The position numbers were made by a program, and so were the translations under genes. The notes beneath the pieces were generated by a model, which worked only from the letters and a program-made list of their open reading frames with translations, had not been told where the DNA came from and made no database searches. A DNA stretch of 64,000 bases from Arctopsyche grandis (Eukaryota; Arthropoda; Insecta; Trichoptera; Hydropsychidae). The stretch spans positions 26,838,501 through 26,902,500 of the forward strand of contig NC_135364.1 of NCBI RefSeq assembly GCF_051622035.1. The letters run 5' to 3'. Position 1 is the stretch's first letter; each line of letters begins with the position of its first letter. Below, in pieces: positions 1-64,000 of the stretch.

Positions 1-600
1 TTTCCACTCGTATATGTACGTTTGTGATATTAATTTTACGTTTTCGAATGTGTAGTTTGCTGGTGGGGAATTTTGTGTATGCAAACTATTGTTTGTTTTA
101 TTTTTATTTTTCAGCTCGCTCGTTCCGAAGTCGTATTTAAAAGCATAAAACATTTAACCGCCAGGCATGCGAAATGTCATCGTCGTGTCAAATGCAGATT
201 GCTTGTTTAAATTATTGTTCGCCACTCCTAGAACAATAAAAAGCCACGCTAGCCAAATGGAATATATGTATATAATAAAAATTTGCTGTTTCAGTATGTT
301 TTTATATTCAAAAAATATATATAATTTATTTTTAAATCTTAACGATGTTCCAAATATAATTTTTATAGATTTACAATACATATGTATATGTACATACATA
401 CATGTAGATATATGTAAGGCTTTCATTTAAAAATATGTATGTATGTGTTTATGAAAAAGGCTCATATCAATTGCAAGATAAAGACTCCTGAATTTAGTAA
501 ATAATTATAAGATTAAGATTTTAGCTCATATTCATAAAATAAATGTTTTCTATACATGTTTTAATAATTAATTTATAATTATTAACCAGTAGAATATATC
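1..600. other. No supported gene
   Basis: AT-rich sequence. A pyrimidine tract ending ttttcag at 113 is acceptor-like, but the following frame has no recognisable similarity. Confidence 0.5.
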
Positions 601-608
601 AATAATTA

Positions 609-959
609 CGATGCGGTGCAAACGATCGAAAAGTGCCAGACAGACTGAACTACAGATTAACGACACGTGTACCTTATGCGTGCGCACTGCTCGCACTTAC
701 ACTAAGCGAAATCTACCCGAAGTCCCAACATACCTACCCTGTATACGTTCTGTGCTTCTGATACTTTAGTTCCGAATTTTTCCTTATTAAATTATTAAAA
801 TCTCGCCAGAAAGATCCAACTCAATTTTAATAATTACCATTTTAATAATTGCATCTGTGCACATGGAAAGGTTACTCGTCATCTGATGTGCAATTTTTCA
901 TTCGTGAAGTCGAGAGGTTCAATCTGTCTGGCGCTTTTCGATCGTTTGCACCAAACCCC
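609..959. mobile_element. hAT-type MITE, subfamily 1 (TIR GGTGCAAACGATCG)
   Basis: The terminal inverted repeats run from ggtgcaaacgatcgaaaag. A perfect 8-bp duplication aataatta lies at 601-608 and 960-967. The interior includes cagatgacgagtaacc-like and gttggatctttctggcgag-like tracts shared by all copies. Confidence 0.88.
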
Positions 960-994
960 AATAATTAGCATGTAATGATTTCAACTGTGTGGTC

Positions 995-1085
995 ACAGTG
1001 TGTATCCCTGGTGTGTGCTGCTAGCAGAATTTGGATATGTGACTCCAAGGCCGATCGTTTCCTCTCAGAGTTTGCCAATTTATGT
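995..1085 (+). mobile_element. SINE body fragment
   Basis: It contains ggatatgtgactccaaggcc and cctctcagagtttgccaatt, matching the SINE body; no head or tail hairpin. Confidence 0.5.
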
Positions 1086-1264
1086 TATATACATATATTC
1101 AAGAATTAAAAAAAAAACGATTTTTTTTTATATTTCACTTAGTCTTATTAATTCAGTTGAATTTTAAATATACATATGTATGTATATGTATATTGCCAAC
1201 TAATTAATCAAATCACTCAATGAATTAATTTATGCGGACGTATAAAAATATCATCGTAAAATGA

Positions 1265-1945
1265 GTCGGATTAGAGGTGTCCCGATAAAATCGCGCGGAA
1301 CAAAATCGCCTGGACAAAATCGTGCAGTGACAAAATTAAGCAAAACAAAATAGCGCGGCAACAAAGTCGCGCAATATATATATAAACATATATAAGCAAG
1401 AAAATAAATACAAAAACATTTAATATAAATATTAACAGGTCTAATGTATAAGAAAAATCCGATAGACCACAATAAAAATAAAATAAGAAAATTTGGGTTC
1501 TTGTCCGATCGTTTTCAAACTTTGCCATTTTGCTTTATATCATTACATATGTACGTACTTACACGGCACACGCCTCTTAGTAATAGATAAGCCGGGATCA
1601 TAATTTTGATTGAAATCCCAATCATTGAAATCATTTTGATTGAAATCCTAATCATAAAATCCCACACATTTTATATATTTATAGTTTATATTGTCGTACA
1701 TCTGTTATTGAAATATTGTTTAAATTGCCTTTTTATTTTATTTTATAATTATTTTTGATATTTTAGTTTAGGTTTTTTTATATACATATATTTATTTTTT
1801 TAATATTTATATTACTTGTTTTTATATTTATTTCCTTGTTTATTTATGCGTTGCGCAATTTTGGTTTACGCGAATTACCCGAGCAGTTTTATGACGGCAC
1901 CGGATTTGAGCTTCCAAGCTCTTCCGAGGAGCACCATATTTTCGG
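1265..1945. repeat. ACAAAATCGCGCGG repeat region
   Basis: Repeated caaaatcgcgcgg, caaaatcgcctgg and caaagtcgcgcaa units lie at 1283-1380. A partner tract is at about 1830-1910. A homologous segment at 16440-16605 has the inverted counterparts (actgcgcggcattgtgacgg, gcttttgtcccgtgcgctt). It is probably another foldback-type element, cut by the jockey insertion at 1950. Confidence 0.4.
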
Positions 1946-2213
1946 GTTTTTTTTGATTTTTAAATGCTTTTTATTATTACGAAATTATGTTCACAATACA
2001 TCTTATATCTATTTTAATAGCTACTGATCTACTGATCATTTTCTATTTTACAATTTTAATTTAATTTGGTTAGTAATTACAGTATTATATTATTCTAATG
2101 TTAATCTAAAGCATAATAGGAAAAAGAGCTCAAAAACCTATTTACAATCCTTATAAATGTTCATAATACATCTAATACATAATATTAATTAAAGACTATC
2201 TAAAGTCGATGAC

Positions 2214-4904
2214 CTAAAGCAGATTGTGTTTAGGTAATCTGTGTTTATACCTGAAGGGTATAGACATTTTGTTGTAATCACCGAGACTCTTCACAAGTGT
2301 GTTAGTATGGTTATTAGTGATTCTTTCATAGAATCTACTGGTTAGTTTGTTAGTAATGTCTGTAACAAACGGAATATTATATATAGCATGCAGTTTTTTC
2401 AGGTTAGTATATATGGGTGTATTATAAATTATTTTAAGGGATTTATTTTGTATTACTTGGAGCTTGGAAAGGTTAGTATTCGAGGCGTTATTCCATACAG
2501 GTGAAGCATAGGTTAATAATGGTAATATGAGCGCGCGATATAATTTTATTTTATTTAGCGTTGATAAAGAACTATGGCGATTAAATATTGGATATATTGA
2601 GGATATACCCCGCATCGCCTTGCATTTCGCTGCCTCAATGTGAGGTGCCCATCTCATTCTTTTATCAAACGTTACTCCTAAATATTTTATTACTGACTGC
2701 CATTTCAGACTTTCTCCAGAGGGGATTTTCAGATCTGAACTTGGCTTATGTTTTCTAACACTAAAGAATATGGCGTCTGTTTTGGTTTGATTAATTTGAA
2801 TTTTCCACTTAGTGAAGTGTTCAGTCATTGTTTTAATTGCAAATTCAAGATTTTTAAGAATAGTGTCTGGTTTTTTGCTACTTGTGAAGCAAGCTGTATC
2901 ATCTGCATATAGGGCTATGTGACAGTTTTTTGGAATAGGTATGTCATTTATATATATGGAGAACAAGAGTGGGCCAAGCAAGCTCCCCTGCGGAACGCCA
3001 GCTGCGATTATTTTTGGAGACGATAATTCATTATTTATGCTAACCACTAGCTTTCTACGAGTTAAGTACGATTTGATGATGAGAATTAGGTAGTTTGGTA
3101 TTTTGTTAATAAGGAGCTTATGAATGAGTCCATCGTGCCAAACCGTGTCGAAGGCCTTTTCTATGTCGAGACATACCATTCCGGTACTTCTCTTCATATT
3201 AAAGTTCTTCGTCACGTGTTCAGTTAGTCTTGTTAGTTGTTGGGTCGTGGAATGTCCAGTGCGAAATCCAAATTGTTCATTTATTAATTTCTTATTTACG
3301 ACTTTAAGTAAACGTGTGTAGATTATTTTTTCCAGAATTTTTGAAAGCGTGCAAAGTAAGCTAATGGGTCGATAATTGGCCGGGTTTTTTGAGCTTTTAT
3401 CGGGCTTAAGTATGGGAATTACGTTGGCTGTTTTCCAGTATTCTGGGAAATACCCGGTGATTAAACATGCGTTGAATATTTTAGATAGTGAGACTAAAGC
3501 TTTAAATGGAAGTTGTTTGATTATGATGTTATCTATTGAATCTCGCCCAGGTGCCTTTTTATTTTTTAAATTACGTATTATATTTTGGATTTCACACGGA
3601 TGCACCAATTTTATATTTTTAGTACTGTTAGTGGGAGTTTTTGTGATGATTTTAATGGACCGGTTGACTTTATTATGCGTTGGTATGTGATTGTAATGTT
3701 GTGTGAGTGTGTGATGTTTTTGGAAGGATTTTGATAATAGTTCTGCTTTGTCGCAATCACGCGTCACTGAGATTCCTGCATCATCTAATGGAGGAATCGA
3801 GTTTTTTGTCCTGCGAATCGCTTTAGCTAATTTCCATAGAGAGCCATCAACTGAGCTCAATTTTTCTAATTTTTTAGACCAAGCTTCATTTTTGATTTCT
3901 TTGATTCTAATTTTAATTTGATATGTGAGCTTATTAATTAATGTTTTCAATGCTGGATTTTTTGATGTTTGCCAAATTTTACGGAGTTTATTTTTACTTT
4001 TAATTAGATTTGCAACAAAGTCAGTTATCTCTAATTTGTGTTCAATGTATTGTGTCTTAGGTATGTGAAGGTGTTTGGATCGAGTTATTGATTCCGTTAG
4101 GTGTATTATGGAGCTGTCGATTTCGGTTTTGTTTGTGAGTGTGGTTGAAGTTAGAATGGTTTGGTCATTTATGTATGACTTGAACTCTCGCCAGTTAGCT
4201 CTCCCGTAATCCCAACTATGCTTGATGATTTCCTCGGGTTTCCCGTCGATTGAGAAGATTATCGGGAGATGATCAGACGACAGGGTTTGAAGGGCATTTG
4301 GTGTCGATATTTTTGGGCAGTTCTTGACGAGGACAAGATCTAGTGTGGATGGTTGTGAGTTATTTGTGGGATAGTGTGTGTATGTATCCGGATGAAGTAA
4401 GATTGTATCTGTTAGTTGAATGTATTTATAAAGAGTTGTGCCTTGTAGGTCAGTGTTTACGCAACTCCATAACGGATGTTTGGCATTAAAGTCACCAGCT
4501 ACCACTACCGAACTACCAATGTTAAATATTTTGTTAAGATCGGATGCCAATAATCGTTTTTGGGGAGGATTGTAAGCGGATGCTACTATGTGATGGGTGT
4601 TGTTAATTGTTAGTTCGATGGCGGTTAGTTCTAAATTTTTTAGTGGCGGGGTTATTACGCGACAATGTTTAATTGACGATTTTATAAAAATGGCAACTCC
4701 CCCTCCATGCTGTTCTCGGTCTTCGCGATAGCAGTTAAAGTTAGGTAGGTTAATACGGATATGAGGTTTTAAGAAGGTCTCGGAGATTAAAACTATGTCA
4801 ACACAGTACTCACCGATCGCCGACTCTAGTTCGTCAATCTTATTCTTAAGTCCACGAGCATTCCAAGCTAGAATGTTCAGGCGCCTCCCGTTAATCAAAG
4901 ACAT
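2214..4904 (-). CDS. Jockey ORF2: AP endonuclease and reverse transcriptase
   Basis: The ATG at 4904 (MSLINGRRLNILAWNARGLK) gives 896 residues. The N-terminal third is an AP-like endonuclease: LNILAWNARGL, VDIVLISETFL, GGGVAIFIKS, VVAGDFNAKHPLW, LDLVLVKN, LSSDHLPIIF. The middle is the reverse transcriptase: NYRPISLLCTLSKILEKIIY, FGFRTGHSTTQQLTRL, MVCLDIEKAFDTVWHDGL, GVPQGSLLGPLLFSIYINDI and the catalytic ALYADDTACF. The C-terminus (ILPLLTYASPVWNNAS) is typical of the clade. No inactivating change is visible. Confidence 0.93.
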   Translation of the reverse strand: MSLINGRRLNILAWNARGLKNKIDELESAIGEYCVDIVLISETFLKPHIRINLPNFNCYREDREQHGGGVAIFIKSSIKHCRVITPPLKNLELTAIELTINNTHHIVASAYNPPQKRLLASDLNKIFNIGSSVVVAGDFNAKHPLWSCVNTDLQGTTLYKYIQLTDTILLHPDTYTHYPTNNSQPSTLDLVLVKNCPKISTPNALQTLSSDHLPIIFSIDGKPEEIIKHSWDYGRANWREFKSYINDQTILTSTTLTNKTEIDSSIIHLTESITRSKHLHIPKTQYIEHKLEITDFVANLIKSKNKLRKIWQTSKNPALKTLINKLTYQIKIRIKEIKNEAWSKKLEKLSSVDGSLWKLAKAIRRTKNSIPPLDDAGISVTRDCDKAELLSKSFQKHHTLTQHYNHIPTHNKVNRSIKIITKTPTNSTKNIKLVHPCEIQNIIRNLKNKKAPGRDSIDNIIIKQLPFKALVSLSKIFNACLITGYFPEYWKTANVIPILKPDKSSKNPANYRPISLLCTLSKILEKIIYTRLLKVVNKKLINEQFGFRTGHSTTQQLTRLTEHVTKNFNMKRSTGMVCLDIEKAFDTVWHDGLIHKLLINKIPNYLILIIKSYLTRRKLVVSINNELSSPKIIAAGVPQGSLLGPLLFSIYINDIPIPKNCHIALYADDTACFTSSKKPDTILKNLEFAIKTMTEHFTKWKIQINQTKTDAIFFSVRKHKPSSDLKIPSGESLKWQSVIKYLGVTFDKRMRWAPHIEAAKCKAMRGISSIYPIFNRHSSLSTLNKIKLYRALILPLLTYASPVWNNASNTNLSKLQVIQNKSLKIIYNTPIYTNLKKLHAIYNIPFVTDITNKLTSRFYERITNNHTNTLVKSLGDYNKMSIPFRYKHRLPKHNLL

Positions 4905-6099
4905 CGAGATATTCGACAAGCATGAGTGCCAGCTCTAGTTTGTCGGTGCAACCGCTGGCCTTGGCACGAATCTCCTGGAGGATCTTCAACATCTTCGTCA
5001 TAGACGCCATGGAAGTTAGGTCTGTTGTTGGTTGAATGTTGGGATTGGTTGGTTGGTGGGGTTTTTTAGGGATATTTGGGATATTTGGTGAAGGAGTTTT
5101 AATGGTCGGTAGCTTTGGGAAGTTATGATCGTTAACGACCGGGATATTTTGTGGCTGCGCCACTGGGAGTTTCCAAGGGTTGGCTTTGACAATTGATGCT
5201 CGATTCTTCCTCGATTCCAGCATTTTCAGATAGCTCTGTCTTTTTGGACAGTCTTTGAAGTTAGCGGGGTGAGATCCTGAACAGCCTGAGCAGACAGCAG
5301 GGGTAACTATTCCTTTATTGCATTGTGCGGTGAGGTGAGTGCCGGCACATTTGACGCACTTGGCCTGCCGATTGCAGTTTTTCGCAGCGTGTCCATATTC
5401 TTGGCATCTGAAACATTGAGTAATATTTTGTGATTTACTAGTATATTTAACGACACTGACCTTTGTGTAACAGATGTACCGGATTTCTTTAATCTTCTTT
5501 GCCGATACCGATGGCTCGAAGAACACCAAGTATAGCTCGGTGGCGTTGCTCCTAGGCTCCTTCGTCTTCATCTGTATGACTTTGGTTACAGGGAATCCCT
5601 GTCTGATGATGTCATCTTTAATATCAGCTTCCGGCAATTTCGGCAAGCCACGTACGACACTTTTTATTTCCTTTTCCTCCTTCCTGGAAAAGGTATGGAA
5701 TTGTCGGTCTGGTGTCAATCCATTCCGAAGTTTTTTAAAGTCTTCAAGACTTTTACATTGTATCTTGACATTATTTTGACCAATGTAAGTCATTGTGAAG
5801 TCTTTTATAAACTTCTTGATCGACTCGATCATGCTGCCGTGAGTGCCAGTAGCTGTCATGATGATGGGCGGGATTCTTCCACCGCTTCTGGGGACATCGG
5901 AAACTTCCAAGAGCCCTTCAAATTTGTTTTTCTCCTGAATTTTAAATTCAGGAGCAACATCTTTCACGTTCTTTGCCGTATGTTTTGGAAACTGCCACTC
6001 GGTCTCCATCTGAGCGGTCTGAGAGCAGCCTGGTTGAGGAGCTTCGGTTGTAGTTATCAGTGTCTTCTTAATTCGCTTTTTCAGGTTGGATCCTCGCAT
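4891..6099 (-). CDS. Jockey ORF1: Gag-like protein with zinc knuckles
   Basis: About 402 residues from the ATG at 6099 (MRGSNLKKRIKKT). The frame is open further up, but the next ATG (6267) lies in the duplicated target DNA, so 6099 is the better start. There are three CCHC-type knuckles in a row: CFRCQEYGHAAKNC, CVKCAGTHLTAQC and CSGCSGSHPANFKDC, preceded by a basic region and the jockey-type Gag fold (DIIRQGFPVTKVIQMKT). It packages the element RNA (known for the family). The end (EYLDVFD, TAA) overlaps the ORF2 start by 14 nt. Confidence 0.85.
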   Translation of the reverse strand: MRGSNLKKRIKKTLITTTEAPQPGCSQTAQMETEWQFPKHTAKNVKDVAPEFKIQEKNKFEGLLEVSDVPRSGGRIPPIIMTATGTHGSMIESIKKFIKDFTMTYIGQNNVKIQCKSLEDFKKLRNGLTPDRQFHTFSRKEEKEIKSVVRGLPKLPEADIKDDIIRQGFPVTKVIQMKTKEPRSNATELYLVFFEPSVSAKKIKEIRYICYTKVSVVKYTSKSQNITQCFRCQEYGHAAKNCNRQAKCVKCAGTHLTAQCNKGIVTPAVCSGCSGSHPANFKDCPKRQSYLKMLESRKNRASIVKANPWKLPVAQPQNIPVVNDHNFPKLPTIKTPSPNIPNIPKKPHQPTNPNIQPTTDLTSMASMTKMLKILQEIRAKASGCTDKLELALMLVEYLDVFD

Positions 6100-6279
6100 G
6101 GTGCCAACATGTGTTCGTTTGGTGTTCGTTTTGTGGGGGGTGTTTGTTTTGTATGTTAAAAGGTGTGGGTTTTTTGACGGTATGGCGTATCGCTGTATTA
6201 TGAGTCCTCGCACAGAGAGTACGTCTTCGGCACGTCCGTTCTCACGAAGCGTCGAGTGACGAGTCATATTTTCGGGTTT

Positions 6280-7479
6280 CAAAATGTTGAAACGTATTAA
6301 AAATACTTTCAGTATATATTAATTACAGTTTAATATATTTTAAGTCCAATTCCGGGCAATTATAAATACAATATACCTACCGCGCATATATTAAGTGAAT
6401 TGCCTGATTGATATGTTAATTGTAACGAAACGCTCGAACGAATCGCAATCCGCTTTACACGATATCTCAATTTAAATTTCCATTTCAGACACACGGTATT
6501 GAAATATTTCATCAAATGCTTCTTAAAACGCTATATTGTTCGGTGGAAAAAACTCTGTGACAAATTTACCCCATCGGAACAAAGCCAGCAGTAAACTGCT
6601 GCGTTTTATGTTTTATCGGTTTTTTTTTTCAACCTCCCTCCTCTCATTCCCTTTGTTCTCTCTATTTTAATTCGCATTATTTTCGCTTGTTTCTACCCTT
6701 CTTTTTCAAACGTCAGCTTCGTACAAAAATCAAGTTATTAAAATACAATCTCATCCGACCGCAAACAAACCTACACACAAGTGCGATATACACATGTACT
6801 GAAACAACTAGACGATTATTATTTTGAAAATAAACACTCTGATTGAAAAATTTATATTATTTAGCTAAATAAAACAAAACTATGGAAGATAGCAATATTA
6901 CACAGTATTTTTTTAGATAATGTCACTAATTCACAATTCACAATACTTATTTGTAATGTAATATAAATCAGTTCAATTACGTCACAAAATACACGCGGAA
7001 AATCCAATCAAACACTGACCGCACCTCAGAGAAATGTTATAATTATAGAAGTGCCTTTACGAATAAATAAACTGTGTCAATAATACGCGGTACGTCTCCA
7101 TAACTACGCTACAACGCACGGAATATAATCAGGGTCATCACATATTCATTACAGAAATTAAAGTTGAGTATATATATTACAATTTGAGTATATGGTGGTA
7201 TTGGGCGTTGGTTGCCAATTCGTTTAATTTCTCAGTGGGCGGATTATTTTTATCCCCTTTTTTGTATTTGCCTGTTTTTGGGAACTCTTAAATTAACGTG
7301 TAATGTAGTTTCAACAAAAATATGTATAATTTAAAATGAACGATGTTCATATTAATTAAACTTAAATAGATTTAATTATCTTGACCGATTGATTCATTTC
7401 TTCTCCTTTTCTATTTTTCCAATATTTCCAATATTTTTATACTTTAGTGTAGTTATGTAATGTGCTATTTAATTATATT
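6280..7479. other. No supported feature
   Basis: Unique-looking AT-rich sequence downstream of the jockey duplication. No coding similarity or repeat pairing that I can see. Confidence 0.5.
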
Positions 7480-7834
7480 ATAGCTTTCATTCTTTTCCTT
7501 TTCATTTGTTTATTTTGTATTTACCTTTTTCATTTGTTTTATATTTGTAAATTTCAATTTCTTCTTATATTCTATTTTATAACCTTTTCCAAATATTTTA
7601 ATACTATAGTTTAATTATGCAATGTTCTACATATTTTGTCATGCCTTTATTCTTTACTTTTTAATTTGTTTTCCTTATATTTATCTTTTTCATTTTTGTA
7701 AAAATCTATTATTGGACTCGGATGTTACATATATTATTTATTCACTATTTGTTTTTTTATACATATCTATGTACATCCTGTCTGTTGATTTTTCAATAAA
7801 TAAAATAAAAATAAAAATAAAATAAAATAAAATA
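7480..7834 (+). mobile_element. LINE-C/retroposon 3' fragment, left copy
   Basis: About 320 bp ending tgtctgttgatttttcaata with a (taaaa)n tail. It is highly similar to the inverted copy at 9075-9405. No protein is recognised. It has short pairing segments ggatgttac and gtacatcc near the end. Confidence 0.6.
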
Positions 7835-8667
7835 ATTGGTTATTTATAAGTATTCGGCGCCACCAAGAGAAATGTTTTTACATTTATTTAAAAATAATTT
7901 TTACATTTCTCTGATGCCACCCCTGAAATTTTATGAAGAATCCTATCAAACTGAAACGTAGTATCGGTTACTGAATTTTTTATGGGTACGACGTTAAATT
8001 TTTCCAAATTTTTAAGTTGACCGGAAATGATACCTCCTCTTATAGGTGTCCTCTTTTTTTAAGTTTTTGAATTCAATTATCTTCCAAACCGCTAAACAAA
8101 TCCATTATTAATAAAAAAAAACCGCTAAACAAACTAAAAGTTTATTACATGTAAAATATATAGGTATTATAAATATTTACCCTAATATTTTTACCTCAAC
8201 CGGAAGTAGTACTTTTACTCTAGAAAATCGAGCTTTTTTATTTTTTTCTCAGAAACCTTTAGGTTTATTGAACTAAAATTGATAGCTATGCGCTTAAGCA
8301 TAATACCAAGTTATATATAAAATTTAGTAAGCATCCGTCAGCCGGAAGTAGCAGTTTATTCTTTTTCGATTTTTCTTCCACTATTTTTTTCCACGCCTTA
8401 AACATGTGTGCTCGTCACGAAAAAAAATCAAGTATAATTCTTGTATCAATGTAATGAAAATAATAAAAACCATTAAATTTTATAAACCGGAAGTGAGATG
8501 TTTTCCTCTTAGAAAGGACAAAAATGTTGTGGCCACATCTGTCCACACCCCACAACATATCAAGCTGAATATTTGCATTCTTTATGTACTCACTTAGAGC
8601 TGATAACGTTTTGGTCAGAATTCGTAAACCGAAAGTAGATTTTTTTCATTATTTCATTTTCATTATT

Positions 8668-9061
8668 GGATGCGGTGCATCCGCTCTAAAATCGCCAGAC
8701 AAATTGAACGACAGATTAACGGACGGCTGCTTTAAATGCAATTCTCATCTTCTCGAATGATAGATTGCACACCAGATGACGGGTAACCTTTCGATGTGCA
8801 CAGATGCAATTATTAAAATGGTAATTAGTAAAATTGAGTTGGATCTTTCAGGCGAGTTTAATAAGGCAAGATTCGATAAGTTCCGAATCTTGCCTTATTA
8901 AACTCGCCAGAAAGATCCAACTCAATTTTAATAATTGCATCTGTGCACATCGAAAGGTTACTCGTCATCTGATGTGCAATCAATCATTCGAGTAAACGAG
9001 AATTGCGTTTAAAGCTGCCGGTCTGTTAATCTGGCGATTTCAGAGCGGATGCACCAAACCC
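8668..9061. mobile_element. hAT-type MITE, subfamily 2, palindromic (TIR GGTGCATCCGCTCT)
   Basis: A perfect 8-bp duplication tcattatt lies at 8660-8667 and 9062-9069. The 394-bp element is an almost complete inverted repeat centred near 8878 and would fold into one long hairpin. Confidence 0.9.
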
Positions 9062-9074
9062 TCATTATTATATT

Positions 9075-9405
9075 TTTTATTTTATTTATTGAAAAATCAA
9101 CAGACAGGATGTACAAAGATATATATAAAAAAAAGCAAATAGTAAATAAATAATATATGTAACATCCGAGTCCAATAAAAGATTTTACAAAAATGAAAAA
9201 GATAAATATAAGGAAAACAAATTAAAAAGTAAAGAATAAAGGCATGACAAAATATGTAGAACATTGCATAATTAAACTATAGTATTAAAATATTGGGAAA
9301 AGGTTATAAAATAGAATATAAGAAGAAATTGAAATTTACAAATATAAAACAAATGAAAAAGGTAAATACAAAATAAACAAATGAAAAGGAAAAGAATGAT
9401 ATATT
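9075..9405 (-). mobile_element. LINE-C/retroposon 3' fragment, right (inverted) copy
   Basis: It is the reverse complement of 7480-7834. The A-rich tail abuts the target-site duplication of the hAT MITE at 8668-9061. Together the pair forms an inverted repeat enclosing the decayed tandem array. Confidence 0.6.
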
Positions 9406-10009
9406 AACAATATTTCATTATTTTATTTTAATCTTTTAAATTATTTTTATTTTCTTGATTTTTAATGTGTATAATACCGATAGTGATTTTTAGGTAATAA
9501 AAAAATTTGAACAAAATCCGACAACCGGAAGTACATACATATAATTTTTGTCTTATGCAAGTTTCCATACATTTGCGCTCAATTTGTATCGAATTTTTAT
9601 TTTCTTATTTATAGAAGTTGTTTTATTTACGTTTATAGAAATTGTTTGTTAGTAAGATTTCGTAATCGAGTGTATTATAGTTATGCGCTCGCGTAACGTA
9701 ATCATATTTTTACGTGGGTGGGTCCTTTCAATTTTAAATAGCGCGGACATTTTCCTTGGCTCAAATTTACGGGATATGTTCGATTGTTTCGCAGGACCCC
9801 CGATAGTACCTTTATAATACGTACAACATTCACGTTAATAAATCTTTGAAATACTCGTAAATTCATAAGCGGCGCCATGTTCCACCGAATGTGTGGGAAC
9901 CGCTCGCGGTGATAATGCTCGTCCTGTGAACTAGTGGCTCTCAACATTGCACACACGTACTTAATTAGTAATTTAATATCGATCAATAGATAACTTAGCA
10001 GATATTTTA

Positions 10010-10090
10010 TTTTATTTTACATAGATATATACCAGGAACACCTAACAGGTAGACCCCAATGCGCCTTCCTAGACAATTAATTATAAATAT
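10010..10090 (-). mobile_element. SINE 3' tail fragment
   Basis: ataccaggaacacctaacag and ccaatgcgccttcctagaca form a degenerate SINE hairpin on the minus strand. Confidence 0.5.
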
Positions 10091-10319
10091 TCCAACATTT
10101 TTATTACATAAATCGCTGTATTTCGAGAGGCTGATGAATACGAAATTAACGGCGCACCGACATCTCAGCGCAAACCAACTTAGCGCCGACCTTTCGGCTC
10201 TAAGTTGACAATTCAGCGCATGGACTATTCAGCGCAACGACAATTCAGCGCAAAATCAATTTTTTCGATTAGTTTTAAATGCGTTTTCGAAATGATAATT
10301 TCATAAATTTGGAGTGCGA

Positions 10320-11345
10320 CTTCGCTTTATTGTCACGGATATTCTATCGGATCAGTATTGTTGAAGCGTGTGGAATTAATGGTTTACTTGGGTATCACTT
10401 TTGATCCTCAATTCACCTTTCACAACCAGATCAAGACAGTCGCTGACGTTTCCTTTCGTCGACTTGGATTTGTCTTGAGATATGCTAGATTATTCTCCAA
10501 CCCCTTGTCTTCTCGCTTGCTTTTCAACTCGCTTGTTAGAAGTAAGCTAGAGTATAATGCGATTGTGTGGAATCCGCATGAAGCAAACTACTCTCTTATT
10601 ATCGAAAAAGTGCAAAAAGCATTTCTTCGTTTTCTTTATAAGAAAGAGTATGGGTACTACCCATATCTCTATCCTACTCCTTTCCTTTTGTGCATGCTTG
10701 GGTATAATTCCCTTGAACTTCGGAGAAACTTCTCGTTAATTCGTTTCGTTCTCCAGCTATTGCGTGGTAATACGTCATGCCCGTTGTTGCTGGAACAGTT
10801 GGGACTTTATGTCCCTAATAATTATGTGCGTGGTAGACATCATCATTTGATGGTTGTACCTCCTGCTCGCACAGTTCTTTTTCGAATGGCTCCTATACCA
10901 AGAGCTATTCGACTTCTCAATGAAATCGTTGCTTGATGTGATATTTTCCACCTTGGGGAGCGTAGATTATCGGATGTTATTTTAACATATTTATCTGGTA
11001 ACCTTCGCTCATCATTTCTTTCTTAATTTGAATGTGATGAATGAGTGGAATCTTAATCTTAATCTACTCTGTTCCATTTGGGCCTCGCTGTGATTTTATT
11101 TTTTATTCATATTTTGTTGATTTATTTTACTTTTTCTTTCTCCTTTGTACATTTTATGTACTATTTTATTTGTATTATTATTTTCCTTTTGTTACTTTTT
11201 ATTATTTTTTTATTCTGCTTTCTAATTTTTCTGTTTTTTAGGCCATTAGGCCATAGGCCATTTTCTGTAGGCCATTGTGGCGCATTAGGTTCTTCCTGTA
11301 ATACCACAATGGTCCAAAAGTATTAATTAATAAATAAATAAATAA
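10320..11345 (+). mobile_element. LINE-A: second 5'-truncated copy
   Basis: It is nearly identical to 62737-63820, with ORF 10358-10936. The duplication agtgcga lies at 10313-10319 and 11346-11352. It is inserted in the left arm of a foldback element, and the uninterrupted right arm (about 11865) confirms the junction. The 3' hairpin is at about 11269-11315. Confidence 0.85.
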
Positions 11346-11374
11346 AGTGCGAATAAATTTATTTGATACTCTTT

Positions 11375-11427
11375 GCGTTTTTCTTAATAAATAATGAGTA
11401 TTACTCATTATTTATTAAGAAAAACGC
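11375..11427. repeat. 53-bp perfect palindrome
   Basis: Arms of 26 bp (gcgtttttcttaataaataa...) around a single T at 11401. It lies in the centre of the foldback element. Confidence 0.85.
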
Positions 11428-11610
11428 TCATAGTTAAGCAGATAAGTGGCCGTTAGTAGTTAGTACTAGTGTTGTACTGTTTTATGACTAATGTAACCAC
11501 TGGTATCTGCTTCACTTGTAGTGTCACTCTTATTTTCTTCCTCTTGAGAAACAAAATAAACGATATCTGCATCATCCATGCGTTTAAAACCTGGATCACT
11601 TAAATCATGA

Positions 11611-11649
11611 TTGAGTTTTCAAAACATTTTAAATGTTTTGAAAACTCAA
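11611..11649. repeat. 39-bp perfect palindrome
   Basis: ttgagttttcaaaacattt followed, after one T, by its exact reverse complement. Confidence 0.85.
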
Positions 11650-12259
11650 TTTTTATCAAAAGCAAAGCCCATAGCGAACGACGATTTGCGAACTTTAGTT
11701 TAGAAACCCTGCATACGTAAGGGTTTGGATAGCTAAAAAACTATTTAAAATGCTGCCCGGTTTAGAAACCCTGCTTAAGAATAAAATTTTGCGGCCTTAG
11801 TTAATAAACCCTGCTTGCGTAATATTTCAAGGCACAAAGAGTATCAAATAAATTTATTCGCACTTTATGAAATTATCATCTAGATATGGCTGACAATTTC
11901 AATAGAGTAATTATTTTCGAAAACGCATTTAAAACTTATCGAAAAAATTGATTTTGCGCTGAATTGTGGTTGCGCTGAATAGTCCATGCGCTGAATTGTC
12001 ATCCGCTGAGTTGTCGTTGCGCCGAGTTGTCTGTGCCGAAAGGTTGGCGCATTATTTTTTTACATTATATATAAATCAAATTCAGATATTTGTGACATAG
12101 CGGGTAGGATTGTTATTGCCTATTTGATGGAGGAACCGTTCCAACAATGAAATCAGATAAATAAATTGGCAAACTATAATAGGAAACGATCCAATTATAT
12201 AAAAAAATGCAAACAATTATGAAAGTAAAAATTTTGTTCCATACAAACATCTGTGGATT

Positions 12260-12530
12260 CAGACTTGTACATATTTTTTTACATATTGTACATAAATTAA
12301 ATTTAGATATTTGTGACATAGCGGGTAGGATGATTTTTGCCAATTCGATGGAGGAACCCTTTCAACAATGGAACCAGATAAATTTGCAAACTCTGATAAG
12401 AAACGATCGACTGGGAGTCACAAATATCCAAGTCTGACCAGCAGTATTAAATATTAGCACGGGATCGAACTCGGTGGCTTCTCGGTGCTAAACATAAACG
12501 CAACCACCGAGCCATACTTCTGGTTCCAAT
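12260..12530 (-). mobile_element. tRNA-derived SINE with partial duplication
   Basis: The head has tatggctcggtggttgcg and gagttcgatcccgtg. The body matches the other copies. A second copy of its 3' half lies at 12064-12180, suggesting a tandem duplication. Confidence 0.68.
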
Positions 12531-12724
12531 ATCTAAATTCCAAAAATATATCCAAACACATGGCTATACAGATGTCAATTACAAACCGCAAGCATGTGTA
12601 TGCTTGCAACAATCAACGAATTCGGACATACCTATTTATTATTGTTATTTCTCATAAAATTTAATATTATATTGTAAAATAATATTTAAGATAATATTTA
12701 ACCATAATATGTTGCTCAGCTAAT

Positions 12725-12990
12725 AGTATACATAGTTTGGTGGTTGCGTTAATGTTAACCACCGAGCGGTTACCAGATTTGATCCCGTGGGTTGAACTCA
12801 ATTGAAAAGGATTTATTCCAAGTATTTTCTGTAGTCCTGCTGGTTAGATTTGGATATTTGGAACTCGTCGATCGTTTCCTATCAGAGTTTGAAAATTTAT
12901 CCGATTTCATTGTTGAAACGGTTTCTCATAAAATTGGAAAAAAACATCCTACCCACTATATCACGACTGTTTATTTAATTATTTATTTAG
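12725..12990 (+). mobile_element. tRNA-derived SINE
   Basis: tagtttggtggttgcgttaa and agatttgatcccgtgg give the head. The body is gaactcgtcgatcgtttcct. It runs into the LINE-B 3' fragment. Confidence 0.65.
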
Positions 12991-13120
12991 AATATTAGCC
13001 ACAGTGATATTACAGAATACTCCAACGCGTCACTGACGCCAGAAATACAAATATAAAACATAAGCATATAAAACACTCGTGTTGAACATCACTCATATAG
13101 GATAAAACCAACAATCAGTG
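12990..13120 (-). mobile_element. LINE-B 3' end fragment
   Basis: It has the hairpin ttagccacagtgatattaca ... cgcgtcactgacgcc and the downstream taaaacataagcatataaaa tract shared with the other LINE-B copies. Confidence 0.6.
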
Positions 13121-13509
13121 TAAATTTATGTAAATTAATTTTATATTTATAAATTTATTTTATAATTTTTATATTTTACGACTATAAATTTTTGAATATG
13201 ATTTAAAAAATGTATAGTCTATAAAGTAATATACATACATTTGTATGTAAATATAATTTTAGTACCAGAGATGGCGCAACCTGAAAAATGGCATCATAAA
13301 AAATATAATTGAGTCCACCGGCTACACCACCTTTTCCTAGTATAAATTCAATTCTATTTGAATATTTGTCATGAAACACTGCACGAAAAAGTATTAGTCA
13401 ACTCAATTTCACGAAATATATCAGTTAATGCATTTAAGTCGTATTCCAACGTAATACTTCCGTTCACTGTCTGTAAACTTTATATACCTATACATATGTA
13501 TGTACATAT

Positions 13510-13995
13510 TTATTTATTTATTTTTTTACATATATACCAGAAAGGCCTTACATGTAAACCCCAATGCGCCTTCCTGGCCAATTACAAATTACAATTACAA
13601 TGCAGCATTTTTTTTATATGTCACTGAATTACGAGACACTGAAAAACTCGCAAATCAATAAGACATCTATCAAATTGTACACAAACTTATTTATTGCACA
13701 TTAATCAATCACAAATTATAGGTGACATATTGTATAGGAGGGATTTTAGCCATTTTTTTCCGGGAAGCTGAATTCAATTTTTTTTTCTCTGATTTCAACA
13801 ATGAAATCAGAGAAAATTGGCAAACTCTGATAGGAAACCTGAAGTCACTGATCTACCTGAAGTCACAAATCCAGGTATGACCAACAACATACTCTGAAAA
13901 TTTCATTTTTCACTCGAGGCCTGGCCCAAGGATCGAACCCGGCGCCTGTCGACGCTAAGCAGAAGCTTAAAGACCGAGCTATACTGCTGGCTATA
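13510..13995 (-). mobile_element. tRNA-derived SINE
   Basis: The minus-strand head has agctcggtctttaagc and gggttcgatccttgggcc. The 3' hairpin is at 13536-13580. It adjoins the 24-bp tandem array. Confidence 0.75.
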
Positions 13996-14059
13996 TAGTA
14001 TTATGCTAAAAAAAATAATATATACAAATAGTATATATTATTTTTATAGTATATATCAT

Positions 14060-14238
14060 ATAATATATACATAAATATAACATATAATATATACATAAAT
14101 ATAACATATAATATATACATAAATATAACATATAATATATACATAAATATAACATATAATATATACATAAATATAACATATAATATATACATAAATATAA
14201 CATATAATATATACATAAATATAACATATAATATATTA
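14060..14238. repeat. 24-bp tandem repeat array
   Basis: About seven nearly identical copies of acataaatataacatataa(tatat). The unit is a multiple of three, so translated frames look like repeats of eight residues, but nothing supports coding. Confidence 0.92.
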
Positions 14239-14399
14239 GATTATGTTACAAAAAAAGCACACGTGGCAAATTCATGTATATACCAAACACTGTTGCTTAC
14301 CCTCAATAAACGTACGAGAGCTAATTAACTACGCGATTGTTAGATTGAACGATCGGCGCTCGTCGACCAATCGGTGGCCAGCACTCATCGTCCAATCAG

Positions 14400-14600
14400 C
14401 GCTCGGCACCCAACGGCCTATGAGATCTCCCAACCAATTGGTATAAAAGTCATACAAATTACTCCATTTGGTCATTAGGTTCCGGCTGTTCGAGGTGTGA
14501 ACATTAAACTGCCGCTACCACTATTATTTCACTACGATTTAGAAACTATTCTTTAACAATACAATTTTTTGTGGATGCAACACTTTGAAACGCAGCAATT
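14400..14600 (+). promoter_or_regulatory. Possible TATA promoter
   Basis: ggtataaaagtcatac is a good TATA box, in a locally GC-richer tract (aatcggtggccagcactcat). No ORF or recognised LTR follows within 1 kb, so this is weak. Confidence 0.2.
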
Positions 14601-15449
14601 TACTTGATGAATGACCACACAATTATTTTTAATTCCTGAAATATCTGATAAGAATTCAATAAAGGTACACATCATTCGGCATTATTGCGATTAAATCGTG
14701 ATCGGGGATTTTCCTTTTCATAGCACGGCCTCCCAACCGTTGGAGAACCGCTATTGTAAACCAGATTGGCCTTTTGTATAACCGGTGTGTTCGGATTAAG
14801 CGCATTTCCCATATTGAATGGCACAATACAGGCACCCGAATATACAAGAACATACTCACAGCATCCCTACATGCATAAATACATACCATCATGTCTGAGC
14901 ATACATATACATATATGTATATACTCGATTCAAAATTCGGTATAATTGGTTCGGCATGTTGAATTTGGTTTGAATCGGACATTCGATCTGTTCTGTCGGC
15001 AGATTATGAAATGCTCTTGTGCGTTTGCAGACGTTCGCCTAAAAAGTAAAACAACCGAATCCACTTATTTGCATAAGGGGAAGCCAAGGAAGCGGCGAAA
15101 AGTAATTTCCCAACCGCTAGACTCATTTTCCGACCGAGGAGTTAGCGAAAATGTCAACTTTCTTTTTTTCTCTCTCTTTATTTTCGACGACGCAGAGCCA
15201 GCTGGAAAATACGTACATAGATAGCAGACAACGAACGATTTTCATGTCAATACAAATACACTTTTCCGCTTCGCATACATTAGGCAACTTGTCATACTGA
15301 AGTAATACAGAGTACACTTTCGAAAGGCACCTGGATCACATTAATGTTTTTCATTTTGAGGCAAGTGTCCCTCATCGTATGAATATATGAGAACTAGCAG
15401 ATATTTCTGTTTTGATACAAATGTATAATAGCTATTTTTTAAAACTAAA

Positions 15450-15690
15450 TATTTATTTATTTTATTTTTATAGTTTTGGACCATTGTAGCATTACAGGAA
15501 GAATTTAATTCGCCAGAAAATAAAACAAGAGGGAAAAAATCAATACACAGAATAAAAATCAAAAAGAGAAAAATATGATAAAAAAATGCAAAATAAAAAT
15601 GCACATAAGAAGAAAATAATAAAATGAAATAAATTCATAATAAAAAACAAGAAATAACAGAATACATAATAGGGAATGTCTTGGATCTAC
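15450..15690 (-). mobile_element. LINE-A-like 3' end, minus strand
   Basis: The hairpin half ggaccattgtagcattacag, then an AT-rich 3' UTR resembling the LINE-A tail. No ORF remains. Confidence 0.55.
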
Positions 15691-16439
15691 ATATAGCCAG
15701 CATTGATTTATGAAATAATTTTTTTTTTACTTATTTGATTTATTTTTAACATAACATCACCTCTCAAAGCCAATCCAATCCTTACTATTATGTTCTATAT
15801 ATTTTTCTAAGATTGTTTGGCCTGTATTGTTTTCTTCTTTTTATGCAAATTTTCAAAAAATAAAGGTTAGTTTCGGATGTTATTACCATAGCGTTGCATC
15901 GATTTATTAGTTGTTTATATACCCTACGTGTGAAATTCGTTGTTTCCTGTGTTTTATCGCAAGGCGAAGTTGTTACGTGTCCATGTCGGTGTTGGTGAAA
16001 GTGAAAGATAAGCCCAACCGGCCTTGTTTTTTGCAAACTCGATCTGCGGCCAGTACAATGTGGTTCAAACCAGTTAAGATTGAGCATTTCTGAGCAACAT
16101 CCCCTTCCTTTCTAAATTTTGATGACCAGCTCATTGGAACGCATCTCTACTTTTTCTTTAAAATTGTGGAACGCATCCCTACTTTTTATACGTAAGTCAA
16201 GTCTTTTCTTACGCAATATTCCATGGAACGCATCTATCGCATAAAAAGATATCTAAGTTTACTTTATTTCTCCATAAGTTATCTATCGTCAGAATATTTT
16301 CCCATTGTAATCTCGATAACATCTACGTACATACTACTTGCTTCTCAATGATATATGTGTATGTACATATGTATCTTGCTTCTTAATCATATGTATACAT
16401 GTTTATATCATTATTCTTATACATTAGATTTGCTTTAAA

Positions 16440-16605
16440 TATTTAAATTTCTTGATTTTATATTTATTTTCTTGTTTATATTTGTTTATATAAACGTTGC
16501 GATATTTTGGTTTGTGCGAATTTGTTACTGCGCGGCATTGTGACGGTGCCATATTTTGTACTGCGCGCTTCCGTCGCTTTTGTCCCGTGCGCTTTTGACT
16601 AGACA
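16440..16605. repeat. Second copy of the ACAAAATCGCGCGG-type repeat
   Basis: The tract gcgatattttggtttgtgcg ... actgcgcgcttccgtcgctt is similar to 1840-1940. No coding similarity. Confidence 0.4.
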
Positions 16606-17378
16606 CCACATTTCTATACCACTATTAATTTATTCTATTATCAGCCAAAAGTCTAAAAACAATTATTCGTGGTATTTGGTGTTTCTATAGCTGTTAGTAA
16701 CATTTAAATAATATAATAAACCAAAATATCAGTCTCCTGACAAAAATTTCCAATTTTATATAGTAGTCGTTGAGAAAGTTCCACATTAAAATATTGACAT
16801 CATCAAATTATTATCTCTTCCTGATCTCCACTCTATTGTATTAAAAACACAATAGGAAGCTGCTAAAGAAAAACCTTTCAAAGGATTCCATAGATTAAAA
16901 AAATATTCAACATTGAAATAAATAAAAGTATGCTTTAAAAAAAACTTCATCTATTGATACTTTATATACATATGTACATACATAAATATATGCAGATATA
17001 GTAAAAATATATATTTCAATGAAAACCAATTTTATGATTTTGTGCTTCATATGTAACTTTTATAACCCATTTTTAAGTGGGAGTACAACACATTTAAATA
17101 GATTATCTTTACGATTACTTTTCATCTAAAGATCATGCATGGTTGGTATGCTTTTTTCATTACAACAATAAAACCTGGCTTTAACGGATCGTTTTGATAA
17201 AGAATTTTCCGTTAAATCAGATTATGTCCCAAATATAGAGCTCAAAACAATCCATTAAAAATAACAAATTTAAAAACACATAACAATAATACATCACTCA
17301 ATTATATTTACTTGTGTATAGTTTCACTTATCACCAGCCATTACAAATTTTAATTGAAGGTTTTTATTTTATTTCTAG

Positions 17379-20300
17379 CATCTCAAGGTCTGGCTCGAGT
17401 TCGTAGATTAGCTTCAGACACCGAAACGGTGATGCTTCAGGAGCGTTTCCCACCCAGAGTCGTCGCTCCAGGAGTCTTGGGAGGGGTCCAGCTAGAATGT
17501 GGTGCAACAGGAGCAGCAAAAATAGTGTGGAATCGCGACGGTCGTCCTCTTCCTCCACATCTTCAAACCCAGCACTCATCACGTCTTGCACCACACGGTG
17601 TCCTGAGATCGACTCTCAACATCACTCACCTGACTTCCGAAGAAGCAGGTCTTTATTCGTGCACGGCCCTGTCCCAGGACAACTCATCTTCGGCACACCA
17701 TTCTGCCAGACTTGATGTTTATGGTATGTCACGTTTGAATGTGAAATTGAATGAAATTTCCCACTGATTTACAAGAGCTTATTTTCAGGTCAACCGTATA
17801 TAAGGAATATGCTGCCGCTTAAAATTTTGGGTGGTTCTAGAGCTGATATATATTGTCCGTATTATGGCTATCCAATCAGGTATTGTAGAAGTCAAGTGTT
17901 TCTCGACCGATGATTCGTGGATTCCTTATAGGTTACTATCTTAGACCTCAAGCCAAATAACGTATTAAAATTCAAGACCTAAATCATCATCATCATCTTC
18001 AGTCGCTCACCATTCACTGCTGGAAGAAAGCCACTCCAACACGCTTCCAGTCGTCTCTGTTTTGAGCAACTCTCATCCATCTCACCCCACACATCTTCCT
18101 AATTTCGTCTACCCATCTTTCCTCCAGTTTTCCTTTTACCCTTTTCAATTCTCTTGAGTAACGTTCAAGTACTTCTTTTGTCCGCATTTCGTCCATTATT
18201 CTAGCCACGTGGCCCGCCCATTGCCATTTCAATCTCTTTACTCTATCCACTATGTCCACTACCCTTGTCACACTTCTAACCCACGTGTTCCACCTCCTGT
18301 CTTTCCTCATTATGCCGATCATACAGCGTTCCATACTTCTTTGAGTGCATTGGCTTTGTGTTGCATCTTGGCGCTCGGTATCTAAGTTTCACATCCATAC
18401 ATCATCACTGGCAAAACGCATTGATCGAAGATCTTTTTCTTCAGGCAGAGTGGCATTTTTGATTTAAAAACAACATTAACACAGCTAAAACAAATGCCAA
18501 TTTTGAAACAGGTCATATTATAATTACATGTGTAGATAATCTCTTTTATTATTTATTTTTTGTTGCATCCTTATCGAACGCATCAACATACATACATAAA
18601 CATCTTACGATTGTTAACTGATTTTTTTTTAATTATATTAATATAAAATAATACTTTTTTACTTTGGGTTGCTCAAAAGTTACATTTTTGAATATATTTT
18701 ATATTAAGTACTAAAGTATTACATATTAAGTACTAAAATTGAACCAGTGGCAAAATTAAGTGGATATACATATGTATGTTACAGTGAAAGCATATTTCAA
18801 GTGAAAATATATTTTCATTATTGAAAATATATTATCACCAATTCAAGCAGTGAAAATGTATCAAACAATTAATTTACAACATTTAACTCTATAATTTTAA
18901 CCCGAACAACCCAATCTCAAATCAATAGGGCCTACCCTTACTTAACCTAACCTATCCTAACCCTTAAATAATACCAACCCCAACAATCTAATCTTAAATG
19001 AATAAAACCAACCATTAAAATGTTATGATTTCACTGAAACGTCAGTAAAAATAGATTTTCACTTGAAATATAATTTCACTGTGACATATATGTATATAAA
19101 GGTGACCATTATACATATTAGGACATTTTCTTTCAAAAGAATGTTTCTAAATACTTGAATTATTAAAAACATTAATGAACATTAGGAAATCATGAATACA
19201 CATTTATGAAAATAAATATATCGGTTTCAATATTTATAACCAGACCCATCCCAAGGATTCTGCCAGGTCAGATTCCCAAAAACCCAGTACTGTACTGGTA
19301 AAACCAGTACGAATGATCACCATAATATATGTATGTATGTACATACATTGTGGCTTTGTACAGTAAATGAAATGTATATAATTAAAATTCTGACGCTACG
19401 ACACAATTTTAATCAGTGCGACTGCGGTATGGAATGTTGACAGCGCGTCTGGAACATTCCCATTGATCCAAATAGTCCTTAGGCGTCCACGAATTCAGAA
19501 AGGTTGAGATTCGATATAGATATATTTCGAGATGATTAGTATACAAATTCGATCGTTTCAGCAAAGTACAATGGAACAAGACGGACCGTTCGCCAGCGTC
19601 TAGGTTCGAGGGACGCTACAAAAGGCAAATAAACGCTGATGAGGCTAGTAGTAGAAGTCGCAGAAGTTTCGCTCAGGAAGACGAGGGTTGGCTCATTTTG
19701 GAGAGTGTGAATAGCGCCGACAATGGAGCGATATACACTTGCACAGTTTCCAGTCCCACGGGTGAAATGGCCAAGAGGGGTGTGGAGCTGATCGTCACGG
19801 AGCCACCTGTCTTGGACGAGTTGACTTTTGGCTCCAACATCAAAGAGGGGGAGATAGCGAAAGTAGTTTGCAGCGTGAAGAGTGGCGACACGCCAGTGTT
19901 TTTCTCCTGGCTCAAAGACGGTGCTTCGATATCGGCCATTTTAAAAGTAAACCACTTGTAGACGTAAGGGCTGCTTTGACGTGATGTGCATACAAACGCT
20001 TTTTGAGTAAACGGTGACGTAAGATGTCTTCAGGGGAAAAACTCGATTGTTTTTTTTTTATGCTCTAGTTCTTTTTAATCCAATTTTCTATATTATGACA
20101 ATGTGATGACAAAATGAGGGTCACGTCTTGATGAAGTGTGTACGTGGTTTTAGTACAATTATTTAGGTTTGGTGTATCCGCTCTAAAATCGCCAGATTAA
20201 CAGAACGGCAGCTTTAAACGTAATTCTCGTTTTCTCGAATGATAGATTGCACATCAGATGACGAGTAACCTTTCGATGTGCACAGATGCAATTATTAAAA

Positions 20301-22643
20301 TTGAGTTGGATCTTTCTGGCGAGTTTAATAAGGCAAGATTCGAAACTTATCGAATATTGCCTTATTAAAATCGCCTGAAAGATCCAACTCAATTTTAATA
20401 ATTACCATTTTAATAATTGCATCTGTGCACATCGAAAGGTTACCCGTCATCTGATGTGCAATCTATCATTCGAGAAGATGAGAATTGCATTTAAAGCAGC
20501 CGTCCGTTAATCTGTCATTCAATTTTTCTGGCGATTTTAGAGCGAATGCACCGCATCCCAATTATTTACTAAAAATAGTGTTGTAAAAATTGCGTGATGT
20601 CAATGCTGTGCAAACGATCGACAAGCGCCAGACAGACTGAACCACAGATTAACGACTCGTGTACATTATGCGTGCGCACTGCTCGCACTTACACTAAGCG
20701 AAATCTACCCGAAGTCCCGACATACCGAACCTGTATACGTTTTGTGCTTCTGATACTTTAGTTCCCAATTTTGCCTTATTAAACTCGCCTGAAAGATCCA
20801 ACTCAATTTTAATAATTGTATCTGTGCACATCGAAAGGTTACTCGTCATCTGATGTGCAATCTATCATTCGTGAAGTCAAGAATTGCGTTTAAAGCAGCC
20901 ATCCAGTTAATTTGTGGTTCAGTCTATCTGGCGCTTGTCGATCGTTTGCACCAAACCCCTTGATGTTGCTTGGGTGGCTTAAATTTGGAAATAAAATATA
21001 TGTTTTTAAGAAAATTTGCCAGGCCAGGCGGCCGAAAGAATTGAGAATCGAAAAAATTATATTCCTTAAAAAAATACGAAAAAAGACATAGTTTGAATTT
21101 GTGATGAAGTTTTAGGCATTTATTTATGATTCGGTGATTATTCTGCACAAAATAATTACGAGCATGTCACTAAAATATCGATCATGGAGCATCTGGCACC
21201 CGAAAATTCCATCCATTGAGATTAACCCACGTGAAATATCATACTAACGAGAACTCGAGTGTCAGTTAATCCGTATTTGCGATTTTTGTGACAAAGATTG
21301 TCGTTTGCGCGATCGCAATGTGCGAAATAATCCATTTACCTGTATTTATATGAATGTAGATGTGGAAGTCTACTTTCCTTTTCTCCTTGGTCTAGTTTTG
21401 TTGAAAATTTTCCTGAATTATATGTTTCTTTCTTAAAAAAATGTTTAGACATCCAATTTTTTTAGCATTCTTCTCAACGTCCCACTTTATGGAACTATTT
21501 GATACCATTAATCAATCCCCTTTGAAACACTGCACCGAAAAGTTTATACAAAATCGTTACGTCAAACTAGCCTTGTTGATTTTATATACTTTCGGATTTT
21601 GTATCTAAACTATAAACACATTGTTTTTCAAGATTGAAGAAAGAAATTTGGATTTGTTCAGTATACTTGTAATACGAAAAGTAGGACTACAACACTGCGG
21701 TATATACACGTGCATTGTTGCCAATCAAGCTGGACGTGTTAATCAAACTGCTGAATTGTTCATAAAAGGTTTGTAGCTGATTTTAATAAACAAAATGTAT
21801 CCTTTAAAATGATACGGTTATTATTTTGGTATTTTTGTACAGTTGCACCCAAGTGGATCGAAGAACCTCAGAACACATCAGTTGTAGTTGGAAGAGAAGG
21901 AAATGTCGGATGTAGTGCCAGTGGTTATCCACAACCCCAAGTACATTGGATGAAAAAAGATGGTAAATTCAGTTGCAATATTGGTAGTGAAACACATGCT
22001 TTAAGTTTTATTTATATTTGATATTTTTTGTGCAGAAAATCTTGGAATATGGAGACCTGTTCTGGAACTTAGAGGAAGTGGTCTTCTTAGTCTACCCAAT
22101 GGCTCACTTATATTTGAAATGGTATCTCTGAATCACGAAGGAATGTATTCTTGCACAGTCGATAATGGAGTACCACAACCATTGAATAAAGTTATATGGA
22201 TATCCGTCAAGAGTAAATCTATTTTGTCTTCTTTATAATATAAGTAGTTGCTATGATGAATAGATTGTTTATAATAAAAATAATTTCAGGACCAGTTTCA
22301 TTTGAAGGCGCTTCAATTAATATGACAACAAGAGCTGGACATCCAACTACTCTCATGTGTGAAGCTTTTGGAGACAATCCAATCAGAATAACTTGGAATT
22401 TGAATGGAATTTCAATTGAAAATTTGCCGATGAGGTAAAATTTATATTTTATTCATTTAAATATGAGCGTTTATATAATCTAAGTATTTTATAGATTGAC
22501 ATCGAGCAGTCATCAGACAGTGCGTGGAGCTATAAGTGAAATCCTCATTGGAAGCACTATTACTGAAAATTCTGGATTGTATCAATGCAAAGCGACCAAT
22601 CCTCACGGAACTGCAATTTATTCCATAAATCTAATAGTAAAAG
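17379..22643 (+). CDS. Dscam-like: Dscam-like: Ig5-Ig9 exon block
   Basis: Five Ig-like domains, each with the paired cysteines expected: Ig5 (LECGAT / YSCTAL, exon 1), Ig6 (starts YGQPYIRNM; IYCPYYGYP / YTCTVSS, split by a 1.68-kb intron), Ig7 (VVCSVKSG / YTCIVANQ, split by a 1.69-kb intron), Ig8 (VGCSASGYP / YSCTVDN) and Ig9 (LMCEAFGDN / YQCKATNPHG). The segment before Ig6 resembles the Ig5-Ig6 linker of fly Dscam1. Ig7 is divided between exons 19562-19946 and 21633-21768, and no second copy of either half is visible nearby. So the mutually exclusive Ig7 arrays of Dscam1 are not seen here. The 17880-19561 intron carries an RTE-type LINE fragment and a MITE; the 19947-21632 intron carries two hAT MITEs. 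Confidence 0.88.
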
Positions 22644-25600
22644 GTAATTTGAAATTATACATCAGACTTAAGTCAGTTATAATTTAATACTGACAGTAGT
22701 TTTGTATGGATAGAACCTCCAGGACTGCCGGCAGAGGTTGCTATAGAATCGGTATGGGGTCGATCAGCTCGAATTGGCTGGAGAGTGCCTTCTGGACCAC
22801 AACCAGTCGGCTACACACTACAATATACACCTCATGGTCACACTCTTTACTGGGACACCGCTCCTACTATCAACATTACAAGGTTATTAATTTTTGTATT
22901 TATTAATTAAGTAGTTGAATTTTAAATTCATGCTTCAATTGTATGATTTCAGTTTACCTGGACAGCAAAGGCACCAGAGTGAATTGACAAAACTTCAACC
23001 TGCTACATCATATGCCACTAGATTGTGCTCTGTAGGTGAATTAGACTCGAGTCCGTTCACTCGTCCTCTATTGTTCACCACTTTAGAAGAAGGTATGTAT
23101 GCTTGTGATGTTAACATTTATGCGAAGTTAATTTTTTTTAAAACACACATAATTATTATTTCTTAAAACTTCAGCTCCGGAAGAAGCTCCGAGCGGGTTG
23201 AATGTTGAACATACACTTACACCTGGAGAGCTAAGTCTCACTTGGTTACCTCCTCCTACACATTCAGTGAATGGAATTTTGCTTGGGTATGTAATCAAAG
23301 CAGTGCCCCAAATTGAAGAGCAATCAGGTATTATGGGTGAGAAATTGTACTTAATAAAACATGTATGAAGATACTATTTAATTCTATCAATATTTGTTTA
23401 GAAAAAAATGTACATACAAAAGAAATCCGAGCTGGACGTAAAGTTCCAATGCAAGCCATCTTATCAGAATTACTAAAGAGTACCAGATATGCCATAACTA
23501 TAAGTTGTTACAACAGTGCTGGGCAAGGACCTCAGTCTACGGTCGTATACCAGCAAACTCGAGGTGGAGGTATGTTTTTCAAAGCATTTTTACATTTAAT
23601 TACTAGTGGTAACCTTTTTGGTGTAATAGAAACTGCTTCCAAGATACGAAGAGTTCCTAGTAAACTAGACTTATAAATGTTTCAATTTGTATAGAAGATG
23701 GCAAATCTCCAGGATGTTTAGAAGTCTTTATTGTTCCAAGCATTACTATTTACCCTTAATGAGATTCTGTGAAGAATCTCTAGGTCTAGATAATAGTTCA
23801 CCCCCAAAATTCGTATATTTTATATTAATATATCAGCCACAGTGACATTACAGAGTACTCTAACGCGTCACTGTGGCCAGATACACAATCATAACACAAA
23901 TAAAAGTGTATAAAACATAAATATCCGTGCTCGACAATATTTATAATTGATAAAATCAACCACTGACGTTGCTCCACAACCACTCAATCAGTTCAGCGCA
24001 GCTTACAGATCAATTTTACCAGCAACCCGGTTGAGCAGATATATCCCTCTAGATCAGTGGTTCTTAACCTTTTTGGAGGTACTGAACCCCACCAGTTTCA
24101 TATGCGCATTCACCGAACCCTTCTTAATTGGAATCCTTCTTAATTTGCACCCGAATCATATGATTCAGGTGTGTCTTGACTTCCGCCGAACCCCTGAGAC
24201 TGACTCACCGAACCCCTGGGGTTCGATCGAACCCAGGCTAAGAACCACTGCTCTAGATATTGGAAACGTTTCCAACATATTTGTGCGAGCCACAGGAGGA
24301 GAAAACAAATCACGAATTCCTCCACATTTGTGGGTTTGGTGCAAACGATCGAAAAGCGCCAGACAGATTGAACCACAGATTGAACCACAAATTGAACCAC
24401 AGATTGAACCACAGATTAACTGGATGGCTGCTTTAAACGCAATTCTCGACTTCACGAATGAAAAATTGCACATCAGATGATGAGTAACCTTTCGATGTGC
24501 ACAGATACAATTATTAAAATGGTAATTATTAAAATTGAGTTGGATCTTTCTGGCGAGTTTTTAATAATTTAATAAGGAAAAATTCGGAACTAAAGTATCA
24601 AAAGCACGGAACGTATACAGGGTAGATATATCGGGACTTCGGGTAGATTTTGCTTGGTGTAAGTGCGAGCAGTGCGCACGCATAAGGTACACGTGTCATT
24701 AATCTATGGTCCAGTCTGTCTGGCGCTTTTCGATCGTTTGCACCGCATCGCACATTTGTATATGGAGAATAAATATTTGGAAGCACAATTAAAAAATCAA
24801 GATTCCTACAAATATTTAAAAAATAATAATTATTAATTACAGTACCTGAAATAGCACCATCTCCAATAGAGTGCACTAGCGTATCGCCTACTTCAATTCG
24901 TATAAATTGGCATTCACTACCTAAGCATCTTCAAGGTGGTGCAATGCTAGGGTATTACTTAATCTACACATCACCTGGTAAGTACATGAAAATTGAATAG
25001 CCCTAGAATACTTTTCAATATAAATTTCATATTATTTACAATCCATTTAAATACAGACGGTTTACAAAAGAACCATACTACAATTCATAACGAAGTGTAC
25101 TTGAAAGGTTTAAACAAATTTACCAATTACACTATTGAAATAGCTGGATTTTGCCAGCAAGGTATGGGTCCTATATCCTCTCCACTAACATGCTCAACTA
25201 CAGAAGATCGTAAGTTATTGTTTTCTTTCTAAAATATATTTCAATGAATAACTGCAATGACAAAACAATATTCCCAAAAGTTCCCAGTGCGCCGTCAAAC
25301 GTTAAAGGACTGGCAGTCTCATCGGATGCTATTGTTATAAGTTGGAAACCACCTATTCATCCTAATGGAAGACTCACTCACTACACAGTATATTTTAAAC
25401 CAACCGTGAAGTAAATATACTGTCGATGTCAATATATTGAGTAAAATTTTATATATAAAAATTGACATTTTAATTTTAGAGGAGATTCCAGCAAAAGTTA
25501 TCGGGTCCCAGTGGGTTCAAACTCAAAATTAAATACTGGCATAGGTTTGGGTACGGAAACTATGGTACAATTGTTACGACAGTTACAATCAGGACAACGC

Positions 25601-28055
25601 TATGAAGCGTGGGTAACAGCAAGCTCTGGAGCCGGAGAGGGAGATCATTCGAGGCACGTTCATACTGAACCATCCATCACAGGTTTGAACAATTGAAAAT
25701 TTTGTCTGGAATATCTGTTTATTTATTTGGTTTGTGATTTTAAACTTGGTTTTTAGTTACGGCTGGCGTTGCATCTTTGGGTGGAGAAATTTGGGCTGGA
25801 GCCGGACAACCCTTACAATTGGGGTGTTACGCTGTTGGAAATCCCCAACCGACGACCACTTGGTATCAGAATAATCACATTATAAGTCATCATCCCAGAT
25901 TCTTACACAGAAAAGATCACAGTCTACTGGTTCAAAGTAAGTTTATGTACATATTTTAAAACTGGGTTATGTTAGCTATTCAAATTTGGAGCATAAATCA
26001 TTGAATCAATATATTCATCATTTAAAATATTACAACCTGGAATATATGTATTATTATTTTTAATTTATACCAGGAAGGCTTAACAGTTAACCCCAATGCG
26101 CCTTCCTGGCCAGAAACATTGTACATTTGATACAAATATTATTAGTATTGTTACGTACACTCGGATTAGGCCGAGTAAGTGCAATCGGATTAGGCCGAGT
26201 AGCATCCCAGAGACTGTGTGACCGTTATAATTGGTTTCAAGAATTATCTTTAGACTCTAAGTGCATGCAGGCTAAACAATGGCCACCGAAGTGGCCCTTC
26301 GCAGAAGTGACCGATACCGTGGGACTGGGTGTCGTGGGAATACATATCCGGGTACATGCCTAAACAATAGGGAAGTAATCGGATGCCCTGAGAGAACTGC
26401 CCCTTATAAGGCGGAACTTAGGCGATATCAAGACATTCTGGACGGAGCACTGCCAGTGCGTGTATCTCTTTAATCACCAAGAAATGCCGTGAAACGACTT
26501 TGGCCTTTTACTTAGATCGTCCACCCACCTCTACGCAACAGTATTATACAAAGTACATATCAATTAACATCCACAGAGAAATTTACTGTCAAATTTGTAA
26601 ATTTGCAGCATTTTATACAATTTAGCGAAATTCGAGATTGCTGAAAACTCGAGATTTTACGAGAAAATGGGTAAGGTTGCCAATTTTTTGGAACTGTTTC
26701 AATGCAAATCAGATAAATTGGCAAACTATAAAGAGTCACAAATCTAATGTCTATCCAGCAGAAACCAGTGGGATTTGAATCCGTGACCACTCTGTTCAAA
26801 GCATCATATGCTAACCACTACTCAATTCTGCTGGTTATATATTGTCTTGGAGAATTAAATGAGATAGTTAAGACTATCGCTTGCTATTTCTAATCGTTAT
26901 CATATAATAAAATATATGAAACAGCAGATTTTTTACAATTATCATTAAAGACTGAACGAGATTCCCTATAATTTTTAATTTAATTGATATTTTACAGACA
27001 TAGACACAACATTAGAAGGCAATTACACATGTCATGCTCAAAATTTATTCGGATCTGACAAAGTTGAGTACTATGTAATTGTACTACCGGTTCCTGCACC
27101 ACCGATTTTACACGTCACTCCTACATCCGACTCCTTACTTCTAGAATGGGAACCTCCAAGCTTAGAATTACTCCATCCACCACCACGCACAAACAATACA
27201 ACTAAGATTTTAGGTAACTTGAGATTTATCAAATCAAAAATTTACACACATTTATCATTACTTACTTATGCTACTTATGCAGGATATTTGATAACGTGGC
27301 GAGAAACTAACGGAGAGTGGAATCCTGAAAAAGAATTGAGTCTCCACATGTACAGCTACACAATACGAGGATTACGCTGTGGCAATTCGTATGAGAGTCG
27401 TTTGATTATACGTAGCACTGCCGGAAACTCTAAGCCATCCATCGTAGGAACGAGGACTAACGGGGAAGGTATGATGATATGAAACAAAATGGTATGTCTG
27501 TTTTAGTACTAATAAATTAATATCCGGATGTTTTATGTTAAGTTCTCTTGGCGCCAACGACTAATGAATGGATTTGGACTAATGCAACGCATGTATGGCT
27601 TCAAATCGATGCTTGGGAAAAGGGAGAATGTGGTAGAATCAGCTGGAGCGTGGATTACCGACCTGTGCCTTCTAAAGCTTGGCTCCTCCCAGACACTGTA
27701 CAAGTATATTTATGTTTACAAAATGTTTAATGTTGAAAATAACTTTATATCACATAATATAGTCATATACATATTCTAAGCCCGCTTTAAAGGTCATGGA
27801 ATTTGACCCTTAAAGCCCTCAACATGAGGCCACCACCCCCCCGACGAATACAGTCCAAGAGACCCTTTCGTCGGAGAACGAGACGGTTGTTCTTGAATAT
27901 CGCACAAGAACAACCGCACATCACTGTTCTAATAAAAAAAACCACACTGTACATAACCAAGTACAAAATTAACAACAACGCATGAACACATAAAGCGCGT
28001 ATGCGGTAGGAAACAAAACCTAAGATGTGCCGTGCGAATGCACGCACACGTCAGG

Positions 28056-28086
<31 letters not shown>

Positions 28087-31000
28087 ACACACATATATAC
28101 ACACACAAACACACACACACACATACACATACACATAAACCACAAATACATACACTCACCTAAAAAGCAAACGCACACTCACTCACACACACACACATTC
28201 ACAGAATATATAACTAGTGTTATACCAGATGAAATATCATCTCATGTGTGTTGGTATATTAAGTTATTAAATAAACATAAATAAAAGAAATGTGCCGGTC
28301 CTGTGTTCGATCAGCACGCGGTCGAATTTTTTTCAAATATATTTAATTTGATATTTATATTTAATTGTTTAAGATGAAAAAAAAAATGGCAAAAACTACC
28401 TACCTACATATAAATAATATAAAACCGCAATAGAAAAATTAATGAAATAAATCAATTTTCAATAGATGACGCGTTAATGCTCAGAGACTGATTGCCCTAG
28501 AGGAGTTTTGTTAGCTGTGACGTACATATGAATGACGAATTGAAACGACTATTATATTATTATATTATATTATATTATATTATATCCTTTTTCGAATGGC
28601 TCCTATTCCAAGAGCTATTCGACTTCTTAATGAAATCGTTGCTGCCGAGACTGAATGTGATATTTTCCACCTTAGTGAACGTAAATTGTCGGAAATTACT
28701 CTAACCCATTCATCTGGTAGTCTGCGCTCATCATTGTTTTCATGATTGATTGTGATTTATGAGTGAAATTTTGATTAACTCTCTTCCATTTGGGCCTGAC
28801 AGGGATGTTTTGTATTTGTAGTTGTTTCTTACATATTTATTGAAACTGGCTGTAGGTGCAAGGCATTCCTTATGCTATATTTTATTTGATATTTTTACTT
28901 TATCTGTTATTATTAAATGCTATTTTTTATGTTTATGTATGGATGTATTTATGTTTATGTTTAATTGTTATTTTGTTTTTTTTTGTGTTATATTTTTTGA
29001 CCATTGTGGCGCTTTAGGAATTCCTGTTATGCCACAATGGTCTGTTTAGAATAAATAAATAAATAAATTATGGCGAGCGTTATCTCAGATACACAGACAG
29101 ACTGACAGACACACAGAATAGCGGTATTATTTATTATTTATTTATTTTTTTACATATATACCAGGAAGGCCTTACAAATAATGCAGCATTTACTGAAAAC
29201 TCGCAAATTAACGAGACATCTATGAATTGTACATAAATTTTATTGTACATTTTCATATTAATCAATTAAATATAAACATTAAAAAGGGCAAAAATATCAC
29301 AAAGATCGAACACGGGACCGATCTATTTATTTTAATTTATTTTTAATTAATAGCTAAATATGCCATAATCCATGTGATGATACTTCATCGGACACAACAC
29401 TAATATACAGTAATGTTCAAAATTTTGTATCAAAACTTTTGTTTTGTATTTCATTGCAAAGTTACCGTTTGTTTTTATTTGTTTATTTTATTATTATGTA
29501 CATATATAACAGAAAGTAGAAAGCAAAAAGCAGTTACTTTTGGGAGAATTTCACCCTGGACGATGGTATCAACTGAGGGTAACGGCGACAAATGCCGTCG
29601 GTGCTACTACTACCATTGTCACTGTATCAACTAAAACCACTTCAGGAGGTAATCAAACTAAATACGTTGCATCAAAAAGTATAATATTTTAGAATGGAAT
29701 TACTAACGATACAAATTATATTAATTTCCAGAGGAAATCGGACCGTACAGTGAGCCTTTAGATACTAGCATCTTGGTAATAGTATGCAGTTCAATACTGC
29801 TTTTTTTATGCATGATCATATGCATCTTTGCCGCAATACAAAAGCACAGGTATTTTCTACCTTATATAATAATGAAAACTTAACCAGCCAAGCTTTGTTG
29901 TCACTGATTCTGTAATTTTATAGACATCGGTTGCTGTGTGGATCGATCGCGGGTAGCGTATATAAAGATAGGAATAATTCTACACCGGCTTGTCCACCTC
30001 CTCCACCTCCGACTTCATCAGTTCCCACGTGTCCTCGACTGTATACATCACCAGGTCCATTGAGAAAACCCAGCAAAACCAATTCAGGTACTGTCTATTG
30101 AACTAAATCACATAGAATCAGATTATATCGATGCGGTGCAAACGATCGACAAGCGCCAGACAGACTGAACCATAGATTAACGATACGTGTACCTTATGCG
30201 TGCGCACTGCTCGCACTTACACTAAGCGAAATCTACCCGAAGTCCCGACATACCTACCCTCTATACGTACTATGCTTTCGATATTTTAGTTAGAATTTTG
30301 ACTTATTAAACTCGCCAGAAAGATCCAACTCAATTTTAATAATTACCATTTTAATAATTGCATCTGTGCACATCGGAAGGTTACTCATCATCTGATGTGC
30401 AATCTATCATTCGTGAAGTCGAGAATTGCGTTAATAGCAGCCATCCAGTTAATCTGTGGTTCAGTCTGTCTGGCTCTTGTCGATCGTTTGCACCAAACCC
30501 AGATTTTATATACATAGAATTAAGTAAAATATTTGATATTTTGCAGAGATGTTTGAAATAAGTCCTTACGCACAATTCAGCATGGGTTTCCAAACGTTCG
30601 GCCACGTTGAAAACCAAGATAGACCCGGTTATATTAAAAATAAACAAGGAATTTTTAGTACAGGTGTGTATTATTGACTTTTAACATTTGCAAAGTTTCT
30701 CCGATTCCGGAAACTTGTACAAGTACAATTAAAATCGTATAATTTGTGTCATATTTTCAGAAACAAGCTTTCAAATGGGATCAGAGTCTGAAGACAGTGA
30801 TAGCTTATCAAAAAGTGCAACCATCAAAAGTGCTCCCCGTAGTAAGTAAACGTTATGTACTTTTAAAGGTCTATTCATACCATACAACAGTTCAGGGCTA
30901 CAGCACAGCAGCTCACATAAACGACATATTTTATTCACACTATAAAGCAGCGCACGTTCAGACAAGTTTTTGCCGAGTGCAAGGTAAAATTGGCTTACAT

Positions 31001-32642
31001 TTACATTATATCGTATCGGCGAGTCGGTATTGTCACAATATGACGTTTCCGAAAATATTCACATGCGCATGCGCACTTTCATTAGGGCCGGGCCGCACCG
31101 TGCAACTTTGTCGGCCGACTAGTTGCGCGACACGAAAAAATGTATGGAAATGTGTGCGACAAACAAGTTGACGGTGTAGCATGTCCCATCTACCTGCATG
31201 CATTGGTCTGGTCGCCCTCAACCAAGTCGCTCGCAAGTCGCACGATGCGGCCCGGCCCTTAGTAAGCGTGCACTCGCTACTATGAAGTCACGTCGTGCGT
31301 GAATATTTCCAAACTGGTTTTGCTTTATACATTATTTTTATTTTTTTAACATATTAGCCACAGTGACATTACAGAGTACTCTAACGTGTCATTGTGGCCA
31401 GTCACACAATCATAACACAAAAAAAGGTATATAAAACATCCGTGCTTAACACTTATAATTGATAAAATCAACCACGGGCGTTGCTCCACAGCCACTCAAC
31501 CAGTTCAGCGCAGCTTACATTAAACAGATCAATTTCATCATCAACCCGGTTGAGCAGATATATCGCTCTAGATATTGGAGGCGTTGCCAACATATTTGTG
31601 CGAGCCACAGGAGGAGAAAACAAATCACGATTCCTCAGGTCCTTGAACTTACTAGGTGTATAAAACTCAAATTGATTAAGAACCTGAGGAATGTGTACTA
31701 ACCCATTTAATAGCTTAAAAAGTGCTTTCCCTGAAACATATATCACAATGAGACTCCATTGAGTTGAAGCCTAACGCTCCTAATAGGAATGCACTAGGAT
31801 ATAGCCAAGGATAATAACCATACAATTTCATATAAAGATATCTGAGAAACCGTTTTTGAATTCTCTCAATCTTCAATGAATGAGTCCTATGAGTAGGACT
31901 CCATATAATAGCCAGCAGCATAGCTCGGTCGTTACGCTTCTGCCTAACACCGAGAGGCGCCGGGTTCGATCCCGTGAGCTGACCTCGATTGAAAATAATT
32001 TTTCCGAGTATATCTATAGTGCTGCTAATCAGACCTGGATATGTGACTCCAGGTCGATCGTTTCCTATCAGAGTTTGCCAATTTTTTTTGGTTTCATTTT
32101 TGAAACGGTTCCCGATTAAAAATTGGCTAAAATCCTTCCTACCTACTATTTCACCACTATTTGAGTATGATTAATGTACAATAAAATTTAAGTACAATTC
32201 ATAGATATCTCGTTAATTTGCGAGTTTTCAATGTCTCGTAATTCAGCGACTTGTATAATAAAAATGCTGTATTGTTTGTAATTGGCCAGGAAGGCGCATT
32301 GGGGTTAACTTGTAAGGCCTTCCTGGTGTAAAATGTAATAAAATAAAAAATAATGGAAGAAAATTCTAGAATGCTACGTACTACGTAGAATTTTAAGCAC
32401 CATCACACATGTTATGGTGACATGTTCTGCTGTATAGTATGAATTGATTTTTTCGGCTACTGCTTGTTACGTGTGTCCATATAAAAGATACCAAAGAATA
32501 CTTTTCGTACCACAGTTGTCGGTACGAGCTGTGCTAATATGAATAAACCTTAATAATTATCAAAATCGGCCAACATTTACTAATATGCAATGATAATTTA
32601 TTTATATTTTCAGAAACATGTAGAGTGCAGTATCACAGATAA
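17379..32642 (+). CDS. Dscam-like: Dscam-like immunoglobulin-superfamily receptor, Ig5 to C-terminus (5' part outside window)
   Basis: A single-pass adhesion receptor of the Dscam family. I can join 26 exons with consistent phases: 17379-17723, 17789-17879, 19562-19946, 21633-21768, 21843-21962, 22036-22212, 22290-22434, 22495-22643, 22714-22882, 22953-23092, 23175-23327, 23402-23569, 24843-24977, 25057-25209, 25281-25410, 25480-25682, 25757-25936, 26998-27213, 27283-27468, 27543-27703, 29513-29648, 29732-29849, 29924-30087, 30547-30663, 30761-30841, 32614-32642. They encode about 1394 residues in the order Ig5-Ig9, FN3 1-4, Ig10, FN3 5-6, transmembrane helix, short cytoplasmic tail. This is exactly the Dscam order. 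The first exon starts in phase with two bases of a split codon, so earlier exons lie upstream, before the window or across a very long intron. Which insect Dscam paralogue this is cannot be decided here. The last exon (nine codons) is the least certain. Confidence 0.9.
17985..18450 (-). pseudogene. RTE-type LINE C-terminal fragment
   Basis: The minus-strand ORF 18334-18014 reads MERCMIGIMRKDRRWNTWVR, then LKWQWAGHVARI and later ERWVDEIRK and RDDWKRV. This is the familiar C-terminus of RTE-like reverse transcriptases. It is truncated and lies in the Dscam-like Ig6 intron. Confidence 0.75.
18778..19085. mobile_element. MITE with ~38-bp inverted ends
   Basis: The ends acagtgaaagcatatttcaa and ttgaaatataatttcactgt are inverted copies, continuing gtgaaaatatattttca / tagattttcac. 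The flanks are catatgtat-like and do not give a clear duplication. It lies in the Ig6 intron. Confidence 0.6.
19100..19322. mobile_element. Short Tigger-like MITE
   Basis: The ends ggtgaccatt and aatgatcacc are inverted. The interior has the ccagtactgtactggtaaaa motif shared with the copies at 41.8 and 45.0 kb. It lies in the Ig6 intron of Dscam-like. Confidence 0.5.
20165..20559. mobile_element. hAT-type MITE, subfamily 2, palindromic
   Basis: The 8-bp duplication aattattt lies at 20157-20164 and 20560-20567. It is a 395-bp near-palindrome in the opposite orientation to the 8.7-kb copy, in a Dscam-like intron. Confidence 0.88.
20601..20959. mobile_element. hAT-type MITE, subfamily 1
   Basis: It has the GGTGCAAACGATCG-type inverted ends and the gtgcgcactgctcgcactta tract. 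The flanks share tgatgt, an imperfect duplication. It lies 40 bp from the subfamily 2 copy. Confidence 0.82.
22714..25682 (+). CDS. Dscam-like: Dscam-like: fibronectin type III repeats 1-4
   Basis: Eight exons, two per FN3 repeat: FN1 22714-22882 and 22953-23092; FN2 23175-23327 and 23402-23569; FN3 24843-24977 and 25057-25209; FN4 25281-25410 and 25480-25682. Typical FN3 landmarks are visible: a Trp in strand B, Tyr-x-x-x-Tyr type spacing in strands C/C', and LKPxTxY-like motifs such as LQPATSYATR, LLKSTRYAIT and LQSGQRYEAW. Repeat boundaries begin with Pro-rich linkers (EPPGLPAEV, APEEAPSG, VPEIAPSP, LPSAPSNV). The 1.27-kb intron between FN2 and FN3 contains a LINE 3' end, a Charlie-like hAT MITE and a further hAT MITE. 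The acceptor used for 25281 (ttcccaaaag) has a poor pyrimidine tract, but it is the one that keeps the frame. Confidence 0.88.
23830..24330 (-). mobile_element. LINE-B 3' region with a nested Charlie-like MITE
   Basis: It matches 31345-31640 (ggttgagcagatatat, tgtgcgagccacaggaggag). The 3' hairpin is at about 23835-23880. The hAT MITE at 24055-24250 interrupts it, and another MITE abuts at 24331. Confidence 0.75.
24055..24250. mobile_element. Charlie-like hAT MITE
   Basis: The ends cagtggttcttaacc and ctaagaaccactg are the hAT-Charlie-type terminal motif. The 8-bp duplication ctctagat lies at 24047-24054 and 24251-24258. The interior repeats gaacccc/ccgaaccc. It is inserted in LINE-B, whose intact copy at 31.5 kb shows the empty site. 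Confidence 0.88.
24331..24750. mobile_element. hAT-type MITE, subfamily 1
   Basis: A perfect 8-bp duplication cacatttg lies at 24323-24330 and 24751-24758. The left end has a short tandem expansion of cagattgaacca/caaattgaacca units (24362-24418). Confidence 0.88.
25757..29648 (+). CDS. Dscam-like: Dscam-like: Ig10 and fibronectin type III repeats 5-6
   Basis: Ig10 is split between 25757-25936 (LGCYAVGNPQPTTTWYQ) and the start of 26998-27213 (EGNYTCHAQNLFG). FN5 follows in 26998-27213 and 27283-27468. FN6 is split between 27543-27703 (IDAWEKGECGRISWSVDYRP) and 29513-29648 (LGEFHPGRWYQLRVTATNAVG). An Ig domain between FN4 and FN5 is the diagnostic feature of Dscam proteins. The two large introns here (25937-26997 and 27704-29512) are filled by a SINE with a solo LTR inside it, a long CA microsatellite, LINE-A remains and Helitron-like ends. 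Confidence 0.86.
26050..26845 (-). mobile_element. tRNA-derived SINE split by a solo LTR
   Basis: The head (agtagtggttagcatatgat on the minus strand) is at about 26830. The 3' hairpin accaggaaggc ... gcgccttcctggcc is at 26070-26115. LTR-A occupies 26149-26540. Confidence 0.7.
26149..26540 (+). mobile_element. Solo LTR, family A, second copy
   Basis: It starts tgttacgtac and ends ctacgcaaca, with gtat at 26145-26148 and 26541-26544. It includes ccttataaggcgg. It is inserted in the middle of a minus-strand SINE in a Dscam-like intron. Confidence 0.82.
28050..28200. repeat. CA-rich microsatellite
   Basis: (CA)n with interruptions, in the Dscam-like FN6 intron. Confidence 0.9.
28212..28340 (-). 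mobile_element. Helitron-like 3' end (minus strand)
   Basis: Read on the minus strand: gatgatatttcatc, ten bases, ctag followed by T. The same gatcgaacacaggaccg tract lies upstream. It faces the plus-strand Helitron end at 29403. Confidence 0.45.
28590..29068 (+). mobile_element. LINE-A: short 3' fragment
   Basis: It matches the end of LINE-A from tttttcgaatggctcctatt onward and keeps the 3' hairpin gaccattgtggcgctttagg ... atgccacaatggtc (28998-29042) with a taaa tail. It follows a TATTA microsatellite, in the FN6 intron of Dscam-like. Confidence 0.75.
28700..29403 (+). mobile_element. Helitron-like 3' end (plus strand)
   Basis: The hairpin gatgatacttcatc, ten bases, then ctaa followed by T ends at 29403. 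Upstream gatcgaacacgggaccg resembles the 49.4-kb element. The 5' end is not defined (start given is nominal), and LINE and SINE pieces are interspersed. Confidence 0.4.
29133..29290 (-). mobile_element. SINE 3' portion
   Basis: It has ataccaggaaggccttacaa and the aaaactcgcaaattaacgag tract shared with the full SINEs. The hairpin has lost its gcgcattggg arm. Confidence 0.55.
29732..32642 (+). CDS. Dscam-like: Dscam-like: transmembrane segment and cytoplasmic tail
   Basis: Exon 29732-29849 encodes the hydrophobic membrane span (ILVIVCSSILLFLCMIICIF) followed by AAIQKHR, a basic stop-transfer end. Exon 29924-30087 has a Pro-rich stretch (ACPPPPPPTSS) that could bind SH3, WW or EVH1 domains (inference). 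Exon 30547-30663 has MFEISPYAQFSMGFQTFGH, recognisably like the ISPYA and QF-TFGH tail motifs of insect Dscams. Exon 30761-30841 is Ser/Glu-rich (MGSESEDSDSLSKSATIKS). The proposed last exon 32614-32642 adds about nine residues and a TAA. A donor inside 30841 followed by read-through would give a different C-terminus, so the last codons need transcript support. The tail, about 140 residues, is short for a Dscam. Confidence 0.8.
30129..30501. mobile_element. hAT-type MITE, subfamily 1
   Basis: The flanks gattatat (30121-30128) and gattttat (30502-30509) match at 7 of 8 positions. It has the same interior as the other copies and sits 45 bp upstream of a Dscam-like tail exon. Confidence 0.85.
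31085..31258. mobile_element. Harbinger-type MITE
   Basis: The inverted ends gggccgggccgcaccgtgc and gcacgatgcggcccggccc are flanked by TTA on both sides. It is 174 bp and CpG-rich, in the last Dscam-like intron. Confidence 0.78.
31345..31921 (-). mobile_element. LINE-B: 5'-truncated relative of LINE-A
   Basis: The minus-strand ORF 31921-31715 (LAIIWSPTHRTHSLKIERIQ, then LYGYYPWLYPSAFLLGALG) is homologous to LINE-A but divergent. The 3' end is a hairpin, gccacagtgacattacagag paired with a segment ending cattgtggcc. It lies in the last Dscam-like intron, next to a SINE. Confidence 0.75.
31905..32350 (+). mobile_element. tRNA-derived SINE
   Basis: The head has pol III-like boxes: tagctcggtcgttacgc (A box) and gggttcgatcccg (B box). 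The conserved body is ggatatgtgactccaggtcg and tcctatcagagtttgccaat. The tail is the hairpin ggccaggaaggcgcattggg ... ggccttcctgg (32284-32330) and (taaaa)n. It is the best-preserved copy. Confidence 0.82.
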
Positions 32643-34402
32643 CATAAAAGAGTCTTAAGTTAATAGAATAAATAAAAAATTGAAAGAATCAGTTTGACCG
32701 GATGTATGACGAAAACGTTTATGGACCCAATCATCATATTATTTAATATATATATACTATTATATGTGTAATGAAAAGGGCAAATGTGATATTATAAATG
32801 TATGAGTTCTTCCACGTGTACAACCACATATGCGCATACACACAGATGTATCATACAAGCCGCAGAAAAATCTAGCACAATATATGTAATTGCATGTGCC
32901 AAATTATTCGACGACATACTGTATAAATTATATATAATTAAATAGTATATATATATAGGTTTTAAATTTAATAACTGCATAATTCAGACTATTTTCCGGA
33001 ATACCAGTTGTATAAAATCCAATATGTTATAATTGATTTTAATATTATGTATATTATAGAGGTGTGTATACATAAATATGTACATATGTGTTAATTGATT
33101 TAGGTATATTGTTTATTTTGAATCTTTTTTTTTATATGTATGTATGTTCTTGAGAAATTATCAGTTTTGAAAAATTATGGCTATTTTTATTGAATTTTTG
33201 AACGCTTTAAAACAAGTGAAACTTGTTTATAAAAAAAAGTTATATTATGTGGCCTTGCTGACTTACATAGATATCTATAGATTGAAATTATTTTTAAAAA
33301 ATGATTTAATAATTTCATTCATATCCGAACAAAAATTCTAATATTAAAATATTCGCTTGGATGGTTTATATTTAATTTGTTAATTGAAGTTTTTATAGAG
33401 TCGACATATTAAGGAGTTGAATGAGAGCATTTATGCCAAGACTTCACTGTTTTTACTGAAAAAAGTAAAATAATGACTTTCTCAAATGTAAATTACAATC
33501 TAATTCCCGTTGTATATTTGCTAGCTTTTAACGGTGTTTATATATTATTACATATTAAATATATGTTATATAAATCATATTAGAATTTGTGAAAATTTAT
33601 ATTGACATTTGTAGCATTATACAAAATATATTGAAAAATTTATTCATAACTTTTAAAAGACTGTTAGAATTATTTTAGATAAATTAGATATTTTACGATT
33701 TTTCATAAATTAAATTTAATACATATAACCTTTCTGTTATTTACATTTTAAACAAAAGCAAATTATTAAAACATACTTCTGAACTAACTCAATATTAGCT
33801 GTCATTTTTTTTCTGTTTTAAATACCCAATTGAAAAACATTTACCTGATACTAAAAATCAATTGAATGGCTTGTTGTTGGAAATATGTATAAAAAAGTCA
33901 TTTAAAAAATAATATAAAAACATCATTTTTATGTTTTCCAAATGAATATCTAATATGCAGGGTAAACAAATTGTTAAATTAATAAAGATTACTTTTTAAA
34001 CATTACCAATCACATTAAATGTGAATTTGATGCTCTTCTATGTAGGCTATAATTATACTAAGCAACCAAATATATAATAATAAAATAAATAAAGAAACAG
34101 CATAAAATTGTCAAAACAACAGTTTTCTTTTAGTTAAAATTAAAAAAAATATGTAAATTGAGTTTAATGCATTTGAAGTTACATTGAATTTTGATTTAAA
34201 AATATATAGAAATTACCAATATGATTAATGCATATTTATTTACAAGCATATATCCTTGAAATTTTATGTATATGAATTGATGTAAATTGAAATAATAAAT
34301 AAAAAACATGTTTTTATAATTAAATTGTGTACCTAAACTCAATCTGTCTAAAACTCCAAATAGATTTTTTTATTTGAGCATAACATATTCATAGATTTTA
34401 AC
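32643..34402 (+). other. Probable Dscam-like 3' UTR and intergenic sequence
   Basis: Very AT-rich with no ORF. AATAAA signals occur near 34082 and 34297; either could end the transcript. Confidence 0.4.
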
Positions 34403-35269
34403 CAGGGGCGTCATTTGGGGGGGGGCTGGGGTGGGCAGCCCCCCCCCAAGATTTGAACAGAACTATCCACGTTGTTTAATGTATTATTATTAATTAAAAT
34501 ATTAAAGTACTAAACCAACAAACCAAATCAATTAATAGATTTGTTTAAATTATTTTACTATTAATTTTAGTGATAAAAATATATAAATAAAAAAATTATT
34601 AAAAGAAATAGTTAAAATTCGTATACACTCATTTTTTTAACCCTCCCTCACTGAAGAGGGTTATTCAAGTGCCCCAATTTTTACGTTTTTCGTAATAACT
34701 ATGTGGTTTTCAAAGCTATACACCCTATATTTCTTTTATTCCTAGAATGAACTACAAGAAATTTATTTGAATATATTTTGTATGATTTAGAAAAGGGGTA
34801 CTCGTAAAAAATACATTTATAAATTTCTACGTGTCATGTGATAAGTCATGTTTTTGACTATTCGCTTGCATATTCTTGTTGATCGATGAATCAATGCGAG
34901 AGAAAAAGACAGCTATATTTCCGTAAGCTATTGTTTTCATCGCTTTTGGCGCGTGGCTATTGAGTCATGCAGTCGCCTGTTGGCCTTACCTTTGTGCGTT
35001 TGCATGTATGTAGATGCTTGTCGTTATTTTTCAATACAACAAGTCAAAAACATGCTATAGGACTAAAAATTTTTTATGTTGATGTATAAAATGATTAATA
35101 AGATATATATTGAACCTTTTTTTTTAATCAAAAAGCTGTATTAAAAAACTGGGGTCCTACTCGACGGTCTGTCCTTCAAAGGTTAATACACCCCCCCCCC
35201 CTCTAGATAGTCATTCCTTATTGGTTAAAAATTTTACCCCCCTCTGGGAAAAGCTGAATGACGCCCCTG
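34403..35269. mobile_element. hAT-like non-autonomous element with caggggcgtcatt ends
   Basis: The ends caggggcgtcatt and aatgacgcccctg are inverted. Subterminal G and C runs are present on the matching sides. The flanks attttaac and atttcatc agree at 6 of 8 positions. No transposase ORF is present. Confidence 0.65.
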
Positions 35270-36927
35270 ATTTCATCCGTCATAAATCGCAAAAATGGTC
35301 AGTATAATTCATACAATAAATATTAATATTAGTGGTGGAGGAAAAATAAATAGAGGTATATAAAAATATTATGGAATTTATTTAAATAAGTAGTATACAT
35401 TTTTTTTTCACAAGTATTTACTATTTATATCAACAATGGATTATAGATGTTTGTGAAACACAGCAACAGAAAACCAACTAGACTCAGTTTTAAATAGATT
35501 CTAAAAAATCAGTTCGATGTATGAAATATTAATGTTCGGTTTATCAAAAAGAAAAAAAATCTGCAACTTATTCTTATTTTAATTGAGGTCATTACAGCGT
35601 AAAATCCTCTGATATAAGATGAAAATAAAAAACGCTCAAGTTGTCCACATAATATATAAGTATTAAATAATATAACATTTTCAATCAATACATGATATTG
35701 ATCAATATTGTTTATAGTTTCACACACACACACACACACACACTCTCAACGTACAAACAATTTACAAGCAATTAAATTATATCACAGTAGTCTCGGTTCA
35801 TTGGGCCTCAAGCGATACAAATCATCATACAATTTTAAATACATATACACACCGACTGAACAATGCTACAATACTTTTGAATTTCGCATCAAGTAGAAGC
35901 ACGTGAAAGGAATGCAAAGTCAAAAACCCAATGAAAACTCTATACAAATCAAGCTTCTATGGATATTGTAACATTATCATTATCCTTGCACTCAGCATCG
36001 CACGAATATATTATTCACACACTTAACCGAGACCTTTTGAGTATGCTACAAAGAAAAAAAGGGAATTTGTACAATACATTAGAACCGTTAATTAAATTTT
36101 TAGGCCAATTTTACTGAATAAAAAAATTCTGCGACAAGAAATGTAGGCCCGAATTAATGCGACTGATTTCATTAAAAAAAACCAACTAAAATACATCGAA
36201 AACTACCGACAGTTAGACATCGGCCATCTATAAACCCGTTGATACATAAAGTTCAAGTGAAAGCACATTGAGAAGATATTCAATTTGGAAAATAACAATT
36301 TAACAGCAACTAGTATACTTTTTATATAAAGAATATATGTAGAACGCATTCAAAAACCTTTCAATTTAAAATAATAATAAAAAATAAAACAATTTATAAC
36401 TAAAAAATATACATATGCAGTTTATATTAATTATTTAATCACACAACAAACACTCTACTTTATAAATTTTTCATGGCGTACAATTTACATACTTATATAC
36501 AAATAATTAACAATAAGATAATTATCACAAGTCTAATACAAAATTTTACTAGCTGCTTTAGTTATGATCATATGATGATCGCACCTTACAAAACTTCCTA
36601 GAAATGCAATAAATATATGTATATAAAAAAAAATTAAAATATATTAAAGTATATCAAGAAGTCACCGAAGAATACATGATATAATATATCAACAGAAAAT
36701 TTCAACAAGCTTCATTTCAAATAAAACAATTCAACATTATAAATGAACGCCTTTCCATATCACAATGAAAAATACGAGTGTCATGTGACATATTTATAAA
36801 TTTAAATACTCAATTATTACATCTACTACTCCGTCTAAGACTTCGTACAAACCTCCAATAAGTTAACCAAGCCCAAATGTGACTTCACATATACTGACTA
36901 TCGCCAATCACGGCTCTATACCAAGTG
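35270..36927 (-). other. Intergenic and probable WDR48 3' UTR
   Basis: No coding similarity. The genes on both sides converge here, so both 3' ends should lie in or beside it. Confidence 0.4.
35720..35743. repeat. (CA)n microsatellite
   Basis: About a dozen CA units between Dscam-like and WDR48. Confidence 0.9.
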
Positions 36928-39306
36928 CTACTTGAGTGTTCTGTAATGCAATGTGAATTCTACGTTCGACTTCCAAATGAATTGACGTACCGTCCTTAGG
37001 TCCATGTTTGGATTCAATACCTGAAATAATATAATAAAATACATTATTTCACTATACATATGTATAAAATTCAAATCAGATACGACATGCAGCAGGGGTG
37101 ACGAAAAGAGACTCATATTCAGTACGCGTTTCAGTAAAATACCTGTTCGCAACAGAGAAGTTCAATCTTATCTTCGGGAGCCTCTCCCGGACTATCACCG
37201 TTTGCCGTCGGGCGCGCTGGAGGAGGCGCTTGTTGACTAGAACCCTGACTTTGAGTTTGATTCGACGAGTTAGATCCGGTGCCGGTGTCATTACCGCCAA
37301 GAATTTTTTCCAACACATGTTCGGCTACCTTTCTACATTGAATGAAATCATTGGCTATAAGACGATCCTGCAAAAACACACAAAATTTAATTTAAATTTA
37401 AATGAAAGTGCGTATCGAACGTGTAGGAACTTAATGCTTACCTTTTTCTGTCTATCTTGTTTAGTTTGGCAACTAGAATGTGGCAATAAGTAAAACGGTA
37501 GTTTGATCAGCTTCGGTGGAGACATGTCGATTGCGACGTCGACCACCCACTGCGGAACGGTCTCGTTGAGCAGGACTCCTTCCGTATCACCTCCTGCATC
37601 ACCGACGGCCAATCTATACAATGTCCTTCCACCGACTTCACTAAATATTAAAGGTGTATGTTGAGGCACAGAAAAGTAAGCGTTGCCGACGGCTTTCGAT
37701 CCCGTTTCCGAATTTGTAGTGGCTTTCTGCGGATGATTCCAATGTTCCAGCAGAGACTGAAGCAGAAGACTGCCGTAGTTCACCTTTTGATCCCTGTCTG
37801 CCGTCAACTCGGCCTCCTTCGCGCTCACCCAAGCACCCAAACAATCGACTTCGTCTTGTCCTAAATGTATAGTCAACATCCCCGTCTTCAAATCGACGTT
37901 GAACCAATTCGGTACGTGCACTTCTTTAAAGCGCTTCTTAATCTCCTCTTCGTAGTCGATCTCTCCCAAATCCTCGACCTTTACAGCTTTCAACACGTCG
38001 AATAAGGTCACTTTATTGTCGGTGTCTTTGGTCAGGATGTGTCGTTTGTCATTCAGCACGGTGTAATCTCTTATGGCGGCTCCTCCTTGAATCTGGGTGA
38101 GGGGTCCGTGCGGATGGCTCACTCGGTATTGCGGAGCACCGGCGTCAGTACTGAGCGCGTTGGCCGGCGGCAGTCTCCAGCATCTTATGTCAGAATCGGC
38201 GGTGGCCACCCACACCGATAGTTGGTCGGCTGAGAAGCACAGCTTAAGAACGGGAGCAGCCTCTTCGCAGACCAACACCGAATTATCGGGATTGCGCAAC
38301 TCGGTCAGAACGACGCGACGGTCCCTCCCGCCGGAAATAACGTGCGAAAAGGAGTCCGTAGCGAGCAACGCCCACACGGCTTCGGAATGAACCCGCAGGG
38401 TTTGGATGCACCGCTGTTGAGTCAACGACCAATGTTTGACGGTACCGTCGGACGATCCAGAAACGCAATAGCCGCCGTCGTGGCTGACGACGAGGGCTTT
38501 GACATTGTCAGCGTGGCCCTTTAGCGTCATCAGTTTGGTGCAGTTCCTCGGGTCCCAGACGCGAAGTAGCTTTTCGGTGGAGCCACTGACGAGAACGGTG
38601 CCGGATGGATTCATAGCCAAGCTGTAGATGGATTCGGTGTTTCCGAACAGGCTCGAAGTCGTCACCGTGTTATTGGAGGCGGTGAGAGCCGTCAGAGTGT
38701 TAACGTCCCATAGGAAGATGGCTCGATCTAGTCCGGCCGAAGCGACCTGTTCCTTGTCCCTAGCATAAGCCAGAGCTCTTACGTAGTCTTTGTGGGTGCG
38801 TAAAGTAGACATGCAGAACCCTTTATGGGCGTTCCAGACTTTGACTGTAGTGTCAGAAGAGGCGCTGATGAGGTTTTTTCCTAAGGTAGCCAGAATACAA
38901 ACAGTCAAATGAACGACTGGGGTATTTGATTAAAAATAAAATGTAAAATTGTGCAAATATAGTTACCGCCGCAGCAAAGGACGATGTCGTTGACCCAGTC
39001 GGTGTGGTGCTCCATGGAGTGCAGGTAAGTGTTGCTGGAGGAGGAGGAGGAGGAGGTGGAGGTGGAGGTGGAGGTGGAGGTGGGTGTGGGGTTGGGGTTG
39101 GAGTTGGAGTTGGGGTTGGAGTTGGAGTTGGGCGAGTCGAGCCTCCAGACGCGCACCACGGAGTCTCTGCCGGCCGAGTAGAGGCGGCCGTGATGGGCGT
39201 CCAGCTGCAGAGCCGACACGCCGAAGCGATGCCGACGCTCCTCCTCGTCGCGGATCACAAACGACACTTGCGTGCGCTTTCGGGACGTGCTCTTGTGGAC
39301 CGCCAT
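36928..39306 (-). CDS. WDR48: WD repeat-containing protein 48 (UAF1), USP1/USP12/USP46 cofactor
   Basis: Four exons on the minus strand: 39306-38967, 38880-37442, 37367-37143 and 37020-36928, 2097 nt, 698 residues. The product is the beta-propeller scaffold that activates the deubiquitinases USP1, USP12 and USP46. Recognisable blocks include [63 protein letters not shown] and the C-terminal NPMDLRTV-type block ([16 protein letters not shown]) ending LHYRTLK. The middle exon carries most WD blades in one 1.4-kb exon. The start chosen is the ATG at 39306 ([21 protein letters not shown]), matching the family N-terminus; the frame stays open upstream through an 8-bp repeat but without family similarity. 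The product has an unusual low-complexity Asn/Pro/Ser/Thr tract after the first blade strands. The gene is convergent with Dscam-like. Confidence 0.95.
38995..39130 (-). repeat. GGAGGT/GGAGTT microsatellite coding for an Asn/Ser/Thr/Pro tract in WDR48
   Basis: The plus strand shows consecutive GGA, GGT and GTT triplets from about 39030. On the coding strand they read as NSNSNPNP, then alternating TSTSTS and a Ser run, placed between [10 protein letters not shown] and [12 protein letters not shown]. In vertebrate WDR48 the two flanking blocks are only some ten residues apart, so this is an expanded inter-strand loop of propeller blade 1. The reading frame is kept. Confidence 0.8.
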
Positions 39307-39349
39307 GGCCTGCAGACGCCGCGACGACCGGCCGCAACTCCTCGACTCC

Positions 39350-39410
39350 TCGACTCTTCGACCGCTCGACCGCTCGACCGCTCGACCGCTCGACCGATCC
39401 ACACTACCTC
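39350..39410. repeat. 8-bp tandem repeat (GACCGCTC) in the WDR48 5' leader
   Basis: At least five near-perfect consecutive copies of cgaccgct lie just upstream of the WDR48 start. The region is GC- and CpG-rich, in contrast to the AT-rich surroundings, and is the likely promoter or 5' UTR. Confidence 0.7.
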
Positions 39411-39690
39411 CGCCCAACCGACTCCCCTGTACGTCACACGCAATGACAGCGGTCCTAACTCGCCGCACGCACGCCCATCCTCCGTTTATCGATTTTATTC
39501 AACTTGAAATATGAGAAACATTACATTTGTGGCCATTTATATGGAAACAATCACTTTGAAAGTTAAACCTTTGCCCGCGGCAATAAATATAGCTAACAAG
39601 CCCTGTACGCGGCACCTTTTTCGCGAATTTGGCAATCGAGTTTTCGACCTTAAATACAGATTTTAATATTTACTCAAGTTACCACATATG

Positions 39691-41126
39691 ATAATTAACA
39701 CATAAAGTATTATTTTAAACAATAAAATACATAATATTGTGGGAATCTCGTCATCATCAAAACATTTACTGCGACGCAAAATACATTCCCAAAACCAGTC
39801 GAAGCGCACCTGCAGCCTGTAGGCATATAGTACAACTGAAATGATCTCATCAGGTCACTGCGACACATATCCAGGAAAGTCATTAACGCATGGCACACGC
39901 TCGCCTCGTCAAAAGGTCGACACGTGCTTGAAAACAAAGGAAACGTATGACCCCATTCTCTTACGGACATCGTCCTGGCTTTGACCCCAAAGCTATAAAA
40001 CTCTCGCCCTGAGAACACGTGCCCTGGAGAACAAAGAGATCTTTTGCACACGCCACGCTTAGAACTTCCATATATAAAGCAACGCAGCTACCTCCACCGG
40101 CAGAGTGAGCCTCTAGAGTTCAACTAGATCACATCTCCGAAGAAACCTCTTCGTACATACGTTAACCATTGTACCAAATTGAACAAAAATAAACGATCCT
40201 CAACTGAATTTCCATAGGCCGGGAAACGGTCGAAACCTTTCACTCGACCACCTGTTCTATAAGCCATTAAACTAAACTCAAGCGGAACACCCCTACCAGT
40301 CGAGCGGAACCAAACCGGTCGAAGCACACCGCAGCCATTAAACTACATCGAGAGGAACGGTGCCAATCATTCCAGAAAATTCTACCCCATCGACAAAAGC
40401 ACATTCCTCGCTTACGCATCAACAACAACCACCACGGGTCACGTGATACCCAGAAACACTATAAAAGGAGGTACAGCCCAAACAACGCCAGTCGACCCAC
40501 AGCAGCAAGCGTCGACACACAGCAGCAGACCGGAGACCTTCTGAACATAGCCGAACGCCGAGCCAGCAACACACTGCCGCATCCAGAGACCTTCTGAACA
40601 TAGCCGAATGCCGAGCCAGCGACACTCTACCATATCCAGAGACCGCTGAACGACATACTTTTGCCCAAATATAATACCTTTGTACAATATTTAGGCAAAC
40701 AATAAAACTTTATTAAAACAAGCACAACGGTGTTTCGTTAGGCTGGGATACGGTCAACACATTCCTACCCCGCCTACAATATATCTCGTAGTTTTGGCTT
40801 AATTGTCAAATAATCATTCTTCATACAATTGAGACGTATCGTCACCATTGTTCAACAGACGTAACGTTACATAAACGAGGTTTCAGTATGGTTCCACAAA
40901 ACTACTAATTTTGACTGGTATATATTCATTTTAAGCAAATTGAATAGATGGCATTCAACTCTCAGTAATATATTCAAACCAATTTTGAACCTTAAAACAG
41001 TTGAAATAGGCGCATATAAGGCTCAAAATCTCGTGCAAAGTTCAGAAATTCTATGATAGACAGCCGCGCTACACATTTGTCGCGCAAAGCTTCCATAGAA
41101 GAGGGCCGCGGGCAAACGGTTAATAT
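39691..41126 (-). mobile_element. Unclassified ~390-bp interspersed element, copy 1 (split by LTR-B)
   Basis: It is the reverse complement of 51513-51900, interrupted by the LTR at 39738-40778. The ends are ttaaccgtttgcctgcgg-like (near 41120) and ttaacacataaagtatt (39691). TTAA occurs at both ends but there are no clear inverted termini. Confidence 0.6.
39738..40778 (+). mobile_element. Solo LTR-like element, family B, upstream of WDR48
   Basis: It starts tgtgggaatctcg and ends ccccgcctaca, with target duplication atat at 39734-39737 and 40779-40782. The uninterrupted site is preserved in the related sequence at 51865-51885. It contains a cataatagccgaa-type duplication (agaccttctgaacatagccg, two copies at about 40533 and 40590) and an aataaaac signal near 40700. 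It lies 430 bp from the WDR48 start. Confidence 0.72.
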
Positions 41127-41802
41127 CATTTCATTATTGAGAAGTTGACAGAGATAAATTGTCAGGAAAATATTTTTCATTGGCTATAATCATAGAAATA
41201 TAATGCATAGAATCGCTCTCAGCCTCCAAAAATGTTGCTACAAAAACTCTGCATGGCAGAGTTTGTTTATTGTTTGCTAAACTTCATCTCTCTCTCTTGT
41301 CTCTTTTCTGACTTCCCATCTCTCTCTCTTCGATGGCTCACTTTTAGACGATACTTTTGTTAACAATGACGATTCTACTTCTATGGCTATAATCGTTTGT
41401 TACTTGGGTTATAATAAGATAACCCAATTTTTATTTTTATATTATATTTTTATTGTCATTAAAATTTTCAACACTATATTTCTCATACAATATTTATCAC
41501 AAGGTAGGATTTTTGCATTAACCGCATGAACGTAATTTTTTTATTAATTTAATATGATTTTGTGGCGGCTCGCTATACGACATGGTCGAGTTTGGTCACC
41601 TTCCTGCGAGTGGGGACCAGCTCGGCTGGGTTCGGAGAGCGGCTACTCACTCTGCCTTCAGCTGTCATAAATAAAACACGTGCATTAACATGCCAGTCGT
41701 CTCATTCGTTCATCCCCCATAATTTATACAAATGCTGATAAAATTAAAGAACGGCTGATTTAAGTTTGCACACAGGCGACTGAACTCCTAGGCACGGCCC
41801 TG

Positions 41803-42092
41803 AGGTGACCATTCATACTGTTTTTACCAGTACAATACTGGTTTTTTAAGTATCTATCCTGGTAAGTCGTAAGATAAAACCAATACACTTTTTTTCTAAT
41901 AGATAAAATTTTAATTTAAATATATAGGTACAAAGATAAAATTTTAATTTAAATATATAGGTACAAAGCCTTCAGCGAAAATGATGTCTCTTACAAAAAT
42001 ATTGGCAAATTAGTCAAATATTTTCTTGGTTTACCAGGAACTGCCGAAGGACATTTTTCTTCGATGAACAATATGTAGTCAAGTAATAAAAC
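41803..42092. mobile_element. Partial pogo/Tigger-like element end
   Basis: It starts ggtgaccattcatactg, like 44992, and shares the downstream tract ending tgaacaatatgtagtcaagt. It serves as the empty-site reference for the composite jockey insertion. It runs into an RTE LINE fragment. Confidence 0.5.
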
Positions 42093-42505
42093 GCAATCAT
42101 CATCGTCATCTACAGGCCTACAGCCACTTACCATTCGCTGCTGGATGAAGGCCTCTCTAAAACGCTTCGCCTCACACATTTTCCTAATTTCGTCTATCCT
42201 GCGGTGGTCCTTTTACCCTTTTGCATTCCCTCGGATACCATTCTAGCACTTATTTTGTCCACCTTTCGTCCATTCTTCCAGCCACGTGGCCCGCCCATTG
42301 CCATTTCAATCTCTTTACTCTATCCACTATATACATTACCCTTGTCATACTTTACAACCACATGTCCCGTTTCATGTCTTTCCTCGTTATGCCGAGCATA
42401 CAGCGTTCAATACTTTGATTGCATTGGATTTTTTGTAGCAGCTTGGAGTTCAATTTTCAAGTTTTATATTCATACGTAATCACTAGCAAAACGCATTAAT
42501 CGAAA
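42093..42505 (-). pseudogene. Second RTE-type LINE C-terminal fragment
   Basis: It is clearly homologous at the DNA level to 17985-18450 (shared tracts such as gccacgtggcccgcccattg) and more decayed. It ends near a short perfect inverted repeat at 42514-42550. Confidence 0.7.
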
Positions 42506-42513
42506 ATGTTTTT

Positions 42514-42550
42514 CTCATTTATGAACAGAATATGTCTGTTCATAAATGAG
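42514..42550. repeat. Short perfect inverted repeat
   Basis: ctcatttatgaacaga and tctgttcataaatgag are perfect 16-bp arms around five bases. Confidence 0.8.
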
Positions 42551-43500
42551 TAGAATTATAGTAAAATGAGTGGAATTATCGGGTGACCGTGAAAAAGTCG
42601 AAAATATTTGTTTATCATACATACATATGAAAAACTTGTACAGACTCCAGGGATGTTCAACTCGAGAGCACCCCGGAAGTCGGTTTTGTAGAAGCTCGTG
42701 GTAAGCGTGGGCGGGGCTGGTTTCCTCAAGGTGCCTTCCTTCGTCGTCGGTGGTCTGGTCTCTGCTGATGTCGGCTGCTCTGCTATGTCCCTTTCTCCTT
42801 CGTAATGTGCGTGGGATGCGTGATGTGGAAAAAGGGGGGAAATTGTAATAATGAAAACAGGTTATAATTCTGTTTGTATGGTGACTGTATTTTATATATG
42901 TATAAATACAGAGAATAAGCAGGGGGGGGGGGGGGGAGTCCGTCGTGAAATTAGCGCGCACGTGTTCGAGAGGTTATGATAACCTCACTCCTCACGTGAC
43001 TACGTGATCTGACTTCGACGAAGAAAGACCAGGATTTCCTCACTTCTCACCGGACGTATACTGAAGCTGTACTTCCAGTATCGTCTGCCGATCCAGGCTG
43101 AGCTGATCGGGACTCGGTGGTGGGAACAAACTCGGTAGCGAACAGAGATGTTCACTCGACCGAAGCGGAAAACGAATAGGGGGCGGGTACGCGCGCTCGG
43201 CGCCGATCTCCCTCCAAAACGGCTCCTTTGGTCGTAACGCCACGAAAGCTGACCATGAAGACTTGGTCGGAACAAAACTGTTAGTATATATTTCAGTGGC
43301 GTGCGGTAAAACTCTCTCTCACCCCCCCCCCCCCCCTCCCCGTCGTACATCCTCACTTAATTTGAGCAGGATACAACAGGAATAAAAGGAACAGGCTTTT
43401 CCTCCCGTATCTGCGCGCGCACATTAAACAAGGCTGTATGACAAAAAGAGTAGTAGATAATTTCATCGCATGCTACTAATATATATATTATATTGGTGTC
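42551..43500. other. No supported gene; G and C homopolymer runs
   Basis: A run of about 17 G lies at 42920 and of about 17 C at 43322. Locally GC-rich tracts but no recognisable protein. Confidence 0.4.
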
Positions 43501-43504
43501 CGTG

Positions 43505-43980
43505 ATTTGACAGAATGTTAAATTACAGAAAACGCAAATATCAGAATGCAAAGATCGAAAATCGAAAGATCTTAAGTCGAAAGATCAAAAAAAAAAATGG
43601 TGCATGGTAAACGGTACATACTCACTTAATTTGCGCGAGCAGGATACAACAGGAACAAGAGGAACATGCTTTTCCTCCCGTGTTAATGTGCTCGAGCAAA
43701 TTAAGTGAGTATGTACCGTTTACCATGCACCATTTTTTTTTTTTTGATCATTCGACTTAAGATCTTTCGATTTTTGATCTTTGCCTTCCGATATTTGCGT
43801 TTTCTGTAATTTAACATTCTGTCAAGTCACGTAGACCCATATTATATATACATAGTACCGTTTACCATGCATTCTATTTTTTTTGATCTTTCGACTTAAG
43901 ATCTTTCGATTTTCGATCTTTGCCTTCCGATAGTTGCTTTTTCGACCTTTTCACTTTCGGTGCCGTGAGGTAGACCCGAC
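43505..43980. repeat. Hairpin repeat cluster with GATCTTTCGA arms
   Basis: The left arm (43508-43625) pairs with the right arm (43690-43835). A third arm copy is at 43855-43975. Shared motifs are cttaagatctttcgattttc, ggtaaacggtacatactcac and gagcaaattaagtgag. A related piece (aggatacaacaggaa) lies at 43365-43420. It ends 510 bp before the UHRF1 start codon. Confidence 0.6.
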
Positions 43981-44488
43981 ACAAACAATTAATGAATAAA
44001 ACATCGATTAAAAGTGGCACTAAAGCTCCATATCAAAATGATATATCAAAGCTCCATATCAGGGGTAATTGGACTATTCGTCACATTGGGGTGGTCACAA
44101 AGACAATCTTTGCCATGAAAATCGCGAATACACAATATTTGGCACTCAATTTCTCGTTACTATGATAGTAATCGTTAGTATGATGGACTTTTCGGCTGCC
44201 AGATGTTCCGTTATAGAGATTTTAGTGACTTTGTGACGAGTAATTTGTGACCAGTAATCACCGAACCATATCAGGTGAGCGAGCGGCGCATAACAATGGC
44301 CGCGAAGAAGTGCGTTTGGGCGAAAACAGAACGCTGCTAATTTGGCGCGAAAAGACAGCTGTGTGTTCTGGTGTCGCCGGTCGATTGGCGCCAGTCGTTT
44401 GGCGGACTTTCGCGAGTTCGCAACGAGTGGAGCGGAGTCATTGTCATTGTCATTGTCATCGTCGTCGTCAACGTCTCAGGCGAAGAAG

Positions 44489-52984
<8,496 letters not shown>

Positions 52985-53834
52985 ATTCTGTCCCAGTATA
53001 TGTACAATGTATTATGTTTTTATTAAACGTACCTCATGCACTTTCGTTTCCATTTTTAGGCTTTAATTATTTGTAGTTAGCGTTCTTTTATCATTACTAC
53101 TTATCAATATGTATGTAAATAACAAAAGTAGTAGTGTACTTGTATATATATATATAAATTTTATGAACTTCTGCAAGATGTCTGATTTTATTTTTTTGAC
53201 GATTTATTGTTTTTTAATGAAAGATGCGAAATTCTGCCGATTTTTATTTGAAACTTAAACTCAAATACTAATATTATGATCGTGATAAATCTTGGAAATT
53301 TCGAATCGATAACTAAATGTAGTTAGTGGATCTGACATGTTGTCTCGTTAATTTATGCGTAGTAACTCTAGCTAGAATATAATTTTAAAAAACACTTCCA
53401 CAAAGCAACTGTTTGATTGCATAATTCAAAGAATCTTAGTGAGAACATTATGAAATGTTTATAAATACCTCATGGAAATGCTTATAGTGAGACGTACATA
53501 ACGAAGGTGGATATAATTTATGAAATTCTGCACTATGCGAAATTTCTTGTTACGCCATTTTTTTACCATTGTTTTTCTTATTTTATATAATTTTTTTATA
53601 TTTAAACTTTCACATTTATTTGTCGAAAACTATGTAGTACAAATATAAAGACATTTTTCATATTCAAATTCTTGATGAAACTTATTTGTTCTTGATGTAT
53701 TAGATAATTTTTTTACCTTTTGATGTAATGTGTATTGATTGTAATTTTGTTCAATAAATTAATTGTTTTAAATATTCATTTTGCATATTATTTACCCTTT
53801 CCAGTTTTCTTTTTAAAACAACAGATCATAGTAT
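52985..53834 (+). other. Probable UHRF1 3' UTR
   Basis: AT-rich, no ORF. The AATAAA in ttcaataaattaattg at about 53753 is a plausible polyadenylation signal. Confidence 0.45.
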
Positions 53835-53900
53835 ATTTTGTAGAAATAAATTGCAACTGCACGAAATCCCACGTGTCAACTGCAAAACAAATGCCGTTAA

Positions 53901-54765
53901 AGGTCTGACCGCACTATACGATAACCGAGTGATCCAACACTTCAAAACAGTGTGCGACAATATTAGGTAAACCGCACTTAAACGACAGCGATGCGACACT
54001 GCAGCAAATTATCTCAATCATTCGTTCGATACCTCGGAGCAAAATGGACGAAACAGACGCTATTATAGTATTGTTACGTACGCCGCGGATTAAACGAATA
54101 GAATCCCAGAAACTATGTGACCGCTCAAGGGTTATCTGTTAACGGATTAACTAAGTGCTTGCACTTACTTCCAGAATTATATCTGGACTCTAAGTGCATT
54201 TAGGCTAAACAATGACCGTTATTAGTCCTTTCTCAGAATCGGTACGAGGAGACCCAATGTCGTGGGAATACATATCCGAATACGTGACTATACAACAGGT
54301 AAACAGATTAGACGTCCTGAGAGATCTACCCTTTATAAGGCGGTACGTAGGCGATATCAGGTCATTCTGGACTGAGCACTGTCAGTACGTAAATCTCCTG
54401 AATCATCAATAAATGCTGTGAAACGACTGTTGGCTTTTACTTGGATCCTCCACCCACCCCTACGCGACAGTATCTTTGATATGCGAGGAAGATGAACAAT
54501 CGAGAAAACCCTAAAGATTATGGCTACATGCTATTTCAAAGTCACGATATGAAGAAGGAGAATAATTGTCGCAAGGCAACCCCCCACTCAACGACACCTT
54601 GCGTCAAAGTTAGTCGAAAAGTCAACCTTGACGCAAGGTGTCGTTCTACATCATGCGACTGTCGCGCAGTGCGATATGTCTCATACAATTTCATACAAAC
54701 AATATTTGGTCGCGTACTGTTGTGAAGTGAAGGATCGTTCGGTTGTCGTATAGTGCGGTCAGACC
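53901..54765. mobile_element. TTAA-flanked element with terminal inverted repeats, hosting a solo LTR
   Basis: The ends aggtctgaccgcactatacg and cgtatagtgcggtcagacc are inverted, with TTAA at 53897-53900 and 54766-54769. Without the LTR at 54072-54469 it is about 465 bp. It has no ORF for a transposase. Confidence 0.78.
54072..54469 (+). mobile_element. Solo LTR, family A
   Basis: It starts tgttacgtac and ends cctacgcgaca, with target duplication gtat at 54068-54071 and 54470-54473. It carries the promoter-like ctttataaggcgg and a polyadenylation signal in catcaataaatg. It is homologous along its length to 26149-26540. Confidence 0.82.
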
Positions 54766-55066
54766 TTAAAACGCTGCAGAACAATAGATACTGAAAAACA
54801 ATCAAGCAGAACTGCGACACGCAGACGCTAAGAACATTCCACATACGCGAATGGGAAACGATTCGGAACATTCTTTGCACACGACTCCTAAGTGCAGCTG
54901 CACCACGCGACCTCCGGATAAGGACATTTGCGTACAGCGTATCGTATATAAACCATCGCACCAGCTCAAGACGCCAGAGTGAACATCAGGAGTTCAGCCA
55001 GCTCACTTCTCCGAAGTGAGCAACTAGCTCCTTCGCACATACAATAACTCTTGTATAAACTGACCA

Positions 55067-56035
55067 CATGCAGATGCCCTATATGCAGATGATACAGCTT
55101 GCTTCACAAGTAGCAAAAAACCAGACACTATTCTTAAAAATCTTGAATTTGCAATTAAAACAATGACTGAACACTTCACTAAGTGGAAAATTCAAATTAA
55201 TCAAACCAAAACAGACGTCATATTCTTGAGTGTTAGAAAGCATAAGCCAAGTTCAGATCTGAAAATCCCCTCTGGAGAAAGTCTGAAATGGCAGTCAGTA
55301 ATAAAATATTTAGGAGTAACGTTTGATAAAAGAATGAGATGGGCACCTCACATTAAGGCAGCGAAATGCAAGGCGATGCGGGGTATATCCTCAATATATC
55401 CTATATTTAATCGCCATAGTTCTTTATCAACTCTAAATAAAATAAAATTATATCGCGCGCTCATATTACCATTAACCTATGCTTCACCTGTATGGAATAA
55501 CGCCTCGAATACTAACCTTTCCAAGCTCCAAGTAATACAAAATAAATCCCTAAAAATAATTTATAATACACCCATATATACTAACCTGAAAAAACTGCAT
55601 ACCATATATAATATTCCGTTTGTTACAGAAATTACTAACAAACTAACCAGTAGATTCTATGACAGAATCACTAATAACCATACTAACACACTTGTGAAGT
55701 CTCGGTGATTACAATAAAATGTCTATACCCTTCAGGTATAAACACAGATTACCTAAACACAATGTGCTTTAGGTCATCGACTTTAGACAGTCTTTAATTA
55801 ATATTATGTATTAGATGTATTATGAACATTTATAAGGATTGTAAATAGGTTTTTGAGCTCTTTTTCCTATTATGCTTTAGATTAACATTAGAATAATATA
55901 AGACTGTGATTACTAACCAAATAAAATAAAATTGTAAATAGAAAATGATCAGTAGATCAGTAGCTATTAAAATAGATATAAGATGTATTGTGAACATAAT
56001 TTCGTAATAATAAAAAGCATTTAAAAATCAAAATC
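55067..56035 (+). mobile_element. 5'-truncated jockey copy
   Basis: A perfect 10-bp duplication aaactgacca flanks it at 55057-55066 and 56036-56045. It starts just before the RT motif ALYADDTACF, runs through the ORF2 C-terminus (one frameshift near KSR) and ends with the family 3' end. It is inserted in a degenerate LTR. Confidence 0.9.
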
Positions 56036-56226
56036 AAACTGACCATAAATAAAACGATCCTCTTACAAACACAACCGTGTTTTAATACCCTGGGCTACGG
56101 TCGACGCGCCTGCCCTGCCCTATAATTTATTTATTGAAATATTACTACGAATGCAGTTTAATTGAAATCGTTTATTGCTGAAAATACATATCAATAAAAA
56201 TATAATAAATTATTTTCTATTTAATA

Positions 56227-59200
56227 CTAAATCCGTTTTGATTTTTGAGATTTTCCTTCCTTGCCCTTTTCTCTTTTTCGTTTATTAATTGGGTTTCTCG
56301 GATCATATATGTCGTACCAATCGTCGCCTTTTGTAGATGCATCTTTGGCAAGAACTTGACCTTGATCTTCAAAACGCAAAGTATGGGCTAACCTAAAAAA
56401 AATATCATTTCATTTAGTTATATGCCTACATATATAACAATTGTGTATAAGAAACCTAGAAATTTACATACCATTCATCTTCCACAGCGACAGCAGTCTC
56501 TTCGTTACTTTTGGTCTCATCAGACTGCGGTTGCTCGCCATGTTTTTCTTTTACCGAAGATAATTTTTGTTTAAATTTGCTCAAAAGTGAAAGCGTAAAC
56601 TCTTCTCTATAAAAATAATATCAAATACAACCATTAAAAATTATACGATGAACCAATTCTCCAATTGCCCGATTTCTATTACGGCCATTTGAATGTACTT
56701 TTACAATAAGGATCCGAATTATACAAAAATATTTGTTAAACTGGCGCATCTGAGCATCGATTACACACTAAAGGCGAAAACACACTGAATAGTACGGAAC
56801 GTCACGTCCTTGGCTCTACGCCGTGACAGTGAGTGTTCTCCAAACCGAATTCGGGTGTAGTTTTATCATAAATAGGTTGTAGAAAACTGAATTAAAAAAA
56901 TAATAGCTTGTTTTGAAAAATTGTGGTACTCTTCTGACAAACTCGCTCAGAAACCATTTATAGGCCGAATTTTGTATTTTTGTTTCAAATCAGAGTCACT
57001 AATGAGATGTTCATAGTCACTTGCGCTTAAGCCTACTTGTTTAGCTGTCACGAAAAATGGATTCCAAACCCAGGAACCGTCCTTACTAGTTTTCGGAAAA
57101 TATTGCAAGAGATGTTTTCAAGTTATGTATGTAGGTGTTCTAAAAATAATTTGGAAACATCTTCATCTATTTTAAAATTGAATTCATTCAAACATTCATG
57201 TAAGGCAGGAAAACAATCAAAATTATTAGATTCAACTAATGAAATCCAAAATTGTATTTTTTTTTATCAAAATTTGCAATTTTATCTTTTGTTTTAAAAA
57301 TTTGTGGAATTTTTTTTAGTCACCAGTGCTAGCCTAAGCAAAATGCAATTTCTGCTGGTGGCTCTTGTAGCTAATTTCGAGATACGTGATAGAACACCTT
57401 TCATCTTTCCTACCATTGCTCGAGCGCCATCTGTACAAATATCAATATACTTCTCCCAACCTATCTCTTGATTTGTAATGTAATCATTAATACAGTTGAA
57501 TATATCTTCTTCTGTAGTTTGTCCATATAAATTTGCGCATATGAGTAAATCTTCTTCCATACTTTTATCATATGTGAAAAGAAGAAATACTAGTACTACA
57601 GCTAGTCCTGCGACATCATCACTCGCCTTTTAATATGAAGTACCAGTTGCAGTGTATAAAACCTTTCGAAATTGTCGCGGAACACCTATTCAGGTTCAGC
57701 GGAACATAGTTTGGGAAACCCTGAACTAGTATATAAACCAGTGCATCATCCCCGGATTCCAGTCTTGCCGTGAACCACTTCAAGTCTCTCGGCAAGATAG
57801 ACAATCCCCTGATCAATTCCCTCATTGTGACCAAACTCACGTCCAATCTAAGACCAATCATATTGGTATAGGCTAAAACTAGTAGTTAGTCAAATTTAAT
57901 CAGAAAACCACCACCAAACGGTCCCAAACCTGTTAACCACCCACTAACACACTAACCCAGACAACATCCCACAGATGATGCACTAATTTTGCTTAGTGTT
58001 GCAGACTAAAATAGGAAAAAAAAAATACCACAAGCGAGCAGCTGCCAGCCCGCACCACAACATCAACGCGAACTGGATCAGATACAATACGATAGATCGA
58101 TAGGCATGGAGTGAATTCCAAGGAACTATCTTTAAAATATTAACCACTACTACCGGATTCCAGTGAGCTTCAAGAGCTCAGTTTGCCCACTCCTCCGAAG
58201 CTGAGGATCTACCTCCTTCACCGTACATACAAACACACCTGTATTAACTGAGCAATAAAGATCCTCTTTCAAACACACACGTGATTCTATAGACCGGGAC
58301 ACGGTCAACATACCTTCCCTGCCTACACGTTTAAGATTTATATCTATATTGTTTGATGTAACGTCAATAACTGCTAAAACTGTTTGCGACACATATAGGC
58401 CATTCATGTAACTGCCGTGTATTTGTGTTTTAATGTAAGTGTGTCTACTCGATGCTTAGATGCGCCCATATAATCAATAAGTACCAAAATAGATTCATTA
58501 ATGTGCTACTGTCAAAATACATATTGGATCTTTTATGCAGAACTATAGATATGTTACCGAGAGTTGGCGCGAATTAATGCGCTTGTGTTGTGTCGGCGAA
58601 TAGGTGTATAGCATGCTGACACATTGCATTCAATAATAATAAAATCTGACAAGATGAGTGGATGGCGGAAAGTCAATCATATAAAGTTACTAGCTATCAA
58701 ACGTCATCGTCCCCAAAAATTACGCAAATTTAGACGTGCTTATTACGATTATTTTTTACCATCGAACTATCAGAATCGATTCAAATTTCCATCGTTGACC
58801 AAACCGCGCAAAATGACAATGTTTCAAAACGATCGGAAGACTGTAGGAATAGATACTGAATCGTTAGCGAAGTGAAATATAAATAATTGTAATAAAAAGA
58901 TGCTCTGTCCCTTTCGCGCGCTTCTGTGTTGGTATGAGAACGCGCCAACTCTCAGTAACACCCCTTTACGTTCTTTTGTTAATACATATTACATTATCAA
59001 ATAATTAAATAATGATAAAAAAAAACAAATTCAGTTTATTCATTTGTTTCTTGTGAATATAAAAAAATAATTAATACATTAGAAACTTTGGTAATTATAT
59101 AATAAAATATAATATATGTATGTAAATATAAAAATATATGTATAATATAAAAACATAATAATAGGACTTATATTAATTAGCTAAATACATAAATACCATA

Positions 59201-62200
59201 ACAAATTTGTACTTCAATTAAAGTTTAATATTTATTTCAAAATATTTACATATAAATGATGCGAAATTTGAGAAAAAATAATAAAATCATTTATTTTAAT
59301 TGCAATACATGCAAATTTAAAATTAATCAATGACATGGTTCGATGCAGTTTTGAGACAAAATGAAATAAGAATGTACAAAAAAAATAATAACTATAATAC
59401 TATATCACTGACATCATCGGAATCGTGCACGATGGCTTCGTCCCACGGTCCGTATATATTATCCTTATACTTCTGCCACCGGACGAACAGGAACGGACAA
59501 TAAATATTCAAAAACAATACGGACAACACAAAAAAATGAAACAGAGTCCTCGAGATGTTCCAGAGAAACGTCAACATCACTAATACGGTCGCACTGAACA
59601 CAAAGACGAAATAATTACTATTCCATATCAGTTTTATGAGAATAGGAGACAGGACGAAAGCCTGAATGGCGACAGTGATCAGAACGAAAGCACAAAACGA
59701 CGTGGAAAGCCGCGAGGCCAAACAAATCGAACCAAAGATGGCCGAATTGATAGACAACGAGTTCGACACCACAGCCACTGATATTCCATAGTCGGAAAAT
59801 ATCAAATGGATGATCATCATGAAGATGGTCGTTGCGAATATCGTATCCGTACTGACTGTGTCGGTGAGCGTGTGCAGAATCGGCGAAAACAAATACCCGA
59901 AGAATAGATATATCAATACAGTTTTTAAATCGTTGAATACGCGTGCAGTCGAAGAGTTGCATATCGACCGTCTGTTTGGTTGGTTATTTCTATCCAAATA
60001 AATATGATTTTCCCTTTTCTTTATCGATTTTCTCACACTCTTTTCCATGTTTATTTTAAATATATGATCTATATAATCTTCGTCTATGCTTTTCTTTCCC
60101 GAAGGATTCGATTTCCTTTTCTTGTACTGATGTTCCTCATCACCGTGCGAAATGCTGGATCTTTCGCCGCCGTCTCTCGTCTTTGTATTATCTACCAAAA
60201 GGTATAAGACGTATCCGAGCAGGGTGAATATCGAGGATGTGCCGAAGACGAACTCCGGAGTGATCCACTCGTTGTACATGTACGTGAAAACTATGGAAAA
60301 TATCACACAGGTACTCAACTTCTGAGTCACTCGACACGATCCAAAAACACTTTCACCGTATGTTATGTCAGAAATGTTAATGTTTGTTTTCATTTCTTCT
60401 AAAAATTTAGTATCCGTATAGTTGTCCGGATACACGCCGGTGTTTTCATACAATTTTTTAACCCATGGTATTTTGTTCCGTATTTCTCTGCAACATATTT
60501 ACAATATGTATGTAATACAGTGTTTTTTTTTCTTTTTTAATTCATTTTTTACATTTCAAAAACTGGATTTGAATTAAACTTCTTAGTAAAAGTAATTATG
60601 TTGCAAAAATATGCGTAATTTGTTCAACAAAATAGCGTCACCGAAAATTAGTACATGTATGTATTACAAATAGTTAATTACACTGAGCAACAAAAAATCA
60701 TGCTATTTACTTACCGGAGCGGAGACTAATCAATCTTTACTAAGTTTGACTCACTAAATTTGAATATGACAATATTTTTTCGTTTAAAAGGTATAAGCGC
60801 ATAAAAATTTGTGCAATTTTTACAGATTCTTGGCTTTTGGAGTCATTAATTCAAAATCTAGTATTGCTGTGCCAAAAGTAAGTATTGGAATCAATAGTCA
60901 GATGTTTATTCTCTAGATTGCAAATTTTGTTCCTTTAGTATACGTATAATTAATTATTTAGCGAATTTTAAAAGTCTAAGTTTCTCTAATTTTTCACTTT
61001 ATCACATTTATAAGGATTAGTTTATGTCAATATTTTGTTGTTGTATCGAAATGTACTTATTTTAACGGTAAATGATTATAAATTGAGTTTAAAAATGCAC
61101 ACAAATGTATGATACAAGAGCGAGATGAATAATTGAGAGCGCATCACTCCATCTCACTCGCTCACGCTCTTATTAACGAAGGATGAGCCTAGAAAATTTC
61201 ATATCGTAATTTAAAATCATTTACCGCTCGAATTAGTACGTTAAGACAAAATAAAAAAATATTGAGATTGAAAACCAACCTTTATAAACGTGGTTAAGTG
61301 AAAAATTAGCTCATAATTAGAGACCGGAATCTGAAGGGGCTGTTTATTGTTCAAAGATTGTAAATGCATTGTTAAAGGTTTGCCGAACCTTTTTTACAAA
61401 GGATTTACAACAATGGAAAAATAGGCGGCGCGTTTCCGGCCCCTTCAGATTCCGACCTCTACTCATAATATTACATAAAAAAATGTATAAAAAGCATGTT
61501 TTTGATTTTTTTTAAATTCGCTACATATTTCAAAGCAATAAAAAATCCAAATCAATGAAAATTGATTCCAATACTCATAAGAATTGCTCATTTTTTTAAA
61601 CGCTCATATCTCTTAACGAGAGAAAGCCAATAAAAATCATTATCATATTAGAATTTAGTGGGTAAAACTTATTGTAAGTAAATGTTGATTTATAAATATT
61701 GTTTCCGCTCTGGTAATTTTTTTGTTGTTGCTGTGTTATTTTAATACAACGAGCAATAATCGACTACAAATCTAAAACAATATTAAAACACTCACCGCGA
61801 TGATCCTTTCTTGGGTAGTTTACTCATCTGTTCTTTGTACTTGAGCTGTTCATCTTCATATTGTTTCATCATTTCATTAGTATCACTTCCTGTTTTTTCA
61901 ACAGTTTTTTCTTCACTTTCAACAGCTAATTTATTATTTGCACCGGACATTTCTTTTTTCAGGTCCCGTATTTGTCCTCGAATCTCTTCCCTAAATATAA
62001 AAATAAAATAATTCAACAATAACATCTTCATTATAACGATATTATCAATCAAACAGACTTACGCAAGTTTCTTCCTTGCTTCTTTTTTATCTTTCCCCAA
62101 GTAATATTGTTCAATTTCCTCATCACTGTTTGCATTATCGACTTCAACTTTTGCAACATCTTTTTTTTTCGACTGTAATTTATCTCTAATATTAACTACC

Positions 62201-64000
62201 GCTGTTTGTACTTCTTCTTCATTTTTTGTCTCGTGTGTAGGCGACGAATCTAATTTACTATCTACATCTGCATAAAAATTCAATACGATCGAATCAATCA
62301 GAAGATATACATATGTAGAAGCAAAAATTATAAAATTAAACTATACCTATTGCAGTAAGCTTGCTAAGTTTAGGATCATCCAATAAATCATGCGTAGACT
62401 TGGGCTTCCCTCGGAATTCACTAGTTTGACCTTCATCTTCTTCAGCTTCCATTCCGAATGACAACAAACCAAAATTTCTGTGAAATTCAATACAAAAGAT
62501 AAATCAATGAGACTACTTTAGGTTTGAATGCTTCAATAATAACCTCCCTAAAGTACTATGCAATGCTTCATGTCTCTTGTTTGCAGACGACGTTAAATTA
62601 TTCTTTGCTGTCAAGGACGAGAGGCAAGCCTCTCTCCTACAAGCGAATATTAACGCTGTTTTAGAGTTCAGTTCCAGTTTAGGGCTTGAACTGAATACTA
62701 GTAAATGTGGCATTATGAGTTATGGACGTGCGAATTCGCTTTATTGTCACGGATATTCCATTGGATCCGTATTGTTGAAGCGTGTGGAATCTATGGTCGA
62801 CTTGGGTATCACTTTTGATCCTCAATTCACCTTTCACAACCACATCAAGACAGTCGCTGACGTTTCCTTTCGTCGACTTGGATTTGTCTTGAGATATGCT
62901 AGGTTATTCTCCAACCCCTTGTCTTCCCGCTTGCTTTTCAACTCGCTTGTTAGAAGTAAGCTAGAGTATAATGCGATTGTGTGGAATCCGCATGAAGCAA
63001 ACTACTCTCTTATTATCGAAAAAGTGCAAAAAGCATTTCTTCGTTTTCTATATAAGAAAGAGTTTGGGTATTACCCATATCTCTATCCTACTCCTTTCCT
63101 TTTGGGCATGCTTGGGTATAATTCCCTTGAACTTCGGAGTAACTTCTCTTTAATTCGTTTCGTTCTCCAGCTACTGCGTGGTAATACGTCATGCCCGTTG
63201 TTGCTGGAACAGTTGGGACTTTATGTACCTAATAATTATGTGCGTGGTAGATATCATCATTTAATGGTTGTACCTCCTGCTCACACAGTTCTTTTCGAAG
63301 AGCTATTCGACTTCTCAATTAAATCGTTGCTGCCGTCCCCGAATGCGATATTTTCCACCTCGGTGAGCGTAGATTATCGGATATTATTTTAACATATTTA
63401 TCTGGTAACCTGCGCTCATCGTTACTTTCTCAATTTGAATGTGATGTATGAGTGGAATCTTAATCTACTCTCTTCCATTTGGGCCTCGCTGTGATTTTAT
63501 TTTTTATTCATATTTTGTTTTATTTTATTTTACTTTTTCTTTCTCCTTTGTACATTTTTATGTACTATTTTAATTTTGTTCAATGTTAACAAAGAATGGG
63601 ATTTATGGATTTTATTTTTGATTTTTACACTTTTGTTCATTTTTTTTCTTCTGATCTATTATTTTCCTTTTGTTACTTTTTTTTATTATTATTTTATTTT
63701 ACCATGATTTCTGCTTTTTACTAATTTTACTTGTTTTTATATATTCATTAAATGTAGGCCATTGTGGCGCATTAGGTTCATCCTGTAATGCCACAATGGT
63801 CCAAAACTATTAATAAATAAATATTTGAATGCATCTGCAACTTACTTAACGCCTTTTTCTTTTTTCTTCTTCTTTTCAGGTAATTCTTCCTTTTTTTCTA
63901 CAACTCTAGGGACAATATCTTCAAAAGGATTGACTAAAATTTGACATCCAGTAATTTTATGTGGATATAAAGGTCGTTCATCGTGATCTGTTTCTCCTTC
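56227..64000 (-). CDS. CWC27: CWC27 spliceosome-associated cyclophilin, C-terminal portion (gene runs off the window end)
   Basis: Six exons on the minus strand: beyond 64000 to 63846, 62477-62347, 62267-62063, 61990-61796, 56606-56472 and 56392-56227. Family blocks are clear: HDERPLYPHKITGCQILVNP in the first, NFGLLSFGMEAEEDE and KSTHDLLDDPKLSKL in the second, a Lys/Glu-rich coiled segment, LPKKGSSR joined to EEFTLSLLSKFKQKL, and the end LRFEDQGQVLAKDAS ... DDWYDIYDPRNPINKRKRE with stop TAG. The N-terminal peptidyl-prolyl isomerase domain is outside the window. CWC27 is a component of activated spliceosomes (known). Intron 61795-56607 is 5.2 kb and contains PIGC, a small plus-strand ORF and transposon remains. 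The intron between 63846 and 62477 holds a LINE-A copy. Confidence 0.92.
56930..57640 (-). pseudogene. hAT transposase remnant (ZBED5/SCAND3-like)
   Basis: The minus-strand translation reads ASDDVAGLAVVLVFLLFTYD, then MEEDLLICANLYGQTTEEDI and WEKYIDICTDGARAMVGKMK, the RNase H-like block of ZBED5-type hAT transposases (TDGA motif). Further down, FWISLVESNNFDCFPALHEC and WNPFFVTAKQVG continue the fold. Stops and frame breaks make it non-functional. It is in the large CWC27 intron. Confidence 0.75.
58100..58327 (+). mobile_element. Family B LTR 3' portion
   Basis: It shares ctccttcaccgtacatacaa, an aataaagatcctctttcaaa tract and the end gacacggtcaacataccttc...ccctgcctaca with the other two family B copies. 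The left boundary is not defined; similar sequence may start near 57645. Confidence 0.55.
58553..58962. mobile_element. Candidate 410-bp element with ~20-bp terminal inverted repeats
   Basis: The left end tgttaccgagagttggcgcg and the right end cgcgccaactctcagtaaca are inverted copies with one mismatch. I could not find an exact target-site duplication. The small basic ORF fills most of the interior. Confidence 0.5.
58654..58875 (+). CDS. Small basic ORF, product unknown, inside a short terminal-inverted-repeat segment
   Basis: An ATG (MSGWRKVNHIKLLAIKRHRP...) opens 73 residues rich in Lys and Arg, then a stop TGA. It is intronless and antisense to CWC27. I do not recognise it. It has no signal peptide or hydrophobic segment. 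It lies between inverted copies of gttaccgagagttggcgcg (58553) and cgcgccaactctcagtaac (58942), so it may be carried by a transposable unit or be a chance ORF. An in-frame upstream ATG at 58624 would add ten residues. Confidence 0.4.
   Translation: MSGWRKVNHIKLLAIKRHRPQKLRKFRRAYYDYFLPSNYQNRFKFPSLTKPRKMTMFQNDRKTVGIDTESLAK
59392..60487 (-). CDS. PIGC: Phosphatidylinositol N-acetylglucosaminyltransferase subunit C (PIG-C), nested in CWC27
   Basis: About 364 residues on the minus strand of a multi-span ER membrane protein that is part of the GPI-GlcNAc transferase, first step of GPI-anchor synthesis. Matching blocks: KKLYENTGVYPDNYTDTKFL, SPILHTLTDTVSTDTIFATT, LIFSDYGISVAVVSNSLSIN, AIFGSICLASRLSTSFCAFV, and a C-terminal KDNIYGPWDEAI. 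Several hydrophobic helices are visible. An acceptor (tatgttgcag) precedes 60487 and no in-frame ATG follows before YENTG, so a short first coding exon lies upstream and was not found. The cytosolic loop after the second helix (DNTKTRDGG to RRSICNSS) is about 75 residues longer than in human PIGC and strongly charged. The gene is on the same strand as CWC27 and lies wholly in its intron. Confidence 0.9.
60488..61795 (-). other. CWC27 intron upstream of PIGC
   Basis: It should contain the missing PIGC first exon and promoter. I could not identify an ATG exon with the required phase. Confidence 0.4.
62532..63823 (+). mobile_element. LINE-A: 5'-truncated non-LTR element in a CWC27 intron
   Basis: A 9-bp duplication tttgaatgc flanks it at 62523-62531 and 63824-63832. 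The ORF to 63392 starts at the RT catalytic motif LLFADDVKLF and continues with LELNTSKCGIMSYGR and SKLEYNAIVWNPHEANYSLI. The 3' end is a hairpin (about 63757-63803) followed by taataaataaat. The element is inserted antisense to CWC27. Confidence 0.88.

Follow-up and report, generated by a model that had tools for sequence, protein, structure and literature searches.

A 3' hairpin with one core and family-specific, pairing stems at the ends of sister LINEs and SINEs of Arctopsyche grandis

The closest described systems are the stringent LINE/SINE pairs of the L2 clade, eel UnaL2 with its SINE and zebrafish ZfL2-1/ZfL2-2, in which the 3' end forms a stem-loop whose loop is read by sequence and whose stem has to be folded (PMC4176376). 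For ZfL2-2, the segment 324-371 of the protein, between EN and RT, binds the 3' hairpin and the mutation W344A abolishes the binding; the residues given for this cTBR are P324, W325, E341 and W344. Both binding and retrotransposition of ZfL2-2 need the cognate loop, and a foreign stem is tolerated provided that it folds, while in UnaL2 changes in the stem strongly cut retrotransposition (PMC4176376). A hairpin common to monocot L1 elements and SINEs, in which stem changes compensate each other and nucleotides of the loop are conserved, was described by Ohshima in 2012, according to the review PMC3747384. In insects, the lepidopteran SINE PxSE5 and PxLINE1 share their 3' tail, and tail exchange has been proposed for them (PMC8010984, main text).

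In the genome of Arctopsyche grandis, a SINE and a LINE also have a common 3' end (SINE-S with LINE-S, SINE-B with LINE-B/G), which is a stem-loop directly ahead of a short-repeat tail. The proteins of LINE-A, LINE-S and LINE-G match the 19-position spacing of the tryptophans W325 and W344 of ZfL2-2 (PMC4176376). In comparison with the L2-clade pairs, the core is another one and it is an internal loop and an inner stem that are conserved. The tail is TAAA-like, whereas UnaL2 ends in TGTAA repeats (PMC3747384). The pattern of evidence, stem changes that look compensatory and conserved loop nucleotides, is that of the monocots, but the monocot hairpin belongs to the plant L1 clade, is about 50 nt long and has a conserved CGAG flank and a UCU loop (PMC3747384). 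PxSE5 differs from our SINEs in being 5S-derived, and the main text of PMC8010984 contains neither hairpin nor stem-loop. One LINE-S copy (L089) can be compared with the SIDEs Persaeus and Zenon, which are described in PMC6740152 as short, internally deleted LINE derivatives; these belong to CR1 in Lepidoptera. The principle of hairpins common to LINEs and SINEs with compensatory stems is known (PMC3747384), and 3' hairpins of L2-clade LINEs have been put to functional tests (PMC4176376). The novelty seems to lie in the sequence family and in how many sister LINEs and SINE tails a single genome holds; in the open-licence literature, no paper had any of six hairpin strings, and none of the titles and abstract starts listed described the hairpin.

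The window, by which we mean the whole stretch of 64,000 nucleotides that was analysed, contains 11 hairpins, each closing a SINE or a member of one of two LINE families at its 3' end, which have one core and family-specific stems that nevertheless pair (Table 1). They are real and go beyond chance. A previous inspection of the letters, here called the sequence-only reading, had placed such a hairpin at the end of LINE-A, and it is present there; the LINE-A, LINE-B and SINE-type copies that it named all exist, and in each family the two arms do pair, their letters varying from one family to the next.

Table 1. Positions in the window of the 3' hairpins and of the elements that carry them.
Feature	Position	Strand	Remarks
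LINE-A 3' hairpin	63757..63801	+	45 nt; fold MFE -26.2; covariance-model match
LINE-A copy, 5'-truncated	62533..63823	+	91% identity to L075
Target-site duplication TTTGAATGC, 5' copy	62523..62531	+	read directly
Target-site duplication TTTGAATGC, 3' copy	63824..63832	+	directly after LINE-A TAAA-like tail
LINE-A hairpin, second copy	11270..11314	+	fold and model match
Hairpin of diverged (older) LINE-A copy	28999..29042	+	fold and model match
Decayed LINE-A 3' end, 5' arm lost	15477..15514	-	model 12.1 bits, E 0.31
SINE-1 head and body	31911..32283	+	box-B-like GGTTCGATCCC close to start
SINE-1 tail hairpin, LINE-S type	32284..32328	+	stem AGGAAG/CUUCCU
LINE-S-type hairpin under SINE with D-tailed-SINE-like head and body	49013..49056	+	80% over 122 nt to L099
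LINE-S-type tail hairpin	26066..26111	-	no SINE-1 body match upstream
Tail hairpin, SINE-1 relative	13534..13579	-	73% across whole SINE
LINE-S-type tail hairpin, diverged	10029..10074	-	SINE-1 match over its last 117 positions only
LINE-B hairpin	31354..31399	-	stem CCACARTGAC/GUCACUGUGG, inner stem UAGA/UCUG
LINE-B RT C-terminal region	31468..31911	-	86% DNA identity to LINE-G (L102)
LINE-B hairpin	23833..23878	-	fold and model match
LINE-B-type hairpin, diverged copy	12995..13040	-	no LINE match seen upstream
LINE-C, unrelated LINE, negative control	2214..6282	-	A-rich 3' end; no hairpin-model match there

The truncated LINE-A copy at 62533-63823 contains the C-terminal part of the reverse transcriptase frame and a TAAA-like tail. 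As the 9-nt duplication TTTGAATGC flanks this copy on both sides, directly after the tail on the right, its hairpin stands at the true LINE-A 3' end. For the LINE-A copy at 10310-11346, a target-site duplication was considered and dropped, the repeated GTGCGA occurring also within LINE-A itself. Since the S-type tail on the minus strand at 26066 has no SINE-1 body match and the one at 10029 matches only the end of SINE-1, not all S-type tails stand under SINE-1. The LINE-C protein is 25-29% identical to those of LINE-A, S and G where alignable.

The core is of the type GCRUURGR...YCUGUAAU and is carried by an outer stem of 11-12 bp. In the LINE-A hairpin at 63757, a 12-bp outer stem is followed by the internal loop GCAU/UAAU, the inner stem UAGG/CCUG and the loop UUCAU. 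The conserved loop of the sequence-only reading is thus indeed conserved, but it turns out to be an internal loop of this type plus a 4-bp inner stem under an apical loop of 4-5 nt, a length that is kept across families; moreover, the conservation goes beyond LINE-A and the SINE, for LINE-B keeps this part as GCGUUAGA..UCUGUAAU. The internal loop reads GCAU, GCGU or similar on its 5' side and UAAU, UAAG or UCAK on its 3' side, and the four pairs of the inner stem, closed by U-G, are UAGG/CCUG (A), UGGG/CCUG (S), UAGA/UCUG (B) and UGGA/UCUG (D). From 17 hand-picked rows, one to three a family, RNAalifold recovers the structure at -24.2 kcal/mol, of which -4.5 is covariation, with two-sided changes in 10 of 15 pairs and with five and four pair types at stem positions 6 and 7, respectively. 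Folded as single sequences, all 11 representatives form the outer stem (MFE z -1.9 to -6.1); the inner part is less certain, because inside that stem four of them (LINE-B, LINE-G, a B-tailed SINE and an E copy) favour a different register.

Scanning the full window with the covariance model at E up to 10 yielded 22 matches: the 11 sense hairpins (E <1e-10), seven antisense matches that coincide with them, the decayed 3' end of LINE-A and three weak matches. These E-values are not independent support, since all 11 hairpins sit in the seed of the model. A search of Rfam over the window at E up to 1 gave 15 matches, none of which covers the 11 hairpins, and ARAGORN found no tRNA in the window. 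Judged by eye against the consensus, the GGTTCGATCCC of SINE-1 may be a B box and another stretch an A box, as in the head of a tRNA-derived SINE.

The search was extended to 475.7 Mb of genome, comparing the counts of each pattern with those of the reversed pattern. Three core patterns matched 1217, 3106 and 682 times, against 0, 1 and 0 for the reversed forms; an F-type pattern matched 46 times against 0, and the pattern YWNCGC... 86 times against 1. Among the first 100 places listed for each core pattern, those of the first pattern are mainly D and those of the second a mix of D, S, LINE-S and LINE-G types. The YWNCGC... matches, considered as further families, are by eye mostly decayed A, S and D copies with a few singletons. 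In prokaryote and viral contigs, the core was matched 10 times (one prokaryote; three, six and none viral), in a chance-like manner throughout: the outer stem was absent from all 10, and the model alignment never extended beyond positions 9-36 of 46. Over 75 loci (256 kb), the model matched 133 times at E up to 1, counting antisense matches. Outside the window, the hairpin occurs in three more LINE families, namely S, G and E, and among SINEs there are also tails of the types B, D and F. LINE-G is a close relative of LINE-B, with 67% protein identity over 213 aa. The D hairpin, with the stem ACACUCGUC/GACGAGUGU, lies beneath a second SINE. The E hairpin lies under a LINE frame, which in L092 is 36% identical to LINE-S (E 1e-10) and in L091 looks the same by eye; in the other three of the five further E places fetched, no LINE is seen.

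Whether the pairing of the stems is maintained was studied with a set of hairpins collected by similarity to nine family templates (112 matches with at most nine differences), from which five matches with more than seven differences were dropped and identical rows merged, leaving 83 rows of nine family types. A per-pair test was performed in the manner of R-scape, with the G statistic and APC, re-placing the substitutions along a FastTree tree in 200 nulls. After this correction for relatedness none of the 16 pairs was significant, although the two top-scoring column pairs (6-35 and 7-34 of the 40-column alignment, E 6 and 8) are true pairs. This outcome, with few independent lineages, would fit the case of no selection on pairing at all, the families having inherited one palindromic 3' end and the stem differences having arisen by chance and by gene conversion between the arms. 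The stem as a whole speaks against that explanation. One copy of each of the nine family types keeps 10-11 of the 11 outer pairs, and over all 83 rows 92.9% of the cells pair, a value favoured by the choice of rows with templates that pair, against 30-47% for slid partners and 55.6% (sd 7.8) when the same substitutions are placed at random along the tree (0/300 as high). Besides, the outer stem has 34 extra pair types against 21.5 in the nulls (0/300 as high) and 10 pairs with two-sided change against 7.1 (11/300). The common genome form of F (CCATAGGTGTCGCC...) pairs, by eye, at the position of the A-C mismatch of L035, and so restores it. This explanation is disfavoured, and we give it hardly any credit.

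The inner stem is paired in 90% of the cells against 51% in the null (0/300 as high), with no excess of pair types over the tree null (269/300 as high). In the 17-row alignment, 92.6% of the cells are paired against 31-51% for slid partners. Shuffling one side of these rows never gave as many paired cells or as high a covariation score in 500 trials each, and as many further pair types in 12; the count of pairs with two-sided change (10) was not unusual (88/500 as high). When the arms were swapped among six families, taking one copy a family and no tree, the true pairing (68/72) was the best of 720, the next one reaching 65 and the mean being 44.8. Our reading is that pairing is maintained, with too little independent change for individual pairs to become significant. 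What had been proposed from the letters, that compensatory stems point to selection, is supported by the changes between families and by overall pairing above every null, and by no single pair at significance. Stems do not always drift either, since the LINE fragment L066, whose identity to LINE-A is about 43-55%, carries nearly the stem of LINE-A.

The sequence-only reading also took the SINE for a parasite of the LINE clade to which LINE-A and LINE-B belong, proposing a comparison of its tail with all LINE 3' ends. The tail does appear to come from that LINE group; however, its best match is a related third LINE. Downstream of an endonuclease fragment, L089, which was located by its core pattern, carries a hairpin whose stem is that of SINE-1; the peptide of L089 matched 146 places, and in 13 of these the open frame is exactly 979 aa long. 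L090 represents this LINE-S with 979 aa and also ends in the SINE-1 stem; short frames are seen at many LINE-S places, and at least one copy, L089, has an internal deletion. Over about 960 aa the LINE-S protein is 37% identical to that of LINE-A; with LINE-G it shares 44% over 970 aa and with LINE-C 27% over 607 aa. The last ~80 nt of LINE-S match three of the five S-type tails of the window at 81-83% (E 9e-13 to 6e-15); for LINE-A, no match to any of the five tails was obtained at E 1e-8. Three SINE copies share 34-41 of 44-45 hairpin letters with LINE-S, 27-31 with LINE-A and 23-27 with LINE-B. Judged by sequence, therefore, the best match of the SINE-1 tail is LINE-S, not LINE-A or LINE-B. 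The compensatory difference between the SINE and LINE-A would then be a difference between two LINE families, which the SINE inherited.

LINE-A is young and abundant in the window, and its enzyme could move SINE-1 by reading the common core whatever the stem. The cores of both are nearly identical (GCAUURGG..CCUGUAAK), and among the matches listed for LINE-A the frame has exactly 989 aa in 18 of 142 places. Yet, the well-kept SINE-1 tails fit LINE-S better (39-41 against 29-31 of 45 letters), over about 80 nt, and LINE-S has intact frames as well, those of 979 aa mentioned above, so that we consider it unlikely that LINE-A moves SINE-1. Target-site duplications of at least 8 nt were found in one of 25 SINE-1 copies, the control giving 4.3%; five of the 30 copies taken were dropped because the end motif was not found.

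In our opinion, with a probability of roughly 85%, one stringent-type group of LINEs uses the hairpin as its 3' template-recognition element, which SINEs exploit; protein binding is inferred from known LINEs (PMC4176376). The LINE proteins have 989 aa (LINE-A), 979 aa (LINE-S) and 972 aa (LINE-G). Pfam recognizes RVT_1 (1.4e-27) and Exo_endo_phos (6.9e-07) in LINE-A and RVT_1 (4.1e-27) in LINE-S, where the endonuclease is seen only via alignment to LINE-A (GDFN). Between endonuclease and RT, there are two tryptophans 19 positions apart, W339/W358 in LINE-A and W342/W361 in LINE-S, and a pair with the same spacing is seen by eye in LINE-G. The proline adjoins the first tryptophan only in LINE-A, being one position off in LINE-S and LINE-G, and the position of E341 of ZfL2-2 is H in LINE-A and LINE-S. 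The closest PDB entries by sequence are L1 ORF2p and R2-type RTs.

In each LINE RNA, the hairpin directly precedes the TAAA-rich tail and would probably be gripped by the LINE's own ORF2 protein, with its endonuclease and RT, via the segment between these domains. The protein may then start target-primed reverse transcription in the tail. In the internal loop and the inner stem it would recognize the sequence, in the outer stem mainly the shape, as in ZfL2-2, which would explain the fixed core and stems that drift by paired changes and differ between families. Reading by shape need not hold, given the effect of stem changes in UnaL2 (PMC4176376, as above). SINEs would copy these LINE ends and so borrow the enzyme, SINE-1 probably from LINE-S and another SINE from the LINE-B/G lineage; other donors were not found. 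The need for the hairpin, and which enzyme moves which SINE, are likewise inferred.

Since conservation of a structure does not by itself identify its reader, a hairpin at the 3' end ahead of an A-rich tail might also be a common signal for 3' processing, stability or termination. This is in our opinion very unlikely, for the hairpin is common to LINE and SINE transcripts, and yet the unrelated LINE-C goes without it. LINE and SINE transcripts are made by different polymerases. Moreover, individual SINE tails match specific LINE families, and some very short insertions appear to be little more than hairpin and tail.

The recognition element, as we prefer to read it, seems to have been exchanged among SINEs. 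The SINE bodies have a common central stretch, at about positions 109-216 of SINE-1, which precedes 10 of 11 D hairpins. Under SINE-1-like bodies, there are also B-like hairpins (L044, 82% over 314 nt; L083, 80% over 207 nt), which match LINE-B best with 40 and 35 of 44 letters, and L032 has a weak F-like hairpin (14.6 bits) below a SINE body match of 81% over 57 nt. The copy at 49013 joins an S tail to the head and body of a D-type SINE. Related SINE bodies with tails like LINE-B or from other donors suggest tail swapping. Not counted here are the A hairpins of L045 and L066 and the B hairpin at 12995 of the window, which scored as SINE tails but which, from the distances, we take for separate ends adjoining a SINE; neither is L059, taken for a SINE-1 body with a D tail and rejected, as a separate D SINE lies downstream of SINE-1. 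No LINE donor of the D tail was found in 10 places, six of them fetched; these six matched SINE-1 in four cases (one weak) and not in two, had no match to LINE-A or LINE-S, and matched LINE-C only trivially (E 0.019, L097).

One SINE lineage might even have swapped hairpins repeatedly among sister LINEs that share the core, the outer stem being a family-specific address, each combination of stem and core being served by the enzyme of its own LINE, and the success of the SINE tracking the LINE that is active. We hold this to be possible, if rather doubtful. If it were true, the stem changes would reflect a host-parasite race between LINEs and SINEs and not neutral drift.

This one genome combines five LINE families with four types of SINE tail, all on one recognition core with different stems, and three of the five LINE families were seen with full-size open frames. 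Such a natural collection lends itself to asking whether core sequence or stem shape is read by a LINE enzyme, and in what way SINEs pass from one host to another. The three E-type insertions fetched as L093-L095 appear to start at or within the hairpin, which fits reverse transcription proceeding upward, since copying would start in the tail.

In L035, a locus elsewhere in the genome, the hairpin of SINE tail type F has CATAGATGTCTC as its 5' arm, and the same string was found again within the bodies of SINEs that carry S-, B- and D-type tails, upstream of their present tails, as well as at a few places outside those bodies. Counting both strands, there are 35 occurrences in 680 kb, against 0 for the reversed control. 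We think that the copies in SINE bodies are possibly the remnant of an earlier tail, behind which newer tails were appended.

Hairpin stems can perhaps remain unchanged across long divergence, since the LINE fragment in L066 is far from LINE-A in its protein (Table) and yet is followed downstream by a hairpin of almost LINE-A type. The E-type insertions at three other loci (L093, L094 and L095) apparently consist of the hairpin and tail and little else; the one in L094 lies in an antisense SINE.

On the minus strand of L089, an endonuclease fragment of LINE-S is fused to the 3' UTR by an internal deletion. Short frames, frequently of 81 aa, occur at many of the 146 genome places matching its peptide, some of them with a single TAA, and such short LINE-S derivatives are probably a SIDE-like non-autonomous family. 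In LINE-G, a 298-aa open frame is common to many C-terminal matches, and the 972-aa frame is present in 1 of the 150 matches listed; a subfamily with a broken frame seems to have been amplified.

Table. Features located in the window and at other loci
Feature	Location	Strand	Basis
Apparent host gene, WD40 protein with DUF3337 (presumably WDR48-like)	window 37355-39468	-	
Apparent host gene, GPI2-domain protein (taken to be PIG-C-like)	window 59392-60453	-	
CATAGATGTCTC copy	window 48973-48984	+	string count
CATAGATGTCTC copy	window about 29213-29224	-	string count
CATAGATGTCTC copies outside the window	L035, L040-L068		string count
LINE fragment, only 43-55% identity to LINE-A protein	L066 about 158-1082	-	
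MITE-like repeat family	window 596-915, 8668-9077, 20154-20958, 24399-24763, 30129-30500	both	judged by eye
Tandem array, AT-rich 24-nt unit	window 14027-14260
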